Below, one piece after another: positions 1 through 64,000 of a stretch of DNA of 64,000 bases. Each line of letters begins with the position of its first letter. The first letter of the stretch is position 1. A model generated the notes under the pieces. It was given only the letters and a program-made list of their open reading frames with translations, was not told the DNA's origin and did not search any database. Location: assembly GCF_031195445.1 (NCBI RefSeq), contig NZ_CP133480.1, forward strand, positions 1,846,001 through 1,910,000. Reading direction: 5' to 3'. Origin of the DNA: Acuticoccus sp. MNP-M23 (GTDB taxonomy: Bacteria; Pseudomonadota; Alphaproteobacteria; Rhizobiales; Amorphaceae). The position numbers and the translations under genes are program-made.

Positions 1-807
1 GGTGACGTCGGTGAGGGTGATGATCACACGGTCGGCGAGGAAGGGCTTGGCCGCGATGCGCACGCGGCGCTCGGGCGCGGCCCGCAATGCCGCCTCGATC
101 TGGCCGCTGGCGCGGCTCCGGGCCTGGGCGAACAGGCGGGTCAGTGCGTCGGTGTCGATGGCCAGGCCATCGCCGAGTGTGGCGCCTTCGCCGGCGACGG
201 CGCAAAATGCGTCATTGGCGGAGGCCAGCGTGCCGTCCCGGTTTACGATGGCGGCGGGCGCGGGAATGATGTCGACGATGGACGGCAGAACGTCCTCGTG
301 GGTCGCGGCGCTGGCAGTGCTCGCCTCGAAATAGTGGAGGAGCCGCCCGCCGTCGGCGCGGACCTCCACAACATCGCCGCTGGGCAGGACGCCTGACGCG
401 GTGCCCTTAATGAGGGCGCGGCGGCGAAGGCCAAACAGCACCGCAGCGGCGGCAGGGTCGCTTGCCAGCGCATCGATGCCGGGGGCAAGGCCGCGGCTCT
501 CCATCAGGCGGGCGAACGCGCTGGTGATGGTGAGGGGCGCGCCGTTGTGGTCGGTGACGGCGAGGGCGTGGTGCGGCTCGGGCGGCGGGGCCGGCAGCGG
601 TGCGCGCCCGGCGAAGTAGAGCCCGATTATTGCGCCAATGAGCGCGGCGAGGGCGGCGCCGATGCCGATGCCCTCCGGCAGTCCCGCCGCCATGCTGGCC
701 GCAGCGACCGCCGCAGCGCAGAGGGCTGCCGCGAAGGGGGCGGCAAGCCGCAGCCGGAGTCCGGCGGTGCCGCCCGAAACATCGCGCGGTTGCATGGTGT
801 CGGCCAT
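1..807 (-). CDS. CckA-like sensor histidine kinase, N-terminal part
   Basis: The open frame runs from an ATG at 807 off the left window edge (269 codons visible). Residues about 20-70 form two hydrophobic helices separated by a very short loop. After a Pro-rich linker come PAS-like stretches (for example a segment beginning LAVTDHNGAPLT, and later PAAIVNRDGTLASANDAF), as in membrane-anchored PAS sensor kinases. The two short N-terminal helices followed by PAS domains match the layout of alphaproteobacterial cell-cycle kinase CckA, but the DHp and catalytic domains lie outside the window. The CckA assignment is therefore inference; membrane PAS sensor protein is the safer call. It lies 66 bp downstream of dksA on the same strand and may be co-transcribed with it. 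Confidence 0.6.
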   Translation of the reverse strand, partial: MADTMQPRDVSGGTAGLRLRLAAPFAAALCAAAVAAASMAAGLPEGIGIGAALAALIGAIIGLYFAGRAPLPAPPPEPHHALAVTDHNGAPLTITSAFARLMESRGLAPGIDALASDPAAAAVLFGLRRRALIKGTASGVLPSGDVVEVRADGGRLLHYFEASTASAATHEDVLPSIVDIIPAPAAIVNRDGTLASANDAFCAVAGEGATLGDGLAIDTDALTRLFAQARSRASGQIEAALRAAPERRVRIAAKPFLADRVIITLTDVT

Positions 808-873
808 CGGATCAGTCCCCTGCCTGCGGACTTTTGATGATGGCACAGCCGGCGGCAAAGGTCGCCGGCGGGG

Positions 874-1296
874 TCAGTCGTCCCTGTGGATTCGCTCGCG
901 CCGTTCGTGGCGTTCCTGTGCCTCGATGGACAACGTCGCGACTGGGCGCGCATCCAGCCGGCGCACGCCAATGGGCTCGCCGGATTCTTCGCAATAACCG
1001 TAACTGCCGTCTTCGATCCGAGACAGGGCCGCATCGATCTTTGCAATCAACTTGCGCTGGCGGTCTCGAGCGCGCAATTCGATCGCGTGATCCGATTCCG
1101 AGGTTGCCCTGTCCGCCAGATCCGGGTGATTGCGCTCGCGTTCTGCGAGTTGTTCAAGTGTATACTTGCTCTCGCGAAGTATATCGGAGCGCCAAGACAG
1201 CAATTTATTACGAAAATACTCTTGCTGTTCCGCGTTCATGAAAGGCTCGTCCTCGGTCGGACGGTAGCCATCTTCGACAGTGTCGTCGATCACCAT
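874..1296 (-). CDS. dksA: RNA polymerase-binding transcription factor DksA
   Basis: DksA binds the RNA polymerase secondary channel and, with ppGpp, tunes transcription during starvation. The chosen start (MVIDDTVEDG) gives 140 aa; an in-frame ATG ten codons upstream (1326) is less likely because that stretch does not resemble the family. The coiled-coil region carries many Arg/Glu/Leu residues, and the C-terminal block reads YCEESGEPIGVRRL and then RPVATLSIEAQERHERRERIH, both family signatures. Only the first of the four zinc-finger Cys positions is Cys, the usual state of alphaproteobacterial DksA, so zinc binding is doubtful. Neighbours on the same strand are a small TUDOR-like gene upstream and the sensor kinase downstream. 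Confidence 0.93.
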   Translation of the reverse strand: MVIDDTVEDGYRPTEDEPFMNAEQQEYFRNKLLSWRSDILRESKYTLEQLAERERNHPDLADRATSESDHAIELRARDRQRKLIAKIDAALSRIEDGSYGYCEESGEPIGVRRLDARPVATLSIEAQERHERRERIHRDD

Positions 1297-1462
1297 ACTC
1301 ACCGCTTCATCCCCAAGCCAATACAACGTGCCTATACACTGTCCGAAAGCGATTGCAACAGCATAACCCCAACACCTTTGGGTCGCTAAAGTGCTGCCGA
1401 GGCAGTGTGGGCGGCGGGTCGCACCTGTGCTTCGCGCCGCTCCCTGCCGGAAATGCTGCCGG

Positions 1463-1675
1463 TCAGGCGCGTTCGACCTCGGAGTGGAGCTTCAGTGCCG
1501 CACCGCCCGATTGTTGGGTGATGTAGTAGGCCGGGCAGTCTTTCGAGCCTTTGCGGGTGACTTCCGTGCCGTCGATCTTGCGGGTGGTCTTGCGGGTGTA
1601 GACCTTCTCCACCTTGCCCGTGGCCGTGCCCTTTCCCCATTTCCACTTGACTTTATCGCCCTCGGAATAACTCAT
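1463..1675 (-). CDS. DUF2945 / hypervirulence-associated TUDOR-like small protein
   Basis: This is a 70-residue basic protein opening MSYSEGDKVKWKWGKGTATG and carrying a KVEKVYTRKTTRKIDGTEV segment. That pattern, an SH3/TUDOR-like beta-barrel start with conserved V-x-W-x-W-G-x-G and repeated Lys/Thr/Arg, matches the DUF2945 (HVA1-family TUDOR) small proteins common in Rhizobiales. No enzymatic residues are visible, and the molecular role of the family is not established; nucleic-acid or protein binding is inferred from the fold only. It is 166 bp upstream of dksA on the same strand and divergent from the MoxR gene. Confidence 0.8.
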   Translation of the reverse strand: MSYSEGDKVKWKWGKGTATGKVEKVYTRKTTRKIDGTEVTRKGSKDCPAYYITQQSGGAALKLHSEVERA

Positions 1676-1756
1676 GTTTTCAGGCCTCCCTGGCTTTATT
1701 GGGCGGTTAACCGGCGAGGCCGGTTTCGAGTTCCACGGCGCGGCAAGGTGTCATCA

Positions 1757-2596
1757 ATGCGCTTCGAAGGCTCTGACTCCTACGTCGCGACAGCCGATCT
1801 TCAGATTGCGGTCAATGCCGCCGTGGCACTCGAACGTCCGCTGCTCGTCAAGGGCGAGCCGGGCACCGGAAAGTCGGTTCTTGCTGCCGAAGTGGCCCGG
1901 GCCATGGGCGCGCCACTGATCGAGTGGCACATCAAGTCTACCACAAAGGCCAGAGAAGGCCTGTACGAATATGATGCAGTCGCCCGTCTGCGCGACAGTC
2001 AGCTCGGCGATCCGCGCGTGTCGGATATCGCGAACTATATTCGCAAGGGCCGCCTGTGGGAGGCGTTTGCCGCGCCCGAACGGCCCGTCCTCTTGATCGA
2101 CGAGATCGACAAGGCGGACATCGAATTCCCCAACGACCTGCTCCTCGAACTCGACCGGATGGAGTTCACCGTGCAGGAGACCGGGGAGCGGATTGCCGCG
2201 GCCGTCCGCCCGGTTGTCATCATCACTTCCAACAACGAAAAAGAGCTGCCGGATGCGTTCCTGCGCCGCTGCTTCTTCCATTTCATCAAGTTTCCGGATG
2301 CCGAGACGCTGGCCGACATTGTGGAGCTGCACTTCCCGCGCCTGAAGCCGCGTCTCCTTACCGCAGCGCTGGAGACCTTTTTCGAGCTGCGTGACGTGCC
2401 GGGCCTGAAGAAGCGGCCTTCGACCTCCGAGCTTCTCGACTGGATCAAGCTGCTGGTTATCGAGGACATTGCGCCGGAGGCGCTGCGCGAAAGCGGAAGC
2501 AAGATGCTGCCGCCGCTCTACGGTGCGCTGGTGAAGAACGAACAGGATGTCCACCTCTTCGAGCGTCTGGCCTTCCTCGACAGGGCACGGCGGTAG
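1757..2596 (+). CDS. MoxR family AAA+ ATPase
   Basis: This 279-aa AAA+ ATPase of the MoxR type acts as a chaperone-like remodeller, usually with a von Willebrand A (VWA) partner. Walker A is GEPGTGKS (residues 33-40) and Walker B LLIDEID (112-118); sensor and lid regions follow (SNNEKELPDAFLRRC). The start at 1757 was chosen because homology begins at MRFEGSDSYVATADLQ, while the frame further upstream reads low-complexity Arg/Pro sequence. The likely VWA partner is the gene at 5063-6250, about 2.5 kb away on the opposite strand, so the pair is not in one operon here. The stop codon abuts the ATG of the SixA-like gene (TAGATG), suggesting translational coupling. Confidence 0.9.
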   Translation: MRFEGSDSYVATADLQIAVNAAVALERPLLVKGEPGTGKSVLAAEVARAMGAPLIEWHIKSTTKAREGLYEYDAVARLRDSQLGDPRVSDIANYIRKGRLWEAFAAPERPVLLIDEIDKADIEFPNDLLLELDRMEFTVQETGERIAAAVRPVVIITSNNEKELPDAFLRRCFFHFIKFPDAETLADIVELHFPRLKPRLLTAALETFFELRDVPGLKKRPSTSELLDWIKLLVIEDIAPEALRESGSKMLPPLYGALVKNEQDVHLFERLAFLDRARR

Positions 2597-3061
2597 ATGC
2601 GCAGGCTCATCATCATGCGGCATGCGCGCGCGGAGGCGGGCAGCGGCAAGCCGGATTTCGACAGGATGCTCGATCCTCGCGGATGGCACGAGGCGGGCGA
2701 TGTCGGCGCGGCGCTGGCCGAAGCCGGCCTTCTGCCCGACATGGTGCTGTGCTCGGCGGCACGGCGCACGCGCGATACGCTCGCCGCCATCATGCCGCAC
2801 CTGTCGCGCGACTGCACAATCCGCATCCTTGGCGAAATCTACAACGCCGAGCCGCCTGCGCTGTGCAATCTCCTGGGCCGCGCCTCCGGCCAGACCATAT
2901 TGCTCATCGGCCACAATCCCACGGTCCACAGCCTGGCGCTCGACCTTGCGGGCGAGAATGCCGGAAAAGTGGGCAACAGCTTTCCCACCAGCACCGCCGC
3001 GGTGTTCACCATCGGCGCCGCGCTGGACACCGCTGACTTCAAGGGCCTCCTCACCCCATGA
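2597..3061 (+). CDS. SixA-like histidine phosphatase
   Basis: A 154-aa protein of the histidine phosphatase (phosphoglycerate mutase-like) superfamily. The catalytic RHA motif is at the N-terminus (MRRLIIMRHARAE, H9), and the second catalytic histidine is in the LLIGHNPTVHSLAL segment. It closely resembles SixA, which removes phosphate from phosphohistidine on signalling or PTS proteins, but the substrate here is unknown. The ATG follows the stop of the MoxR gene directly, and its own stop overlaps the next start by 4 bp (ATGA, 3058-3061), so the three genes form a tight operon. Confidence 0.88.
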   Translation: MRRLIIMRHARAEAGSGKPDFDRMLDPRGWHEAGDVGAALAEAGLLPDMVLCSAARRTRDTLAAIMPHLSRDCTIRILGEIYNAEPPALCNLLGRASGQTILLIGHNPTVHSLALDLAGENAGKVGNSFPTSTAAVFTIGAALDTADFKGLLTP

Positions 3062-3705
3062 CTGCAATCATCTCCGCCGAAACGCGCACCCGCGACCAGA
3101 TCGTGCGCTTTGCCGAACTTCTCTACATGCGCGGATATGCTCACGGCACCACGGGCAACATCTCCGCCCGCGTGGGTGACGTGATGCTGGTCACGCCCAC
3201 AAATTCGTGCATGGGCCTTCTGGACGCGGAGCGGATTTCGGCCGTTGCGGCCGATGGCAGCCTCCTGTCCGGTGACAAGCCGTCCAAGGAAACCTTCCTG
3301 CATCTGGCGATGTACGAGGAGCGGGCGAACGCGGCGGCCGTGGTCCATCTCCACTCCACCCACTCGGTTGCCGTCTCGATCCTTGCCGACACCGACCCCG
3401 ACAATGCGCTGCCGCCGCTGACCGCCTACCACCACATGAAGGTCGGCCGCCTGCCGCTGATCCCCTATGTGCGGCCGGGCGACATGGGACTGGCCGACAA
3501 GGTGCGTGCCCATGCCCGCAGCACCCACGCCATGCTTCTGGCCAACCACGGGCCGGTGGTGGCCGGCAAGTCGCTCATGGACGCGGTTGCGATTGCCGAA
3601 GAGCTGGAGGAGACCGCCAAGCTCACCCTTCTCACCCACGGCCGCGCGGTGAAGGGCCTGTGCACCGCGCATCTCGCCGAACTCGACGAAGCATTCCCCA
3701 GCTGA
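3058..3705 (+). CDS. Class II aldolase/adducin family protein, OtnC-like
   Basis: A 215-aa zinc-dependent class II aldolase-family protein. The N-terminal TTGNISARVGDVMLVTPT block, the metal-binding HLHSTHSVA motif and the later LLANHGPVVAGK histidine match the fuculose-phosphate aldolase fold. Length and motif wording are closest to 3-oxo-tetronate 4-phosphate decarboxylase (OtnC), but no otnK or otnI partner is in the window, so the substrate is unassigned. It overlaps the SixA-like gene by four bases (ATGA). It converges with the DUF3754 gene with a gap of only 12 bp. Confidence 0.82.
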   Translation: MTAIISAETRTRDQIVRFAELLYMRGYAHGTTGNISARVGDVMLVTPTNSCMGLLDAERISAVAADGSLLSGDKPSKETFLHLAMYEERANAAAVVHLHSTHSVAVSILADTDPDNALPPLTAYHHMKVGRLPLIPYVRPGDMGLADKVRAHARSTHAMLLANHGPVVAGKSLMDAVAIAEELEETAKLTLLTHGRAVKGLCTAHLAELDEAFPS

Positions 3706-3717
3706 TCGGCGCTGCGG

Positions 3718-5037
3718 TCAGACCTCGGCCGGTTCGAGCACCGGGGCGGGGTCGCACATGTGGCGCGCGTCGTCGCGGTCATCGCCGGTGACGAGGCGGG
3801 CATAGATCTCCGCCGCTTCGGCAAGGGTCGCAAACACCAGCGTATCGCCTTCGCTGCGCACCGCGCCGTCGGCCTTCAGGCGCGACAGGGCGTCGTGCAG
3901 CTCGAAATCCACCGCGATGCCGTAGCGGGCCTCGATGATCTCGTCGATCCGCGCCTTGCGGCCTGCCAGCTCCTGCGTCGCAACGCGGGTGCCGGCGTGG
4001 AAGTAGAGGGCAATCAGGTCCTCCTTCACGTCCTCTTCCTCCGCACGGTCGAGCAGGAGCATGAGCGCGGCGCGGTTGTTGGCCAGATTGTGGAAGAACA
4101 GCCGCTGCGACAGCTCCATCATGTAGCGCGTGTGCTGGTTGAAGAATGTCGCGATCTGCCGTGCGAGCAGTCCCCCGAAGCCGATCAGCGCACCCACGGC
4201 GGTGAACGGGTTGGTGGCCGCCAGGATCTTTCCGGTGGTGCTGAATATGCCGAAGGCCGTGCCGCCGCCCGCGGTGGCATAGAATTTCATCTTGTCGAAC
4301 GGGCGGAACGCCACCTCGCGCAGCGGAAACAGCATTTCGAGGTCGTGCTCGGGAATGTCCTTGAACACCTTCATGTAGATGAAGTCGGACGAGGTGCCGG
4401 TGGGAAGCTGCTTGCGCCGCTTGCGCACCATCTTCAGCGCTTTGGCGTGCGACAGGTTCTGGGTGCTGGCCAGCTCGGCGGCGCGGTCCGCCTCCGGCTT
4501 CAGCTTGAGGAGGATGAAGAGGCGCCGGTAGTTGCGGGTTTCGTACGATCGCTTGAGAAAGAATGTCTGCGAATTGCGCACCGTGTGGGTTCGCGAATAG
4601 GTCTCGCGGCGGAATATCAAAAGCTCGTCATACTCGGCGAGATCCACCGAGATGTGGAGCGAGTACGGGCTCTTCTCGTTCAGGAGCACGTTCAGCGTTT
4701 CGGTGTCGATGGGGTTGTAGTTCGCCCGCTCCAGAAGGTGCGTGGTGAGGGTGGACAGCTTTTCCTTCATCGCGCCGGTCTCTGCGGCGGAAAATGTCTG
4801 GACGCGTTTGGTGTCCCGGTCCGGGCTGAAGGGCAGGTAGCAGCGGCGCATCTCGTCGGCGAGGGCGCGGTAGCCGTGGCTGCGGTGGCGCTGGAGGTGC
4901 AGGGCCAGCTCCGCAAATGCCGGGCGCTCGCCGGCCATCGCCGGGTCCTGACACAGATCCGCAATCACGGCTTGCCGCGTCAGCGGGATGAAGCGGCTGA
5001 GAGCCGGATCGGCGGGGGGCGGCGTTTCGGCGCTCAC
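3718..5037 (-). CDS. DUF3754 (TMEM143-family) protein
   Basis: A 439-aa protein with an N-terminal helical region, a central block containing SRTHTVRNSQTFFLKRSYET and IYMKVFKDIPEHDLEMLFPL, and a hydrophobic hairpin (GGGTAFGIFSTTGKILAATN through TAVGALIGFGGLLARQ). A helical segment with FFNQHTRYMMELSQRLFFHN and NRAALMLLLDRAEEEDVKE follows. This layout matches DUF3754, the family of eukaryotic TMEM143, whose function is unknown. The hairpin suggests membrane association. It sits immediately upstream of nothing co-directional; the VWA gene (5063-6250, same strand) lies 25 bp before it, so the two are probably co-transcribed. Confidence 0.8.
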   Translation of the reverse strand: MSAETPPPADPALSRFIPLTRQAVIADLCQDPAMAGERPAFAELALHLQRHRSHGYRALADEMRRCYLPFSPDRDTKRVQTFSAAETGAMKEKLSTLTTHLLERANYNPIDTETLNVLLNEKSPYSLHISVDLAEYDELLIFRRETYSRTHTVRNSQTFFLKRSYETRNYRRLFILLKLKPEADRAAELASTQNLSHAKALKMVRKRRKQLPTGTSSDFIYMKVFKDIPEHDLEMLFPLREVAFRPFDKMKFYATAGGGTAFGIFSTTGKILAATNPFTAVGALIGFGGLLARQIATFFNQHTRYMMELSQRLFFHNLANNRAALMLLLDRAEEEDVKEDLIALYFHAGTRVATQELAGRKARIDEIIEARYGIAVDFELHDALSRLKADGAVRSEGDTLVFATLAEAAEIYARLVTGDDRDDARHMCDPAPVLEPAEV

Positions 5038-5062
5038 GTTGGTCTCCGGTTGGGGCCGGCGC

Positions 5063-6250
5063 TCAGCGGCGCAGGGCGTCGATTGTGGCGTCGAGGCCGG
5101 ACAGACTCAACTCGAACATCCGGCGCTCCATGATCGACGCGATCATCTGGGTCGATTGTGTATAGCGCCACAGGTCCGCCCGCACGGGATTGATCCATGC
5201 CGCCTTGGGAAAATGGGCGAGAAGACGCTTCAGCCAGACTTCGCCGGGTTCGGTGTTCCAGTGCTCCACAGAGCCGCCGGGCATGGCAATTTCGTAGGGG
5301 CTCATGGCGGCATCGCCCACGATGACGAGGCGCGTGTCCGCAGGGAAGGTGCGGATGATGTCCTCGGTCGGCACCTGATCCACCCGCCGCCGGGCGTTCT
5401 CGCGCCAGAGCCCTTCGTAGACGCAGTTGTGGAAGTAGTAGTGCGTCAGCGAGCGGAATTCGGACCGTGCGGCGGAGAACAGCTCCTCGCAGACCTTGAT
5501 GTGGTCGTCCATCGACCCGCCGATATCGAGGAGCAGCAGCACCTTGATGGCGTTCTGCCGCTCGCGCCGGGTCTTGACGTCGAGGTAGCCTTCGCGGGCG
5601 GTGGCGGCGATGGTCTCGTCGATGTCCAGCTCCTCGGTGGCGCCGGTGCGCGCCAGCTGCCTGAGCTTGCGCAAGGCGATGCGGATGGAGCGGGTGCCGA
5701 TCTCGACGCTGTCGTCGAGGTCGCGGAACTCGCGCTTTTCCCACACTTTTACCGCGCGGCGGTGGCGGCCGGGGCCACCGATGCGGACGCCTTCGGGGTT
5801 GTATCCGCCATGGCCGAAGGGGCTGGTGCCGCCGGTGCCGATCCACTTGGAACCGCCCTGATGGCGGCCCTCCTGCTCGGCCAGCCGCTGGCGCAGCGTC
5901 TCCATCAGCTTGTCGAACCCGCCCAGCGCCTCAACCTTCGCCCGGTCCTCCTCGGACAGGAAGCGCTCGGCCAGAAGGCGCAGCCACTCTTCGGGGAGTT
6001 CGCGGGCGGCAACGTCTTCGCCGCCGTCCGGCGACAGCGCGTGGAGGCCCTTGAATACCTTGGCGAACACCCGGTCGAACGCGTCGATCTTCGTCTCGTC
6101 CTTGACGAGGATGGCGCGCGAGAGGTGGTAGAACGCCTCGATATCGGTCCCGGCGAGGCCCTTCTCCATGGCCTCCAGCAACGTGAGGTACTCGCGCAGG
6201 GAGACCGGCACTCCGGCGGCCCTCAGTTCCTCGAACAATGGTGTGAACAT
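5063..6250 (-). CDS. VWA domain-containing protein (CoxE-like)
   Basis: A 395-aa protein. The N-terminal helical half opens FTPLFEELRAAGVPVSLREY, typical of CoxE-like VWA proteins that partner MoxR ATPases. A Gly-rich linker (about residues 130-165) precedes a VWA domain. The MIDAS motif reads D242-I-G-G-S246, with the first Ser of the canonical DxSxS replaced by Gly, a common variation in this subfamily. A nearby FHNCVYEGLWR segment and a TRLVIVGDAAMSPYE block complete the fold. Partnership with the MoxR ATPase at 1757-2596 is inference from family behaviour and proximity. It lies 25 bp upstream of the DUF3754 gene on the same strand. Confidence 0.87.
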   Translation of the reverse strand: MFTPLFEELRAAGVPVSLREYLTLLEAMEKGLAGTDIEAFYHLSRAILVKDETKIDAFDRVFAKVFKGLHALSPDGGEDVAARELPEEWLRLLAERFLSEEDRAKVEALGGFDKLMETLRQRLAEQEGRHQGGSKWIGTGGTSPFGHGGYNPEGVRIGGPGRHRRAVKVWEKREFRDLDDSVEIGTRSIRIALRKLRQLARTGATEELDIDETIAATAREGYLDVKTRRERQNAIKVLLLLDIGGSMDDHIKVCEELFSAARSEFRSLTHYYFHNCVYEGLWRENARRRVDQVPTEDIIRTFPADTRLVIVGDAAMSPYEIAMPGGSVEHWNTEPGEVWLKRLLAHFPKAAWINPVRADLWRYTQSTQMIASIMERRMFELSLSGLDATIDALRR

Positions 6251-6277
6251 GGGTGCCGCCTTTATGCCCGTCCCACG

Positions 6278-7348
6278 CTAGCGTTCCTTGTCGCCAGGGG
6301 CGATGCGCGCGATTTCGGCGAGAATGTCGTTGACGCGGGGGCGGCGCGTTGCGGTGAATGGGAGCGGCCGCAGGACGTCGAGCGTGGCAAGGCCGAGCCT
6401 TGCCGTCATCAGGCCGTTGACGATGCCTTCCCCGAGCTTGGCCGACAGCTTCGCCGCGATCCCCTTGCCGATCACCTCGCCCACCATGGTGTCGCCCGCC
6501 GCCATGCCGCCGGTGACGGCAAGGTGCGCAATGGCGTGGCGCAGGACGCGGAAGAAGCCCAGCGTGCCGGGGCGGCCGCCATAGATGGTCGCGATGCGCC
6601 GCACCAGCGAAAGCGCGGCGAACAGGATGAACGCCACATCCACCAGTGCGCGCGGCGACAGGGCCGTCACCGCGGCAACCCGGCGGGAGGCGGACACGAT
6701 TGCCCGCACCGCCTCGCGATCGAGCGGGTTCAGGATTTCGCGTTCGCCAAGGCCGATGAGGTCCCGCCCGTCGATGATCTCGCGCATGTGCGCCTTCATG
6801 GCATTGCGGCCGCGGGCGGTGGTGGGGCGGTCGCCATAAAGGTCGCCGAGATCTTCGAGGACGGCCATGGCGGCCTTGCGGTTGTCGGTCTCCACCGCCT
6901 TGTCGGCGCGGCGGCGAAGTCCCTCAACCTCTTTCAGCCGGCGGATGGCGAACCATTCGCGCAGGACCATGCCGAGGAGACCGACCACGGCCAGGACCGC
7001 GAGCCCCGCTGCAATGCCGCCCAGCACCGGGATGCGCGCAAACAGATCCTCGATGAAGGCGTAGAGCGAGATCGACAGCGCAAGGCCGGCAAGGGTGGAA
7101 ACGCTGACCGTGAACAGCGTCAGGAAACTGAAGCGCTTCTTCTCACGCCTTGGCGGCTTGCCAGCGCGCACGGGCGCCAGCGCGGGCCCGGTCCCTCGCT
7201 GCGAGGAAGAGGCGCGCGGCGGTTCCTCGTCAAGCAGAGGCTCCGCTTCGAGCGCCGGGTCCGGCTCGAAGACGGGCTCCGGGTCGGGCGTGTGCGCATC
7301 GGGCTCGACATTGTCGAGGTCGAACACCTGGGGGCGGCGGCGGGTCAT
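6278..7348 (-). CDS. TIGR01620/DUF697 family membrane protein (YcjF-like)
   Basis: A 356-aa inner-membrane protein. The acidic Pro-rich N-terminus (residues 1-70) is followed by two adjacent transmembrane helices (LTLFTVSVSTLAGLALSISL and GIAAGLAVLAVVGLLGMVL). A soluble region and the DUF697 segment (LSPRALVDVAFILFAALSLV, then YGGRPGTLGFFRVLRHAIAH) come next. This is the standard layout of the TIGR01620/YcjF family, which pairs with the YcjX GTPase-like protein; the physiological role is unsettled. Its ATG overlaps the ycjX stop by 4 bp (7345-7348), so the two are translationally coupled, ycjX first. Confidence 0.9.
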   Translation of the reverse strand: MTRRRPQVFDLDNVEPDAHTPDPEPVFEPDPALEAEPLLDEEPPRASSSQRGTGPALAPVRAGKPPRREKKRFSFLTLFTVSVSTLAGLALSISLYAFIEDLFARIPVLGGIAAGLAVLAVVGLLGMVLREWFAIRRLKEVEGLRRRADKAVETDNRKAAMAVLEDLGDLYGDRPTTARGRNAMKAHMREIIDGRDLIGLGEREILNPLDREAVRAIVSASRRVAAVTALSPRALVDVAFILFAALSLVRRIATIYGGRPGTLGFFRVLRHAIAHLAVTGGMAAGDTMVGEVIGKGIAAKLSAKLGEGIVNGLMTARLGLATLDVLRPLPFTATRRPRVNDILAEIARIAPGDKER

Positions 7349-8796
7349 TGGAGGCGGTCTCCGATGAGATATTGCAACACGCGGTCGAGCCGGATGTGGG
7401 GGAGGGACAGCGTGACCCCCGCATTGTTGCGTTCGATCTGGCCGGGCCGGAAACGCAACGTCGACACACCATAGTCGTCATGGGTGCCGTCGAACACCTC
7501 TGCCGGATTGTCGGGCAGATCGCCGGGAAAGAGCCCCACTTCGGTATTTCCGTCGAAGGTGCGGGCGCCAAGCTTCTGGCCTGCCAGCGGGGTGCCGATG
7601 ATTGTGGGCAGGGCAACGCCGTTCTGGCTGGCTGTGCCTTCGCGCGTGGCGCGCACTGCGGCCATGGCGGCGGTCTGGACATCGGTGCCGGCAAAGGCGG
7701 CCTTGGCGCTGGCCTCCTCCACCAGAGCGGCGAGGATCTTTTCCAGCTTGTCGTGGTCGGTGTGGTGGATGTGGTCGGCTTTGGTCGCGACGAACATGAT
7801 CCGGTCGATCCGCCGGTCGATCAGGCTGCCCAGAAAGGTCAGCTTGCCGGTGCGGAAGCACGACAGCACGGAGATCAGCGCGCGGCGCAGTTCGTCCATC
7901 GCCTCCGGGCCGCCGTTGAGGGCGGACAGGATGTCGACCAGCACGATCTGCCGGTCCAGCCGTGCGAAGTGGTCGCGGAAAAAGGGCCGGACGACATGGG
8001 TCTTGTAGGCCTCGTAGCGGCGTTCCATCATCGCCCACAGCGAGCCTGGCGGGGCAATGCCCTCGGCCGGCACCGTCAGCGGTGCAAAGGTCAGCGCGGG
8101 GGAGCCTTCCATGTCGCCCGGCATCAGGAACCGGCCGGGGGGCAGGGACGCCAGCGCGTTGGGGTCGGCCCGAGCCGCCTTCAGGTACGCGGTGAAGATT
8201 TCCGCCAGGCGCGCGGCATTGCCGTCCGTGGCGGGGGAGAGCGGGTCCAGCTCCGCGGACAGCGCGACGAACTCTGCCGCCTCGCGCGGGCGGCGGGCCG
8301 CTTCCGCCGCAGCCTCGGCGCACCACTCGCGGAAGGAGAGGTGCATCAGCGGCAGGTCCAGCAGCCATTCGCCGGGATAGTCGATCAGGTCGAGGTGCAG
8401 CTTGCCGCGGCCGAGCTTGCGGTTGAACAGGCGCGCGCTCTCATACTCGATGGTGACGCGCAGCTCCGCGATCCGCTTGGTGGACTTGGGCCAGATGCGG
8501 TCCTCGCTCAGCGAGCGCACATGGTCTTCGTAGGGAAAGCGGGGCACCTCGTCGTCCGGCTGCGGGGCAAGGCTCGCCTTTGCCAGCCGGCCTTCCGCGT
8601 AGGGCGCAAACACCGGCAGCCGTCCGCCATGGATGAGGTTGTGCGCCAGCGCTGCCAGAAACACCGTCTTGCCGGAGCGCGACAGACCGGTGACGCCGAG
8701 GCGGAGCGTGGGTGCCATCATCTCGCGGGCACGCTCCTCCAGCACTGCGCCAGCAAGGCGCGCCTGTTCCTCGATGCGGCGCAAGCGCTCGCGCAT
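7345..8796 (-). CDS. ycjX: YcjX family P-loop NTPase
   Basis: A 483-aa YcjX-family nucleotide-binding protein, a stress-associated family with a Ras-like fold. Walker A is GLSRSGKT (residues 37-44). A LDLIDYPGEWLLDLPL segment supplies the DxxG-type switch, and later blocks include DRIMFVATKADHIHHTDHDK with the NKxD-like TKAD. The start at 8796 (MRERLRRIEEQ) was chosen over an upstream in-frame GTG/ATG region that lacks family similarity. It is upstream of and overlaps the TIGR01620 gene, the usual arrangement. No cargo or partner beyond that gene can be read from the sequence. Confidence 0.92.
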   Translation of the reverse strand: MRERLRRIEEQARLAGAVLEERAREMMAPTLRLGVTGLSRSGKTVFLAALAHNLIHGGRLPVFAPYAEGRLAKASLAPQPDDEVPRFPYEDHVRSLSEDRIWPKSTKRIAELRVTIEYESARLFNRKLGRGKLHLDLIDYPGEWLLDLPLMHLSFREWCAEAAAEAARRPREAAEFVALSAELDPLSPATDGNAARLAEIFTAYLKAARADPNALASLPPGRFLMPGDMEGSPALTFAPLTVPAEGIAPPGSLWAMMERRYEAYKTHVVRPFFRDHFARLDRQIVLVDILSALNGGPEAMDELRRALISVLSCFRTGKLTFLGSLIDRRIDRIMFVATKADHIHHTDHDKLEKILAALVEEASAKAAFAGTDVQTAAMAAVRATREGTASQNGVALPTIIGTPLAGQKLGARTFDGNTEVGLFPGDLPDNPAEVFDGTHDDYGVSTLRFRPGQIERNNAGVTLSLPHIRLDRVLQYLIGDRLQ

Positions 8797-9017
8797 GTGT
8801 CCTCCGGTCTTCGCTGATGTGGCCCTGCGGGCGAAATGGTTCCGGCAGTGTCCGGGCACGGCCGAACGCCCTAGGTAGGTGTGACGTACCAAAATTAACA
8901 GCTGCTTGGTGCGACGGGCGAACGAACGCCGCTCAGACGCGTTCAGTTACGATCGGGCCATTCCGGCCAAGATGTTGCATCGCTGCCGATGGCATTGAAC
9001 AAGATTGTGGGGCGTTA

Positions 9018-9902
9018 GTGCCGTCGGCCGTTCTGATCGTCAATCGTGCATCCGGGTTCCATCTCACGTCTGGCGAAGCGCCGGACGAGATTGCCGGAAG
9101 CCTCCGCGCCGCCGGCATCGACGTGACGGTGCTGGAGGGCGACGTCGGCGAACAGATCGCGAAGAGCCGCGAGAGCGACGCCGACATGGTGATTGTCGAC
9201 GGCGGTGACGGGACGATCAACGCCGTCATCACCGCCCATGCCGGTGGCGGCCGGCCGGTGGGCATCATCCCCGGCGGCACCATGAACCTGCTCGCCACGG
9301 ACTTCGGCATTCCGGTCGACCGGGCTGCAGCGGTGCAGGTGATCGCGTCGGGCAAGACCCGGCCCATCGATGCCGGCGCCATTGACGGGCATCTCTTCTT
9401 GCATACCGCGCTGACGGGGCTGCCGGTGCGCATCGGCGTCCACCGCGAGCATCGGCGCGGCCGGCTCACGATCTTCGACAAGGTGTGGCTGGGCGTTCAC
9501 GCGCTGGCGACCCTGGGGCGCGACCCCAAGCTGAAGCTGACGCTGGATGGCAAGGACACGGCATCGCTTGAAAGCGGCACCTTTGCTTTTCTTGTCGGAA
9601 CGCTGAAAGAGGGGCAGATCCTGCCGCGTCCCGTGCGCCGGCTGTCGAGCGGCAAGCTCACCGCGCTCAGCCTCCACCCCAAGAGCGGGCTCGATCTGGC
9701 GCGCATTGTCGTCCGCGGCGCATTCGGCGACCTTGTGACCGACCCGGATGTGGATGCGCTGGTGATGGAGCGCGCGAACCTCAGCGGCCTGCGGCGGAAA
9801 TCCCATGCGATGCTGGATGGCGAGAGCGTGTTTCTGAAGCTGCCCAGTGTTATCGAGGTGCGGCCCGCTGCCATCGAGGTGTTCGGCTCGCCAGACGATT
9901 GA
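9018..9902 (+). CDS. Diacylglycerol kinase-family lipid kinase
   Basis: A 294-aa protein with a GTG start at 9018, where homology begins (VPSAVLIVNRASGFH). The nucleotide-binding loop VDGGDGTINAV (GGDGT at 62-66) and the IIPGGTMNLLATDFGIP block (the family's PxGTxNxxA) identify the DAGK catalytic fold. C-terminal strands include MLDGESVFLKLP, the second-domain motif. Family members phosphorylate diacylglycerol or sphingoid lipids; the exact lipid is not predictable. It is followed 50 bp later by a metallophosphoesterase, a frequent gene pair. Confidence 0.87.
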   Translation: MPSAVLIVNRASGFHLTSGEAPDEIAGSLRAAGIDVTVLEGDVGEQIAKSRESDADMVIVDGGDGTINAVITAHAGGGRPVGIIPGGTMNLLATDFGIPVDRAAAVQVIASGKTRPIDAGAIDGHLFLHTALTGLPVRIGVHREHRRGRLTIFDKVWLGVHALATLGRDPKLKLTLDGKDTASLESGTFAFLVGTLKEGQILPRPVRRLSSGKLTALSLHPKSGLDLARIVVRGAFGDLVTDPDVDALVMERANLSGLRRKSHAMLDGESVFLKLPSVIEVRPAAIEVFGSPDD

Positions 9903-9952
9903 CCGGCGCCAGTCATGGCGCTGCCCAGCCTTCAGGAGGAGACATCGCAGCC

Positions 9953-10813
9953 ATGACGGCGATTGCTCAGCTATCTGACATCCATTTCGGCTCCGAGAGC
10001 GACGGGGCCGCGGCACAACTGGTTGATGCGATCAACCGTGAGCCGCTGGACCTCGTCATTCTCAGCGGTGATCTCACGATGGCCGCGCGCCGGCGCGAGT
10101 TCGAGCTGGCGCGCGAGTTCATCGACGCGCTGAAGGCGCCGACATTCTGCGTGCCCGGGAACCACGACATCACGCCCTATCAGCTGGCCGAGCGCTTTGG
10201 TGCGCCCTACCGCCGATGGCGCAAATATGTCTCGGAGGAGCTGGAGCCGGTCTGGCAGAATACGGATGTGGCGGTGGTCGGGCTCAACACCGCAAGGCGA
10301 ATGCGGTTGCAGCTGGACTGGTCGCACGGCACGGTCTCGCGCAAGCAGATCAGCCGGCTGGGCGGCCGCTTCGATGCGCTGGACGAGACCCCGTTCCGGA
10401 TTGTGGTGGCCCACCATCCATTTCTGGCCGAGGAAACCGACGATCTCGGCGTCCGCCCCCGCGTGATGGTGAAGCGGGCGACCGAGGCTCTGGAAGCATT
10501 CTGCGATGCGCGGGTGGACCTTGTGCTGGCCGGCCACCTTCACCGCACCTACGCCGCGGCCTATGAGGGGGAGGACGTCCCCGCCCCTGAGACCGGCGTG
10601 ACAGCGGGCGAAGTGCTGGCCGAGGCGGAGACCGCCCGCCACCGCGTGACCACCATTCAGGCGGGCACTGCGCTGTCCGCCCGCACCCGCGGCGAGGAAA
10701 ACAGCTTCAACCGCATCGACATCGAGGATGGCGCAATGCGCGTCCACGCTGTGGTGCTGGGCGAGGATGGCTGGCGCCGCGCGGCGGTTCCGCTGGTGAC
10801 TGTGTCGCGCTGA
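9953..10813 (+). CDS. Calcineurin-like metallophosphoesterase
   Basis: A 286-aa metallophosphoesterase. Dimetal-binding motifs appear in order: D9-I-H11 (LSDIHFGS), GD40 (ILSGDLT), GN70-H71-D72 (VPGNHDIT), an AHHPF histidine and a GHLHRTY motif near residue 190. Such proteins hydrolyse phosphodiesters (cAMP-like or lipid substrates); with a lipid kinase directly upstream, a lipid or phospho-headgroup substrate is possible but unproven. The start at 9953 is preceded by AGGAGG at 9934-9939, spaced a little far (13 nt). A frame extending to 9899 overlaps the upstream gene and lacks similarity. Confidence 0.88.
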   Translation: MTAIAQLSDIHFGSESDGAAAQLVDAINREPLDLVILSGDLTMAARRREFELAREFIDALKAPTFCVPGNHDITPYQLAERFGAPYRRWRKYVSEELEPVWQNTDVAVVGLNTARRMRLQLDWSHGTVSRKQISRLGGRFDALDETPFRIVVAHHPFLAEETDDLGVRPRVMVKRATEALEAFCDARVDLVLAGHLHRTYAAAYEGEDVPAPETGVTAGEVLAEAETARHRVTTIQAGTALSARTRGEENSFNRIDIEDGAMRVHAVVLGEDGWRRAAVPLVTVSR

Positions 10814-10837
10814 GGCGATTGTCCCGCAGGGGTGTCT

Positions 10838-10864
10838 GCGCCTGCCGCTGGTTGCGGCAGGCGC
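10838..10864. terminator. Convergent-gene hairpin between metallophosphoesterase and sdhA
   Basis: GCGCCTGCCGC (10838-10848) pairs perfectly with GCGGCAGGCGC (10854-10864) across a 5-nt TGGTT loop. It lies between two convergent stop codons (10813 and 10873), so it can serve both strands. There is no clear T-tract, so it is a candidate rather than a canonical intrinsic terminator. Confidence 0.55.
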
Positions 10865-10872
10865 GTGACGCG

Positions 10873-12693
10873 TCAGTAAACGCGCTTGGCGGGCGCGATG
10901 TACTCGATCTGGTTTGACAGGGTGTAGGTGTGCACCGGCCGGTCCTCGATGCGGACTTTGTAGTCGTCGTCGAGGTAGGCGAGGGTGTGCTTCATCCAGT
11001 TCGCATCGTCGCGCTCCGGATAGTCCTCGCGGGCATGGGCGCCGCGGGATTCGGGGCGGTTGAGCGCCGAGTCCATGGTGACGACGGCCTGGCCGATCAG
11101 GTTGTCGAACTCCAGCGTCTCGATGAGGTCGGTGTTCCAGATCATCGTCTTGTCGGTGACGTTGATGTCGCCGATGCCGCCGGCCACCTTGTGGATCAGC
11201 GTGTGGCCCTCTTCCAGCACCTCGCCGGTGCGGAACACGGCGCAGTTGTTCTGCATCGTCTTCTGCATCTCGTCACGCAGCTGTGCGGTGGGGGTGCCGC
11301 CTGTGGCGTGGCGGAACTTGTCGAGCCGCGCCAGCGCAGGCTCGTCGGCGCCCTTGGGCATGGGGGGCAGGCTCTCGCCCTTGGTGATGGTGTCGGCGCA
11401 GCGCTGCGCCGTGGCGCGGCCGAACACCACAAGGTCGATCAGCGAGTTGGAGCCGAGGCGGTTGGCGCCGTGGACGGAGACGCACGCCGCCTCGCCGATC
11501 GCCATCAGGCCGGGGACCACGGTGTCGGGGTTGCCGTCAACCTTGGTCAGCACCTCGCCGTGGAAGTTGGTCGGGATGCCGCCCATGTTGTAGTGCACCG
11601 TCGGCAGCACCGGGATCGGCTCCTTCGTCACGTCGACGCCTGCGAAGATGCGCGCGGATTCCGAGATGCCGGGCAGCCGCTCGTGCAGGATCGCCGGGTC
11701 GAGGTGTTCGAGGTGCAGGTGGATGTGGTCGGAATTCTTGCCGACACCGCGGCCTTCGCGGATCTCCACCGTCATCGAGCGGGACACCACGTCGCGGGAG
11801 GCGAGGTCCTTGGCGGAGGGAGCGTAGCGCTCCATGAAGCGCTCACCGTCGGAGTTGGTGAGGTAGCCGCCTTCGCCGCGCGAGCCTTCGGTGATCAGGC
11901 AGCCGGCGCCGTAGATGCCGGTGGGGTGGAACTGCACGAACTCCATGTCCTGCAGCGGCAGGCCGGCGCGCAGCACCATGGCGTTGCCGTCGCCGGTGCA
12001 GGTGTGCGCCGAGGTGCAGGAGAAGTAGGCGCGGCCGTAGCCGCCGGTGGCGAGGATGGTCTTGTGGGAGCGGAAGCGGTGGATGGTGCCGTCTTCCAGG
12101 CACATGGCGATCACGCCGATGCACTTGCCCTCGTCCATGATGAGGTCGAGCGCGAAATACTCGATGAAGAACTCGGCCGAATGGCGGAGCGACTGGCCGT
12201 ACAGCGTGTGGAGGATGGCGTGCCCGGTGCGGTCCGCCGCGGCGCAGGTGCGCTGCGCGGTGCCCTTGCCGTAGTTGGTGGTCATGCCGCCGAACGGGCG
12301 CTGGTAGATCTTGCCCTCTTCGGTCCGGCTGAAGGGGACGCCCCAGTGCTCCAGCTCGTACACGGCTTCCGGCGCGTTGCGGCAGAGATACTCGATGGCG
12401 TCCTGGTCGCCCAGCCAGTCCGACCCCTTCACGGTGTCGTACATGTGCCAGCGCCAGTCGTCCTGGCCCATGTTGCCGAGCGCTGCCGAGATGCCGCCCT
12501 GGGCGGCCACGGTGTGCGAGCGGGTGGGGAAGACCTTGGTGATGCAGGCCGTGCGCAGCCCAGCCTCGGCGCAGCCGACCACCGCGCGAAGGCCTGAGCC
12601 GCCGGCACCGACGACGACAACGTCGTACTCGTGGTCGGTCACCTCGTAGGCCGGGCCTGCCTTGTGCTGCCCGTTTCCGTTCGCGTTCGCCAT
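10873..12693 (-). CDS. sdhA: Succinate dehydrogenase flavoprotein subunit
   Basis: A 606-aa SdhA, the FAD subunit of complex II, which oxidises succinate to fumarate in the TCA cycle. The FAD-binding start [13 protein letters not shown], the covalent-flavin histidine in [16 protein letters not shown], the substrate-site [21 protein letters not shown] block and the C-terminal [14 protein letters not shown] all match. Length is typical. Unusually, sdhB does not follow: the next gene downstream is the convergent metallophosphoesterase. The membrane-anchor genes sdhC and sdhD lie 2.3 kb upstream beyond an opposite-strand chemoreceptor, so sdhA must have its own promoter in 12694-12917. Confidence 0.97.
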
Positions 12694-12917
12694 ATCGTCA
12701 GAACCTCATAACCCGCATCGGCCGCATGGTCGCGCCGGCCGAAGGCCCGCGACGCGGCGCGTTAGACTTACACCACATTCAATCTGGTGCCACCACGCGA
12801 TGGCGCGGAAGTGGCGCGACATGCAGCCTCAAGCGAGCAAGAGGCCATCCGCAAGGCGCGCTCAAGACAACAATGCCACTTTCCGGCGATTGAGCCAATC
12901 CTAAGGACCGACCTCCC

Positions 12918-14639
12918 ATGCTGAGCAAGCTCACCATCGGCCAGAAATTCGCGCTGCTGATCGCGATCAGCACGATGTGCACCGGAGGGCTTGTGATGAC
13001 GCTCCTCCCCGCGGTGTTCGATTTCGCGGTTTCCCTCAAGGTCGAGCAGGTGCGCACCATCACCGAGGCCGCCAGGAACGCCGGCGTCATGCTGAAGGAA
13101 AAGGCCGACGCCGGCGAGATCACTGAGGACGAGGCGCGCGAGCGGTTCTACGACCTCTTGAATGCCATGTGGTACGACAACCGCACGGAATACGTCTTCG
13201 CGACGGACTACGAAGGGAGGCTCGTCGTCAACCCGGCCAGCCCCAACATTGTCGGCACCAACCGGACCGATGTCGAGGACATCAACGGTTACGCCTACAT
13301 CAAGGAGATGCTCCGCCTTGCCACGGAGGAGGGCGGCGGCCGGGTCGACTACATGCGTGTGAAGGCCGGCGGCGACACGCCGGTCCAGAAGGTTTCATAT
13401 GTGACAGCGGTCGAGCCGTTCGGCCTTTTTGTCGGCACCGGCCTCTACCTTGACCGGTTGCAGGCCGATTTTGCAGGCTTCCGCAACATGGCGATCGCGA
13501 TGACGCTGGGTGGTCTCGTCATTGTCATGATCTTCGGCTGGATCATCGCGATGCACATCAAGATTCCGGCGCAGAACCTTGCCCAAATGCTCGAGCAGCT
13601 GGCCGACGGCGCCAAGGTGGAAGACAGCACCTACGGCAACCGCCGCGACGCGATCGGCAAGATTGCACGGGCCTTTTCCAAGTTGCGCGAGGCGATGGCC
13701 GAACGGGCTGCGCTGCAGGAGGCGCAAATCGCCGAAAAGGCAAAGCGGGATGCAGCGCTGCGCACGGCAATGCTGGACATGGCCGATGCGCTGGAAAACA
13801 ACGTGGGCCGCGAGATCACCGCCATGCGCGGTGAGGCGACCGGCATGGCGGACCGCTCCCAGGCGCTGTCCGCTCTGGCCGAACGGATGCGCGCCACCGC
13901 CGACGACACGTTTGCCGCCTGTGAATTGACCGATTCCAGCGTCCAGAGCGTCGCGGCTGCCACGGAGGAGCTGTCCGCCAGTTCGGCGGAGATTGGCCGG
14001 CAGGTCGCGGAGACGGCGCGGATCTCCAAGGATACGGTCGACGCAGCGGCAGCGGCCTCGCGCTCGATGAAGGCGCTGGCCGAGGCCAGCGACAGCATCA
14101 CCGCCGTGGTCAAGCTGATCACCGACATTGCGGGGCAGACCAACCTTCTGGCGCTGAACGCAACCATTGAGGCGGCCCGTGCCGGCGAGGCTGGTCGCGG
14201 CTTCTCCATCGTGGCGCAGGAGGTGAAGCATCTTGCAGATCAGACGGCAGATGCCACGGGGCGCATCGGCCAGCAGGTGCAGTCCATCCTTAGCGGCACC
14301 ACCGCCAGTGTGACCTCCATCGAGGGGATTTATGCGCGGGTGGAAGCCGTTTCCGAGCACGCCAGCGCCATGGCGACGCAGGTTGACGAGCAGAACAGCG
14401 CCATCACCGAAATTGCCCGCACGTTGCAGACGGTCTCCCAGTCGACCAACCATGTCAGCCAGACGATGACGAAGATGCGTCAGGAAGCCGAAAGCACCGG
14501 CGACGCGGTGGAAGAGATGCAGCTTGCATCGACCACGCTCACCAGCCGCAGCGGCACGGTAAACACCGCCGTACACGACTTTCTGGAAGAGCTCCGGTCT
14601 AGCGATAACGACAACACCAGACAGAAGGCTGCTCGCTGA
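12918..14639 (+). CDS. Methyl-accepting chemotaxis protein with Cache sensor
   Basis: A 573-aa chemoreceptor. The first TM helix is near residues 10-35 ([20 protein letters not shown]). A periplasmic Cache-type domain (about 40-190) contains [20 protein letters not shown] and [17 protein letters not shown], followed by the second TM ([20 protein letters not shown]) and a HAMP region. The signalling tip reads [19 protein letters not shown] and then [18 protein letters not shown]. It relays ligand binding to CheA/CheW, but no other che gene is in the window. It is transcribed divergently from sdhA and sits between sdhA and sdhD, which are normally adjacent. The ligand is unknown. Confidence 0.92.
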
Positions 14640-15041
14640 CACCGCGGTCTGACCGCCCGCCTGGGCGAGCGGTGACGGGCGCACCGGGCGAGCGCGTTAT
14701 TTGCAAGCGGGCGACGACCCTTCGTCGACCGCTCCGGGAAGCGCCCTTGCGATGAGAATGACAGGTTGCAACCTCACCGGGTGTGGGGCAGCGGCCTGTC
14801 ATTGCGTTTGGCTGATGCTTCCTGCTGTGGCGTCTGGTGTGTGTGCGGTATCCGGCTGAAATCGCAATTCGGATCATGCGGCCGGCCCGTGCGAAGGTCG
14901 TCGCGGCGCGGCCACCGCGGTGCTCTGCCGGGTTGGGCGCCGTGTCAGGTGCACAACGCACATAGAAAAATAGCGGGCCAACGCGGCCCGCTATTTTTGC
15001 TTGGGTCAGAGCCGGCGCGGGATGGGCGCGCCGGAGGGGCT
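14640..15041. other. Convergent intergenic region between chemoreceptor and sdhD
   Basis: This 402-bp stretch has no coding frame that looks real. The only structure seen is the strong hairpin at 14966-14998, listed separately. The remainder is GC-rich sequence with no recognisable RNA or repeat. Confidence 0.6.
14966..14998. terminator. Strong bidirectional intrinsic terminator
   Basis: AAAAATAGCGGGCC (14966-14979) pairs perfectly with GGCCCGCTATTTTT (14985-14998) across a 5-nt AACGC loop. This is a 14-bp stem with an A-tract on one side and a T-tract on the other, so it can terminate both the chemoreceptor transcript and the sdhCD transcript. Confidence 0.9.
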
Positions 15042-15479
15042 TCAGCTGCTCGCGACGATCTGGGTCAGCGCAATGCGCGCGATGGCCCACAGGCCGGTGG
15101 CGCCGAGAAGCGCGGCAAGGAAGGTGTTGCCGATGAGAAGCAGCATCTTCGCGCCTTCGGCGTGCACATAGTCTTCCACCACAACCTGAATGCCGAGGCG
15201 AAGGTGGATGCAGACCGAGATGATGGCAAGCGCCAGGGGAACCGCCACGAACGGGTTGCCCACCAGCGCGATGGCCTCGGGGTAGGGGCGGCCGGCGAGT
15301 GCGATGGCCACACCGGTCAGCACCAGAATCAAAATGGCATTGGCAATGCCGGTGACGCGCTGGCGGATGAAGTGCGTGGTGCCCTCATGGGCGGAGCCGA
15401 GATGGCGGATGGTCTTCAGCGAGGTGCGGTGCATGCCGTGCATCTCGCCGGGCTTGTGGTTCTGGATGGGCGAACGCAT
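15042..15479 (-). CDS. sdhD: Succinate dehydrogenase membrane anchor subunit
   Basis: A 145-aa hydrophobic protein with three predicted TM helices (for example ITGIANAILILVLTGVAIAL and FVAVPLALAIISVCIHLRLG). A GSAHEGTTHFIRQRVTGIAN start is typical of the alphaproteobacterial SdhD anchor, and the HLRLGIQVVVEDYVH block carries the haem or quinone-site histidine and conserved acidic residues. The start at 15479 (MRSPIQNHKPG) is 2 bp after the sdhC stop, so the two are co-translated. An alternative in-frame start 12 codons earlier would overlap sdhC. It ends just before a strong terminator; sdhA and sdhB do not follow. Confidence 0.9.
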   Translation of the reverse strand: MRSPIQNHKPGEMHGMHRTSLKTIRHLGSAHEGTTHFIRQRVTGIANAILILVLTGVAIALAGRPYPEAIALVGNPFVAVPLALAIISVCIHLRLGIQVVVEDYVHAEGAKMLLLIGNTFLAALLGATGLWAIARIALTQIVASS

Positions 15480-15481
15480 GG

Positions 15482-15889
15482 CTAGAACACCTCGACGAGG
15501 ACGATGAGGGTCCACATGATGATGGTCAGCAAGATGGAGCCGACGAGAGTCATCTGCGACAGCGTGTAGCGCACTTCGCCGAAGCCGTGCCCGGTGTCCC
15601 AGATGAAGTGGCGCAGGCCGCCCAGCATGTGATGGATCATCGACCAGGTGAACGCCACCAGCACGATCCGCCCGAACCAGGACCCGTAGAGGCCGCTCAT
15701 GGTGTTGAACGCCTCTGGACCCATCGCGATGGATGTGAGGTAGGCGATGACGAGCACCAGCCCGCCGATGTTCATGATTCCCGTCATCCGGTGCATGATC
15801 GACATGACCATGGTGACGATGGGGCGATAGATCGAAAGGTGCGGGGAGAGCGGGCGCGCCCGCCGCTGAGCCCCGTCCACGTTGGCCAT
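15482..15889 (-). CDS. sdhC: Succinate dehydrogenase cytochrome b556 subunit
   Basis: A 135-aa SdhC. The PROSITE-type signature RPLSPHLSIYRP and the haem-ligand region WSMIHHMLGGLRHFIWDTGH are both present, with three TM helices. Together with SdhD it anchors complex II and binds haem b and ubiquinone. It is the first gene of a two-gene sdhCD transcript. It is separated from sdhA by sdhD, a strong terminator and an opposite-strand chemoreceptor. Confidence 0.95.
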   Translation of the reverse strand: MANVDGAQRRARPLSPHLSIYRPIVTMVMSIMHRMTGIMNIGGLVLVIAYLTSIAMGPEAFNTMSGLYGSWFGRIVLVAFTWSMIHHMLGGLRHFIWDTGHGFGEVRYTLSQMTLVGSILLTIIMWTLIVLVEVF

Positions 15890-16016
15890 AGCGAAGTCCC
15901 GAATTAGAGTCTCTCCAGAAGACCTACAGCCTCAGCCCGGCAAACGCAAAGCCGTCGATGCCGCGATGGCGGCATTTCCGGTCAAATGCCCCATCGAAGC
16001 CTGTCCCCGATCAGGC

Positions 16017-16715
16017 CTACGCAAGCCTCGGGGCGCTGGGCGGGCGCACGATCACGCGGGTGCCATTGGGAACACGTTCGTAAAGGTCGATGACGTCCTG
16101 ATTGAGGAGGCGGACGCAGCCGGACGACACGGCATGGCCGATGGATTTCGCCTCCATGGTGCCGTGCAGGCGATAGAGCGTGTCCGCCTTGCCCTGGAAA
16201 AGGTAGAGCGCGCGGGCGCCAAGCGGATTATCGAGGCCGGGGGCCATCCCGTCTCGAAATTCTTCCAGCGACGGGTCGCGCGCGATCATTTCGGCCGGCG
16301 GCGTCCAGGTCGGCCATTTGCGCTTGAACGGAATGCGGGCATCGCCGTTCCAGGTGAAACCCTGCCGGCCGAGGCCGACGCCGTAGCGCATGGCGGTCCC
16401 GCCGGGCTGGGTGAAATAGAGGTAGAATGTTGCGGTATCGACAACGATGGTGCCGGGCGCCTCGCCGGTGGGATTGCTGACCTCGCGGCGCCAGAATTGC
16501 GGCGGCACCTGCGCGATGTCGGCGGCGGGCAACGGGAATTCCTCGTTCGGGCGCGGGCCGTACATGGCGCGCACGTCGGGCGGAACGAAAACCGGAGCGG
16601 CGGCGCGGGGGCGCATGGCCACCTGGCGCTGGACGACCACAGTCGGATCGGCGGTGGTACAGCCCGCCAGCGCCGCCGCGCCGGCGGAAACGAGGAAGGA
16701 ACGACGGTCGATCAT
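16017..16715 (-). CDS. L,D-transpeptidase lipoprotein (YkuD family)
   Basis: A 232-aa protein with a Tat-like/lipoprotein signal (MIDRRSFLVSAGAAALAGC, Cys19 in an LAGC lipobox). The YkuD catalytic domain ends in the HGTMEAKSIGHAVSSGCVRL signature, in which the Cys is the nucleophile. These enzymes make 3-3 cross-links in peptidoglycan or attach proteins to it. It lies 77 bp downstream of a second L,D-transpeptidase of the same strand and the same domain plan (PTWTPPAEMI here, PSWTPTKNMV there), evidently a tandem duplication. Confidence 0.9.
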   Translation of the reverse strand: MIDRRSFLVSAGAAALAGCTTADPTVVVQRQVAMRPRAAAPVFVPPDVRAMYGPRPNEEFPLPAADIAQVPPQFWRREVSNPTGEAPGTIVVDTATFYLYFTQPGGTAMRYGVGLGRQGFTWNGDARIPFKRKWPTWTPPAEMIARDPSLEEFRDGMAPGLDNPLGARALYLFQGKADTLYRLHGTMEAKSIGHAVSSGCVRLLNQDVIDLYERVPNGTRVIVRPPSAPRLA

Positions 16716-16792
16716 TCAGGACGCCCTCAGGGTACAGTACGAAAAAAAGCGGCGCATGGTGGGTTGCGCCTCAGGACAGGAGTGGCGTGCGG

Positions 16793-17383
16793 CTATTGCA
16801 CGTAAACGCGCGCGCCGACGCGGACGCGGGCATATAGATCCTTGACGTGGTCGTTCACAAGCCGGATGCACCCGTTCGACACGGCACGCCCGACGCTTGC
16901 GGGATTGTTGGTGCCGTGGATGCGGTACATGGTGTCCCGGCTGCCCTTGTAGAGGTAGAGCGCGCGGGCGCCGAGCGGGTTGTTCGGCCCGCCGGGCACA
17001 CCGCCGGCATATTTTGCATATTTGTCCGGCTCGCGGCGCACCATGTTCTTTGTCGGCGTCCAGCTCGGCCACTCCGCCTTGCGGCCGATCCGGCCGTTGC
17101 CGCGGAAGGCGCGCCCGGCCTTGCCCACCGCAATCACGTATTCGCGTGCCTGCCCGCCGTCCATGACGAGATAGAGCCGCTTTGCACCGGTATCGACAAC
17201 CACGGACCCGGCACGCGCACGGCCGCGATACGGCACCACCTTGGGGTTGGGCACATTGAAGCGCGGCGGCTCGATGAACCCGGAGAATGCGCCAAGGCTT
17301 CCTACGGCAGCAAGGCCGGTGAGGACAGCGCGGCGGCTGAGCCTTTTGTCAGTCCCCGGCTGGGGGAAAACAGGGTCGGTCAT
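16793..17383 (-). CDS. L,D-transpeptidase (YkuD family), Tat-type signal
   Basis: A protein of 196 aa from the preferred ATG at 17383 (MTDPVFPQPGTD); an in-frame start at 17461 would add 26 residues before the signal. The N-terminus has a twin-arginine-like export signal (RLSRRAVLTGLAAVGSLG). The YkuD domain carries GARALYLYKGSRDTMYRIHG and the catalytic SNGCIRL. It probably acts in the periplasm on peptidoglycan. It is paralogous to the adjacent gene at 16017-16715 but lacks the lipobox Cys. Confidence 0.88.
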   Translation of the reverse strand: MTDPVFPQPGTDKRLSRRAVLTGLAAVGSLGAFSGFIEPPRFNVPNPKVVPYRGRARAGSVVVDTGAKRLYLVMDGGQAREYVIAVGKAGRAFRGNGRIGRKAEWPSWTPTKNMVRREPDKYAKYAGGVPGGPNNPLGARALYLYKGSRDTMYRIHGTNNPASVGRAVSNGCIRLVNDHVKDLYARVRVGARVYVQ

Positions 17384-17531
17384 CGCAAACACCTTGAACG
17401 TCGATACTGGAACAGAGGCACGGGAACCTGGCCGGAAAAGGCTGACCATTCCCCTAATCATGAACCACTATGCCGTATCGAGCATGATCAAGCGGTAAAC
17501 TTGTCGTGTTCGCCGCATCATCATGCAAGCG

Positions 17532-18665
17532 TCAGGCGATGCGCACGCCGCCGCGCCATACGCTGCGCACCACAGGCACGGCACCTGGCGCTGCCCGATT
17601 GACCCGCACCAGGTCGGCGCGCAGGCCGGTCGCGATCGTTCCGCGGTCGGTCATTCCAATGGCGCCGGCCGGGTTGGCACTGACCGTGGCAATTGCGGCG
17701 GGCAGCGACCAGCCTCCGCGTTCGCCAAGCATGAATGCGCCCTGCAGCATGGAAAAGGGCACATAGTCCGACGATACAATGTCGAGCATGTTGCGGTCTG
17801 CCAGCTCACCGGCTGACACGTTGCCCGAGTGGGACCCGCCGCGCACCAGGTTGGGGCCGCCCATCAGCACCTGCATGCCGGCAGCGCGGGATGCCTGTGC
17901 CGCTTCGGGCGTGGTGGGGAATTCGGCAATCCGGACACCGTCGCGCACGGCTTCGGCCACATGCGCTGCGGTGGCGTCATCGTGGCTGGCGAGGACCAGC
18001 CCGCGGGCGTTGGCGCGGGCGGCGAGCGCCTTGCGGTTCCCGTCGGACCAGCGCGCGGCCGATGCCCGTCGCTCGGCCTGAAAATCCTCGAACACGGCGT
18101 CCGACATCCCGCTCTTGCGCTGGAAATAGCGCCTGTAGGCCTCCAGCGAGCGGAACTGGCGCTGGCCCGGCGTGTGGTCCATCAGCGAGACGAGGGCGAT
18201 GTTCTCCAGATCTTCGAACAGGTCGAAGCCGGGCTCTGAGTTCTTGTTGGACACTTCGCAGCGAAGATGAAACCGGTGCTCGGCGCGCAGGCGCCCGGAA
18301 TCCTGTGCCTCGGTGATCGCGTCGGCCAGCGCGCGCGATTCCTTCGACGTCAGCCCGCCATCTTCATCCAGCCCCACAGGCAGGGCATCGAGGACGGTGG
18401 TGATGCCGGAAACGGCAATCTGCGCGTCGTGGGCCTGGATTGCGGCTTCGGTGTTCCAGCGCACGCCGGGGCGCGGGGCGATGTGGGTCTGCAGATGATC
18501 GGTGTGGAGTTCGACCAGCCCGGGAATGAGAAGGTCGCCGTCAAGATCCTCCCCGGTCCCGGCGCGGCCTTCGCCGATGGCCGTGATGAGGCCACCCTCG
18601 GTCACGACATGGCCTTTGAGGACCTTGTCGGCGAGGACGATCTTGGCGTTGTCGAAAACGGGCAC
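17532..18665 (-). CDS. phnM: PhnM: alpha-D-ribose 1-methylphosphonate 5-triphosphate diphosphatase
   Basis: A 377-aa amidohydrolase-fold protein of the PhnM family, the C-P lyase pathway enzyme that removes pyrophosphate from ribose 1-methylphosphonate 5-triphosphate. The metal-binding LIPGLVELHTDHLQTH motif is present, with ALVSLMDHTPGQRQFRSLEA and LASHDDATAAHVAEA (further metal ligands) and YVPFSMLQGAFML near the C-terminus. None of phnG-phnL is in the window, but a phosphonate-linked DUF1045 gene lies 35 bp upstream in the same direction, so the two probably form a detached piece of a phosphonate locus. Confidence 0.9.
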   Translation of the reverse strand: MPVFDNAKIVLADKVLKGHVVTEGGLITAIGEGRAGTGEDLDGDLLIPGLVELHTDHLQTHIAPRPGVRWNTEAAIQAHDAQIAVSGITTVLDALPVGLDEDGGLTSKESRALADAITEAQDSGRLRAEHRFHLRCEVSNKNSEPGFDLFEDLENIALVSLMDHTPGQRQFRSLEAYRRYFQRKSGMSDAVFEDFQAERRASAARWSDGNRKALAARANARGLVLASHDDATAAHVAEAVRDGVRIAEFPTTPEAAQASRAAGMQVLMGGPNLVRGGSHSGNVSAGELADRNMLDIVSSDYVPFSMLQGAFMLGERGGWSLPAAIATVSANPAGAIGMTDRGTIATGLRADLVRVNRAAPGAVPVVRSVWRGGVRIA

Positions 18666-18700
18666 GGGCGGGGATCCGGTAAAATCTCGGGGGGAGGGGC

Positions 18701-19342
18701 CTAGAGCGACAGGACGTTGAAGGGACCGCCTGCCTCGGCTTCGGAGAAGAGGGCGAAACGAAGCGGCTGCGGCGGGCCGATGAAGCTGGCAAAATGTGCC
18801 TGCGCAGCGGCGTCCACCTCTGGCAGCGCGGCGCTGTCCACCGGGCCGGACAGCGTCATGTGGAACACATAGCGCTCCATCACGAAATTATAGCCCCATG
18901 TGTCCAGAAGTGCGCGGCCGCGGTCGTCCATCCGCTCGGGCTGGCGCCGGGCACGGTCTTCTGCCGTGAGGGGCGCGCGAAACGGCTCGAACGCATGAAG
19001 CGCAGCCTCGGAAAGGGACGCGAGCGGCGCGTTGTCGGCGGCCACAAGCGCGATGAAGCGCGACAGACGCGCTGCCTGAAGCGGAACCTCTACCGTGCCG
19101 AGATGTGCGGCAAACGCGCAAAAGGCGGTGATGAGCTCCGCCTCGGAAGCGCCTTGCGCCAGGCGGAAAGGCGCGCGCATTGTGGCGTGGAAGCCGTAGC
19201 GTGCGGGAACGGAAGCGTTTGCTGCCGTCGGCGCCTGCGCGGGCTCATCGGTACCGCTGAAGGGCGAGCGGCCGAGCCAGCGGGCCGCCGCCTTGCACAG
19301 CGGCGTTTCGGGCGGTGGGGTGAGGTAGATGGCGTAGCGCAC
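18701..19342 (-). CDS. DUF1045 / 2H phosphoesterase-like phosphonate metabolism protein
   Basis: A protein of about 213 aa using a GTG start at 19342 (VRYAIYLTPPPETPL), where family similarity begins; an ATG at 19402 adds 20 unrelated residues. Two H-x-T-type motifs, RYGFHATMRAPF and YVFHMTLSGPV, are the paired catalytic motifs of the 2H phosphodiesterase superfamily. The LARWLGRSPF-like N-terminal region is typical of the TIGR03223 'putative phosphonate metabolism protein' group. The exact reaction is unknown; hydrolysis of a ribosyl cyclic phosphate intermediate is plausible. It is directly upstream of phnM. Confidence 0.85.
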   Translation of the reverse strand: MRYAIYLTPPPETPLCKAAARWLGRSPFSGTDEPAQAPTAANASVPARYGFHATMRAPFRLAQGASEAELITAFCAFAAHLGTVEVPLQAARLSRFIALVAADNAPLASLSEAALHAFEPFRAPLTAEDRARRQPERMDDRGRALLDTWGYNFVMERYVFHMTLSGPVDSAALPEVDAAAQAHFASFIGPPQPLRFALFSEAEAGGPFNVLSL

Positions 19343-19511
19343 GTCCAGCGGTCTTTCGGTGCGAGCGAACCATTCGGCTCGGCAGCGTGTTGAACACAAC
19401 AAGGCCCGATTTGCCGGGCCGTCATAATGCGAGGATCACAGTGCTCCCATACGGTCGTGGCTCCCTGCCTTCAACCCGGCATCGTTTCCGCCAGATGTTC
19501 AGGATGCCGCG

Positions 19512-20579
19512 ATGACTGCGATCCTCTGGCTTGTCTGTGCCGCATCCGCCGCGTTGACGCTGGCGATCCTGTTTCTGGGCGGGTTCGGCACCACGCGGCA
19601 GGCGGCCCGAACCGTTGCCTATACAGGTGCCGCCGGTGCGACCGCCGCCGCCTATGCGCTGATGGCAACCGGTATCGGCGCAACCGTTGAGGAAACCGGC
19701 GCGCCGGTGGAGATGGCCGTGTTCGGCGCCTGGCTGGTGTCGACCCCGCTGGTGCTGGTGGGTCTTGCGCTCACCGCAACGCCCGTCGGCCACAAGACCA
19801 TTGGTGAGACGGCGGCGCTGGTTTTTGCCGGCGCTGCGATGGTGGTGGCGTTCGCCATCGGCACGCTCGTCAGCGGCCTTGCCGCCTGGGTCTGGTTTGT
19901 GGTGGGCATTGCTGCGCTTGGCGCTGCGCTCCTCCTTTTGTGGGGGCCGCTCAAGGAAAATTCCGAGGACGGTCACCCCGTTCGCGAGCAGCTTTACATG
20001 CGCCATGCCGGTGTCTTGTCCGGTCTTCTGCTGCTTTATCCGCTGGTCTTCCTGCTTTCGCCGCATTTTGGCGGAGCGATCGGCTTTGGGGCGATGGCAG
20101 TGCTGTTGGCGGCGCTCGATTTTGGCAGCCGCGCCGCCTTCGGCCTCCTCGTGGTGCTGGAGGACGACAATCTGCTGGCCGCAGAAGCGCAGGAGCGGGG
20201 CTGGGACCCGCGGCGCGACGCGGCCGCCGTCCGTCCCGGCATGGCAACGCCGGGCGCGGCTGCGCCCCAAATGGCCACCGCTCCTTCGCTGCGTGACAGG
20301 ATGCTGGCCCGCTACCATGAGAGCGAGGCGCAGCTGGCGGCGGCGACCCGGCTGCGTGGCGGGCTGGACCGGGTTCGCGCCGTGGGGCGGGATCAGGTCC
20401 GCCGTGCCATCGGCCCTGCCCGGCGACCGGCGCCGCGCCCGCCCGAGCCCGTACGCCGCCGCAAGCCTTCCGGCGGCCTGTGGCGAACGCCGTTCGGCCC
20501 GCTGCAGCGCACGGACATTGTGCCGGTGGCCGCCGTTGCCACCGCGTTGCTGTTGATCGCCCGGCAACGCAAGGACTGA
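19512..20579 (+). CDS. Microbial rhodopsin-like membrane protein lacking the retinal lysine
   Basis: A 355-aa protein with about seven hydrophobic helices in residues 1-217, then a cytosolic Arg/Pro-rich extension of about 140 aa ending in a last hydrophobic stretch. Helix C reads VFGAWLVSTPLVLVGLAL (70-87) and aligns with bacteriorhodopsin RYADWLFTTPLLLLDLAL. Helix F has LLLYPLVFLL, with the conserved Tyr-Pro at 176-177. Helix G reads LDFGSRAAFGLLVVL (202-216) and aligns with LDVSAKVGFGLILL. The counterion position is Ala73 (D85 in bacteriorhodopsin), the proton donor Gly84 (D96), and the Schiff-base lysine is Arg207 (K216). Asp203 (D212) is kept. It therefore cannot bind retinal covalently; a non-photoactive or sensor role is inferred. 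Confidence 0.78.
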   Translation: MTAILWLVCAASAALTLAILFLGGFGTTRQAARTVAYTGAAGATAAAYALMATGIGATVEETGAPVEMAVFGAWLVSTPLVLVGLALTATPVGHKTIGETAALVFAGAAMVVAFAIGTLVSGLAAWVWFVVGIAALGAALLLLWGPLKENSEDGHPVREQLYMRHAGVLSGLLLLYPLVFLLSPHFGGAIGFGAMAVLLAALDFGSRAAFGLLVVLEDDNLLAAEAQERGWDPRRDAAAVRPGMATPGAAAPQMATAPSLRDRMLARYHESEAQLAAATRLRGGLDRVRAVGRDQVRRAIGPARRPAPRPPEPVRRRKPSGGLWRTPFGPLQRTDIVPVAAVATALLLIARQRKD

Positions 20580-20675
20580 GAGGCCGCGGCGCGATTTCTC
20601 TGACATGGCTGCCGGTTTGCGGCATAACCATTGCAAGCATTCTCGCTAATTAATGTTGCAAGGGAGAGCTATTCA

Positions 20676-21686
20676 GTGTTTCGCACGCTTCTCGCGGCCA
20701 CGGCGATTGCCATGGCGACGCCACTTGCTGCACAGGACCTCACCCCGGTTCGCTTCTCGCTGGACTGGAAGTTCGAGGGGCCGTCGGCGCCCTTTTTCGT
20801 CGCGATCGACAACGGCTACTTCGCGGACGAAGGGCTCGACGTCACAATCGATTCGGGCGCCGGTTCGCGCGAATCCATCCCCCGCGTCGCCACCGGCGCC
20901 TACGAGATGGGGTTCGGCGACGTCAACGCGCTGGTGAAATTCCTTGCCGATCAGCCGGACGCCGCGGTGGAGGCCGTCTACATGATGTACGACAAGCCGC
21001 CATTTGCGGTGATCGGCCGCAGGACCCAGGGCGTCACCGAAGATCCCAGATCGCTGGAAGGCAAGACGCTGGGCGCCCCTCCACCGGACGCCGCGTTTGC
21101 GCAGTGGGCCGCGTTCAAGGATGCCGCCGGGATCGACAGCAGCGCGATCAAGATCGAATCCGTAGGGTTCCCGGTTCGCGAGCCGATGCTGGCGCAAGGG
21201 CAGGTGGACGCGATTTTCGGTTTCTCGTTCTCCTCGGTCCTCAACCTCCTCGCGCAGGGCGTGCCGGCCGATGACATCGTGACCATCATGATGGCCGACA
21301 ACGGGCTCGACCTCTACGGCAATGCCGTGCTGGTCAACACCGAATGGTCGGCGGAAAACCCCGAGGCGGTGTCGGGCTTTGTCAACGCGCTGGTAAAGGG
21401 CGTGCAATTCACCGTCGCGAACCCCGAGGAGGCGGTGAAGTCGGTGCTGAGCCGCAACAACATCGCATCAGAGGAGACGGAGACCGCGCGGCTCAAAATG
21501 GCGATCGACGACAATATCGTGACGGAAGCCACCGAGACCGACGGGCTCGGCGCAGTGAACCCGGAGCGGCTGACCGCCTCCATCAAGCAGCTGCAGACCT
21601 CGTTCGACATGCCGTCTCCGCCGGACGCGGCGCGGGTTTTCGACCCACAATACCTGCCGCCGCTGGAAGCACGCCTTCCCAACTAG
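20676..21686 (+). CDS. ABC transporter substrate-binding protein (NitT/TauT/NMT1-like)
   Basis: A 336-aa periplasmic binding protein. The GTG start at 20676 follows an AGGGAGA ribosome-binding site (20661-20667). The signal peptide is VFRTLLAATAIAMATPLAAQ. The mature start VRFSLDWKFEGPSAPFFVAI and later GDVNALVKFLAD, NPEAVSGFVNALVKG and NPEEAVKSVLSRN match the SsuA/THI5-like family that imports sulfonates, pyrimidine precursors or purines. Context points to a purine or ureide ligand, because hydroxyisourate hydrolase, xanthine dehydrogenase and guanine deaminase follow on the same strand. No ATPase gene is present between here and the end of the block. Confidence 0.88.
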   Translation: MFRTLLAATAIAMATPLAAQDLTPVRFSLDWKFEGPSAPFFVAIDNGYFADEGLDVTIDSGAGSRESIPRVATGAYEMGFGDVNALVKFLADQPDAAVEAVYMMYDKPPFAVIGRRTQGVTEDPRSLEGKTLGAPPPDAAFAQWAAFKDAAGIDSSAIKIESVGFPVREPMLAQGQVDAIFGFSFSSVLNLLAQGVPADDIVTIMMADNGLDLYGNAVLVNTEWSAENPEAVSGFVNALVKGVQFTVANPEEAVKSVLSRNNIASEETETARLKMAIDDNIVTEATETDGLGAVNPERLTASIKQLQTSFDMPSPPDAARVFDPQYLPPLEARLPN

Positions 21687-21755
21687 CCTCTTGCCGGCGG
21701 GCCGCGGCGGACGCGCCCGCCGGCATCGTTCGGGCGCAACCTTTCAGGAGGCACG

Positions 21756-22526
21756 ATGGCCGTTGCGATCGGCAAGGAGCGCGCGGCGCCCTTCATCTAC
21801 GCTGCCGCGTTGATCCTGCTTTGGGAAGCGGCGGTCAGGATCGGCGACATGCCGGTATATATCCTGCCGGCACCGACGGCGATTTCGGCGTCCATCGTCC
21901 AATACTGGCCGGCCATCTGGCAAAACGCGCTGGTCACGCTGTGGACCACGGTTGCGGGCTTCGGCCTTGCGGTGGTGTTCGGCCTGGCACTGGGGCTGCT
22001 GGTGGGCTGGTCGCGCTCCATCTATGCGGGGCTTTATCCGCTGATGGTCGGCTTCAACTCCATTCCCAAGGTGGCGGTGGTGCCGATCCTCGTCATCTGG
22101 TTCGGCATCGGCACGGTCCCGGCCATCATCACGGCGTTTCTCATCGCATTCTTTCCCGTGGTGGTGAACGTGGCGACGGGGCTTGCCACCATCGAGCCCG
22201 AAACCGAAGACGTTCTCCGCGCCCTTGGCGCCAACAAGTGGGACGTGATGACCAAGATCGGCATCCCGCGCGCGATGCCGTATTTCTTCGGCTCCCTGAA
22301 GGTGGCGATCACCCTGGCGTTCGTCGGCTCGGTGGTGTCGGAGACCATTGCGGCCAATGCGGGGCTTGGGCACATGATGCTGGCGGCGCAGTCTCAGTTC
22401 AACGTACCGTTGGTCTTCGCGGGGCTCGTTGCGCTCGCTGTGGAGGGGATTGTTATGTACGCTGTGATGGCCGAGATCGAGAAGCGCACCACGGGCTGGG
22501 CCCGGCGCGGGCAGAACCGGCAGTGA
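21756..22526 (+). CDS. ABC transporter permease (NitT/TauT type)
   Basis: A 256-aa inner-membrane permease with five to six TM helices and the EAA loop (EDVLRALGANKWDVMTKIGI). The start at 21756 has a strong AGGAGG site. It pairs with the substrate-binding protein 69 bp upstream. Its stop overlaps the GTG start of the hydroxyisourate hydrolase gene (22523-22526), coupling uptake to purine degradation. The ATP-binding subunit that this transporter needs is not encoded nearby. Confidence 0.9.
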   Translation: MAVAIGKERAAPFIYAAALILLWEAAVRIGDMPVYILPAPTAISASIVQYWPAIWQNALVTLWTTVAGFGLAVVFGLALGLLVGWSRSIYAGLYPLMVGFNSIPKVAVVPILVIWFGIGTVPAIITAFLIAFFPVVVNVATGLATIEPETEDVLRALGANKWDVMTKIGIPRAMPYFFGSLKVAITLAFVGSVVSETIAANAGLGHMMLAAQSQFNVPLVFAGLVALAVEGIVMYAVMAEIEKRTTGWARRGQNRQ

Positions 22527-22867
22527 CCGGCCGTCTCACCACGCATGTGCTCGACACGGCGCACGGCACGCCGGCCGCGGGCATTGCCGTCACCCTGTGC
22601 GACAGTGCGGGCAACGAGATTGCGCGCAGCACTACCAACGCCGACGGGCGGCTCGACGCGCCGATCCTCGAAGGCGAAGCCTTCAAGCCCGGCGCCTATG
22701 TGCTGGAATTTGCGGCAGGGGACTATTTCCGCAAGCTGGGGCTGAACCTTGGCGACCCGGCCTTTCTGGACACGGTGGTGATTGCGTTCGGCATTGCCGA
22801 CGAGACGCATTATCATGTGCCGCTGCTTGTCTCGCCCTATGGCTACACGACCTACCGGGGGAGTTGA
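22523..22867 (+). CDS. uraH: 5-hydroxyisourate hydrolase
   Basis: A 114-aa transthyretin-related protein that converts 5-hydroxyisourate to OHCU in urate degradation. The N-terminal LTTHVLDTAHGTPAAGI motif, the central RLDAPIL segment and the C-terminal HYHVPLLVSPYGYTTYRGS (ending YRGS) are the family's active-site signatures. The GTG start at 22523 overlaps the permease stop, and its stop shares a base with the xdhA start (TGATG at 22865-22869). No uricase gene is seen, so the step that makes its substrate must be encoded elsewhere. Confidence 0.95.
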   Translation: MTGRLTTHVLDTAHGTPAAGIAVTLCDSAGNEIARSTTNADGRLDAPILEGEAFKPGAYVLEFAAGDYFRKLGLNLGDPAFLDTVVIAFGIADETHYHVPLLVSPYGYTTYRGS

Positions 22868-24333
22868 TGGAAGACGCGATCCGCCTCGTTCTGAACGGTA
22901 CCCCGGTGCGCATTGCCGATGCGCCGCCAACGCTGACGCTGCTGGAATGGCTGCGCGGCAAGGGGCTGACGGGGACGAAGGAGGGTTGCGCCGAGGGCGA
23001 CTGCGGGGCCTGCACCGTCGCTGTGCAGCGCGCTGGCGCGGGCGGGCTTGAAACACGGGCACTCAACGCCTGCATCATGCCGCTCGCCATGGCGCACGGG
23101 GCCAGCATTGTCACCGTGGAGGGGATCGCCAGCGCGGAGGGCAACGGTGACCCGCACCCGATCCAGCGCGAGATGGCGGCACGCCACGCCTCCCAGTGCG
23201 GCTTCTGCACGCCGGGTTTCGTGATGAGCCTGTGGGCGCGCCCCGAGGACGCCGCCACCGACCGGCAGGCGCTGGAAGACCGTCTTGCCGGCAACCTTTG
23301 CCGCTGCACGGGGTATGGCCCGATCCTGGACGCTGCGGCCGTGTCAGCACCGGAGACGGACGCGGCGCGCGACAGGGAAGCGGAGGCGGCCCTTGCCGCA
23401 TCGCTCGGCGCAATCGGCCCGCTCGACATGCGCGTGGATGGCCGCCGGATCATCGTTCCGCATGACGAGGCGAGCTTTGCCGATGCCGTCGCCGAACACC
23501 CGGATGCCCGGATCATCGCCGGGGCGACCGACGTGGGCCTCTGGATCACCAAGCGCCTTTACGATCCCGCAACGGTGATCTTCGCCGGCGAGGTGGGTGA
23601 GCTGAAGACCATCGCAGTCGAGGGTGATGCGCTCATGGTTGGCGCTGCGGTCACCCACGCGCAATTTGCGCGGACCGTTGAAGAGATGGCGCCGCCGCTG
23701 GGCGAGATGATGCGGCGGTTCGGCGGCCTTCAGGTGCGCAGTGCCGGGACGGTGGGCGGCAACATCGCCAACGGCTCGCCCATCGGAGACCTGCCGCCCG
23801 CAATGATCGCGGCCGGCGCGACGCTTTCCATCGGCAAGGCCGGATCGTGCCGCAGCATGGCGCTGGAAGACTACTTCATCGACTACGGCAAGCAGGCACG
23901 CGATCCGGGCGAATATGTCCGCAGCCTTTGCGTGCCTCTGGACGGCCTGTCCCGGCTCACCTGCCACAAGGTCTCCAAGCGGTTCGACAGCGATATTTCG
24001 GCCGTGCTGGCCGCCTTCGCGCTGTGGGTGGAGGACGGTGTCGTGCAAAAGGCGCGCATTGCATTCGGCGGCATGGCGGCGACGCCGCGCCGCGCCCCTC
24101 GCGCGGAGGCCGCACTTATCGGCCATCGCTACGACGAGACTGCGGTGCGCAATGCACAGGCCGCGCTGGCCGAAGATTTCACGCCGATCAGCGACATGCG
24201 CGCGTCCGCTACCTACCGGATGCGTGTGGCGCAGAACCTCCTAATGCGGGACTTTCTGGAGCGGACAGAGCCCGAAACGCGAACGCGGCTTGCTGGCGGT
24301 GCGGTGGCCCGGCTTGCAGGTCGGGCAGCATGA
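22867..24333 (+). CDS. xdhA: Xanthine dehydrogenase small subunit (2Fe-2S and FAD)
   Basis: A 488-aa subunit that passes electrons from the molybdenum centre to NAD+. The N-terminal plant-type 2Fe-2S domain carries CAEGDCGACTVAV; the second helical 2Fe-2S domain has SQCGFCTPGF and NLCRCTGYGPI. The FAD-binding half includes IIAGATDVGLWITK and the GGLQVRSAGTVGGNIANGSP loop. The ATG at 22867 overlaps the uraH stop. It is the first gene of a coupled xdhABC-guaD string converting guanine and hypoxanthine to urate. Confidence 0.95.
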   Translation: MEDAIRLVLNGTPVRIADAPPTLTLLEWLRGKGLTGTKEGCAEGDCGACTVAVQRAGAGGLETRALNACIMPLAMAHGASIVTVEGIASAEGNGDPHPIQREMAARHASQCGFCTPGFVMSLWARPEDAATDRQALEDRLAGNLCRCTGYGPILDAAAVSAPETDAARDREAEAALAASLGAIGPLDMRVDGRRIIVPHDEASFADAVAEHPDARIIAGATDVGLWITKRLYDPATVIFAGEVGELKTIAVEGDALMVGAAVTHAQFARTVEEMAPPLGEMMRRFGGLQVRSAGTVGGNIANGSPIGDLPPAMIAAGATLSIGKAGSCRSMALEDYFIDYGKQARDPGEYVRSLCVPLDGLSRLTCHKVSKRFDSDISAVLAAFALWVEDGVVQKARIAFGGMAATPRRAPRAEAALIGHRYDETAVRNAQAALAEDFTPISDMRASATYRMRVAQNLLMRDFLERTEPETRTRLAGGAVARLAGRAA

Positions 24334-24342
24334 GGCGCGCCG

Positions 24343-26706
24343 ATGGATGATCTCCCCTTCTCGGCGAAGGGCCGCGACTTTCCGGCCACGTCACCGCCGA
24401 CGCCCGCAACTGCCGAAGCCTCGCACGCGCCGGTGCCGCACGATTCCGGCCACAAGCACGTCACCGGCGCGGCCATCTACGCCGACGACATCGCCGAGCC
24501 GGTCGCAATGGTGCACGTCCACATCGCCTATGCGGACTTTGCCTGCGGCACGGTGCGCGCCAACCTTGATGCCGTGCGGCAGGCGGACGGCGTTGTGGCG
24601 GTGCTGACCGGGGACGATGTGCCGGGCGAAAACAACGTGGGTCCGGTCGTGCACGACGAGCCGATGCTAGTGCTGGAAGGCGGGGAGGGCCGCGTCTTCT
24701 ACCATGGCCAGCCGATGTTTGCGGTGGTTGCCACCAGCCGGCGCGCGGCTCGCGTTGCGGCAACCCTTGCAACTCTTGAGCGGGCGCCCGACCCGGCGGT
24801 CATCACCATCCGCGATGCGATCGACCGCGGCACCGAGGTGGACGAGACACTGACCATGGCAAGCGGGGACGCGGCGGCCGCCATCGCCTCGGCGCCCCGG
24901 CGGCTCACCGGCGAAGTGGACATCGGCGGGCAGGAGCATTTTGCGCTGGAGGGCCAGGTTGCGGTGGCCACCCCCGGCGAGGACGACGACATGCACGTCA
25001 TCTCCTCCAACCAGCACCCGTCCGAATGCCAGGAGGTTGTGGCGCGGGTGCTGGGGGTGCCCAGCCACGCCGTGACCGTGGAAGTGCGCCGCCTTGGCGG
25101 CGGGTTCGGCGGCAAGGAAAGCCAGGGCAACCTGTTTGCCGCCGTGGCGGCGCTGGCGGCCCGCCTCACCGGCCGGCCTGCCAAGGTGCGAACCGACCGG
25201 GACGATGATTTCATCATCACCGGCAAGCGCCATGATTTCCTGATCGAATATGACGTGGGCTTTGACGACAAGGGCAGGCTGCTCGGCGTTCGCTTCGTGC
25301 AGCATGCCCGCTGCGGCTGGTCGCTGGATCTGTCGCGCGGGATCTGCGACCGGGCGATGTTCCACGCCGACAATTGCTACGCCATCCCGTCGATGGAGGT
25401 GGTCTCGCGCCGCTGGCGGACCAACACCTGCTCTAATACCGCCTTCCGCGGTTTTGGCGGGCCGCAGGGAATTGTCGGCATCGAACGGGTGATCGAGCAT
25501 GTGGCCGCGGCCGTGGGCCGCGACCCGCTGGAGATCCGCCGCCTCAACCTTTACCGCGCCGATGCGCCGGAAGCGGCAAGGACCACGCATTATGGCATGG
25601 TGGTCGACGATCTGGTGATCGGCGATATCGTCGACGAGCTGGCAGAGAGCGCCGACTACACGGCACGCCAGGCGGAGATTGCGGCCTTCAACGCCGCGTC
25701 GCCGGTCTTGAAGCGCGGGCTTTCGCTGGTCCCGGTGAAGTTCGGCATCTCGTTTACCACCACCTTTCTCAATCAGGCCGGTGCGCTGGTCCACGTCTAC
25801 AAGGACGGGTCCGTGATGATCAATCACGGCGGGATCGAGATGGGGCAGGGGCTCTATATCAAGGTGGCGCAAGTGGTGGCCGATGCGTTCGGCCTGCCGC
25901 TGGAACGGGTGAAAATCACCGCCACCCGCACCGACAAGGTGCCCAACACGGCGCCCACAGCAGCGTCCTCCGGCGCCGACATGAACGCGCTGGCCGCGCT
26001 GGACGCCTGCGGCCATATCAAGGCGCGCCTTGCCGCGTTTGTGGCCGGCCGGGCCGGCGTGCCTGCGGCTGACGTGCGCTTTGAAGCCGGCAAGGTGGTT
26101 GCCGGGGCGACGCAGCACGACTTTGCCGCCCTGTGCCGCGAAGCCTGGATGGCGCGGATCTCGCTCTCGTCCAGCGGTTATTACGCCACGCCGAAAATCT
26201 CTTGGGACCGTCAGGCGGGCAAGGGTCGCCCATTTTACTACTTTGCCTATGGTGCGGCAGTGGCCGAAGCCGCCATCGACACGCTGACCGGCGAAAGCCG
26301 CCTCCTGCGCGTCGATATTCTGCACGATTGCGGCCGTTCGCTGAATCCGGCGGTGGATCTGGGGCAGATCGAAGGCGGCTTCGTGCAGGGCGCGGGCTGG
26401 CTGATGACCGAGGAGCTGGTGTGGGACGGGAATGGCAGGCTCGCCACCCACGCCCCGTCCACCTACAAGATCCCCTGTGCGTCCGACCGTCCACCCGACA
26501 TGCGGGTTGCCATCTGGGCCAAGGGCGAAAACCGCGAGCTTGCGGTGCGCCGCTCCAAGGCGGTGGGCGAGCCGCCGCTGATGCTGGGGATTGCCGCCCA
26601 TCAGGCCATCGGCGCGGCAGTCGACGCGGCGCGTGCCGGTTTCCACGCACTCGACACTCCGGCAACGCCTGAGCGCGTTCTCGCCGCGCTGATGCGGCCG
26701 GCATGA
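24343..26706 (+). CDS. xdhB: Xanthine dehydrogenase molybdopterin-binding subunit
   Basis: A 787-aa large subunit that hydroxylates hypoxanthine and xanthine at the molybdenum cofactor. The fold is marked by GQEHFALEGQVAVATP, EVRRLGGGFGGKESQ, NTAFRGFGGPQGI, the Gly-rich GGIEMGQGLYIKVAQ motif and VGEPPLMLGIAAHQAI, which holds the catalytic base Glu. Length is normal for a bacterial XdhB. The 3' end overlaps the XdhC start by 4 bp (ATGA, 26703-26706). Confidence 0.95.
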   Translation: MDDLPFSAKGRDFPATSPPTPATAEASHAPVPHDSGHKHVTGAAIYADDIAEPVAMVHVHIAYADFACGTVRANLDAVRQADGVVAVLTGDDVPGENNVGPVVHDEPMLVLEGGEGRVFYHGQPMFAVVATSRRAARVAATLATLERAPDPAVITIRDAIDRGTEVDETLTMASGDAAAAIASAPRRLTGEVDIGGQEHFALEGQVAVATPGEDDDMHVISSNQHPSECQEVVARVLGVPSHAVTVEVRRLGGGFGGKESQGNLFAAVAALAARLTGRPAKVRTDRDDDFIITGKRHDFLIEYDVGFDDKGRLLGVRFVQHARCGWSLDLSRGICDRAMFHADNCYAIPSMEVVSRRWRTNTCSNTAFRGFGGPQGIVGIERVIEHVAAAVGRDPLEIRRLNLYRADAPEAARTTHYGMVVDDLVIGDIVDELAESADYTARQAEIAAFNAASPVLKRGLSLVPVKFGISFTTTFLNQAGALVHVYKDGSVMINHGGIEMGQGLYIKVAQVVADAFGLPLERVKITATRTDKVPNTAPTAASSGADMNALAALDACGHIKARLAAFVAGRAGVPAADVRFEAGKVVAGATQHDFAALCREAWMARISLSSSGYYATPKISWDRQAGKGRPFYYFAYGAAVAEAAIDTLTGESRLLRVDILHDCGRSLNPAVDLGQIEGGFVQGAGWLMTEELVWDGNGRLATHAPSTYKIPCASDRPPDMRVAIWAKGENRELAVRRSKAVGEPPLMLGIAAHQAIGAAVDAARAGFHALDTPATPERVLAALMRPA

Positions 26707-27548
26707 GCGAGGCAACCCGCACCCGCCTTGCGGCCATGGCCGCGGACCGCCCGGCTGCAGTGGTGTACGTTTCTGGTGCGGATGGCTCGACCCCGCGCGA
26801 GGTGGGCGCGTTCATGATCGTTACCCCGGACGAGGCGGTCGGCACCATCGGCGGCGGTGAAGCGGAGCGGCGCGGCATTGTTGCGGCCCGCGCGCTGCTG
26901 GCCGGCGGCGACGCCCGCACGATGCTGACCCTGCCGCTGGGCCCGGCGCTCGACCAGTGCTGCGGCGGCCGGCTGACCCTTGCCATCGCGCGGGTAGAGG
27001 CGCCGCCGCCCGGGCCTGTTGCGCTGTGGCCGGGCGGACCGGTGATCCGCGATCCGGCAGACCCGCCGGTGCTGGTCTATGGCGCGGGCCATGTGGGGGC
27101 CGCGGTGGTGCGCGCGCTCTCCCCGCTGCCGTTTGCGGTGGACTGGATCGACCCGCGCAGCGAAAGCGTCTGGCCCACCCCGGCCGACCAACCCTGCCGC
27201 CGCCTCGCCATCCCGGAGGCGGCCGCAGGGCGCGCGCCGCCGGACGCGATCCATCTGGTGATGACCCACAGCCATGCCGTCGACCTTGAAATCGTTGCTG
27301 CCGTGCTTGCCCGTCCGTTCCGCTTTCTTGGCCTGATCGGCTCGGCCACCAAACGCGCCACCTTCGTGCGCCGCCTTGCCGAACGCGGGCTCGACGGCGC
27401 GCGGGTAAATTCACCCATCGGCCTTCCTCAAATTGCCGGCAAGGCGCCCGCCATCATTGCGGCCTCGGTCGCTGCACAACTGCTTTGCCTTGATGATGGG
27501 AGTGCCGGCGCCGCCGCCGTGCGCCGCAGCGAAAGGGAGACTGCGTGA
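26703..27548 (+). CDS. xdhC: XdhC, xanthine dehydrogenase accessory protein
   Basis: A 281-aa chaperone that sulfurates and inserts the molybdenum cofactor into XdhB. The N-terminal XdhC/CoxI block (GSTPREVGAFMIVT, TIGGGEAERRGI, DQCCGGRLTLA) and the C-terminal Rossmann part (VLVYGAGHVGAAVVRAL, LIGSATKRATFVRRL, INSPIGLPQ-like VNSPIGLPQIAGKAP) are both present. It is coupled to xdhB upstream and to guaD downstream by 4-bp overlaps. Confidence 0.94.
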   Translation: MSEATRTRLAAMAADRPAAVVYVSGADGSTPREVGAFMIVTPDEAVGTIGGGEAERRGIVAARALLAGGDARTMLTLPLGPALDQCCGGRLTLAIARVEAPPPGPVALWPGGPVIRDPADPPVLVYGAGHVGAAVVRALSPLPFAVDWIDPRSESVWPTPADQPCRRLAIPEAAAGRAPPDAIHLVMTHSHAVDLEIVAAVLARPFRFLGLIGSATKRATFVRRLAERGLDGARVNSPIGLPQIAGKAPAIIAASVAAQLLCLDDGSAGAAAVRRSERETA

Positions 27549-28573
27549 GCCTTCTCATCAAGCGCGGACCGTTGCAGCCGTTTGACGGGACCATCACGGG
27601 CGACGATCCGCTTCATATCCACGACGATGGCGCGCTGCTCCTCGACGACGATCAGGTGATCGATTCCGGTTCGGCCTGGCGCATCATCGAGGACAATCCG
27701 GATGTGCAGGTGATCCAGACCCGGTCGGTGATGTCGCCGGGCCTCAGCGATGCGCACATTCACTATCCGCAGTCGCGCATTGTCGGCACCTATGGCGGCG
27801 GCCTGCTCGAATGGCTGGAGAACGTGACCTTCCCCGAAGAGGAGCGCTTCGCCGACCCCGCCCACGCCGCGGAGGTGGCGGTGGAATTCTTCGACACGCT
27901 GGAGGCCGTGGGCACCACCGACGTGACGGTGTTCTGCACCTCGCATCCGGCAAGCGTGGATGCGCTGTTCGCAGAGGCCGAGGTGCGCAGCCTCACGGTG
28001 ACTGCCGGGCTGGTGATGATGGACCGCAACGCGCCGTCCGCACTCCTGACGCCGGCGCAGGATGCCTACGACCAGACCAAGGCGCTGATCGAGCGCTGGC
28101 ACGGCGCTGCGGACGGCCGCCTGCGCTATGCCATCACGCCGCGTTTCGCGCCCACGTCCACGCCGGACCTCCTGGAGGCGGCGGGCACTTTGTGGCGCGA
28201 GCATCCCACCTGCGCGATGCAGACTCATCTGTCGGAAAGCGTGGAGGAGGTCGCCTGGGTCAAGCGCCTGTTCCCGGCCGCGCCGGACTATCTGGCGGTG
28301 TATGAAGCGTTCGACATCGTCGGGCCGGAGGCGATCTTTGCCCACGCGATCCACCTGACCGACCGGGAGGTGGCGTCGCTGGCGGCGCACAAGGCGGTGG
28401 TGGCCCACTGCCCCACGGCCAACCGCTTTTTGAAGTCGGGCCGGTGTGACGTCGCGCGGCTGTTGAAAGCCGGCGTCACCGTGCGGCTTGGCAGCGATAT
28501 CGGCGCAGGCACCACGTTCGACATCATGGAGGTGGCGGCGGAGGCCGAAGGCGTGCCGCGCCGCCGGGGCTGA
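27545..28573 (+). CDS. guaD: Guanine deaminase, apparently C-terminally truncated
   Basis: A 342-aa amidohydrolase matching guanine deaminase (guanine to xanthine), which feeds the xanthine dehydrogenase encoded upstream. Zinc ligands are visible in DAHIHYPQ, the QTHLSES histidine, FAHAIHL and the GSDIGAGTTFDIM aspartate. The usual enzyme is about 430-450 aa; here the frame stops at EAEGVPRRRG soon after the catalytic Asp, so about 90-100 residues (the end of the barrel and the composite beta-sandwich) are missing. Start is GTG at 27545, overlapping the xdhC stop. The downstream LysR stop is only 16 bp away, leaving no room for the missing part. Confidence 0.85.
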   Translation: MSLLIKRGPLQPFDGTITGDDPLHIHDDGALLLDDDQVIDSGSAWRIIEDNPDVQVIQTRSVMSPGLSDAHIHYPQSRIVGTYGGGLLEWLENVTFPEEERFADPAHAAEVAVEFFDTLEAVGTTDVTVFCTSHPASVDALFAEAEVRSLTVTAGLVMMDRNAPSALLTPAQDAYDQTKALIERWHGAADGRLRYAITPRFAPTSTPDLLEAAGTLWREHPTCAMQTHLSESVEEVAWVKRLFPAAPDYLAVYEAFDIVGPEAIFAHAIHLTDREVASLAAHKAVVAHCPTANRFLKSGRCDVARLLKAGVTVRLGSDIGAGTTFDIMEVAAEAEGVPRRRG

Positions 28574-28589
28574 ACCCTGTTGCGGGCGC

Positions 28590-29519
28590 TCAGTCCGCTG
28601 GTGGCGCAGCGTCCGGCGCGGTGAATTTCTCCACCATCCAGCGGGCGAACGCCATGGCGGCGGGCTTGTGTTCGTTGCCGGCCACCACAACGTGGTGCGC
28701 TTCCTGGGGGATGACGCTTGCGGTGCCGAGGCGCACCAGCCGCCCGTCACCCAGCGGCCGTTCCAGAAGCCGGTTCCAGCCCAGAACGACGCCCTCGCCT
28801 GTCATCGCCGCATAAACAGCGTCGCTGTAATGGTTGAACATCAGCATCTGGCGGCCGGGCGGGCGGGTGAGGCCCGCACGGGCGAACCATGTGGGCCATG
28901 TCAGCCAGAGCGATTCCGGCTTGTGCCCCTCGATCAGCGGCAGCTTCGCCAGAGCCTCCACCGAGATGGAGTCACAGTCATGGCGCGCGGCAAACTCCGG
29001 GCTGGCGACGGGAAAGGCTTCCTCCGGCAGGGCGGCCAGCGCCTCGCCATCGTCGAACGGCGCCACGCCGTAGCGCACCGCAACGTCCGCATCGCCGGTG
29101 CGCAGGTCGAGCGGCTGGTCCTGGCTGATGACGCGCAATTGCAGCAACGGGTAGGCGCTGCGGAAGGCGGGAAGGCGCGGCAGCAACCAGAAGTGCGAGA
29201 ACGACAGCGACGTGCTGACCGTGAGAGACGTCGGCTCGCGCGGAGCGCGCAGGACCTCGATGGCGTCCGTCATGGTCTGGAAGGCATCGGACACGGCGCC
29301 GGAGAGGGTGCGACCGGCGTCGGTCAGCACCACCTGGCGTGTGTTGCGGGTGAAGAGGGGCACGCCAAAGTCTGCCTCCAGCGCGCGGATCTGGCGGCTG
29401 ACGGCGGCCTGGGTGACGCCCAGCTCGTTGGCCGCCTTGGTGAACCCGCCAAGGCGCGCCGCGGCTTCGAACGCTGCCAGGGCGCCGAGTGATGGCACGT
29501 TCCGTCGTAACCTTACCAT
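28590..29519 (-). CDS. LysR family transcriptional regulator
   Basis: A 309-aa regulator. The N-terminal winged HTH has LGALAAFEAAARLGGFTKAA and NELGVTQAAVSRQIRALEAD, followed by LFTRNTRQVVLTDAGR and an effector-binding domain (for example LTVSTSLSFSHFWLLPRLPA). The wording resembles GcvA-like and choline/betaine-linked LysR proteins. It is transcribed divergently from the betaine-type oxygenase operon at 29675, which it probably controls; the 155-bp gap contains an inverted repeat (29569-29594). It converges on guaD. Confidence 0.9.
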   Translation of the reverse strand: MVRLRRNVPSLGALAAFEAAARLGGFTKAANELGVTQAAVSRQIRALEADFGVPLFTRNTRQVVLTDAGRTLSGAVSDAFQTMTDAIEVLRAPREPTSLTVSTSLSFSHFWLLPRLPAFRSAYPLLQLRVISQDQPLDLRTGDADVAVRYGVAPFDDGEALAALPEEAFPVASPEFAARHDCDSISVEALAKLPLIEGHKPESLWLTWPTWFARAGLTRPPGRQMLMFNHYSDAVYAAMTGEGVVLGWNRLLERPLGDGRLVRLGTASVIPQEAHHVVVAGNEHKPAAMAFARWMVEKFTAPDAAPPAD

Positions 29520-29568
29520 CGTCTCATGCCTTAAGTGACCCTGACATCATCCTATAACCTGAAGTCAT

Positions 29569-29594
29569 CAATCCCCCAATATTTATTGGGATTG
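29569..29594. promoter_or_regulatory. Inverted repeat, candidate LysR operator
   Basis: CAATCCC (29569-29575) is mirrored by GGGATTG (29588-29594), with a second inner pair CCAAT (29576-29580) and ATTGG (29585-29589). It lies midway between the divergent LysR and Rieske oxygenase starts, in an AT-rich stretch. Operator function is inferred from position and symmetry only. Confidence 0.4.
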
Positions 29595-29674
29595 TCGGCG
29601 TGGCGTATAAGCGGAGATACTTGGGGTGAGTACACGAGTTGCGTATTCGATAAATTAATACGGGGTGCCGCGTG

Positions 29675-30958
29675 ATGCAGCAAGTCATGCCTCAGATATC
29701 ATCAATTGATATGCGGCACGAGTGCCTGAGTGGGCTATTGCGGAGCCGGATGCCCGGTTATTCGCTTCCGGCCGCGCTGTATGCGGGGGCGGAAGCCTTC
29801 GAGGCCGACCTCGACGCGATCTTCCTCCGGAGCTGGCTGAACGTGGCCGTGGTGGCCGACGTGCCCGAGCCCGGTGACGTCTATGCCGTGGACATCGGCC
29901 GCTCGCCGGTTGTTATCGTGCGCGATGACGAGGGTGGCATCCGCGCCTTTCACAATGTTTGCAGCCACCGTGGTGCGCGTCTTGTGCCAGAGGGGCGATC
30001 CATTGTCGGCAAGCTCGTCTGCCCCTACCACCAGTGGACCTACGAGCTGACCGGCGACCTGATCGATGCGCCCCACATGGGCCTCGACTTCGACAAGGCG
30101 CTCCACGATCTCCAGCCTGTAAACGTGCGCGAGATTGGCGGGCTCATTTACGTCTGCCTCTCCAATGATCCGCCGGAAGACATCGAGGCTCTGGCCGCGC
30201 TGATGGGGCAGCGTCTTGCGCCCTACAATCTTGCGCACACCAAGGTTGCCGCCGAGCAGGAGATCGTCGAGCACGGCAACTGGAAGCTGACGGTCGAGAA
30301 CAACCGCGAGTGCTATCACTGCGCGTCCAACCACCCCGAGCTGGCGCTGTCATTTCATGCCAGCGATTTTGGCTTCGACCCGGCCGCACTGGCGCCGGAG
30401 GAAAAGCGCGAGGCGGAGGCGCTGGCGACGCTCTACGCCGAACGGACGGCCGCGTGGGAAGCCTGCGGCCTCCCGTCAGAAGCGGTCGAGAGTGACGTTC
30501 TGATGCCGACCAACTATCGCACGCAGCGCCTCATCATTGCAGGTGCCGGCGAGTCCCAGACGCCGAACGCGCGCGCTGCCGTGAAGGTGCCGCTGGGGCC
30601 GATGGTCGCCAACGGGGCGGGCGACGTGCATCTTTGGGGCATCAACGCCTGGGCTCATTTTATGGGCGACCATGCCGTGGTGTTCAACCTCTTCCCCCTC
30701 GGCCCGGATAGGACGCTGGTGCGCACCAAGTGGCTCGTGCACGAGGATGCGGAAGAAGGCGTCGACTATGACGTCGCCAACCTCACCGCCGTGTGGACCG
30801 AAACCAACCGCCAGGATGCGGACCTTGTGGCGCTCGCACACCAGGGCGTGCGATCGGCAGGGTACCGGCCCGGGCCATACTCCCGCTTTACCGAGCGCAC
30901 GCTGAACGACTGGACCACGTGGTACGTGGCACGCATGATGGCCAGCGGGTACGCGTGA
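29675..30958 (+). CDS. Rieske oxygenase alpha subunit, glycine betaine type (GbcA-like)
   Basis: A 427-aa Rieske non-haem iron oxygenase. The Rieske cluster motif is C-S-H-R-G-A-R with the second half CPYHQWTYEL. The catalytic domain shows NWKLTVENNRECYHCASNHP, with the bridging Asp-type position and two iron histidines. Similarity is strongest to GbcA, which demethylates glycine betaine to dimethylglycine, and the next two genes supply the reductase and a dimethylglycine-type dehydrogenase. An ATG at 29675 was chosen over a GTG one codon earlier. Stachydrine or carnitine-like quaternary amines remain possible substrates. Confidence 0.85.
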   Translation: MQQVMPQISSIDMRHECLSGLLRSRMPGYSLPAALYAGAEAFEADLDAIFLRSWLNVAVVADVPEPGDVYAVDIGRSPVVIVRDDEGGIRAFHNVCSHRGARLVPEGRSIVGKLVCPYHQWTYELTGDLIDAPHMGLDFDKALHDLQPVNVREIGGLIYVCLSNDPPEDIEALAALMGQRLAPYNLAHTKVAAEQEIVEHGNWKLTVENNRECYHCASNHPELALSFHASDFGFDPAALAPEEKREAEALATLYAERTAAWEACGLPSEAVESDVLMPTNYRTQRLIIAGAGESQTPNARAAVKVPLGPMVANGAGDVHLWGINAWAHFMGDHAVVFNLFPLGPDRTLVRTKWLVHEDAEEGVDYDVANLTAVWTETNRQDADLVALAHQGVRSAGYRPGPYSRFTERTLNDWTTWYVARMMASGYA

Positions 30959-32010
30959 ACGCGTTCACGAGGCCGGTCGGGCGCGCGGAATGGCGCGCTG
31001 ACCGATGGGGAATGCTGCGCTGCCTTGCCGTGCGGGACGAAACGCCAAGCACGAAGACGTTCGTGCTGGCGCCCGACGATGGCGCGCGGATCGTCTACGA
31101 GCCGGGCCAGTTCATGACCTTTCGCGCCGATTTTGGCGGCGAGGCGGTAGAGCGCTGCTACACGCTGGCCTCGTCCGCCGCGTCGGAACGCAGCGTGGAG
31201 ATCACCGTCAAGCGCAAGCCGGGCGGAAGGTTCTCGAACCATCTGCACGACGCGCTGGTGCGTGGGGCAGGGATCGAGGCGTTCGGCCCCGCCGGCCGGT
31301 TCGGCCCCGCCAGTGTTGAAGCGGATCGCTATGTGCTGCTGTCGGCGGGCAGCGGGGTGACGCCGATGCTCTCGGTGGTGCGCACTGCCGCCGACCTCGG
31401 GATCGACCTCGACGCTTCGTTCATTCACGTCGCCCGCCACCCGCGCGAGATCATTGCCGCGGTCGATCTGGTGCCGCTGATGCGGCGCCTGCCGAACCTG
31501 CGCGTTGCCACCATCGCCACCAGCGCGCCCAAACGCTGGCGCGGGACGGTGGGCCGCCTTCAGGCGCAGCTTCTGGCGGATCTGGTGCCCGACATCGGCA
31601 CCCGCGCCATCCTGTGCTGCGGCCCGGAAGGTTTCATGGCCGACATGAAGGCCGCCGTGATGGCGGCCGGCGTGGCGGAGGAGAACTACGCCGAGGAATC
31701 GTTCGACTTCGGCGCGATGGAAGAGGCGCTGGCAACCGGCGCCGGACCGACGCGCAGGATCACGTTCGCAAAATCCGGCCGCTCGTTCGACTGCCCGGAC
31801 GGCCTCACCATCCTGCAGGCGGCGAAGGCGGCTGGCATCCCGATCGCCTCGTCCTGCGCCAAGGGCATGTGCGGCACCTGCAAGTGCCTGATGACGGCCG
31901 GCAACGTCGCCATGGCGCACAATGGCGGCATCCGCGACCGCGAAGTGGCGCGCGGCTTCATCCTGCCGTGCTCCAGCCGCCCCAACACCGACATCGTTCT
32001 GGACCGCTGA
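30955..32010 (+). CDS. Oxygenase reductase: ferredoxin-NAD(P)H oxidoreductase (GbcB-like)
   Basis: A 351-aa reductase with a GTG start at 30955 overlapping the oxygenase stop by 4 bp. It has an N-terminal FAD-binding barrel (QFMTFRADFGGEAVERCYTL), an NAD(P)-binding domain (VLLSAGSGVTPMLSVVRTA, then AILCCGPEGFMADMKAAV) and a C-terminal plant-type 2Fe-2S ferredoxin domain (SSCAKGMCGTCKCLM). This single-chain electron supply is typical of GbcB and related Rieske systems. It most likely feeds the adjacent alpha subunit. Confidence 0.9.
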   Translation: MNAFTRPVGRAEWRADRWGMLRCLAVRDETPSTKTFVLAPDDGARIVYEPGQFMTFRADFGGEAVERCYTLASSAASERSVEITVKRKPGGRFSNHLHDALVRGAGIEAFGPAGRFGPASVEADRYVLLSAGSGVTPMLSVVRTAADLGIDLDASFIHVARHPREIIAAVDLVPLMRRLPNLRVATIATSAPKRWRGTVGRLQAQLLADLVPDIGTRAILCCGPEGFMADMKAAVMAAGVAEENYAEESFDFGAMEEALATGAGPTRRITFAKSGRSFDCPDGLTILQAAKAAGIPIASSCAKGMCGTCKCLMTAGNVAMAHNGGIRDREVARGFILPCSSRPNTDIVLDR

Positions 32011-32033
32011 CCATCGCGGCCAAGGAGAACACC

Positions 32034-34070
32034 ATGCGCGCCGATCCGCTGCTTCAGCCGTACCAGTTCAAGCATCTCACGCTGAAGAACCGGATGATCT
32101 CCACCGCGCACGAGCCCGCCTACACCGAGGGCGGCCTGCCGAAGGACCGCTACCGCCTCTACCACGTGGAAAAGGCCAAGGGCGGCATCGGCCTCACCAT
32201 GATCGGCGGCTCCACGGTGGTGGCGCCCGACAGCCCGCAGGCCTTCGGCAACATCGAACTCTTCCGCGACGAGTCCGTCCACTGGCTGAAGGCGCTCAGC
32301 GACGAGTGCCATGACCACGGCACCGCGGTGATGATCCAGATCACCCACCTTGGCCGCCGCACCACATGGTCCGCGCACGACTGGCTGCCGATCCTCGCCC
32401 CGTCGTCCGTGCGTGAGGCGGCGCACCGCGCCTACCCCAAGGCGATGGAGGACTGGGACATTGCCCGCGTCATCCGCGCCTATGCCGACGGCGCCGAAAA
32501 GGTGCAGGCGGCGGGGCTCGACGGCATCGAGATCACTGCCTACGGCCACCTCTTCGACCAGTTCCTTTCCCCGCTGGTGAACCGCCGCGACGACGAATAT
32601 GGCGGCAGCCTCGAAAACCGCATGCGCTTCGGCTTCGAGGTGCTGGAGGCCATCCGCGAGCGGATCGGCCCCGAGATGATCCTCGGCCTGCGCCTCACCT
32701 GCGACGAGGACACGAAAAACGGCATCGACCGCACCGAGGGGCTGGAGATCGCCCGCCGGTTCGCTTCGTCTGGGCTGATCGACTTCATCAACGTCATCAA
32801 GGGCCGGCTCGACACCGAAGAGGCGCTGTCCCGCGTCATCCCCGGCATGGGGGCCCGCTCCGCGCCCCACCTCGATTTTGCCGGCGAGGTGCGCGGCGAG
32901 ACGAAGATCACCACCATGCACGCCGCCCGCATCCAGGACATCGCCACCGCGCGCCACGCCATCGAGAGCGGCAAGCTCGACCTGGTGGGCATGACGCGGG
33001 CGCACATCGCGGACCCGCACATCATCCGCAAGATCATCGAGGGGCGGGAGGCGGAGGTGCGCCCCTGCGTCGGCATGGGGTACTGCATCGACTCGATCTA
33101 TAACGGCGAGGCGGCCTGCGTGCACAACGCCGCCACCGGGCGCGAGCGGCTGATGCCGCACGCCATCGCGCGCGCTGAGGGACCGCGCCGCAAGGTGGTT
33201 GTGGTCGGCGGCGGCCCCGGCGGGCTGGAGGCGGCGCGTGTTGCCGGCGAGCGGGGCCACGCGGTGGTGCTGTTCGAGGCGCAGAGCGAGCCCGGCGGCC
33301 AGATCCGCCTAACCGCCAGCCTCAAGCGCCGCCGCGAGATCCTCGGCATCGTCGACTGGCGCATTGCCGAGTGCCAGCGCCTTGGCGTCGACATCCGCAC
33401 AGACGTTTACGCCGAGGCCGATGAGGTCGCCGCCGAAGCGCCCGACGTGGTGGTGGTCGCCACCGGCGGGATGCCCGACCATGCGTTTGTGGAGGAGGGC
33501 GAAGACCTCGCCACCTCTTCCTGGGACATCCTGTCCGGCGCAGTGCGCCCCGCCCGCGAAGTCATCGTCTTCGATGACAACGGCGCGCATCCGGGGCTGA
33601 CGGTGACGGAATTCATCGCCGGCACGGGCGCCAAGGTATCGCTGGTGACGCCGGAGCGCATCCTCGGGCCGGAGGTGGGCGGCACGTCGTTTCCGCCATA
33701 TTTCAAGGTGTTCGCCGAGCATGGCGTGGAAACGGCGATCAACCTCCGCCTCGTCGGGATCCGCCGCGAGGGCAACCGGCTGGCCGCGCATTTCTTTGAC
33801 GAATATGGCGGACGCACCATCGTGCGCGAGGCGGACCAGGTGGTGATCGAGAACGGCACCCAGCCGATGGATCAGCTTTATTTCGACTTGAAGGACGCCT
33901 CCACCAACCGCGGCGAGGTGGACATCGCAGCGCTGATCGCAGGACGCAAGCAGGCCGTCACCACCAACCCCGATGGCGCCTACACCCTGTGGCGGATCGG
34001 CGATGCTGTGGCGAGCCGCAACATCCACGCTGCCATCTACGACGCGCTGCGCCTGATGAAGGACGTCTAG
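32034..34070 (+). CDS. OYE-type NADH:flavin oxidoreductase, dimethylglycine dehydrogenase-like
   Basis: A 678-aa trimethylamine/dimethylglycine-dehydrogenase-type protein. It has an N-terminal FMN old-yellow-enzyme barrel (NRMISTAHEPAYTEGGLPK, GLDGIEITAYGHLFDQFLSP), a 4Fe-4S cluster segment (RPCVGMGYCIDSIYNGEAAC) and a C-terminal FAD/NAD domain (VVVVGGGPGGLEAARVAGER). In betaine catabolism, DgcA of this type turns dimethylglycine to sarcosine; StcD-like stachydrine demethylase is the alternative. The ATG at 32034 has an AAGGAGA site. It is the third gene of the betaine-type operon; no dgcB or electron-transfer flavoprotein follows. Confidence 0.85.
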   Translation: MRADPLLQPYQFKHLTLKNRMISTAHEPAYTEGGLPKDRYRLYHVEKAKGGIGLTMIGGSTVVAPDSPQAFGNIELFRDESVHWLKALSDECHDHGTAVMIQITHLGRRTTWSAHDWLPILAPSSVREAAHRAYPKAMEDWDIARVIRAYADGAEKVQAAGLDGIEITAYGHLFDQFLSPLVNRRDDEYGGSLENRMRFGFEVLEAIRERIGPEMILGLRLTCDEDTKNGIDRTEGLEIARRFASSGLIDFINVIKGRLDTEEALSRVIPGMGARSAPHLDFAGEVRGETKITTMHAARIQDIATARHAIESGKLDLVGMTRAHIADPHIIRKIIEGREAEVRPCVGMGYCIDSIYNGEAACVHNAATGRERLMPHAIARAEGPRRKVVVVGGGPGGLEAARVAGERGHAVVLFEAQSEPGGQIRLTASLKRRREILGIVDWRIAECQRLGVDIRTDVYAEADEVAAEAPDVVVVATGGMPDHAFVEEGEDLATSSWDILSGAVRPAREVIVFDDNGAHPGLTVTEFIAGTGAKVSLVTPERILGPEVGGTSFPPYFKVFAEHGVETAINLRLVGIRREGNRLAAHFFDEYGGRTIVREADQVVIENGTQPMDQLYFDLKDASTNRGEVDIAALIAGRKQAVTTNPDGAYTLWRIGDAVASRNIHAAIYDALRLMKDV

Positions 34071-34087
34071 AGCGAGAAACGCTCTAG
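34067..34087. terminator. Hairpin overlapping two convergent stop codons
   Basis: CTAGAGCG (34067-34074) pairs perfectly with CGCTCTAG (34080-34087) across AGAAA. The stem contains the TAG stop of the flavin oxidoreductase and the TAG stop of the converging CDP-alcohol phosphotransferase gene. There is no T-tract, so it is a candidate bidirectional terminator. Confidence 0.5.
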
Positions 34088-34692
34088 CGCCCCAGCATGT
34101 CGCGCACCATCAGGATGCGCGCCCCGGCGGACACGAAGCAGAGCGCAGCGAAAACGTAGGCGAGCGGCCCGAACGCGCCTGGCCACAGGCACATGGCGAT
34201 GAACACGGCAATGGTTTCCGCGCCCTCCGTCAGCCCGGCGAAATAGTAGATGGACTTTTCGCCCTGCACGGCGGTGGTGCGGCCCTGCTTCGCCGCAAGC
34301 GCCGCGAAAGCCAGAAAGGTGGCGCCGTTGGCATAGAAGCTTGCCAGTAGCACCGCCGCGGGCAGGGCATTGTCAGCCGGTGCATGGATGGCGAACGCGA
34401 GCGGCACGGCGCCGTAGAACAGAAAGTCGAACACAATATCGTAATAGCCGCCAAGGTCGGTCACGCCGCGGCAGCGCGCCAGCGGCCCGTCCAGCCCATC
34501 GGCCAGGCGGTTGAGGGCCACCAGCGCCAGCGCGGCGCCGAACCAGCCGGCCACAATTGCCCCTGCGGCACCAAGGCCGAGGACGAGCCCGGCCGCCGTC
34601 AATCCGTTGGCGGACACACCATTTTTGTCCAGCACCCTCGCCATGCGGTTGAGCGGCGGATCGATAAGAACGCGCAAGCGGGTGTCGAACAT
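34084..34692 (-). CDS. CDP-alcohol phosphatidyltransferase family membrane protein
   Basis: A 202-aa integral membrane protein with the family signature D-G-x2-G-P-L-A-R ... D: RLADGLDGPLARCRGVTDLG followed by GYYDIVFDFLFYG supplies the D-G-x2-A-R-x8-G-x3-D-x3-D metal-binding pattern (Gly-Pro-Leu inserted in the usual way). About five TM helices follow. It transfers a phospho-alcohol to or from CDP-diacylglycerol-type substrates; the exact phospholipid (for example PS or PC pathway) is not readable. It converges on the dehydrogenase at 34070. Confidence 0.85.
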   Translation of the reverse strand: MFDTRLRVLIDPPLNRMARVLDKNGVSANGLTAAGLVLGLGAAGAIVAGWFGAALALVALNRLADGLDGPLARCRGVTDLGGYYDIVFDFLFYGAVPLAFAIHAPADNALPAAVLLASFYANGATFLAFAALAAKQGRTTAVQGEKSIYYFAGLTEGAETIAVFIAMCLWPGAFGPLAYVFAALCFVSAGARILMVRDMLGR

Positions 34693-34855
34693 CGTTTGTC
34701 AGACCAGTGGACGTGGCCGCGCCGATGCGCAACTCTCGGATATTGCGCTGGAAATGGCACCTCCAGGGCGATCGCCGCGCAGATTCGCGCCTAAGATGTT
34801 CGATTTTCCAATCTTTTGCATATATCCCATACGAGTTTTCAAGGGCGATGACTGA

Positions 34856-35248
34856 ATGTACAAGGCCAATACGCGCGGCATCGAGGTGACCGTGGCGCCG
34901 AGTTTCTTGCCTGAGCACTCGTCCGTCGAAAAATCCAGGTACGTCTGGGCTTACGATGTCGAGATCAGGAACCTCTCGGACGTCAGCGTCCAGTTGCGGC
35001 ACCGCTACTGGACGATCACGGACGGCACCGGCCACGTGGAGCGCGTTGAAGGGCCGGGCGTCGTGGGCGAAGAACCCGTCATCGCGAGCGGCGAGAGCTT
35101 TCGCTACAATTCCGGCTGCCCGCTGACGACGCCAACCGGCTTCATGGTGGGCCAATATGAGATGGAGACTGCGGGCGGGGAGCGCTTCCTGGTGGATGTC
35201 CCCGCCTTTTCGCTCGATCTGCCCGATGCGCGCCGCACCATGAACTAG
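34856..35248 (+). CDS. apaG: ApaG (Co2+/Mg2+ efflux-associated protein)
   Basis: A 130-aa beta-sandwich protein. Family markers include VAPSFLPEHSSVEKSRYVWA, the YDVEIRNLSDVSVQLRHRYW segment, VVGEEPVIASGESFRYNSG and PTGFMVGQYEME. ApaG is widespread in proteobacteria; its annotated link to divalent-metal efflux is weak and its true role is uncertain. It stands alone between divergent and convergent neighbours. Confidence 0.95.
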   Translation: MYKANTRGIEVTVAPSFLPEHSSVEKSRYVWAYDVEIRNLSDVSVQLRHRYWTITDGTGHVERVEGPGVVGEEPVIASGESFRYNSGCPLTTPTGFMVGQYEMETAGGERFLVDVPAFSLDLPDARRTMN

Positions 35249-35255
35249 GCTGCGG

Positions 35256-35281
35256 CCCGGCAAAGGGCGCGCGCTGCCGGG
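35256..35281. terminator. Hairpin between apaG and TerB-like gene
   Basis: CCCGGCA (35256-35262) pairs with TGCCGGG (35275-35281) in the 48-bp gap between the two convergent stops. It has a 12-nt loop and no T-tract, so it is only a candidate terminator. Confidence 0.35.
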
Positions 35282-35296
35282 ACGTCGGCGGCCCGT

Positions 35297-35710
35297 CTAA
35301 AGGCGGCGGTGCCGGGCGCGGGCGCCCCGCTCGATGGCGGCAACCACCAGCTTTTCCAGACCCAGCGCATCGCGCAGCATCGACAGGAAGCGCAATTCTT
35401 CCTGCTGGACGCGCAGGTCGGCCGCAGCCACCTCCACCGCCAGCGCATAGGCGGTCTCGTAAAGGTGCTCAGGCGTGCAGGCCTTGATCAGGTCCAGGAT
35501 CGTTTCGAGCCCTTCGTCTTCCTGCAGGATCTCCCCGCAGGTTTCCGCCAGGGTCACCAGGCGATCGGGGTCGAACTCCCGAAACACGGGCACCTGCTCC
35601 ACGATCTCGCCGATCCGCCGGAGTTCTGAATCCGTCATCGTCTGATCGACGGCCGACATCGTGACCATCGCGAATACGAGGGCTTCGTGGTGCGAAATTG
35701 GTTGTTCCAT
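35297..35710 (-). CDS. TerB-like tellurite-resistance-family protein
   Basis: A 137-aa acidic helical protein starting MEQPISHHEALVFAMVTMSA. The repeated pattern AVDQTMTDSELRRIGEI and then EVAAADLRVQQEELRFLSML is the acidic metal-binding helix arrangement of TerB/DUF533-type proteins. Tellurite resistance itself is not implied; many solitary TerB proteins have unknown function. The frame extends upstream to 36076 but that part is unrelated Arg/Ala-rich sequence, so the start at 35710 is preferred. It is divergent from lysS. Confidence 0.8.
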   Translation of the reverse strand: MEQPISHHEALVFAMVTMSAVDQTMTDSELRRIGEIVEQVPVFREFDPDRLVTLAETCGEILQEDEGLETILDLIKACTPEHLYETAYALAVEVAAADLRVQQEELRFLSMLRDALGLEKLVVAAIERGARARHRRL

Positions 35711-35966
35711 GTCTTGTCCGGTTGAAATGGTTGCTTTGTCTTCTGCCCTTAGCACTGGCTGGAGGGCGGTGCTACGCCCCACTGGCCAACTGTCGCGCGT
35801 GGCGAACCCTGTCTGCGCCCATCGGCCTGTCCTTGACCTTGCACGGCAGGCGGTGAAAAAGCGGGCACCTGTATTGTAATGCGGCGCCCGATGCGACTTG
35901 GCGCCTGCCGGCGAAACTGCCGCGCAGGCCCGGGACGGCCGCCCCCGCTTGCCGAAGGAGACCGTG

Positions 35967-37565
35967 ATGGGCCACGCGACCATCGATGCCGCCATTGATC
36001 CGGACGCGCTCGCCCGCGCGAAATCGTGGCCGTTCGAGGAGGCCCGCAAGGTTGTCGCCCGGCTCGGCGGCGCCACGCGGCCGGTGGTGTTCGAGACCGG
36101 CTACGGCCCGTCCGGCCTGCCGCACATCGGCACCTTCGGCGAAGTGGCGCGCACGACCATGGTGCGCAACGCCTTCACGCTCCTCACCGGCGGGACGATC
36201 CCGTCCAGCCTCGTCGCCTTCTCCGACGACATGGATGGCCTGCGCAAGATCCCGACGAACCTGCCCAACCGCGAGCGCCTGGAACCCCACCTTGGCAAGC
36301 CGCTGACCGAAGTACCGGACCCGTTTGGCACCCACGAGAGCTTCGCGCACCATAACAACGCGCGCCTGCGCGGCTTTCTGGACGGTTTCGGCTTCGAATA
36401 CACGTTCATGAGTGCCACCGAGACATACCGCTCCGGCCGGTTCGATGAGGCGCTGCTGGCGACCCTGCGCGCGTACGACGATGTGATGGCCATCATGCTG
36501 CCGAGCCTTGGCGCCGAGCGGCAGGCCACCTACAGCCCGTTTCTCCCCATCCACCCGGTCACCCGCGTCGTGATGCAGGTGCCGCTTGAGGGCCGCGATG
36601 CGGATGCCGGCACGATTGTCTGGCGCGACCCGGCGGACGGCAAGCGCTACGAGACCCCCGTCACCGGCGGCGCCGCCAAGCTCCAGTGGAAGCCGGACTG
36701 GGCAATGCGCTGGGCAGCGCTCGGCGTCGACTACGAGATGGCGGGCAAGGACCTCATCGAGTCTGTCCGCCAGTCGAGCCGGATCTGCAAGGCGATCGGC
36801 GGCACCCCGCCCGAAGGCTTCAACTACGAGCTTTTCCTCGACGAGAACGGCGAGAAGATCTCCAAGTCCAAGGGCAATGGCCTGTCGGTGGAGGAGTGGC
36901 TGACCTACGCGTCGCCGGAGAGCCTGTCACTCTTCATGTTCCAGAAGCCGCGTGCCGCCAAGCGCCTGTTCTTCGACGTGATCCCCAAGGCGGTCGATGA
37001 GTATTTCTCGTTCGCCGGCAAATATAACGAGGCGGCCCCCGCGGACCGGCTCGACAGCCCGGTGTTCCACATCAAGGCCGGTGCGGCCGCGGTGGAGACC
37101 ACGCCGATCTCCTTTGCGATGCTGCTCAACCTCGTCTCCGCGTCCAATGCCAGCGAGCGGGCCGTCCTGTGGGGCTTCATCTCGCGCTATGCGCCGGATG
37201 CGACGTCGGAAACCGAGCCTCAGCTGGACCGCCTGGTGGGCTACGCACTCAGCTACTATCGGGATTTCGTGGCCCCCACCAAGGCGTTCCGCGATCCCAC
37301 GGCGACCGAGCGCGCCGCCATCGAGGCACTGTCGGAGCGGATCGCCCCGCTGGAAGGCGCTGACGGTGAAACCATCCAGAATGAAGTGTACGCGGTGGGC
37401 AAGGAGCATTTCGATGTGCTGCGGGACTGGTTCGGCGCTCTTTACCAGGTGCTCCTCGGCCAGCAGCAGGGCCCGCGCTTCGGCTCGTTCATCGCCCTTT
37501 ACGGCGTGCCAGAGACCCGAGCGCTGATTGCACAAAGGCTCGGCGCCAAGCCCGAAGGCGCCTGA
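35967..37565 (+). CDS. lysS: Lysyl-tRNA synthetase, class I
   Basis: A 532-aa class I LysRS, found in archaea and alphaproteobacteria; it charges tRNA-Lys. The HIGH-type motif is [10 protein letters not shown] and the KMSKS-type motif is [28 protein letters not shown] and [15 protein letters not shown] are family blocks. The ATG at 35967 follows GAAGGAG; a frame upstream to 35898 lacks similarity. It is upstream of the tRNA-Ser that forms the island boundary. Confidence 0.96.
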
Positions 37566-37777
37566 CATCGTTGGTGCCCCGCCGTGCCGCCAACGCCCCG
37601 CCGCGTCTTGCCTTGCTGCGCCGTTCCGGACTGCTGAAGCGCACCAAATCGTCGCTCGCCGCACTGCCAAGGGTGCCTTGCCTGCCGCTGATCTCCGGGT
37701 TGGCGGTGGGTTCGTCGCGAAATCGTCATTCCCCCCCTTACCCTTTGGAACAGGCTTTGCTATTGACCGCCCGCAAT

Positions 37778-37867
37778 GGAGGGGTGGCCGAGTGGTTGAA
37801 GGCGCACGCCTGGAAAGTGTGTAGGCGGGGAACCGTCTCGAGGGTTCGAATCCCTCTCCCTCCGCCA
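37778..37867 (+). tRNA. tRNA-Ser (anticodon GGA)
   Basis: The 90-nt cloverleaf has a 7-bp acceptor stem (GGAGGGG with TCCCTCC, G-U at the last pair), a D-arm, an anticodon stem CACGC/GTGTG around the loop CTGGAAA (anticodon GGA), a long class II variable arm, a T-arm with GGTTCGAATCC, and an encoded CCA. The long variable arm fits serine. A P4-type integrase starts 149 bp downstream in the same direction, the usual signature of integration at a tRNA 3' end. Confidence 0.95.
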
Positions 37868-38016
37868 TCTAGCCATCCAAGCATGTCCGCACCTTTCTGA
37901 GAGCTGCAGGGAGCCTGGCGCGTGCCCCTTGCGTCTGTCCATCTGCATCCGCAATTATCTGTCCTTGTCCGGGGTGTCCGTTACGCACTCTGTTAGGCAC
38001 ATGAGGGGCACGCGGG

Positions 38017-39324
38017 ATGGCGGGACGGCTCACGGCGACCCAGGTGAAGGCGCTCGGCGAGGGGCGCCATGCGGACGGCGGCAACCTCTTTCTGCACGTC
38101 AAGCCAGGCGGCAAGCGATACTGGAAGTTCATCACGAACGCGGGTGGCCGGCGGCGTGAGAAGGGTTTGGGGGCTTTCCCGAAAGTTCCGCTCTCGGAGG
38201 CGCGGCAGAAGGCTGTCCGCATTCGAGCGCTGCTTGATGAGGGCGAAGACCCTTGGGCCGAGACCGCCGCCCTCAGGGTGCCAACGTTCGGTGAGGCCTC
38301 CGCCGAGTTCATAGGCTCGATGGAGTCCGGCTGGAAGAACGACAAGCACCGAGCGCAGTGGCGCTCGACCCTGTCGACCTACTGCAAACCGATGCAGGGC
38401 AAGAGCGTCGCCGAGATCGGCACCAACGACGTGCTCGCGTGCCTAACGCCTATATGGCACACCAAGCCGGAGACGGCTTCGCGCTTGCGGGGACGGGTCG
38501 AGCGCGTGCTGGATTTCGCCCGTGCGCGAGGCTGGCGCGAGGGGATCAATCCGGCGATATGGCGCGGCCATCTCTCGGCGATCCTGCCGGCGGCCGGCAA
38601 GCTGAAACGCGGCCATCATGGCGCCATGCCCTACGCCGACGTTCCGGCCTTCATGACGGCGCTGGCACAACGGCACGGAACGGCAGCGCGTGCCCTTGCC
38701 TTCACCGTCCTTACGGCGGCTCGCAGCGGCGAGGTGCGAGGCGCAACGTGGGCCGAGATCGACCTCGACCATGCAACGTGGACCATTCCGGCAAGCCGCA
38801 TGAAGGCCGGGCGGGAACACCGCGTGCCGTTGTCGCCTGCCGCGCTTACCGTTGTGCTGGCGATGCCGAGGGGGGAGTCGGGCGCGCTCGTCTTCCCCGG
38901 CACGAAGCCCGGCCGGCCCATGTCCGATATGACGCTCGCCGCGGTGCTTAAGCGGATGAAGCTCGACGGGCTGACCGTCCACGGATTTCGGTCCAGCTTC
39001 TCGACTTGGGTCACGGAATGCACCGACGCGACGATCGAGGTGCGCGAGGCCGCCTTGGCACACGCCGCCGGCGACCGTGTTGCTGCCGCCTATAACCGCA
39101 GCGATCACTTCATTCGGCGCTGTGCGCTTATGGAAGAATGGTCAAGCTTTTTATGGCGTGACGTTGCTCCCTGGAGTGTCCTCTGTCTGAACTGGACTCC
39201 GGCGGAAGGTAGAGCGGGTCGGAACCTATGGCGCCCACGTCGGGAAAAAAAATTAGACAGCACCTTTCCGGTACGCAAAGGGCGCGCTAATCTCGGCAGG
39301 CGTTGTTGGTCGGTAAGATATTAG
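38017..39324 (+). CDS. P4-type tyrosine integrase with a chimeric C-terminal tail
   Basis: A phage P4-type site-specific recombinase (N-terminal DUF4102-like arm-binding region LTATQVKALGEGRHADGGNL). Catalytic residues are Arg236 (AARSGEVRG), His322 and Arg325 (HGFRSS) and the nucleophile Tyr359 (AAYNRSDHFIRR). The conserved part ends at about ALMEEWSSFL (near 39150). After that the frame enters a 51-bp IS3 left-end remnant (39159-39209) and 38 codons of foreign sequence (LCLNWTPAEG...). All catalytic residues precede the junction, so it may still work, but the natural C-terminus is lost. It sits directly beside tRNA-Ser, its likely attachment site. Confidence 0.88.
   Translation: MAGRLTATQVKALGEGRHADGGNLFLHVKPGGKRYWKFITNAGGRRREKGLGAFPKVPLSEARQKAVRIRALLDEGEDPWAETAALRVPTFGEASAEFIGSMESGWKNDKHRAQWRSTLSTYCKPMQGKSVAEIGTNDVLACLTPIWHTKPETASRLRGRVERVLDFARARGWREGINPAIWRGHLSAILPAAGKLKRGHHGAMPYADVPAFMTALAQRHGTAARALAFTVLTAARSGEVRGATWAEIDLDHATWTIPASRMKAGREHRVPLSPAALTVVLAMPRGESGALVFPGTKPGRPMSDMTLAAVLKRMKLDGLTVHGFRSSFSTWVTECTDATIEVREAALAHAAGDRVAAAYNRSDHFIRRCALMEEWSSFLWRDVAPWSVLCLNWTPAEGRAGRNLWRPRREKKLDSTFPVRKGRANLGRRCWSVRY
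39159..39209 (+). mobile_element. IS3-family left-end remnant
   Basis: These 51 bp match 57214-57264, the left end of the IS3 element downstream, at 48 of 51 positions, and the match begins exactly at the TGA terminal bases in both copies. Nothing after 39209 matches the element, so it is a truncated copy left by an insertion followed by deletion or recombination. It interrupts the integrase 3' end. Confidence 0.85.
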
Positions 39325-39347
39325 ATGGGACAATGGAGATAAGTCTC

Positions 39348-40871
39348 ATGGACAAAAACCACGTTTCGGTTCCGGAAGATTTCAAGTATTACGATAAGTA
39401 TCAAGATCGGACGGCCAGCTTTTCCCCGCAGCCCGACGAGCTCGTTCTAACGATGCCTCCGGCGTCGGAAACCGAGACTGCCGGGGTGTCAGAAGCCAAG
39501 ATCCGATCCGCTTCGGAGAGCGGTTCACTCAACGGCGTCTCGCGGCTCAATCTGGAGAGAGGCGTTGCGGTAGTCAAAGTCGACTCGGAGGCCGACAGTA
39601 TAGCGGTCACGCGCATTGGGGTACCTGCGGACTTCACCAATGCAATTCCGGCGTTCAAGGATGCAGATGGGCTGACGAGGTACTTTCTCCCCGACGAAAT
39701 CACCGTGCAGTTCAATCAAGAGATCGATCGGGAGGAAGCGACGAGAACGATCTCCGATCTCGGCAGCCACGTCGTCATCGAACAGCGAACACCAGGATAT
39801 TACACGATCGCCGTCCCCGAGAATAAGGACATTTTCGAGGCAGTGAGATTGTTCAACGAGCAGCCCAGCGTGATGTTTGCCGAACCGAGCGAGATCGGTT
39901 TCGACGACGCGCAAGCGCCAAGGCCGAATGATAGCCGCTTCGGTGAGCTTTGGGGGCTCCAAAACACGGGACAGACGGTCGAAGGAGTTGCCGGTAGGGC
40001 GGGCATCGATGTTCGCGTCCTGGATGCATGGACCACCACGTCGGGAGATCCCGATGTCGTAGTCGTGGTCATCGATACTGGCATGGATATGAGTCACCCC
40101 GATCTCGCTGGTAATCTTGTGGAAAGGAATGGCGAAGATTGGGATTTTGCCGCCCCAGACGGGTCGCCCGACGATAACGGTTCGCATGGTACGCACGTAT
40201 GCGGAACCGCTGCCGCGATCGCCGACAACGGACCGGGCATATGCGGTGTAGCGCCGAAGTGCCGGTTGTTGCCGCTCCGCATTAATCTTAGCGCCGGGAT
40301 GAATGCAAATCGAGCCGATGCGATCAATTTCGCTTCCGGGAAGGCTGAAGCGAGTCCCGCCCAGAGGTACGTGATAAACTGCTCTTGGCGCGCGAGCGGC
40401 AACTTTACTGCGATCCTCTTCGCGATCGACCAGGCGGTGGCTCGGGGTGCTATCGTCATCTTCGCTGCAGGGAACGCTGGAAGAGATATGGACACGGATC
40501 CGCCTCAGTATCCTGGAGTTCACCGCAACGCGATATGTGTGGCCGCTCTCAATTCAAGAGGAGAGCGGGCGAGTTTTTCGAACGTCGGCTCTCAGGTAGA
40601 CGTGAACGCGCCCGGCGTCGACATTCTCTCCTGCATTCCTTCATCGGATCACGATTTTAAAAGTGGTACGTCAATGGCAGCACCGCATGTCGCTGGAGTG
40701 TGTGCTCTCATTTGGTCGGCCAGAAAGTCGCTGTCTAACCAGGAAGTCCGCCAGCTTCTCGAAGACAATTGTGATGACATGAGCGCCGAAAATCCTGGGC
40801 TTGACGGAAAGCTGGGTCGGGGTCGCGTTAATGCGGAGAGAGCGTTGCAAGCAGTCATGGCGCTTAGCTAA
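39348..40871 (+). CDS. S8 subtilisin-like serine protease
   Basis: A 507-aa subtilase from the ATG at 39348 (GGAGAT seven bases upstream); ATGs at 39333 or further up are possible. An N-terminal region of about 200 residues, with LTRYFLPDEITVQFNQEIDR and PGYYTIAVPENKD resembling an inhibitor-I9-type prodomain, precedes the catalytic domain. The triad is Asp243 (VVVIDTGMD), His280 (GSHGTHVCG) and Ser442 (SGTSMAAPHVAG). There is no signal peptide, so it is cytoplasmic or exported by another route. Base composition is less GC-rich than in the flanking core. It is the first gene of the cassette; its stop overlaps the next ATG by one base (TAATG). Confidence 0.93.
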   Translation: MDKNHVSVPEDFKYYDKYQDRTASFSPQPDELVLTMPPASETETAGVSEAKIRSASESGSLNGVSRLNLERGVAVVKVDSEADSIAVTRIGVPADFTNAIPAFKDADGLTRYFLPDEITVQFNQEIDREEATRTISDLGSHVVIEQRTPGYYTIAVPENKDIFEAVRLFNEQPSVMFAEPSEIGFDDAQAPRPNDSRFGELWGLQNTGQTVEGVAGRAGIDVRVLDAWTTTSGDPDVVVVVIDTGMDMSHPDLAGNLVERNGEDWDFAAPDGSPDDNGSHGTHVCGTAAAIADNGPGICGVAPKCRLLPLRINLSAGMNANRADAINFASGKAEASPAQRYVINCSWRASGNFTAILFAIDQAVARGAIVIFAAGNAGRDMDTDPPQYPGVHRNAICVAALNSRGERASFSNVGSQVDVNAPGVDILSCIPSSDHDFKSGTSMAAPHVAGVCALIWSARKSLSNQEVRQLLEDNCDDMSAENPGLDGKLGRGRVNAERALQAVMALS

Positions 40872-42595
40872 TGACGCAGACGTCGGCTGATGAACGACGT
40901 GCTATTGATGCAATGAGATTGCTCGGCCGCCTGTTTATCTGCCTTATTGCGGCAACTCATTGCACGGGACCAGCAGTGGCCCAGGGTAACTTCTCGCTTG
41001 CCGATAGTGAGATCGTGCTTAAGTCACGATCCGGAACAGGCGCCACCGTGACGCGTACGGTCATACTCAGCGCGACCGGCGTACCGGGGGTGCCCGAGGC
41101 GGCGATCCCGACGGTGACGGTCCTTAGCGCCGGGCTGTCCCACGCGCCGGAGATCACGGCGGGCACGCCGATCCCGATCGGCGCACAGGCCGGCACTCAA
41201 CGTAAATGGGCCCTGCCGCTGATATTCGCGCCTGGCGACCAGGGGGTCGACGCGCACGAGCGCGTTCTCTCGGTAAGTCTCCCGGTTAGCGGCGGAACTT
41301 CGTTGACCGGTGGCATCGTCCTGACCGTGGCTGTCAAAAGCGCCTTCTCTTGGCAGATCATCGACCGGGACCTTGGCAAGTTCGCGCTTGGAGGCGCCAA
41401 CGACCCGATCCCGATCACGATTCGCGTCGGCCCCGTCGAAGCCACAAACGTGCGGGCGCTGCCCAACTTTCCGCAGGCTGCGGGGACGAATGGGCAGGGG
41501 GTCCATGTGCTTCGCCTCTGCAGGATCGACGATGACGGTGTGCTCCAGAGCTGCGGCTCGGCGCTGACACTGGAAGGCGGTGCCATCCATCGTCTCGGGC
41601 TCGCCGCACGTGATGCTGCGCCGCTGATCGGCACCTTCGCGGGCGGCATCACCTTGATCTCGGACCAGGATCCGGCGGGCCTGATCGTATCGCGAAGCTT
41701 CGATGCGACGACGCTGCAAGCGAAGATCTTCGGATCGGTCGCGATCCTCATTGGCGTCGTCGTCGCCTTTCTCCTCACGGCCATCGTGCGCGTGCGCATG
41801 AACCGTGCCCGTGCTCTCCTCCCCGTCGCCGAGTTGCTCCAGCGGCTGGACGCGATCGAGGACAGGCTGAGGGGCGCGATCGACACGATCAACGTAAAGA
41901 CGGAAACACCGGAAGCTGCTCCAATAGCGAATACGCTCCGAATGCTTGAGCGAATTCGCGACCATCTGCAGCCGTCGAGACTCGAGAAGCACGGATTGCC
42001 GTCCGTTTGGGACTTCGGTGGGGAGAGCGGCGAGAAGGAAACGCAGCTGAAGGTAGCGATCGATAAGGGAGCCGACTGGACCGAGGTGGCTCTTGTTCTG
42101 ATCGCGGACGGCTTCGATGCCGTCGCGCAGGAAGCGAGCCGGGAGCGGATTGAGGGGATCCGCCGCGCGGTCGAGGCGCTCGAAGAGCTGGCGGGCAACG
42201 CGCTGCCTTCGTCCAGCGACCTTCCCGCGGCTCCTGCGATCGACACTTGGCACAGGACTGTCGCCGAGGCTGTCGCACCCGCCATGTCGTCTGTAGACGC
42301 AACCGAGGAGGCTCACCGCGTTCGTCAGCGCCGGCCGCTGACGCGCGAGCTTCTCACCGTTGAGATACAGCACCTTAGCATCGTGACCTGGACGATCTAC
42401 CTGCTGCTGACCTGGGGGCTCGGGACCTATCTTCTGGTCCTTTCCGACAGCACCTTCGGTTCGGGGCGAGACTATCTCGAGTGTCTGCTCTGGGGTTTCG
42501 GCCTGCCGCTCGCTGGGCAGCAGCTCACGAATACAACACGACCGAACGTGGCCACCGCACTTGGTATCACCCTGCCCAGCATTAGACCAAGCTGA
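40871..42595 (+). CDS. Membrane protein of unknown function, cassette gene 2
   Basis: A 574-aa protein not recognised from memory. A signal peptide or anchor lies near residues 17-38 (LLGRLFICLIAATHCTGPAV), followed by a beta-rich, presumably periplasmic region to about residue 285. A TM helix (IFGSVAILIGVVVAFLLTAI) then leads to a cytoplasmic coiled-coil-like part (AELLQRLDAIEDRLRGAIDT; RRAVEALEELAG). Two further hydrophobic helices are near the C-terminus (LSIVTWTIYLLLTWGLGTYL and ECLLWGFGLPLAG). This layout suits a protein linking periplasm and cytoplasm. Its ATG overlaps the protease stop, so co-expression is likely. No motif supports an enzymatic function. Confidence 0.7.
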   Translation: MTQTSADERRAIDAMRLLGRLFICLIAATHCTGPAVAQGNFSLADSEIVLKSRSGTGATVTRTVILSATGVPGVPEAAIPTVTVLSAGLSHAPEITAGTPIPIGAQAGTQRKWALPLIFAPGDQGVDAHERVLSVSLPVSGGTSLTGGIVLTVAVKSAFSWQIIDRDLGKFALGGANDPIPITIRVGPVEATNVRALPNFPQAAGTNGQGVHVLRLCRIDDDGVLQSCGSALTLEGGAIHRLGLAARDAAPLIGTFAGGITLISDQDPAGLIVSRSFDATTLQAKIFGSVAILIGVVVAFLLTAIVRVRMNRARALLPVAELLQRLDAIEDRLRGAIDTINVKTETPEAAPIANTLRMLERIRDHLQPSRLEKHGLPSVWDFGGESGEKETQLKVAIDKGADWTEVALVLIADGFDAVAQEASRERIEGIRRAVEALEELAGNALPSSSDLPAAPAIDTWHRTVAEAVAPAMSSVDATEEAHRVRQRRPLTRELLTVEIQHLSIVTWTIYLLLTWGLGTYLLVLSDSTFGSGRDYLECLLWGFGLPLAGQQLTNTTRPNVATALGITLPSIRPS

Positions 42596-42688
42596 GCACC
42601 TCGACAGTCTGCGTCGTAGGCGCGGCACCAACGCGCGTCCATTCCTGTAGTCCTGCAGCACATGTGGACGATTTTTATGGAGGTGCGT

Positions 42689-45046
42689 ATGGTTATAAGT
42701 GTGCGGGGCCGCGTCCAGCTCCTGACGGTCGATGAACGGCCGACATGGTCCTCTTTGATACGCTTCGTGATGCAGAGTGTTAAGCTGCTCTGCTTCGCGG
42801 TGCTGGCAACACCAGCGATGGCGGAGCAAGTCGGGCTCGACGGGCCGAGCCTTTGTCCCGTTACGTACGCTGCGGCAGCCGAGCAGGGGCGCGACGCGGA
42901 GTCGTTCTTCGCCGCCCTTGCCGAGATCAACGGCTACGTCCATGGGCACCCGCTCCTCCGATTCAGGACCGGGAGCGCAAAGCTGAGCCTCGACCAACGC
43001 CGGTGCGTCGCGCAACTTGGCAGACTCTACGGGCGCATGCTGAAGAACACGCGGCTGTCGTCGAAGGACGCGGCACGAGCCCAGCTCCGCATGATCGGAC
43101 ATACAGACGGCGTCGGCCCCTCCGCAGCAAACGCTCCGCTGGGGCGCTCACGGGCTCGCACGGTGCGCAGGGTGTTCATCGATGCGGGTCGGAAAGAGTT
43201 GGGCTGGAGCCCACGCGTGAATGTCGAGGTGCGTCTTGACCGAGATCCGTGGTGGTGCGGCCGCGAGAAGCTCGGAACATGTCCGCTCGTCATCCGGGCC
43301 GGGCTGCCGGTTCCCGAACCCGAGCCAGGCAACCTCAACGACCGACGGGTGGAGATCGTCTTTCTGGGCGAGGCACTCGTCGGCGTGCGCGTACCGTTCG
43401 CGGAGTTTCCGACGGAGGAGAGCTATCCGGTGGCGCTGCGGCGCTCGGCGGAGCGAACGCGCCTCTATCCCGCGGGCTCGGCGCCGCTGCAGCCGCTGCG
43501 CATCGCGCTGGAGGACGTACAGACCCCCATCGACGGCGCCGGTGCTACCTCCACTGTTCCACTGATCGATCCCGAACGCGCGGCGGTCGGCGGCTGCCTG
43601 GCGCAACGCAGCACAACCGACCGCAAGTCGCTCGCGACACTCTGGACGAGGATGACCACGCTGCAGACAGAGCGACTGGCGATGGAGCGTGTACCGGTTA
43701 GCGGCATGGAGCAAAGGGAGGCCCAGGTGAGTGGACGCCTGCGCGCCCTGAGCGTGCTCGACGACGCCGGCGATCCGAAGCTGCTGCTGACGCTGGAACT
43801 TGCGACCTTCAATACCGGCCCTGTGGCGAGCGACGCCGAGGAAGCGCTGACCGAGGAAGCGCAGGTGCGGCTCCGCACGGCTCTGGGCCTCGGTATACCC
43901 AACTACTGGCCAATGCGACTACGGCTGGAGAAGTTCGTTCGATCGCTTCTCGCCAGGCCGACGTTGACAGGCGACCCGCGCTTCTTCGATGCGATCCGCG
44001 ACTGTATTGCGCAACCACTGACGCGGGGAAGCGTCGAAGAGACGGAAGGGGCACTCGCTCGCATCATCTACCACGCAGCGATCGCGGCACTCCCTCGGGA
44101 CTACGACGCGCTTCTGGGCGCGGAACACGACTTCAACCGCCGCATCGGGATGACCGGGCTGCGCCCCGGCATGCGGTTGCATATTCGCGGTGCGCAGCTT
44201 CTTTTTACTCGTGATTCTGGAAGTAGGTACAACCTCGCACTTCTCGGACCGGAGCGAATCGTAACCCTTTACCCGGGGCCGCTTGGCGTTGACACGGATA
44301 CTGGCGCAGTGGGGTTTTCCGCACGTGGCAATGTGCAGAGTGTCTCGATGGACCCGCTGGTCGCTGGGCAACTGCGGGCGCGGGGGAGATGGACCGACGG
44401 GCCGAGTTTTGCGCCGCGTCCGCTGCCCGATGGAGAAGAAAAGGCGATTTACAATCTCGCAAATGCGGCGGTGATGGAGTGGCTGCTCCTGGAACGCGAA
44501 TCCCGCGTATTCAATCCCATCCCAGATATTAGCGTGAATTCGCGAAACGACCTCGGCAAGGAGTACGCACCAGTCCCTGGCGACGACCCGCCCGGACAAC
44601 CAGCAGTGACAAACTCCCGCGACACGGTCTTCTTTCTATCGACTTCTGGCGGACAGAACTTCGATCAGGTGCTGAATGGTTGGCGTCGGACGGTCGACGC
44701 CGGTACGGGTGGGACCGATCTTGGTCCGCTTGCCAACATCTGCGCTGAAGACACGGGGAAGGTGCTCAGGTGCGGCTTCCTCCGGCAGAACGTCACCGCG
44801 ACCCCGCTGGTCCCGGCGAGGGTCGGCGGAAGCGACCTCTTTGCGCCAATCGACGGCCGGCTTTCGATCTACGCCCCCCGAGCGCTGAGCAATCGGTGCG
44901 CCGCCCCCGACGGCGAATTGGCGGGGGAGATCGTCATCAACAGGCTCAGCTCATCAATGCGCGCACCGGCCATCTACCAGCCGCGCGACTGCCGCCTTCT
45001 CGGCGTGCCCATCCTTGAAGGAGGTGACATCGAATGGTCCAATTGA
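42689..45046 (+). CDS. OmpA-domain exported protein, cassette gene 3
   Basis: A 785-aa protein from the ATG at 42689, chosen because GGAGG lies five bases upstream; an internal ATG at 42770 would start right at the signal peptide MQSVKLLCFAVLATPAMA. Mature residues about 60-200 carry an OmpA-C-like peptidoglycan-binding motif (LRMIGHTDGVGPSAANAPLG, RARTVRRVFID, then LNDRRVEIVFLG). The remaining 500 residues are not recognised. OmpA-type domains tether envelope machinery to peptidoglycan. It overlaps the start of the giant gene by 13 bp. Twelve Cys residues are scattered through it, consistent with an exported disulfide-bonded protein. Confidence 0.75.
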   Translation: MVISVRGRVQLLTVDERPTWSSLIRFVMQSVKLLCFAVLATPAMAEQVGLDGPSLCPVTYAAAAEQGRDAESFFAALAEINGYVHGHPLLRFRTGSAKLSLDQRRCVAQLGRLYGRMLKNTRLSSKDAARAQLRMIGHTDGVGPSAANAPLGRSRARTVRRVFIDAGRKELGWSPRVNVEVRLDRDPWWCGREKLGTCPLVIRAGLPVPEPEPGNLNDRRVEIVFLGEALVGVRVPFAEFPTEESYPVALRRSAERTRLYPAGSAPLQPLRIALEDVQTPIDGAGATSTVPLIDPERAAVGGCLAQRSTTDRKSLATLWTRMTTLQTERLAMERVPVSGMEQREAQVSGRLRALSVLDDAGDPKLLLTLELATFNTGPVASDAEEALTEEAQVRLRTALGLGIPNYWPMRLRLEKFVRSLLARPTLTGDPRFFDAIRDCIAQPLTRGSVEETEGALARIIYHAAIAALPRDYDALLGAEHDFNRRIGMTGLRPGMRLHIRGAQLLFTRDSGSRYNLALLGPERIVTLYPGPLGVDTDTGAVGFSARGNVQSVSMDPLVAGQLRARGRWTDGPSFAPRPLPDGEEKAIYNLANAAVMEWLLLERESRVFNPIPDISVNSRNDLGKEYAPVPGDDPPGQPAVTNSRDTVFFLSTSGGQNFDQVLNGWRRTVDAGTGGTDLGPLANICAEDTGKVLRCGFLRQNVTATPLVPARVGGSDLFAPIDGRLSIYAPRALSNRCAAPDGELAGEIVINRLSSSMRAPAIYQPRDCRLLGVPILEGGDIEWSN
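45018..45027 (+). promoter_or_regulatory. Near-perfect Shine-Dalgarno site for the giant gene
   Basis: AAGGAGGTGA lies six bases before the ATG at 45034 and matches the 16S anti-Shine-Dalgarno along its length. It sits inside the 3' end of the upstream OmpA-domain gene and fixes the start of the 3357-residue protein. Confidence 0.85.
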
Positions 45047-48000
45047 ATCGAGTCCGGTCGACGAGCCTCTTCGCCGTGGGCGGGGACGTCTCGGCCCCAT
45101 TCGGCGTCGCGTTCTTCCCGGACGCCCCAAACCCTGCAGGCGACACGCTGACCGTTGACGATGCCGCCGTCCAAGCGGGTTTCTTTGCCATCTGGAGCGG
45201 TAACGCCCCGAGTGACGCTGGCCTCGCGTCCATCGAAACGCGTCTGGACCAGGCGCGCGACGCCGCGACCGTACTTCGCCGCGACACGCTTCACTTCTTC
45301 AGCGCGCCGGATTTTAGCGAACCCGCCGTCATTGCGACCTCCGAAGGAGATTCGAATTTTTTTCTCAAGGATGCGACGCTTGAACTGCGGACTACCAATG
45401 GGGAGATCCTCAAAGGTGCGCATTCCGTCAGCATTGGCAGGTCCCGGATCGCTGCCGAAGGTACCGCCCTCGTCTTGAAACCCATCCCGGGAGCGCAGCA
45501 CCAACTGCGCTTTGGTGACAGCGATCGCCTCCCCGTCGCCCTTTTTTCGATTCCCCTCTCGGGACCGCACGCGGGCGCAGTGATCTGCGACACGGCGGCC
45601 CCACCGCCGCGGGTGTCGCGTAATGGCTTCTCCAACACGTTCACACAGCGAGGTGACTTGGTCGTCGACGACGACGGGGGCAAGTTCTACTCAATCAACC
45701 GAGTAGAGCGCCCCCCAATCGTTTCTGGCGACGCGACGGGCCGATCGGAGCTGTGTTTCTCCGCACGGTTCGACATTCTAGACGCTACCAATCCCGACCG
45801 GACCTGTTTCGAGCCCCGCGCGACCAAAGGGCCGCTGCTATCGGGATTCGCCGGCACCAACGGCCATATCTGGACGCTGACGCCTCGACCCGCCGAGGCG
45901 GATGCCGGTGGAATGCGGCGGGGCACGATGCCGCGCTTCGTCTACGTCCGGCGCCGCACATCCGAGACCATCGATGAAATACCGCGCTACGAGCGGGCGT
46001 TCCTAGCTCTCGAGGGCGACTTCGATGGCGGCCTCGCTCATCCCGTCGAGACAGCGAGCGACGCGACTTCGGAGGACGCCATCGCCGAGTTTCCGTTGGG
46101 GCCGCACGGCCTAGTCGTTGGCGAAGGAGCGCACGAATTCCTGATCGTGGGTCGGAGACCGCACGCCGATACGGCGGCGAAGACACGGCCCGTTGTGATG
46201 TTCCGTCGCGGCGGCGGCTACATAGCGCCATCGACCGACACGACGATCAGCACGAGCGCGCCCACGCTTGAGGCGCGCGACGCCACGACCGACGCGGCCT
46301 CGTGGATTGCCGTCACGGAAGCGCCTGAAGACGCGGTGACGGTGGCGGCAGCGCCTGCTGTATCGGAGCCACGAGACCTCCGCCGGATCGAAGGCGGGAG
46401 CGACGCGGCTGCCGCGGACACGCCCCTACGCCTGTTGCCCGACCCGGTGCTTCTAACCCCAAGGGACGAGGCCGGCCCGTCGCCGGACTTCACCCCCGGT
46501 CCGAACCGCTTCCTTCCGGCCGTGCCGCAGGACGTGCTCGGCAAGCGTGACGGTCGCCGCATCGATTCGGTTGCGGAACGGCTGGCGGTGATCCGGCGCG
46601 AGAGGCTGATCGCACAGCGGCCGCGCGATACCCTCCAGGGCGACACGCTCGCCACCGAGCCCGTGCGCAAGCGAACACCCAACGGCTTCGAGATCGAGGA
46701 GCAGGATGGGCGCATCGTCGCCGTCGTGCTGGGCCGGAGCCGGTCCGTCGACGGTCCCGTCAGTGGCTCCATTTCCCTGCGAGGCCGGGGAGTCGACGGC
46801 AAGCCGCAGCCGCTTGCAAGTCCCTTCGTGGACGCGTTGATCCGCAACGAATTGTTCATCGTTCTTAACGATCACCCCGCGCCGACGATTGCGAGTGGTG
46901 AGTCCGCGGTTCTCCAGGCGGACCTTGAGATCAGCGGATGGAATTTTCGGTTCGACTTCGGAGAACAGTGGGCAAGATACGAGGCGGAGCAGCAGAAACC
47001 GAAGCCGGAAGACCGCCTCAAGATCCAGCTCCCCTTCACTCTCATCAAGGTGTACGAAGGCAAATCCATATCGGAGCTGATCGAGGAGCCGGGACTGTGG
47101 ACGTGGTCACAGCGCCTTCGGGCGAAGGCTTCCGGCGTTGATCCGGTCGCCAACGCTAAGGCGCAAATCAAAACGATGATTGACAGGGCGAAGACGCCCG
47201 GCAGCGATGGCAAGCTCGATCATCTATTCGCCACTTTCCGCCGGGCAGTCGATGATCCCTCATGGACCGGCGTCCTGCTTCTGGAAATGCCGATCGGGCT
47301 TGCCAATCTTCCTGAGCAGGTGTCCGGGTTGGCCAGCGGCATGGACACAAGCCGCCTCTTCGCCCATCACCTCGGAATCCCGATTCGTCGTCTTGGCAAG
47401 GCCGAAGACGAGCCGAACATGTTGTTCGCCGCAATCGAGTATGCGTCTACCGCAAGTGAGAAGCCGCAATACGACGAAAAGCTTGTCGCGGAGCCCTTCT
47501 CCGGCGGTCGCGAGCCTGCGGCGAATGGGGCGGACGACGCGTTCGCGATTCGCGTCGAAAGCCTGCGCGTCGGGTTCTCCAATGGCGCGTTGCAATCGTT
47601 CGAGTGCGATCTCAGGCTGAAGATCGGAAATTTCTTTCATGATACTGACATCAACGTCTTCGAGGTCGACAAGACCCAAGGGGAACTAGCTGTACAGGAG
47701 ATAGCACTTAAGGGGCGCTTCACGCGGAGACGAGAAGGGGCAGATACATACGAGAGTTACGACTTCTTTTCCGATACTATCTTCAAGCTGAAGACGAACC
47801 GGCTTCCGCTCGTTTCCGGAGCGACGTTGCGACGGATCGGCTATGTAACGACCGTAAGTCAGGTTGATAACGTGCGAAGCGTCGCCTCGCGCTTCGACAT
47901 CGACGGTGACCTTACATTCAAGGCCGTAAACTCGGTTGATTTCATCGACCTTGATTCGCTGGCATTCCGAAACCTCGGAATTGATCTGAGCTTCAAAGTT

Positions 48001-51000
48001 CCCGACACCGGCCGGGTTGGCCGGCCCAAGTTCCGCTTCTCACCCGGGGGCCTGCTTCTCGATTTCGATACCGCTAAATTGAAAGAGGGCGCACTCGGGA
48101 TCCTGGGGTCATTCCCCTTGAAGTTCTCTGGTCTCGGCTGGCTGGAAGACGGCGTTACGCTCCCGCAACTCGGCTTCTTTCAGCTCGGCGGCATCGGTAC
48201 TGCCGGCCGCGGCGCCTCGAGGTTCGTGTTGAACTTCGACCTCGACCTTGGCGCACTCGGGCATCTGGCCTCCACACTAGAAGCCCTCAAGATGAAGCTC
48301 GCCATCGGCTTCGGCATCGACAGCGGGAACAGCGGGGTCTGGGATTTCGGCTTTACGTTCGAAGGTTCGGGCGGACGCGGCCTCGACATCGGCCTCCAAG
48401 GCATTCTGAAACTGACTTGCGAAGCCTACGAGCTCAGGGAATTCAACAAGGACGGACAGACTTTCTGGGGCTTCGTTGGCGTCAACGCAAAGCTAATCGT
48501 GCTTGGCGAAGAACTGCCACCCGAAGGAACGACCGCCAACCTTTTTCTGTTCGTGGATCCGGGTAACCTCAGAGGCGCGCAGGATGTCGGATGGTTCCTT
48601 GGCGCGAGCGGTGGCGAGTTTGGCGTGGTCGAACTCGATGTCCTCGCCCTTGGCCAACGCGTCGATCCGCTCCCCGGACTCGGCGCTGTTGCCAGCACGC
48701 GCGACGCGCTCGCCAGCTTGAAGGACCTCAGCGCAAACGATCCTGAAAAAATCATCGAGTTGTTCAACGAGAACAAGATTGTCTTTGACAAAAATCGCGG
48801 ATGGAGTATCGCGTTTAAGGGGACGATCTACAAGCTTGTCGAGCTTGGCTTCGTCATGAGAGACCCGGATCTAGCTGGGATCTTGTTCGACCTAAAGCTG
48901 CAGGAGGGGTCGGACGAAACGCTTTTTTCGATTGATATCCTGTACCGCAAGCTGACCGACGAGCTCGGCGTCTACGCTACTCTGATAACGCCTCCGCCAG
49001 CGCTGCGGCATATCGAAATGGGAGCGGTATCGATCACCTTGCCCTCGATCGGGCTTGAGATCTTCACCGATGGCGGCTTTACGATCGATCTCGGCTTCCC
49101 CGCTGGCAAGGATTTCTCCCGCTCCTTTGCGCTTAGCATACTGCCCTTCACCGGTGCCGGGGGATTTTACTTCCGGCGCGTCTCTGGTCCGGCGGCACGC
49201 TTTCTGCCGCGCCAGCTGCGGTACGACGCACCGGGCGGTCAAATATTGGAGGCCGAACCGATAGATCTGCGCTACGATCCGATCACCGAAGCCGAAGTGG
49301 CCTTCCGCGTCGGGATCGGCAAGGACTACAACTCCGGCCCACTCCGCGCAGGATTGTCGCTGACGGTCTACGCCTTTCTCGGCGGCGGCTTCGGCACACT
49401 CTTCAGCAGCGACCCCTTGACATTCCGCACGGGTGCGGCGCGGCGTTACATCGTCGTTGCCGGTGCCGTCGGCGTGATGGGCGAAGTCTACGGCTATGTC
49501 GACTTCGGCATCGTGCGTGCCGGCGTCTCGATACAGCTGTGGGTCGAGGTCGGCTTCCGATTGGAAACCGACCGTGCGACTCGCCTTCACTACGAGGTCG
49601 GCGTCCGGGTTCGTATCGTGATCGTGGTCGCCCGCATCAAGATCTTCGGCAAGCGGATTGAAATCAAGGCTTCCTTCGCCTTCGACACAACGCTGCGCTT
49701 CACCACGATGTTCGGTCGCTCCAACGACACCTACTACATCCGCTCGGATCAGTCTGCGTTCAGCGATGCGGCACAGATCGCCGGAGATGTCGACTGGACG
49801 CGCATTCCCCAACCGGCAGATTGGCTGCCGAACGGCGAGAAGCTGGCGATCGAGCTCATCTTGCAGCCCGACGTCACGCTGGCGGAATCACAAGGCGAAT
49901 TTCACGCGCATGCCGTCATGATGCTTGCGGCGGTGCTTCCAAGGGTAAACGAGAACGTCTCGCCGATCGAGCGGCTGGTTCAGGGGATGACCCTCTGGGC
50001 GCTGAAGGCGGGCTTTGGAGGCGCCGACGCCACGACGGCCGAGGAGCTGACGGCGTTCGCGGAGTCCCTTGCGGGCGACGGCCTGGCCGCAGTGAAGGCG
50101 CGCCGGACCCGCTTGCCCGGGTTCGCGCAGCTCACGAGGTTCCTCGCAACCAACTTCGCGGCGACGCTCCGCCGGCCCGAGGACGACCCGGCTTCCGGCG
50201 ATAGCGCGCCGGACGCTGCTCCGATGCCGTTCCCGCCGGGCCTGACGCTGAAGATCACGCGCGGCGGAACGGCGGAGGCCGAGCCGTACGATCCGTCAGC
50301 GTTCACCTTTGTCGATGACGACTATCGCGATGAGCTGGATGCCGCCTTCCGACGCTTTCAGCTTGCTCAGGGCGAGGACGACGAAGACGTCGCCCTCGAC
50401 ATGCTGGGCGACGGGCCGATCTCGCTGTGCGAGGCGCTGTTCGAAGAGTGGGCCGGGATGCTCATCCGTTCCGGCGTAGCTTGGCTGGCACACCGGGCCG
50501 ACGAGTTGGCCCCGGAAGGTTCCGTCCGGTTGCAGCCCCTCCTTGACGCCCTCGTCGTCCGCGGCGAGAGCGACCGTCTTCGCAGCCCGGCTGCCGAGAT
50601 CGCCGCCGTCACCGGGCGGTTCATGCTATACGGCCACCGCGCGCCCCAGCCAGGTTCGCCCGTCGGGCCTCTTCCGCCGCAGCTGCCTGCGCCCGACCGC
50701 GCGGACGACGCCACAACGCGTCCCGACGTGCGCTTCCACCAGCCGCTTTTCCTGCTTGCCGGTCTCCAGCTCCCCCTCTCGGGTATAGCGGCGCTGGCGC
50801 CGGTGGGCGGTGACGTCGGCGGCTGGCTGACCGTGCCGCCTGACCACGCCACGGATGTCGACGCGACCCTGGTCGAGGCGTATGTCGCCGCCGCTGCCGA
50901 CGCGACGATCAAGGCCGTGCTCGAGGACGGCCCGCTTTATGTGGAGCGTCCCCGCTATGTCGCTGTTGCCTCCTACGAGCAGGCCTCGCGCCTGGCCGAC

Positions 51001-54000
51001 GCCGACGTGTCCCCCGCGCCGAGGCTCTGGCGGTTCGGCGCGGAGGCGTTGGAGGTGCTCGACGGGGGGCGCGGCGCGGGCGACCCGCCGGGCCTGTTCC
51101 TGGCCGACCCGATGGACGCCGCCAAGCGAAGCTTCGAGAAGGTCGCGGGCGCGCTGTCGTCGGACCTGGCACCCGCAATCGTCGTCGACGTCGAGATCCG
51201 TCAGCTCGATCCGATCGCACCGAACGCCTTCGAGATCGGGGCCCTGCCCGAGGCGCTTCGCGTGCTGCTGGACCCCTTCGCCGAGGGCGCGGCGGGAGAT
51301 GCGGACCGCCCCGGGCTGACGGGCTTGCGTCTCTACAAGCGAGACACGGAGGGCGCGAGCCTGCTGCCGATCGGCGGCGATACCGGGCTCGCGACGCTGA
51401 TCCAGACGAACCTTTCGGTTGAACCGAAGCCGTTGGACGCCGCGGATGTTCTGGACGCCCAGGCTGACGATGACCCGGTGCCCGCGATGGCACAGAACGA
51501 CAGGCCGCTCGATTTCCTGCGCTTGCTGCGCCGGGCTGCGACCGTCAACACCGGCGGCTACTACATTGCGTATCCCGGTGCGTCGGAGGAGCTGGACGAG
51601 TTATTCGAGCGTGGTGACGAACCGACCTTCGAAGAGGGGACGCGGATCGCACAGGTGCACGTGGTGGCGACGCTCGATCCGACCCACGCGCGCGCCCTGT
51701 TCTACGCCAATGCACTGCGCAGCGCGTTCGGGGCGGCGGAGGAACCGAGTGAGACGTCCATTCTCGCGTTCGGCGCCGGACCGACGCGCGAGCCACTGCA
51801 CGAGCCCGGAGTTCTGCCGATCAAGGTGCGGCGCCCGATCGCGCCCGACATTGACGATACGGCCGATGCGCTCGGCAAGGAAATGGCGGAGGAGCTCGCA
51901 GCGCGTTTTTCGATGCTGGCGGTCGAGGTGGTGGTTCGCAACGCCGCCGGCGCGGAGATCGGCCGACAGCACGCGGACCAGGCCATCGCCTTCGGCCCGG
52001 ACTTGCCCGAGACCGGTCCGACATTCGACGATCTGGCCGAGGATGACGACCTCGTGTACCGCGCGCCGATCCCGGTCACCCGGATCGCCGGCGTCTCCAA
52101 CCCCTATGGCCTCGTGGGCGGCGGCACGATCTCACTCCGAGGTCTCTGGCGCGACATCTACGGCAACGCCTGGAAGGATGATGCCTTTTCCGAGATCAAG
52201 CGCACCATGCGCTACTCCGATCGTCTCGTCGGACTGGGCGACGTGCCGTTCATCTCCGTGGCCTTCTGGCCAGATGAAAAAACGCGCCGCCTGAAGCTCG
52301 GCGCCGTTGCCACTTTCGACGCTTTGCTGAGCCTCGACGGCAGAACGGGCGAAACGTCAGCGCCGGACGACGCTTGGCTGGCGTCGCGGCGCACCGAGCT
52401 GCGCCGCGCCGCGGCGTCTGTGACACGGGCAGCCGACCAGCTCGATGACGCCAACGTGACGCTGACATTTGTGTGCTCCCTGGCCACGCCAGAAGACGCG
52501 CCCGACGAGGCGGGAGTCGGCGTCGAAAAGCTGGCGTTCGTGAAGGTGCTGCGACGCGCGGCCGAGGTACTGGGCGATCTGAGCGCTGCGCATCCCGACG
52601 GGACAACACGGTCCGGCATAAAGCGAATGATCCGCCAGGCGGTGGAGCCGAACGCCGCAGCCCTTCAACACATCGAGGACATCGACCTGCCGCCGGTTCG
52701 CACCAACGTGTTCGTCGAGTTCGAGGCGATGCTTCGGACGGCGCGCGATTCGCCGACGGAACGGCCAGACCTCTACCCTGAGCATGAGGAGACGCCGACG
52801 GAGGTGTTCATCGCCGAGAATCGGATCGCCCCGAACCTTGAACGTCCGGGCACCGGAGCCGAGAAGGGCATGACGCCTTTCGCTCTGGGATCGGGCGATA
52901 TGGCGGAGTTCCTGTGGGCGCTTGCTGCCGTCACGCCCGATCATCTCATCGCCATTGGTCACGGATCCACGCCGGGGCTCACGGAGAAGGCGATCTGGCT
53001 GGTCGCGCGAGACCCCGTCGACACGAAGCTTGGCGGGGAAGTCTATGCGGAAACGCCGATCTCGCTCGCGATCCCGCCGCTCGCGACGGCCGCCCGCAGC
53101 TATGTCTTCGGCGAGGAGAACCCGCTGGAGGTCTTTGTCGGTGGACCGACGGCGGAGGCGCAAACGCGCAACTTTCGTGACGTCGATGCCGACCACTATG
53201 GTCGCCTGGCGCTTTCGCTCATCGAGAGGCTGCTGGAACCGCGGATCGCGGCCGGCTTCGCAGGCACGGCCGTGGATCGGGCCGAACTGCGCGCTGCTCT
53301 CGACGGGCTGCTGGCCGCGAAGGAAGGGCTTGCGAACGAGTTCGCCGTGCGCGCCTCAGTGGTCCTGCAGGATCAGACCGCGGCGTACGACGGCCTCACT
53401 TCCGAGCGCCGAGAGGAGGTCGTGAACCGGCTCGCCGATCGGTTCAAGCGCGACCTGCGGACGGTCTACACACTGGAGAGCGCGCTGCTCTACCCCGATC
53501 CCGACACCGCGTCGCAGCTCGACGCCCATCCCGTGGCCCACGGCGTGGTGCACCGCGTCGGGCCCGAGGCCGTTACGCTCAGCGCATACAATCTGCCCTT
53601 CGCGGGACGCGGGGAGGCGACGGCGCGGGATCTCCTGGTCCTGTGCGAGGTGAACCCGAAGTTCGACGGCGCTCATCAAGCGTCGTACGCGCTGCCGAAC
53701 CGCTTCGAGATCACGCATCTGCAGCGTCTCGCGCGGCCGAGCAGGGCCGACCGGCGCGATCGCTACCGCCCGACGGCGTGGCTACGGCTGGTGAGCGACA
53801 CCGCCGCCCTCGCCATCACGCTGCCCACCGATGGCTTCATACCCGCGCCCGACCGCGGCCTCCCCCCGAAGCCGATCATCGACGCGGAGGGCTACACGGT
53901 CGGGGCTCTGGACGACACCGAGTCGCTGTCGAAACGCATCGACGCCACTCGGGCCTGGACATCGTGGCGCGAGATCGTCTGGACCTCGGAGAACGAAAAC

Positions 54001-55107
54001 GACCGCCTGAAGACGGTCGTGATCTACGGGGCGCGGGAGCTGGAGGGCGATGCCGCGGACGTGATCGACGAGCCGCTGGACATGCGCCTGGTCCGCTTCG
54101 TTCTGGAGACCGATATCGTTTTGGAGGCGGCTGGCCGCGGCAACTTCGACGCGTTCAAGTACGCTGGCGCACGAGCCAGAAGCCTGTTCGATCGTGCGCC
54201 GTCGGACGTTGCGGCGACAAGCGACACGCTGGAAGCACCATCAGCCGGGCGCGACGAGGCAACCTTCAGCGAACCTGCCAACCCGCCCTTCGGCGTGCCG
54301 CACGTCAGGGCCGAGGACGTCAGTCTCACGCAGGCCGACCTCATCGCCTATGCTCACCCGAATGCTTTCCTTGGACTCGCCGACCGTGAGCCGGCGGAGG
54401 TGACGTCCAACGGCGAGCAGCCATTCGGCGACGGGCCCGGCGCCGGCGGCGGAAAGAGGCGGCGCATCGAGATGCGCGGTCTCGACATCATCCGCCACGC
54501 CAACGCGGAGACCGAACTTACCCAGACACGCAATACCCACATCAAGGGGCGACCGTTGCAGGAGCTCTTCATTTACCGCCTGCCGATCATCGCGTCCGGC
54601 GAGAAGGTCTCGCCGGTGCTCGATCGCCTGGTGGAGATCCATGTCGGTGCTTTCGACCCTGACGATGAGGCGTCGGCGCGGACAGCGATCGCCGCCCTTC
54701 TCCAGGCATTGCTGGCGGTCGACGCGGAGGCTTCCCCGCCAACGCCGGCCCCCGGCTACGTGCTCGATGTGGTGGTGGAGTACGAAAGCGGGCTGTTTGC
54801 CACGCCAGCACCGCGGGATGCCGGTCCTGACGGCGCGGCTCCCGACGGACTGCTCGACCGCGGCGGTCCGATCATCTCCATCCGCGTCGAGATCGACGGC
54901 ACGCGCCTCGAGAACGCGGCCAACGCAATTGCCGAGGATGTCAGCCGATGGTTCCGCACCGAAAAGCCGGGTCGGCGTGGGGGCCTACCGATTGGCGCCG
55001 TCATCGTCGATGCGCGCCTCTTCGTGTCCCAGGGGCCCGAGGCAGGGCGCCGCATCCTGCGGCTGCGGCGCTGCCGGTTCGACTTTAATAAGCGAGGAGA
55101 AATGTAG
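45034..55107 (+). CDS. Giant protein of 3357 residues, unknown function
   Basis: An uninterrupted frame of 10,074 nt. No signal peptide is visible (MVQLNRVRSTSLFAVGGDVS). Residues about 1-650 are beta-rich with no recognised motif. Residues about 950-1560 alternate hydrophobic and Gly-rich strands (for example FRFSPGGLLLDFDTAKL, FVLNFDLDLGALGHLASTL, ILPFTGAGGFYFRRVSGPA), suggesting a long beta-solenoid or barrel-like body. From about 1600 onwards it is a mixed acidic alpha/beta sequence, including a Pro/Ala/Asp-rich middle. I recall large DUF6603-type proteins with similar DFSRSF...GGFYF wording, but cannot verify this. It is coupled to the OmpA-domain gene (13-bp overlap). It could be a secreted or surface filament, toxin or scaffold; none is proven. 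Confidence 0.85.
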   Translation: MVQLNRVRSTSLFAVGGDVSAPFGVAFFPDAPNPAGDTLTVDDAAVQAGFFAIWSGNAPSDAGLASIETRLDQARDAATVLRRDTLHFFSAPDFSEPAVIATSEGDSNFFLKDATLELRTTNGEILKGAHSVSIGRSRIAAEGTALVLKPIPGAQHQLRFGDSDRLPVALFSIPLSGPHAGAVICDTAAPPPRVSRNGFSNTFTQRGDLVVDDDGGKFYSINRVERPPIVSGDATGRSELCFSARFDILDATNPDRTCFEPRATKGPLLSGFAGTNGHIWTLTPRPAEADAGGMRRGTMPRFVYVRRRTSETIDEIPRYERAFLALEGDFDGGLAHPVETASDATSEDAIAEFPLGPHGLVVGEGAHEFLIVGRRPHADTAAKTRPVVMFRRGGGYIAPSTDTTISTSAPTLEARDATTDAASWIAVTEAPEDAVTVAAAPAVSEPRDLRRIEGGSDAAAADTPLRLLPDPVLLTPRDEAGPSPDFTPGPNRFLPAVPQDVLGKRDGRRIDSVAERLAVIRRERLIAQRPRDTLQGDTLATEPVRKRTPNGFEIEEQDGRIVAVVLGRSRSVDGPVSGSISLRGRGVDGKPQPLASPFVDALIRNELFIVLNDHPAPTIASGESAVLQADLEISGWNFRFDFGEQWARYEAEQQKPKPEDRLKIQLPFTLIKVYEGKSISELIEEPGLWTWSQRLRAKASGVDPVANAKAQIKTMIDRAKTPGSDGKLDHLFATFRRAVDDPSWTGVLLLEMPIGLANLPEQVSGLASGMDTSRLFAHHLGIPIRRLGKAEDEPNMLFAAIEYASTASEKPQYDEKLVAEPFSGGREPAANGADDAFAIRVESLRVGFSNGALQSFECDLRLKIGNFFHDTDINVFEVDKTQGELAVQEIALKGRFTRRREGADTYESYDFFSDTIFKLKTNRLPLVSGATLRRIGYVTTVSQVDNVRSVASRFDIDGDLTFKAVNSVDFIDLDSLAFRNLGIDLSFKVPDTGRVGRPKFRFSPGGLLLDFDTAKLKEGALGILGSFPLKFSGLGWLEDGVTLPQLGFFQLGGIGTAGRGASRFVLNFDLDLGALGHLASTLEALKMKLAIGFGIDSGNSGVWDFGFTFEGSGGRGLDIGLQGILKLTCEAYELREFNKDGQTFWGFVGVNAKLIVLGEELPPEGTTANLFLFVDPGNLRGAQDVGWFLGASGGEFGVVELDVLALGQRVDPLPGLGAVASTRDALASLKDLSANDPEKIIELFNENKIVFDKNRGWSIAFKGTIYKLVELGFVMRDPDLAGILFDLKLQEGSDETLFSIDILYRKLTDELGVYATLITPPPALRHIEMGAVSITLPSIGLEIFTDGGFTIDLGFPAGKDFSRSFALSILPFTGAGGFYFRRVSGPAARFLPRQLRYDAPGGQILEAEPIDLRYDPITEAEVAFRVGIGKDYNSGPLRAGLSLTVYAFLGGGFGTLFSSDPLTFRTGAARRYIVVAGAVGVMGEVYGYVDFGIVRAGVSIQLWVEVGFRLETDRATRLHYEVGVRVRIVIVVARIKIFGKRIEIKASFAFDTTLRFTTMFGRSNDTYYIRSDQSAFSDAAQIAGDVDWTRIPQPADWLPNGEKLAIELILQPDVTLAESQGEFHAHAVMMLAAVLPRVNENVSPIERLVQGMTLWALKAGFGGADATTAEELTAFAESLAGDGLAAVKARRTRLPGFAQLTRFLATNFAATLRRPEDDPASGDSAPDAAPMPFPPGLTLKITRGGTAEAEPYDPSAFTFVDDDYRDELDAAFRRFQLAQGEDDEDVALDMLGDGPISLCEALFEEWAGMLIRSGVAWLAHRADELAPEGSVRLQPLLDALVVRGESDRLRSPAAEIAAVTGRFMLYGHRAPQPGSPVGPLPPQLPAPDRADDATTRPDVRFHQPLFLLAGLQLPLSGIAALAPVGGDVGGWLTVPPDHATDVDATLVEAYVAAAADATIKAVLEDGPLYVERPRYVAVASYEQASRLADADVSPAPRLWRFGAEALEVLDGGRGAGDPPGLFLADPMDAAKRSFEKVAGALSSDLAPAIVVDVEIRQLDPIAPNAFEIGALPEALRVLLDPFAEGAAGDADRPGLTGLRLYKRDTEGASLLPIGGDTGLATLIQTNLSVEPKPLDAADVLDAQADDDPVPAMAQNDRPLDFLRLLRRAATVNTGGYYIAYPGASEELDELFERGDEPTFEEGTRIAQVHVVATLDPTHARALFYANALRSAFGAAEEPSETSILAFGAGPTREPLHEPGVLPIKVRRPIAPDIDDTADALGKEMAEELAARFSMLAVEVVVRNAAGAEIGRQHADQAIAFGPDLPETGPTFDDLAEDDDLVYRAPIPVTRIAGVSNPYGLVGGGTISLRGLWRDIYGNAWKDDAFSEIKRTMRYSDRLVGLGDVPFISVAFWPDEKTRRLKLGAVATFDALLSLDGRTGETSAPDDAWLASRRTELRRAAASVTRAADQLDDANVTLTFVCSLATPEDAPDEAGVGVEKLAFVKVLRRAAEVLGDLSAAHPDGTTRSGIKRMIRQAVEPNAAALQHIEDIDLPPVRTNVFVEFEAMLRTARDSPTERPDLYPEHEETPTEVFIAENRIAPNLERPGTGAEKGMTPFALGSGDMAEFLWALAAVTPDHLIAIGHGSTPGLTEKAIWLVARDPVDTKLGGEVYAETPISLAIPPLATAARSYVFGEENPLEVFVGGPTAEAQTRNFRDVDADHYGRLALSLIERLLEPRIAAGFAGTAVDRAELRAALDGLLAAKEGLANEFAVRASVVLQDQTAAYDGLTSERREEVVNRLADRFKRDLRTVYTLESALLYPDPDTASQLDAHPVAHGVVHRVGPEAVTLSAYNLPFAGRGEATARDLLVLCEVNPKFDGAHQASYALPNRFEITHLQRLARPSRADRRDRYRPTAWLRLVSDTAALAITLPTDGFIPAPDRGLPPKPIIDAEGYTVGALDDTESLSKRIDATRAWTSWREIVWTSENENDRLKTVVIYGARELEGDAADVIDEPLDMRLVRFVLETDIVLEAAGRGNFDAFKYAGARARSLFDRAPSDVAATSDTLEAPSAGRDEATFSEPANPPFGVPHVRAEDVSLTQADLIAYAHPNAFLGLADREPAEVTSNGEQPFGDGPGAGGGKRRRIEMRGLDIIRHANAETELTQTRNTHIKGRPLQELFIYRLPIIASGEKVSPVLDRLVEIHVGAFDPDDEASARTAIAALLQALLAVDAEASPPTPAPGYVLDVVVEYESGLFATPAPRDAGPDGAAPDGLLDRGGPIISIRVEIDGTRLENAANAIAEDVSRWFRTEKPGRRGGLPIGAVIVDARLFVSQGPEAGRRILRLRRCRFDFNKRGEM

Positions 55108-55204
55108 CGCGGGCTTGGCCTACCCGGAGACGGAGATACTGATCTGGAGCGGTACCCGCTTACGGTGGATCTTTGCGGGGTTCTCGAATGGGCGGAAGTC
55201 ACAC

Positions 55205-55233
55205 TTGCGCGGGACCTCCGGCGGCGATTTAAT
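55205..55233 (+). promoter_or_regulatory. Candidate promoter for the M35 protease gene
   Basis: TTGCGC (55205-55210) and TTTAAT (55228-55233) are separated by 17 bp, a good sigma-70-type match, within the 151-bp gap after the giant gene. A GGAGG ribosome-binding site (55250-55254) follows. It suggests the protease pair can be expressed separately from the rest of the cassette. Confidence 0.35.
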
Positions 55234-55258
55234 ATCCGAAGACCGTACTGGAGGCATG

Positions 55259-56344
55259 ATGAATCTTTGTTTGAACAAAGACCGTTTTGGAATTTTCCGT
55301 TATGTGATGGCCGTGTCCGCAATTCTGATGACCGCGCCCGCGGCCATGGCGCTCGATGGGCCGGCGGTCAGGGTCACGCTCGAAGTGCCCGAGGTTGACG
55401 GGACCATCGCGCTGTCGTTCCGGATCACCAACGAGACCGACGGGCCGGTGCGCATCCTCGGCTGGGACACGCCACTCAACGGGCTCCAATCGGACATATT
55501 CCGCATCACCAACGCGGCACAGCTCGCACCCTATATCGGTCGCAAGTACAAGCGCGCGGCGCCTACGGACGCTGACTACTTCGTTCTTGAGCCGGGCGCC
55601 ACGCGGTCGGCGACCGTCGACCTGACCGAGAGCTATGACATCTCGGCCGCAGGAACCTACAGTGTCGAATACGAAGCCAATCCGCTGCCGGTCACGGAGC
55701 GGTTGTCTAGGACCGATGAGAGCCTCGCCGGTGGCGCACGCCTTGAAAGCCGTCCGGCGCTGTTCCGGCTGACCACACCGCGACCGTTGTCCGAGATCGT
55801 GCTCGAGCAGTCGCTGGCCGCGCAGACCCCAGTCTTCCGCAATTGCTCCGCCGCGCGAAAATCCACCATCGGCGCGGCCCTCACGAAGGCGGACGAGATC
55901 ACGCTCGAAGCTGAGAAAACTTTGCGCGACACGCCGGTCGCGGACAGGCCGAACAAGGCGCGGTACAAGACCTGGTTCGGGGTGTACGACACCGCACGGT
56001 ACACGCGGGTTCTGGCCAACTTCAGCAAGATCTCGGAGACGACCCAATCAAAGACGATCACCTTCGACTGCGATTGCAACGACAGTGCGTTCGCCTATGT
56101 GTATCCGAACAGACCATACGAAGTCTGGCTTTGCAACGCATTCTGGTCGGCGAACACCTCGGGAACGGATTCGCAGTCCGGGACGATCGTTCACGAGCTG
56201 AGTCACTTCACGGTCGTGGCCGGGACCGACGATCACCAGTACGGGCATACTGACGCCAAGGCGCTAGCGATTTCGGATCCGGGCCGTGCAATCGACAATG
56301 CGGACAGTCATGAATACTACGCTGAGAACACGCCGGCTCAATAA
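55259..56344 (+). CDS. Secreted aspzincin metalloprotease (M35, peptidyl-Lys type)
   Basis: A 361-aa protein with a signal peptide (residues about 1-32, ending TAPAAMALDG). An N-terminal beta-sandwich domain (about 33-170: FRITNETDGPVRILGWDTPL, YIGRKYKRAAPTDADYFVLE) is followed by the protease domain. The zinc site is H312-E313-L-S-H316, and the third ligand is Asp325 in the aspzincin motif G322-T-D-D-H-Q-Y-G329, which defines deuterolysin/peptidyl-Lys endopeptidases (M35). The CDCNDSAFAYVYPNRPYEVWLCNAFW block is typical of the bacterial/fungal LysMEP group. The start at 55259 was chosen for GGAGG spacing; an ATG at 55256 is equally in frame. It presumably acts outside the cell. Confidence 0.92.
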   Translation: MNLCLNKDRFGIFRYVMAVSAILMTAPAAMALDGPAVRVTLEVPEVDGTIALSFRITNETDGPVRILGWDTPLNGLQSDIFRITNAAQLAPYIGRKYKRAAPTDADYFVLEPGATRSATVDLTESYDISAAGTYSVEYEANPLPVTERLSRTDESLAGGARLESRPALFRLTTPRPLSEIVLEQSLAAQTPVFRNCSAARKSTIGAALTKADEITLEAEKTLRDTPVADRPNKARYKTWFGVYDTARYTRVLANFSKISETTQSKTITFDCDCNDSAFAYVYPNRPYEVWLCNAFWSANTSGTDSQSGTIVHELSHFTVVAGTDDHQYGHTDAKALAISDPGRAIDNADSHEYYAENTPAQ

Positions 56345-56888
56345 TCACCCACCCTCAAGACGTGGGCGGCGTCCGGCCGCGCTCTGGGCCGGGCTAGTGG
56401 CGGCCTTCGCCATGACCCCGACGTCGACACTCGCACAGGCGACCATGCTCACCTACGAGCTCAGCCTCGACTCGACCACGCTTTCCGCGTCTCACGTCGG
56501 GGTGCGGTTCTCTTTGCACAATCCGACCGCCGAGGTGGCATACGTGAACCCCCTCCAGACCCCGTTCGCAGAGCCGGCAGGGCGACCATTCGAGGTCGTT
56601 TGCGGTGGCGAATCCGTCTCGTATGTCGGGCGTATGATCAAGCGCGCACCGGCTCATCCGGATGAGTTCTTGAGGATCGATCCGGGCGGCAGCAGGAGCA
56701 CGGAGGTCGATCTTGCCCAATCCTACGAGTTCTCCGGCGGCTCGGAGTGCGAGCTGAGTTTCGACGCTGGGCGGGTCGAGGTGCGATGGGCGGTGCCGGA
56801 CCGGCCCGACCAGGCGCGTCCCTCTGCGGACGCCGCTCGCGGGGTCGGCAGCGGTGAGCCTCTGCGGTTCCGCCTGCCGACACCGTAG
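56298..56888 (+). CDS. Small secreted protein related to the M35 N-terminal domain
   Basis: About 196 aa from the ATG at 56298 (an ATG at 56310 is also possible). A hydrophobic signal-like segment (ALWAGLVAAFAMTPTSTLAQA) is preceded by an Arg-rich n-region. The mature part follows the protease's N-terminal domain block by block: VRFSLHNPTAEVAYVNPLQT against FRITNETDGPVRILGWDTPL, YVGRMIKRAPAHPDEFLRID against YIGRKYKRAAPTDADYFVLE, and STEVDLAQSYEFSGG against SATVDLTESYDISAA. It lacks the protease domain. It overlaps the protease gene by 47 bp in another frame. A propeptide-like inhibitor, chaperone or binding partner of the protease is a reasonable inference. Confidence 0.75.
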   Translation: MRTVMNTTLRTRRLNNHPPSRRGRRPAALWAGLVAAFAMTPTSTLAQATMLTYELSLDSTTLSASHVGVRFSLHNPTAEVAYVNPLQTPFAEPAGRPFEVVCGGESVSYVGRMIKRAPAHPDEFLRIDPGGSRSTEVDLAQSYEFSGGSECELSFDAGRVEVRWAVPDRPDQARPSADAARGVGSGEPLRFRLPTP

Positions 56889-57213
56889 ACCCAGCACGTC
56901 GTCGCCGCGCCGACCGGACGCTCCAGACCACATCCGGGTGCCGCCACATCGTGAGCGTTGGCGAGGCGCTGCTCGGGTGAACCTTGTCGAGGCGCTATCC
57001 ACTGAGCATCCCTTGAAAACCGCCGCCAAGGGGCCGAGCTTCATCGAGTTGGTTTTCGACAGGCGTAGGGTTCGACGACCATCGCGTTCTTCGGCGTTGC
57101 CCCGCGTCGCCACGAATTGATCCCAAGTGCCTGTTGCTTCCAGCAAAGCAAATCAGGCAAGACCCGCTACTTCTAAACCGGGGCGCGAGCCGAACCGACG
57201 CCGCGAGTGGCGA
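56889..57213. other. Non-coding gap between the protease cassette and the IS3 elements
   Basis: In these 325 bp I see no convincing gene, RNA or repeat. It is moderately GC-rich with no clear promoter. It probably marks the cassette's right edge, trimmed by the insertion sequence that follows. Confidence 0.5.
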
Positions 57214-58201
57214 TGACGTTGCCCCCTGGAGTGTCCTCGGTCTGAACTGGACTCCGTCGGAAGGAGACGGAGATGAAGAAGAGCCGCTTCAGTGAGGAGC
57301 AGATCATCGCGGTGCTGAAGGAGCACGCGGCGGGGATTGGCGTTGCGGAGCTGTGCCGCAAGCACGGGATCAGTGATGCGACCTTCTACACGTGGCGCAA
57401 GCGCTACGGCGGCATGGAGGTTTCGGACGCCAAGCGGCTGAAGGCGCTGGAGGATGAGAACGCCCGCCTCAAAAAGCTCCTGGCCGAACAGTTGCTCGAC
57501 GTGGCGACGCTGCGGGACGCTCTGGGAAAAAACTTCTGACGCCCGGCGCGCGGAGAGGCTTCGTGAGCTGGGCGATTGAGAAGAAGGGGTATTCCCAGCG
57601 GCGCGCCTGTGCGCTGATCGGGATGCATCCGAGGACCTACCGCTACCGGTCGCAGCGGCCGGATGATGCGGCGATGCGCGAACGGTTGAAGGCGCTGGCG
57701 AACGAGCGGCGCCGGTTCGGCTATCGCCGCCTCCACATCCTGCTGCGGCGCGAAGGCCTCGTGGTGAACCACAAGAAGCTGTTCCGCCTCTACCGCGAGG
57801 AAGGGCTGACGGTGCGGCGCCGTGGCGGGCGCAAACGTGCGATCGGAACGCGCGCACCGATGACGCTGCCGCAGGAGCCGAACCAGCGCTGGAGCCTCGA
57901 CTTCGTCTCCGATCAGCTGAGCGATGGCCGGCGCTTCCGCGTCCTCGTCGTGGTCGACGACTTCACCCGCGAGTGCCTGGCGCTGGTCGTCGACACGTCC
58001 TTGTCGGGTGCTCGGGTGGCCCGTGAGCTTGACGGCCTCATCTATCAGCGGGGCAAGCCGCTGATGGTCGTCAGTGACAACGGCACGGAGCTGACGTCCC
58101 GTGCGATCCTCGAATGGAAGGAGAACCGCCGCATCGAGTGGCATTACATCGCACCAGGCAAGCCGATGCAGAACGGCTTCGTGGAGAGCCTGAACGGCCG
58201 G
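57214..58201 (+). mobile_element. IS3-family element 1, truncated on the right
   Basis: The left terminus begins TGACGTTGCCCCCTGG; the same end recurs at 39159. It carries orfA and most of orfB of an IS3-type transposase. At 58202 the sequence passes directly into the left end of a second IS3 element. The 3' part of orfB and the right inverted repeat are not found after that second element (after 59484), so the right end was deleted. Confidence 0.85.
57273..57539 (+). CDS. IS3 element 1 transposase OrfA
   Basis: An 88-aa helix-turn-helix and leucine-zipper protein: KKSRFSEEQIIAVLKEHAAG and AELCRKHGISDATFYTWRKR bind the IS ends, followed by a coiled-coil RLKALEDENARLKKLLAEQL. The start has a GAAGGAG site. 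A GGGAAAAAAC stretch near 57523-57532 is the probable site of the -1 frameshift that fuses OrfA to OrfB. Confidence 0.93.
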   Translation: MKKSRFSEEQIIAVLKEHAAGIGVAELCRKHGISDATFYTWRKRYGGMEVSDAKRLKALEDENARLKKLLAEQLLDVATLRDALGKNF

Positions 58202-58204
58202 TGA
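57563..58204 (+). pseudogene. IS3 element 1 transposase OrfB, C-terminally truncated
   Basis: About 213 residues of a DDE transposase in the -1 frame relative to orfA, nominal GTG start at 57563 (MSWAIEKKGYSQRRACALIG). The catalytic triad positions are visible (WSLDFVSDQL, VVSDNGTEL, GFVESLNGR), but the frame stops at the TGA of the inserted element's terminal TGACCTG. About 70 C-terminal residues are missing. Transposition activity is unlikely. Confidence 0.88.
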
Positions 58205-58267
58205 CCTGCCCCGGTATTTTCGGACCAACAATTCCTTGAGAGGCTGCCCTCCGGCATGGAGGGAAGC

Positions 58268-58531
58268 ATGCGCAAGTCGAGGCTCACGGACGAGCAGATG
58301 GTGTCGATCGTGCGGGAAGCGGATCGCGACACAACACCGACAGTGGCCAAGCGGCACGGCGTCAGCGAGCAGACCATCTACACGTGGCGTAAGCGCTTTG
58401 GCGCGCTCGAGGCCGACGACGTGCGGCGGCTGAAGCAGCTGGAAGCGGAGAACGTCCGGCTCAAGAAGCTGGTGGTCGAGCGGGATCTCGAGATCGAGGT
58501 GATGAAGGAGATCGCTGCAAAAAAATGGTGA
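58268..58531 (+). CDS. IS3 element 2 transposase OrfA
   Basis: 87 aa starting MRKSRLTDEQMVSIVREADR (GAGGGA upstream; an ATG at 58256 is also in frame). The HTH (AKRHGVSEQTIYTWRKRFGA) and zipper (LKQLEAENVRLKKLVVERDL) are complete. An A7 run at 58519-58525 just before its stop is the expected slippery site for -1 frameshifting into OrfB. Confidence 0.92.
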   Translation: MRKSRLTDEQMVSIVREADRDTTPTVAKRHGVSEQTIYTWRKRFGALEADDVRRLKQLEAENVRLKKLVVERDLEIEVMKEIAAKKW

Positions 58532-58562
58532 GCGTGTCGGAGCGTCGCGCGGCCGTGGGGGC

Positions 58563-59456
58563 CTGTCGCAGCGGCGCGCCTGCACGCTAATCGGGGTTGC
58601 ACGGTCGGCGCTCTTCTATCGTTCACGGCAGGCGGAGAAGGACGCGCCGGTGCTGAGGCGCATGGCCGAGCTCTCGGCGCAGTATCCGCGCTACGGGTAC
58701 CGCCGGATCGCGGTCTTCCTCGGTCGCGACGGTCACGCCATGAGCTTCGAGCGGGCGTATCGCCTGTGGCGGCGGGCCGGGCTGCAGGTGCCGCGCAAGC
58801 GGCCGAGGAAGCGCATCGCCGCGGGCCGGCCGCGTCCGATGGCGCCGACCGGGGCGAATGAGGTGTGGAGTTACGACTTCGTGTTCGACTGGTGCGCCAA
58901 CGGCCAGAAGCTGAAGTGCCTGACGATCACCGACGAGTGGACCAGGGAGGGCCTGGCGATCGAGGTCGACGGACGCATCCGCTCCTCGCGCGTCATCGAA
59001 GTGCTGTCGCGCCTCGTGTCCGAGCGCGGCGCGCCGCTTTACCTGCGGTCCGACAACGGGCCGGAGTTCGTCTCCCGCGCGCTGCTGGCGTGGATCGTCG
59101 ATCAGGGCGCCGACACGGCGTTGATCGATCCGGGCAAACCTTGGCAGAATGGCGCCGGAGAGAGCTTCAACGGCAAGTTCCGCGACGAGTGCCTGAGCCT
59201 GGAATGGTTTCGATCGCGGGCCGAGGCCAAGGTGACGATCGAAGCCTGGCGCCGGCACTACAACGAGGTGCGACCTCACTCGAGCCTCGGCTATCTGACG
59301 CCGGCCGTCTTCGCGGCGAAGACCAGCACCGAACACCCAACGGCCATGACGGGGCGGACCGCTGCGGTATGTGGGGCCTCCGCGGCCCGCCCCGTCGTCC
59401 AACCGCCCCGCACGGGGCTCAACGAGGCAGACATAGGGGCAGCGCTCTCAAGCTAA
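58563..59456 (+). pseudogene. IS3 element 2 transposase OrfB with a 5' frameshift
   Basis: The DDE integrase domain is well preserved (NEVWSYDFVFDW; LYLRSDNGPEFVSR; NGAGESFNGKFRDECLSLEW; YNEVRPHSSLGYLTP). The expected -1 frame after the slippery site starts MVSVSERRAAVG at 58525 but runs to a stop at 58588, while the body (LSQRRACTLIGVARSALFYR) resumes in a different frame from 58563. A small deletion around 58557-58562 therefore breaks the OrfAB fusion. A start at the ATG at 58650 could still make a shorter protein. Confidence 0.8.
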
Positions 59457-59503
59457 GCGTGGTCCGAAGAATCCGGGCAGGTCAGAGGGACAGGGGCTCG
59501 TGA

Positions 59504-59536
59504 CATGTCGGCCGGCCTCCTCCTCCGGCCGACATG
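59504..59536. repeat. 12-bp perfect hairpin downstream of the RiPP precursor gene
   Basis: CATGTCGGCCGG (59504-59515) and CCGGCCGACATG (59525-59536) form a perfect stem around CCTCCTCCT. It lies between the IS3 right end (59484) and the minus-strand precursor gene (stop at 59742), 205 bp beyond that stop. There is no T-tract on either side; a terminator or mobile-element scar are both possible. Confidence 0.5.
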
Positions 59537-59741
59537 GTGAATTAGATCCGCATTACCGCGCGGTTGATTCGGTCAGGTCGGGTAACGCTCTAGGCACGCA
59601 TGTGTCTTTGTGCTGACCTCAGTTGGCCCCGTTATGCTGACGGCCACGAGTTTTTGGATTGCCATGCACAATACATGCAAGTAGTTTTGTGGGAGTATGC
59701 GAAAAAAATTGTGCCGGAAAACAACCGCCGGCTGGCCTAGC

Positions 59742-59990
59742 TCAAAAACTCTTCGAGATGACGACCTTAATCGTCCACTCGGCGCGGCCTGCGAGTCTTT
59801 CGGCCGCTTCTTCGAGCATTTCGAAGTCGAGCTTCCTGATGGCTTCAACGTCCTTTGCCGTCAGGTCAAAACGTTTGGCCAATTCGTCAGGGTTATTTTT
59901 CAATTCCGCGCGCAAATCCTTGTCGGTCAGCGCCCGGCCAAGCAGTTCGACGAGACCTTTCTGCGGGTTGTCGCCAGTTTCCCTAACCAT
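59742..59990 (-). CDS. Putative RiPP precursor with NHLP/Nif11-like leader
   Basis: An 82-aa peptide, last gene of the operon, 12 bp after tfuA. Residues about 10-68 form the helical leader: LVELLGRALTDKDLRAELKN, PDELAKRFDLTAKDVEAIRK, LDFEMLEEAAERLAGR. The pattern of a short degraded enzyme-like leader with a D-x-x-x-R-x-x-L...NP start matches NHLP/Os1348-type precursors. The C-terminal tail after ERLAGR (residues 70-82, AEWTIKVVISKSF) is a likely core: it has no Cys, one Trp, two Ser, one Thr. No double-Gly site is seen. It could alternatively be a small recognition protein rather than the modified substrate. Confidence 0.62.
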   Translation of the reverse strand: MVRETGDNPQKGLVELLGRALTDKDLRAELKNNPDELAKRFDLTAKDVEAIRKLDFEMLEEAAERLAGRAEWTIKVVISKSF

Positions 59991-60002
59991 AACCCTCTCC
60001 TT

Positions 60003-60662
60003 TCAAACGGTCATTTCAATATCGTTGTGTTCGGTGGGCATCATGCCGGCCACATGGTTGAGGGCCGCACGGGCATCAGCGCCCTTGATGTCGGGAATGG
60101 CGGCCTCGGCACGGATGGCTGCTGCCCTGTCATCACCCACAGCCTTTGCAAGTGCGTCGTAGACCTTTGATGGCGTGCGTTCGGCGAAAAAAACCCGCTT
60201 GAGCGCACGAAAGATCGCCGCAGCCTCGGCTTTGGTCACCAGATCGGCATGGCTCAGGGTTTCCATCCAATGCGCTATGTCCACCAGAGGCACGGTTAAG
60301 GCGCTCAGATCGTGGGGAGCATAGCACAGTGCGACCTCATCCTCTTGCCGGATCCAGGTTTGCTTGAATCGGTTAAAGACCCAGCCGATCCCTTCCATCC
60401 CGAAACTGTCAAGCTCGGCGGCGCGCAACGCCCCCATACTAGAGGCACCAACAACGCGAACCCCCTGATCCAGAAGATTGAGGATCTCTTTCGGCGTCAC
60501 AGCCAGCGACTGGCCAAACTGACCGTCGATGATCACGATGACGTCCCAGTCGATCATGCCCGCCAGATCATCGCGTTTGATGGGGGGGAAATAGGTCGCT
60601 TCAAGCAATTGGCGGGCGTCGCGCTGGCGCAGAGATGGGCCAAGGAACACCGCCGTCTTCAT
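60003..60662 (-). CDS. tfuA: TfuA-like protein (YcaO partner)
   Basis: A 219-aa TfuA-domain protein. The N-terminus MKTAVFLGPSLRQRDARQLL and the GVRVVGASSMGALRAAELDS block are the family core; the C-terminal helical part has AEAAAIFRALKRVFFAERTP. TfuA proteins accompany a subset of YcaO enzymes and are linked to peptide-backbone thioamidation (methyl-coenzyme M reductase and thioamide RiPPs), probably by delivering or activating sulfur. Its ATG overlaps the stop of the radical SAM gene (ATGA, 60659-60662). Confidence 0.9.
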   Translation of the reverse strand: MKTAVFLGPSLRQRDARQLLEATYFPPIKRDDLAGMIDWDVIVIIDGQFGQSLAVTPKEILNLLDQGVRVVGASSMGALRAAELDSFGMEGIGWVFNRFKQTWIRQEDEVALCYAPHDLSALTVPLVDIAHWMETLSHADLVTKAEAAAIFRALKRVFFAERTPSKVYDALAKAVGDDRAAAIRAEAAIPDIKGADARAALNHVAGMMPTEHNDIEMTV

Positions 60663-62248
60663 GACGTTACCTGTTGTAAATCATTGCGCTGGCGCACCAT
60701 CGACGGTCCGCGCGCGGCGCTGTCAACGGTTGAGGCTGCCTTGCGATTGCGTCGTCGGGTGCGTCGGAACAGGCCCAGGGCCAGCCCGATGCCGATTCGG
60801 TCGGCATCGTCTTCCGCGCCCTGCAACAGCCGTTCTTCGGTAAGGCGGTTGCCGGCTTCCATCAGCGCCAGCACCTCCTTATCAAACAGGCTGGAGCCGA
60901 CTGTGAAATCGAGCGCGCGCATCGATTTTTCCAGATAGGCGCGTTTCTCGTCCCTGTTCTCTGTGGGCAGGTTGAAAAAGCCGGGGAAGAGATGCGGTGC
61001 CATATCGATGACCTCGGCAACTTCAGCCGCGCGTTCGTCCAGCAGAACGGCGGGCAAAAGCAACCAGTCGCTGTCTTCCGGTGCGGGGCGCTGTAAAGTG
61101 CCCTCAAAGTTGAGGTAGATCGGTGAACTGGGTAGTGGGCTGAGCATGTGCATCTGCACGTTTACCTTGGGCGCAAGCTGCGAGGCAGCACTGGCAAGCG
61201 CCAGCGTTTCCTCAAAATCCTCAAGCGTTTCGAAGGGGTAGCCCCAGATAAACGAGGCCTCGACCCGATCAAAATAGCGCTGCGACATCTCAAGCGTCGG
61301 CAGCACCGTCTCAGCCCTGAGCTCCTTGAAAGTCCGATTCAGTACCTTTTGCGCACCGGAATCGATGCCATAGAAAACAGCGCGGCAGCCCGCCTGCGAC
61401 ATCAACGACACCAAATCTTCGTTCATCAGGTTGATACGACCGAAGCAGCCCCACTCGATCTTGATACCGCGATCCAGGATCTCCCGGCAGAACGCGCGCA
61501 CCCGGTCGCGGTTCAACACAAACGTGTCGTCAACGATGGCGATTTTGTCGATGCCAAACCGATCCCGCAGCATGACGATCTCGTCGACAGCGCGTTTGAC
61601 GTCACGGTATACGGCGCGTCGGCCCCAAAGCGGGGCTACGTCGCAGAACGAACATTTGTACGGGCAACCGCGGGTCGTGATCACGCGGGCAGAGCTATAG
61701 CGTGACCAGTCTAGCAGGTGATAGGCAGGCCAGGGAAGGTTGTCTGCATCCGTGATCCGGGGGCGCTCTGAGCCGTCGACGAGTGTGTCACCAGCGCGCC
61801 AGACCAGTCCCGCGACAGGGTCGCTGACCAGCGTGGCCAGAACGTCGATGCCAAAGAACGCCTGAATGGTCTTCTCGCCTTCGCCGCGCACGATGCCGTC
61901 AACCCAGGCAAAGGCCTCCATCAATTCGCGTGCATTTCCTGAAACACCAGGACCGCCCAGGATGATCTTGCAACCAGGATCGGCGGCCTTAAGCTTTTTG
62001 CAGGCGGCCAGGACCACGGGCAGCATGTCGACAAAGCACGAGATCAGAACGTACTCCTCGTGCCCCTCCAAAGCCCGAACGAACGTGTCGGCGGAATAGC
62101 AGTCTGACCCCTCGTGCAGTTGGTAGTCGCGAAAATCGACCTCCAGCCCAATTTGTTCAAGGGCGGCTGCGATGTAGAGTGGACCTAGCGGTGGCTCAAT
62201 CTTTCCGTCTTCGCCCAGGGTAGCGCTAAAGAGCGTGACTTTGGTCAT
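60659..62248 (-). CDS. B12-binding-domain radical SAM protein
   Basis: A 529-aa protein. Residues about 1-130 form a Rossmann-like cobalamin-binding-type domain (GPLYIAAALEQIGLEVDFRD; CKIILGGPGVSGNARELMEA). A radical SAM domain follows with C195-x3-C199-x2-C202 (RGCPYKCSFCD) and SAM-binding strands (KIAIVDDTFVLNRDRVRAFC; EWGCFGRINLMNEDLVSLMS). The C-terminal 130 residues are family-specific. Family members methylate unactivated carbons or make other radical changes; which reaction occurs here is not readable. It overlaps YcaO upstream (ATGA, 62245-62248) and TfuA downstream, so it belongs to the peptide-modifying operon. Confidence 0.9.
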   Translation of the reverse strand: MTKVTLFSATLGEDGKIEPPLGPLYIAAALEQIGLEVDFRDYQLHEGSDCYSADTFVRALEGHEEYVLISCFVDMLPVVLAACKKLKAADPGCKIILGGPGVSGNARELMEAFAWVDGIVRGEGEKTIQAFFGIDVLATLVSDPVAGLVWRAGDTLVDGSERPRITDADNLPWPAYHLLDWSRYSSARVITTRGCPYKCSFCDVAPLWGRRAVYRDVKRAVDEIVMLRDRFGIDKIAIVDDTFVLNRDRVRAFCREILDRGIKIEWGCFGRINLMNEDLVSLMSQAGCRAVFYGIDSGAQKVLNRTFKELRAETVLPTLEMSQRYFDRVEASFIWGYPFETLEDFEETLALASAASQLAPKVNVQMHMLSPLPSSPIYLNFEGTLQRPAPEDSDWLLLPAVLLDERAAEVAEVIDMAPHLFPGFFNLPTENRDEKRAYLEKSMRALDFTVGSSLFDKEVLALMEAGNRLTEERLLQGAEDDADRIGIGLALGLFRRTRRRNRKAASTVDSAARGPSMVRQRNDLQQVTS

Positions 62249-63573
62249 TGCATCGCTCCTTGCAAAACGTGCGAGACGCGTTCGCCGAAGACGCCACGCC
62301 CAGTGTGAAGGTGAAAGACGGACCAGGCCTCGGCCTTGGGCACAACCACGCGTACAACCGGAATGCCGACTTCCGGGCGAGTCAGGTCGAAGGCCACGGC
62401 TTGATTCAGCCCATAATCCGGCATCCTGTCCAGGATCAAACGGATATCGTCATCGATGGACGCGTTCTGCACCGATGGCACGTCGTCAAAGTCGATGAAA
62501 TCCGTGCCGCCATAGAGCTCGTCTGCGTCGTATGGCGCGCGCGGTTTGATGATCTCGGGCAGGTCCTCGCGCCCGCCTTGAATACAGGCGATGCGGCTTT
62601 GGGCGGCTTCGGTGATGGCCCGGTTGAGAGCGATCCGCGCGTCGGGATGGGTGCCACAACCGCCATGGGCATTGGGAATGCCGGAGGCCGTCGGCTCCAC
62701 GATCGTGCAATCAATGGTTGCCAACCCTGCGGTCGAGGTCAGGTTGCGCACATAGATGCTCAGGCCCGCGCGCTTCAGCCGACCTACCAGCAACGCCGCC
62801 CGTCGCGGCAGCCCCTCCAGCCGGATTTGGGCATGCTCGGCGTTTTGAAGTGCCGATGGCGGGCTGCTGATACCGATGCTTTCCAGCAGATCCCCAATGG
62901 CTGGCGCCACCTGTGACCGCGCAAGCGATATTGCCAGGGCATCGCGTTCGATCACTTCGCACAGCGCGTGGCACAGCGCTTCCGTCAGCGTGTTGCCCGA
63001 GGCCAGTCCGTTGGTACTCGCGTAAAACAGCGCGGGGACATCTGTCGGCGTGTAAGGGCAGACCACCGCGTTCAATGGTGCCGCTGTGGCGCGTTGGCCA
63101 ATCAGGTCATAGCCGTGCACCCATTCGACAGGCGTTTGATCGTCGAACGCGCAGGCATTGGGCACGACGATTTCGGCCAGCTTGGTGAGCGGCGTTGTCT
63201 CGGCCAGTTCCGCCTGTGAGGCGTGGGTGACTGGATAATCGCAATGCTCCCCTGCCTGCCGCTCCACCGCTTCCATCAGCGCCCCAGCCAGAGCGTCCAG
63301 CCGCGTGGTCCCCTTGCCGTTATAATAGGAAATGCCAGGCCCCAGGTCGCGGGGCCGCACCGTCATGAAGTTGGGAATGCCAACGTAATCCAGGCCCGTA
63401 ACCTCGGCGACCTGGGTAACGCCGACACGCTCGATCAGCCGCTTTGCGCGCCGTACGGTTGCGGAGGGTGGCACGCATCGTGCGACCGCTTTGGTCGAAT
63501 ATTTTGGTGTTAGCTTAAGCTGCCAGTACTGGGAGGTTGTTCTACGATCTACCCTGTCAATCAACGAGCGCAC
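62245..63573 (-). CDS. YcaO-domain ATP-dependent peptide cyclodehydratase/thioamidase
   Basis: A 442-aa YcaO protein with a GTG start at 63573. The ATP/Mg-binding Glu pairs are E101/E104 (GALMEAVERQAGE) and E206/E209 followed by R210 (ALCEVIERDA). The C-terminus (VLQGAMQ) lacks the PxPxP of azoline-forming YcaO proteins. The enzyme activates a peptide backbone amide by phosphorylation. No E1-like or ocin-ThiF partner is nearby, and TfuA is, so thioamide formation is the leading inference. It is the first gene of the four-gene operon YcaO, radical SAM, TfuA, precursor. Confidence 0.93.
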   Translation of the reverse strand: MRSLIDRVDRRTTSQYWQLKLTPKYSTKAVARCVPPSATVRRAKRLIERVGVTQVAEVTGLDYVGIPNFMTVRPRDLGPGISYYNGKGTTRLDALAGALMEAVERQAGEHCDYPVTHASQAELAETTPLTKLAEIVVPNACAFDDQTPVEWVHGYDLIGQRATAAPLNAVVCPYTPTDVPALFYASTNGLASGNTLTEALCHALCEVIERDALAISLARSQVAPAIGDLLESIGISSPPSALQNAEHAQIRLEGLPRRAALLVGRLKRAGLSIYVRNLTSTAGLATIDCTIVEPTASGIPNAHGGCGTHPDARIALNRAITEAAQSRIACIQGGREDLPEIIKPRAPYDADELYGGTDFIDFDDVPSVQNASIDDDIRLILDRMPDYGLNQAVAFDLTRPEVGIPVVRVVVPKAEAWSVFHLHTGRGVFGERVSHVLQGAMQ

Positions 63574-63628
63574 ACCCCAAATGTTTCAGATGCCATTCGA
63601 TCGCTAAAATTGACTGGTTAAGCCTAGG

Positions 63629-63662
63629 GAGGCAAATGCTATTACAAAATGGTATCTGCCTC
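63629..63662. repeat. Imperfect inverted repeat upstream of the YcaO operon
   Basis: GAGGCAAATGCTATT is mirrored by AATGGTATCTGCCTC with 12 of 15 paired positions, followed on the plus strand by TTTTAATTTT. It lies in the AT-rich 290-bp region before the YcaO start. It could be an operator for that operon or a weak plus-strand terminator. Confidence 0.4.
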
Positions 63663-63865
63663 TTTTAATTTTCTCGCTCATAGATTGAACTATGCCTCAA
63701 TTTGAAGGGTCGATCATAGTCAAGAAAGCTAGCAAAAAAGATAACCTGAATTCTTATACGATTGGCCTTGGCAATCAACCGGAGACAATCCGAAGGATAA
63801 AACACGGGAGGACGAATTTCAACTCGCCTTACCCCCTGTCTGTTGGGGGCAACTGCGCTGTTGGC

Positions 63866-64000
63866 TCATGCGGCGAGGTGCGTACCGGAGGGCAGCATCG
63901 CGTTGAGGATGACGAGGAGCTGAGGGTTGGGACGTGTCGTGAAGCGGTGAGCGCGGCGATGTAGAGCGCCTCGCGGACCTTGCGGTGTCCACCCCAGATT
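63866..64000 (-). pseudogene. IS110-family transposase C-terminal remnant
   Basis: Reading from the right window edge on the minus strand gives IWGGHRKVREALYIAALTAS followed by RH. This is the conserved transposase_20 C-terminal block of IS110/IS116/IS902 elements. The usual 25-30 residues after it (a KAFRQRLLDAGKPPKVALTA-like stretch) are missing; the family's end, LLVILNAMLPSGTHLAA with stop at 63866-63868, appears in another frame. The copy therefore carries an internal deletion with frameshift. The rest of the gene, if present, is outside the window. Confidence 0.78.

Follow-up and report, generated by a model that had tools for sequence, protein, structure and literature searches.

A horizontally moved four-gene operon joining YcaO, TfuA and a B12-binding radical SAM enzyme to an Os1348-type peptide: a probable RiPP system in Acuticoccus sp. 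MNP-M23

A 64,000-nucleotide stretch of the Acuticoccus sp. MNP-M23 genome (contig NZ_CP133480.1, positions 1,846,001 to 1,910,000; hereafter the window) carries a compact operon encoding a YcaO protein, a B12-binding radical SAM enzyme, a short TfuA and an 82-residue peptide. It is likely to be a horizontally moved RiPP operon, in which YcaO and TfuA thioamidate, and the radical SAM enzyme probably C-methylates, the short hydrophobic tail of the peptide. The four-gene set is rare and spread over very distantly related bacteria. A very small operon would thus pair backbone thioamidation with B12-dependent radical SAM chemistry on one gene-encoded substrate, and the transfer of just these genes between bacteria constitutes a natural test of the completeness of the operon.

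Operon organisation and surroundings

The genes are read from the minus strand in the order YcaO (62245-63573, 442 aa, GTG start), radical SAM enzyme (60659-62248, 529 aa), TfuA (60003-60662, 219 aa) and peptide (59742-59990, 82 aa). An earlier note, made from the sequence alone, had described four genes in one direction with 4-bp overlaps and a 12-bp gap; the coordinates and the Pfam and NCBIfam families agree, the overlaps lying at the YcaO/radical SAM and radical SAM/TfuA junctions and the gap, which holds a ribosome-site-like AAAGGAGAGG run, between TfuA and the peptide gene. As looked for in a TfuA-YcaO RiPP cluster, YcaO and TfuA share one operon, here with the radical SAM gene in between and all three overlapping. 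The G+C content of the operon is 60%, against 65% for the window. Promoter and terminator scans of the operon locus gave nothing better than shuffled sequence.

No protease, exporter, E1-like or dehydrogenase gene is present in the conserved four-gene unit. The statement of the earlier note that no peptidase is nearby has to be corrected, though only for the surroundings of that unit: a lysine-specific M35 metallo-endopeptidase domain (PF14521, 147 bits) forms the C-terminal end of a plus-strand ORF at 54641-56344. This ORF is on the opposite strand, 3.4 kb past the peptide gene and separated from it by two transposase pairs; it is not part of the block that the window has in common with Aliiroseovarius (see below), and no tie to the operon was found. 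Upstream of YcaO, at a distance of about 10 kb, is an MFS transporter gene (PF07690) beside a TetR regulator (L004); most other ORFs in the approximately 20 kb upstream of YcaO were judged by eye only.

YcaO and TfuA

The YcaO protein matches PF02624 with 225.4 bits (cut-off 25.7), and its best NCBIfam equivalog, TIGR03266 (McrA-glycine thioamidation), scores 247.7 bits, under the cut-off of 365. Its nearest solved sequence is 6pe3 (MJ1094), and the motifs MEAxER and HALCEVxERD are invariant in all six rows of the YcaO alignment (A4). TfuA scores 129 bits against PF07812 (cut-off 30) and 187.1 bits against NF033432, another McrA-glycine thioamidation equivalog, under the cut-off of 235.2; the TfuA profile A3 matches 6xp8 with an E-value of 2e-48. 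Residues S75 and K193 of TfuA, invariant in the six loci described below and also present in 6xp8, are candidate catalytic Ser and Lys residues. YcaO is predicted to be a backbone-amide kinase and thioamide former, with TfuA as its predicted sulfide-delivering partner. The thioglycine of McrA is made by YcaO and TfuA (PMC7581889).

It is improbable that this YcaO instead carries out an azoline, amidine or peptide-cleavage reaction, with TfuA assisting in something other than thioamide formation. Such reactions are known for YcaO enzymes (PMC13063428) and both proteins fall under the equivalog cut-offs; however, the tail of the peptide is free of Cys, an E1-like or dehydrogenase gene is lacking in the unit, TfuA is called the genomic hallmark of thioamidation (PMC13185837) and the nearest solved sequences of both proteins are McrA thioamidation enzymes.

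An archaeal origin of the two genes was considered because these nearest solved structures are archaeal, and was rejected: in a 55-row TfuA tree the six loci form a single, strongly supported clade (100/99), three bacterial rows adjoin it weakly (82/82), and 6xp8 is left unplaced.

The radical SAM enzyme

The features of a B12-dependent radical SAM enzyme are all present, namely a B12-binding domain (PF02310, 59.8 bits, cut-off 32.1), a Radical_SAM domain (PF04055, 73.4 bits, cut-off 29.5) and the CX3CX2C motif, formed by C195, C199 and C202 and invariant in the five rows of alignment A1. The best NCBIfam relative is ApyD (NF050148; 184.3 bits, far under the cut-off of 750), and rSAM_ocin_1 (TIGR03975), a RiPP radical SAM C-methyltransferase family, scores 83.6 bits, under its cut-off of 281.85. 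The nearest solved sequence is 9ccb, which is MgmA according to PMC11796369, and the top Foldseek matches of the model (mean pLDDT 65.4) are CysS, MgmA, TokK and TsrM. On the basis of these relatives, the enzyme is probably a C-methyltransferase.

A radical change other than methyl transfer, a cross-link for example, is possible though the less likely outcome. Ring contraction, C-C cyclisation and further reactions are known in the B12-dependent radical SAM family (PMC10635010), and a dehydratase, AprD4, occurs among both the sequence and the fold matches. Against it, the nearest solved or named relatives (MgmA, CysS, TokK, TsrM, ApyD) are mostly methylases. Solved structures of B12-dependent radical SAM enzymes are mostly methylases anyway.

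The precursor peptide

The earlier note had assigned the peptide an NHLP/Nif11-like leader, of which the NHLP part stands and is narrowed to the Os1348 branch, whereas Nif11 is unsupported: NF038399 ('Os1348 family NHLP clan protein') is matched with 49.7 bits (cut-off 40) and this Os1348/NHLP model alone is over its cut-off, PF14407 (Frankia_peptide) reaching 28.6 bits against a cut-off of 48. A phmmer search matches the peptide to 6lk7 (Os1348) at an E-value of 8e-5. The same structure is the top Foldseek match of the peptide model, at a weak E-value of 0.085; the three best matches have E-values of 0.085-0.11 and query TM scores of 0.61-0.63, for a model with a mean pLDDT of only 68.3. In this AlphaFold2 model, helices are located between residues 9 and 68 and pLDDT falls below 50 for residues 70-82. 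The prediction for the peptide is thus an unstructured tail (70-82) behind a helical leader of the Os1348/NHLP type that covers about residues 9-68. The leader has no Gly-Gly site, and the tail, as the earlier note had stated, has no Cys. The counterparts in other genomes, each scored alone against NF038399, reach 53.0 (L051), 50.7 (L052), 45.3 (L053), 43.7 (L050) and 35.1 bits (L049), so that the peptides of five of the six loci are above the cut-off and that of L049 below it. Each of the six genomes has a single Os1348-type peptide, always that of the operon.

The proposed core is formed by the C-terminal 11 residues, WTIKVVISKSF, encoded by 59745-59777 on the minus strand. The tail of L051 is identical to it (11/11), those of L050 (Planctomycetota), L049 and L052 share 10, 5 and 5 residues with it, and the proline-rich tail of L053 is unrelated. 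The view that residues 70-82 serve as the core gains from the lack of structure predicted for these residues and from the kinship of the tails in five of the six loci. Between the window and L050 the tail is 10/11 and the leader 26/62 identical (Fisher p 0.003, a value resting on a single locus pair that had been noticed before being tested), and seven of the ten identical tail residues use different codons. For L049 and L052, leader identities to the window are 21/62 and 19/62, against 5/11 in each tail.

These patterns also bear on the fate of the peptide. A somewhat unlikely alternative is that the modified peptide is neither cut nor secreted, and works as the full-length peptide or, inside the cell, as a peptide cofactor or signal, in the manner of the modified proteins McrA and uL16. 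Such a role would explain a unit that moved without a transporter or protease, and the survival, in one case, of the tail across phyla, 10 of 11 residues being identical between Pseudomonadota and Planctomycetota despite the drift of the leader; a full-length precursor was also found in whole-cell lysates of Pseudomonas Os17 (PMC12636437). However, the relatives of Os1348 are regarded as leader-core precursors, the tail is less alike in L049 and L052 and wholly different in L053, proteases encoded elsewhere are common for RiPP operons (PMC12636437) and the window itself has a Lys-specific peptidase 3.4 kb away.

Distribution and horizontal movement

Genome contigs were scanned with the radical SAM enzyme as query, and 79 loci were kept from the best 80 of 346 radical SAM relatives. 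Among these 79, five loci contain the radical SAM enzyme (54-93% identical), TfuA and the peptide: one in Pseudomonadota (Aliiroseovarius, L051), two in Acidobacteriota and two in Planctomycetota. The four-gene set is not a chance grouping, because it recurs in these five other genomes. With the window and L049-L053, the peptide gene is retained in 6/6 loci of three phyla, as a conserved precursor of a TfuA-associated RiPP cluster would be. It lies 3' of TfuA in the four plain four-gene loci (window, L050, L051, L052), and the truncated L053 is consistent with this order; L049 instead has it between the radical SAM gene and a second YcaO, with subtilase and MFS genes directly upstream of the locus. 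The earlier note had named homologous loci that lack the peptide gene, or place it randomly, as grounds for abandoning its reading; the gene is found in all six, mostly after TfuA. An accidental neighbour of the operon, a small protein with a role of its own, is a very improbable reading of the peptide, and no positive evidence for it was found, since it accompanies the enzymes in six of six loci in three phyla and moved along with the operon.

The movement is seen in Aliiroseovarius halocynthiae. A blastn comparison of 20 kb of L003 with 13.6 kb of L051 gave one block at an E-value of 1e-5, corresponding to 59591-63826 (minus strand) of the window. It spans 4239 alignment columns (4.2 kb) of 90.9% identical DNA covering the operon and its margins only, and the flanks are unaligned. 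The unit that moved horizontally is exactly these four genes. Because this single block is common to the two genomes, the proposed mobile cassette travelled without a transporter or protease. No convincing boundary repeats of the cassette were found.

A vertical, order-wide trait was rejected: in a search of 199 genomes of the window's own order, the second-best TfuA score is 98.7 bits, against 478.6 bits for the TfuA of the window. The YcaO of the window scores 992.5 bits, and the runner-up reaches 177 bits in 398 genomes from the phylum and 180.6 bits in a set of 61 relatives. YcaO-TfuA loci from relatives in the order and phylum gave no radical SAM or peptide match within the stretches of roughly 2-4 kb examined. 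The TfuA profile A3 exceeds 350 bits in 1 of 392 Planctomycetota, 1 of 396 Acidobacteriota and 1 of 244 genomes in the order of A. halocynthiae, and around L052, L053 and L050 in 1 of 97, 1 of 99 and 1 of 99 genomes; every such match is the centre genome itself, already in the radical SAM contig scan. These taxon-wide TfuA and YcaO searches sampled the groups, and several scored no more than a set number of candidates in each genome, so that misses are possible. A plasmid home was also rejected, the peptide being unmatched in 72,556 plasmid records at an E-value of 0.01; matches to the radical SAM enzyme (163) and TfuA (352) in plasmid records are all below 60% identity, and 14 TfuA matches on viral contigs are 32-45% identical.

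The four-gene set is present in none of the weaker TfuA relatives (L142-L147, L162, L163). One of them, L144 (Acidobacteriota), carries YcaO, TfuA and an Os1348 peptide without the radical SAM gene, so the wider group can do without the radical SAM step. L142, L146 and L162 have radical SAM genes of the wider family nearby, and no Os1348-type peptide was found there; in L070, which belongs to the 79 loci, a distant YcaO lies close to the radical SAM gene, and there is no match to TfuA or an Os1348-type peptide. Among the next-nearest radical SAM loci (31-38% identity), a gene for an Os1348-like or TIVGG-motif protein is found in 17 of 24 within the stretches examined, and in none of 50 loci farther off; the Os1348 profile alone gives 11/24 and 0/50.

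Proposed function

We infer the following scheme, including the pairing of the enzymes with this substrate, the two chemistries with the sites and sequence in which they act, and the removal of the leader. The 82-residue peptide would be the substrate; its folded N-terminal part, of Os1348 type, would serve as recognition leader and its last 11 or so residues as core. With ATP, YcaO would activate at least one backbone amide in the tail, and TfuA would provide the sulfide, each thioamide so formed adding 16 Da (O to S). Methyl groups, of 14 Da each, would most probably be placed by the B12-dependent radical SAM enzyme on unactivated carbon in the tail, and the leader would be removed by a protease encoded outside the unit. 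The reading of the earlier note, a RiPP operon joining a thioamide to a radical SAM modification, is favoured by the recurrence of the set and the conservation of the peptide, the thioamide and the methyl group being predictions.

Some observations point the other way: the different, proline-rich tail of L053; the scores of YcaO, TfuA and the radical SAM enzyme, all below the cut-offs of equivalogs with a tested function; the non-methylation reactions within the B12-dependent radical SAM enzymes; and the conservation of a unit without a protease or exporter.

A more speculative and rather doubtful extension is a new RiPP class, in which enzymes of the McrA-maturation type act on a small dedicated peptide and the product, near-constant across phyla, serves as a cofactor or signal and not as a fast-evolving antibiotic. 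With one peptide and three enzymes, the system could be rebuilt in E. coli in a single experiment, which would tell whether thioamide and radical SAM chemistry stack on an 11-residue tail. Thioamides absorb near 270 nm.

Comparison with known systems

The nearest solved sequences of the three enzymes (6pe3, 6xp8 and 9ccb) belong to the McrA maturation set of methanogens (YcaO, TfuA, MgmA, Mmp10). In contrast to that set, YcaO and TfuA of the window are below the equivalog cut-offs, the proposed substrate is an 82-residue peptide and the TfuA tree leaves 6xp8 unplaced. The OS3/pos cluster of Pseudomonas Os17 shares the leader family, and probably the fold, of the peptide; its PosA, evidently Os1348, is modified by the HEXXH enzyme of its cluster (PMC12636437), whereas the enzymes described for the cluster are GNAT, HEXXH and SagB-type/MNIO-nitroreductase proteins, with no YcaO, TfuA or radical SAM enzyme among them (PMC7726476, PMC12636437). 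In the aminopyruvatide cluster, ApyD makes beta-methyltyrosine by methylating a RiPP precursor at a Tyr close to its C-terminus (PMC10635010); the MNIO, P450 and methyltransferase partners of that cluster are absent from the window's unit.

Closer in composition are the clusters of Malit et al. 2021 (PMC8120280), which likewise combine ycaO, tfuA and a precursor, and include a B12-dependent radical SAM enzyme in Bradyrhizobium and Desulforegula and Nif11-like precursors in Desulforegula, Anabaena, Rhizobium, Simkania and Ruegeria. By description, the precursors there are Nif11 or CCRG-2 peptides of the GG-cleavage kind, whereas that of the window is Os1348-type with no Gly-Gly site; the window further differs in its radical SAM gene between ycaO and tfuA, its short TfuA and a unit without a transporter. 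The Actinobacteria TfuA clusters of RiPPER 'Network 7', with nitrile-hydratase-domain precursors (Santos-Aberturas et al. 2019, PMC6511847), resemble the window in joining TfuA-YcaO to a nitrile-hydratase-type precursor, a likeness by description and not by sequence comparison; no radical SAM enzyme is mentioned in their description there.

The earlier note knew of no characterised RiPP class with this exact set, and no characterised product of the exact YcaO/B12-radical SAM/TfuA/Os1348-peptide combination was found in the literature, Malit et al. 2021 being considered by its main text; variants with a B12-dependent radical SAM enzyme, Nif11-like or nitrile-hydratase precursors are, however, published (PMC8120280, PMC6511847).

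Gene organisation and recurrence of the operon

The operon (63573-59742, minus strand) consists of genes for YcaO (GTG start), a B12-binding radical SAM protein (rSAM), TfuA and an 82-residue peptide. The YcaO/rSAM and rSAM/TfuA junctions overlap by 4 bp each and the peptide gene starts 12 bp past TfuA, preceded by a ribosome-site-like run; the coordinates, overlaps and gap proposed in the earlier note for the four genes proved exact on re-checking. Family assignments of the three enzymes were concordant between Pfam and NCBIfam, and the peptide passed the cut-off of a single family in the two databases, NF038399 ('Os1348 family NHLP clan protein').

Genome contigs were searched with the rSAM protein; the best 80 of 346 relatives gave 79 loci, all of which were compared with the four window proteins using tblastn (E 1e-3). 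In the stretches around these best 80 of 346 relatives, rSAM and TfuA were found together in only five of the 79 loci: L051 of Aliiroseovarius halocynthiae (rSAM 93% identical to that of the window), L049 of Acidobacteria gp5 and L050 of Planctomycetota (57% each), and L052 of Acidobacteria gp4 and L053 of Planctomycetales (54% each), the contig of L053 beginning within the rSAM gene. All five carry an Os1348-type peptide gene; tblastn detected it in three, and in L049 and L053 it was recognised with the help of ORF lists and the profile. The order YcaO-rSAM-TfuA-peptide is common to the window, L050, L051 and L052, and L053 is consistent with it over the portion present; the order in L049 is YcaO-rSAM-peptide-second YcaO-TfuA. 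The peptide profile, of which these peptides are the constituent rows, matches each of the six genomes exactly once, and five of the six peptides scored singly pass the NF038399 cut-off of 40, with L049 below it (35.1). As a unit, the operon recurs across three phyla; it was rare in each of the genome samples searched. This recurrence together with the peptide supports the earlier reading of a RiPP operon whose product may bear both a thioamide and a radical-SAM modification. The genes are best described as a thioamide-RiPP operon that combines B12-rSAM with an Os1348 leader, the chemistry being predicted.

Genes for a subtilase (S8) and an MFS transporter lie directly upstream of the operon in L049, on the same strand (1795-3999), and are candidates for the leader protease and the exporter.

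The putative precursor peptide

The last 11 residues, proposed as the core, are WTIKVVISKSF in the window and L051, LTIKVVISKSF in L050, LLIKIVIKGTF in L049 and ITIMVKITIHF in L052. Between the window and L050, a pair picked after inspection, 10 of the 11 tail residues are identical as against 26 of 62 in the remainder (Fisher p 0.003). Seven of the 10 shared residues are encoded by different codons, which favours selection on the peptide and disfavours recent DNA transfer. However, the tails of L049 and L052 agree with the window at only five of 11 positions and the end of L053 is different and proline-rich, both of which count against such selection. The AlphaFold2 model of the window peptide has helices between residues 9 and 68, with 70-82 devoid of structure; its top three fold matches all come from chains of 6lk7, the crystal structure of Os1348, though at E near 0.1. 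In an alignment of the precursors, those of L050 (8254-8598) and L052 (8242-8604) have about 30 extra residues, rich in lysine and alanine, N-terminal of the Os1348 domain; these are missing from the window, L049 and L053.

Predicted chemistry

The nearest solved sequences of the window YcaO and TfuA are archaeal enzymes of the McrA thioglycine type, and neither protein reaches the archaeal equivalog cut-off of NCBIfam. The YcaO motifs MEAxER and HALCEVxERD are invariant in six of six rows. In methanogens, YcaO and TfuA have both been reported as necessary for McrA thioglycine (PMC7581889), and TfuA reportedly acts on thiocarboxylated ThiS, freeing the sulfide that the YcaO reaction uses (PMC13185837, citing another paper).

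The solved sequence nearest to the window rSAM is 9ccb, the structure of MgmA, which methylates a glutamine of McrA (PMC11796369). Among NCBIfam families, the window rSAM comes closest to ApyD, an enzyme that forms beta-methyltyrosine close to the end of its peptide (PMC10635010). Fold matches of an rSAM model of moderate quality are mainly methylases. These resemblances make methylation the likeliest, though unproven, reaction.

The 24 next-nearest rSAM loci (L054-L076 and L104) were compared with the 50 remaining. An Os1348-like domain or a TIVGG-motif protein, the motif having joined the criterion after the hits were inspected, occurs in the searched stretches of 17 of the 24 and none of the 50, which strengthens the link between rSAM and peptide; the profile alone (E under 0.5) recovers 11 of those 24. 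Two proteins of the group scored singly gave 33.3 and 39.8 bits (Os1348 cut-off 40). In this second, larger group, the genes beside B12-rSAM encode proteins that combine an Os1348-like domain with a TIVGG(R/Q)P motif at the N-terminus (e.g. L076 1679-3515; L063 606-2561; L065 5042-5902; L068 4983-5849). By eye, these proteins show a hydrophobic stretch and, in many cases, repeats of G-I-x-P-D-type motifs; the group resembles a family of multi-core rSAM peptides in Planctomycetota, Myxococcota and others. The L065 protein also has an acyl-carrier-protein-like stretch, below cut-off.

Mobility and surroundings

The 20 kb around the window operon shares one block with L051, 59591-63826 (90.9% over 4239 columns), extending from about 250 bp before YcaO to about 150 bp past the peptide; outside it, no alignment was found in these 20 kb at E 1e-5. 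The G+C content is 60% in the operon and 65% in the window. The operon is judged to have moved as a cassette. The host's own order holds at least 53 families in the genome sampling, more than the order of A. halocynthiae has, so the two hosts probably belong to different orders. A search for 16S in the assembly of the window's host gave no hit. The neighbourhood looks mobile, given two transposase pairs (HTH_Tnp_1 + rve, IS3-like; 57273-59456) directly downstream and a serine recombinase gene about 1.8 kb upstream of the window operon; in L051 a TniQ gene lies close to the operon, and in L050 a gene for a phage-type integrase precedes it.

The earlier note was confirmed in its observation of the operon, save for the side remark that no peptidase is nearby: an ORF with a C-terminal M35 lysine-specific metallo-endopeptidase domain (54641-56344, plus strand; PF14521, 147 bits) lies 3.4 kb from the operon, beyond the two transposase pairs. 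It has, by eye, an internal signal-peptide-like stretch. The proposed core has two lysines, and no evidence ties this gene to the operon. A 3357-residue ORF (45034-55107) had no Pfam match at E 0.001.

Related arrangements and known systems

L144 of an Acidobacteriota genome (6616-9052) encodes YcaO, a short TfuA and a 71-residue Os1348-type peptide (43.4 bits over 40), the tail of which differs from that of the window; rSAM was not found in the 16 kb examined, and the locus is a simpler sister arrangement. The window's own genome has a second YcaO (L005 9468-10742, plus strand; contig C1 near 4502677), SagD-like at 142.3 bits, below the cut-off of 219. An ORF overlapping it on the opposite strand (9074-9526) is NHLP-like by eye, and its translation matched no NCBIfam model.

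A full-text literature search of main texts, with few subscription papers among them, found no characterised product of YcaO, TfuA, B12-rSAM and an Os1348-type peptide together in the papers listed, a weak negative. Malit et al. 2021, who mined TfuA clusters, noted B12-rSAM proteins in those of Bradyrhizobium and Desulforegula; precursors of Nif11-like type were noted in five genera (PMC8120280). Santos-Aberturas et al. 2019 described one TfuA-linked precursor network with nitrile hydratase domains in all members (PMC6511847). A structure and a mutant phenotype are available for Os1348 (PMC7726476). According to a preprint, Os1348-type precursors are modified by the pos/pfl enzymes, which are of other kinds than those of the window operon (PMC12636437).
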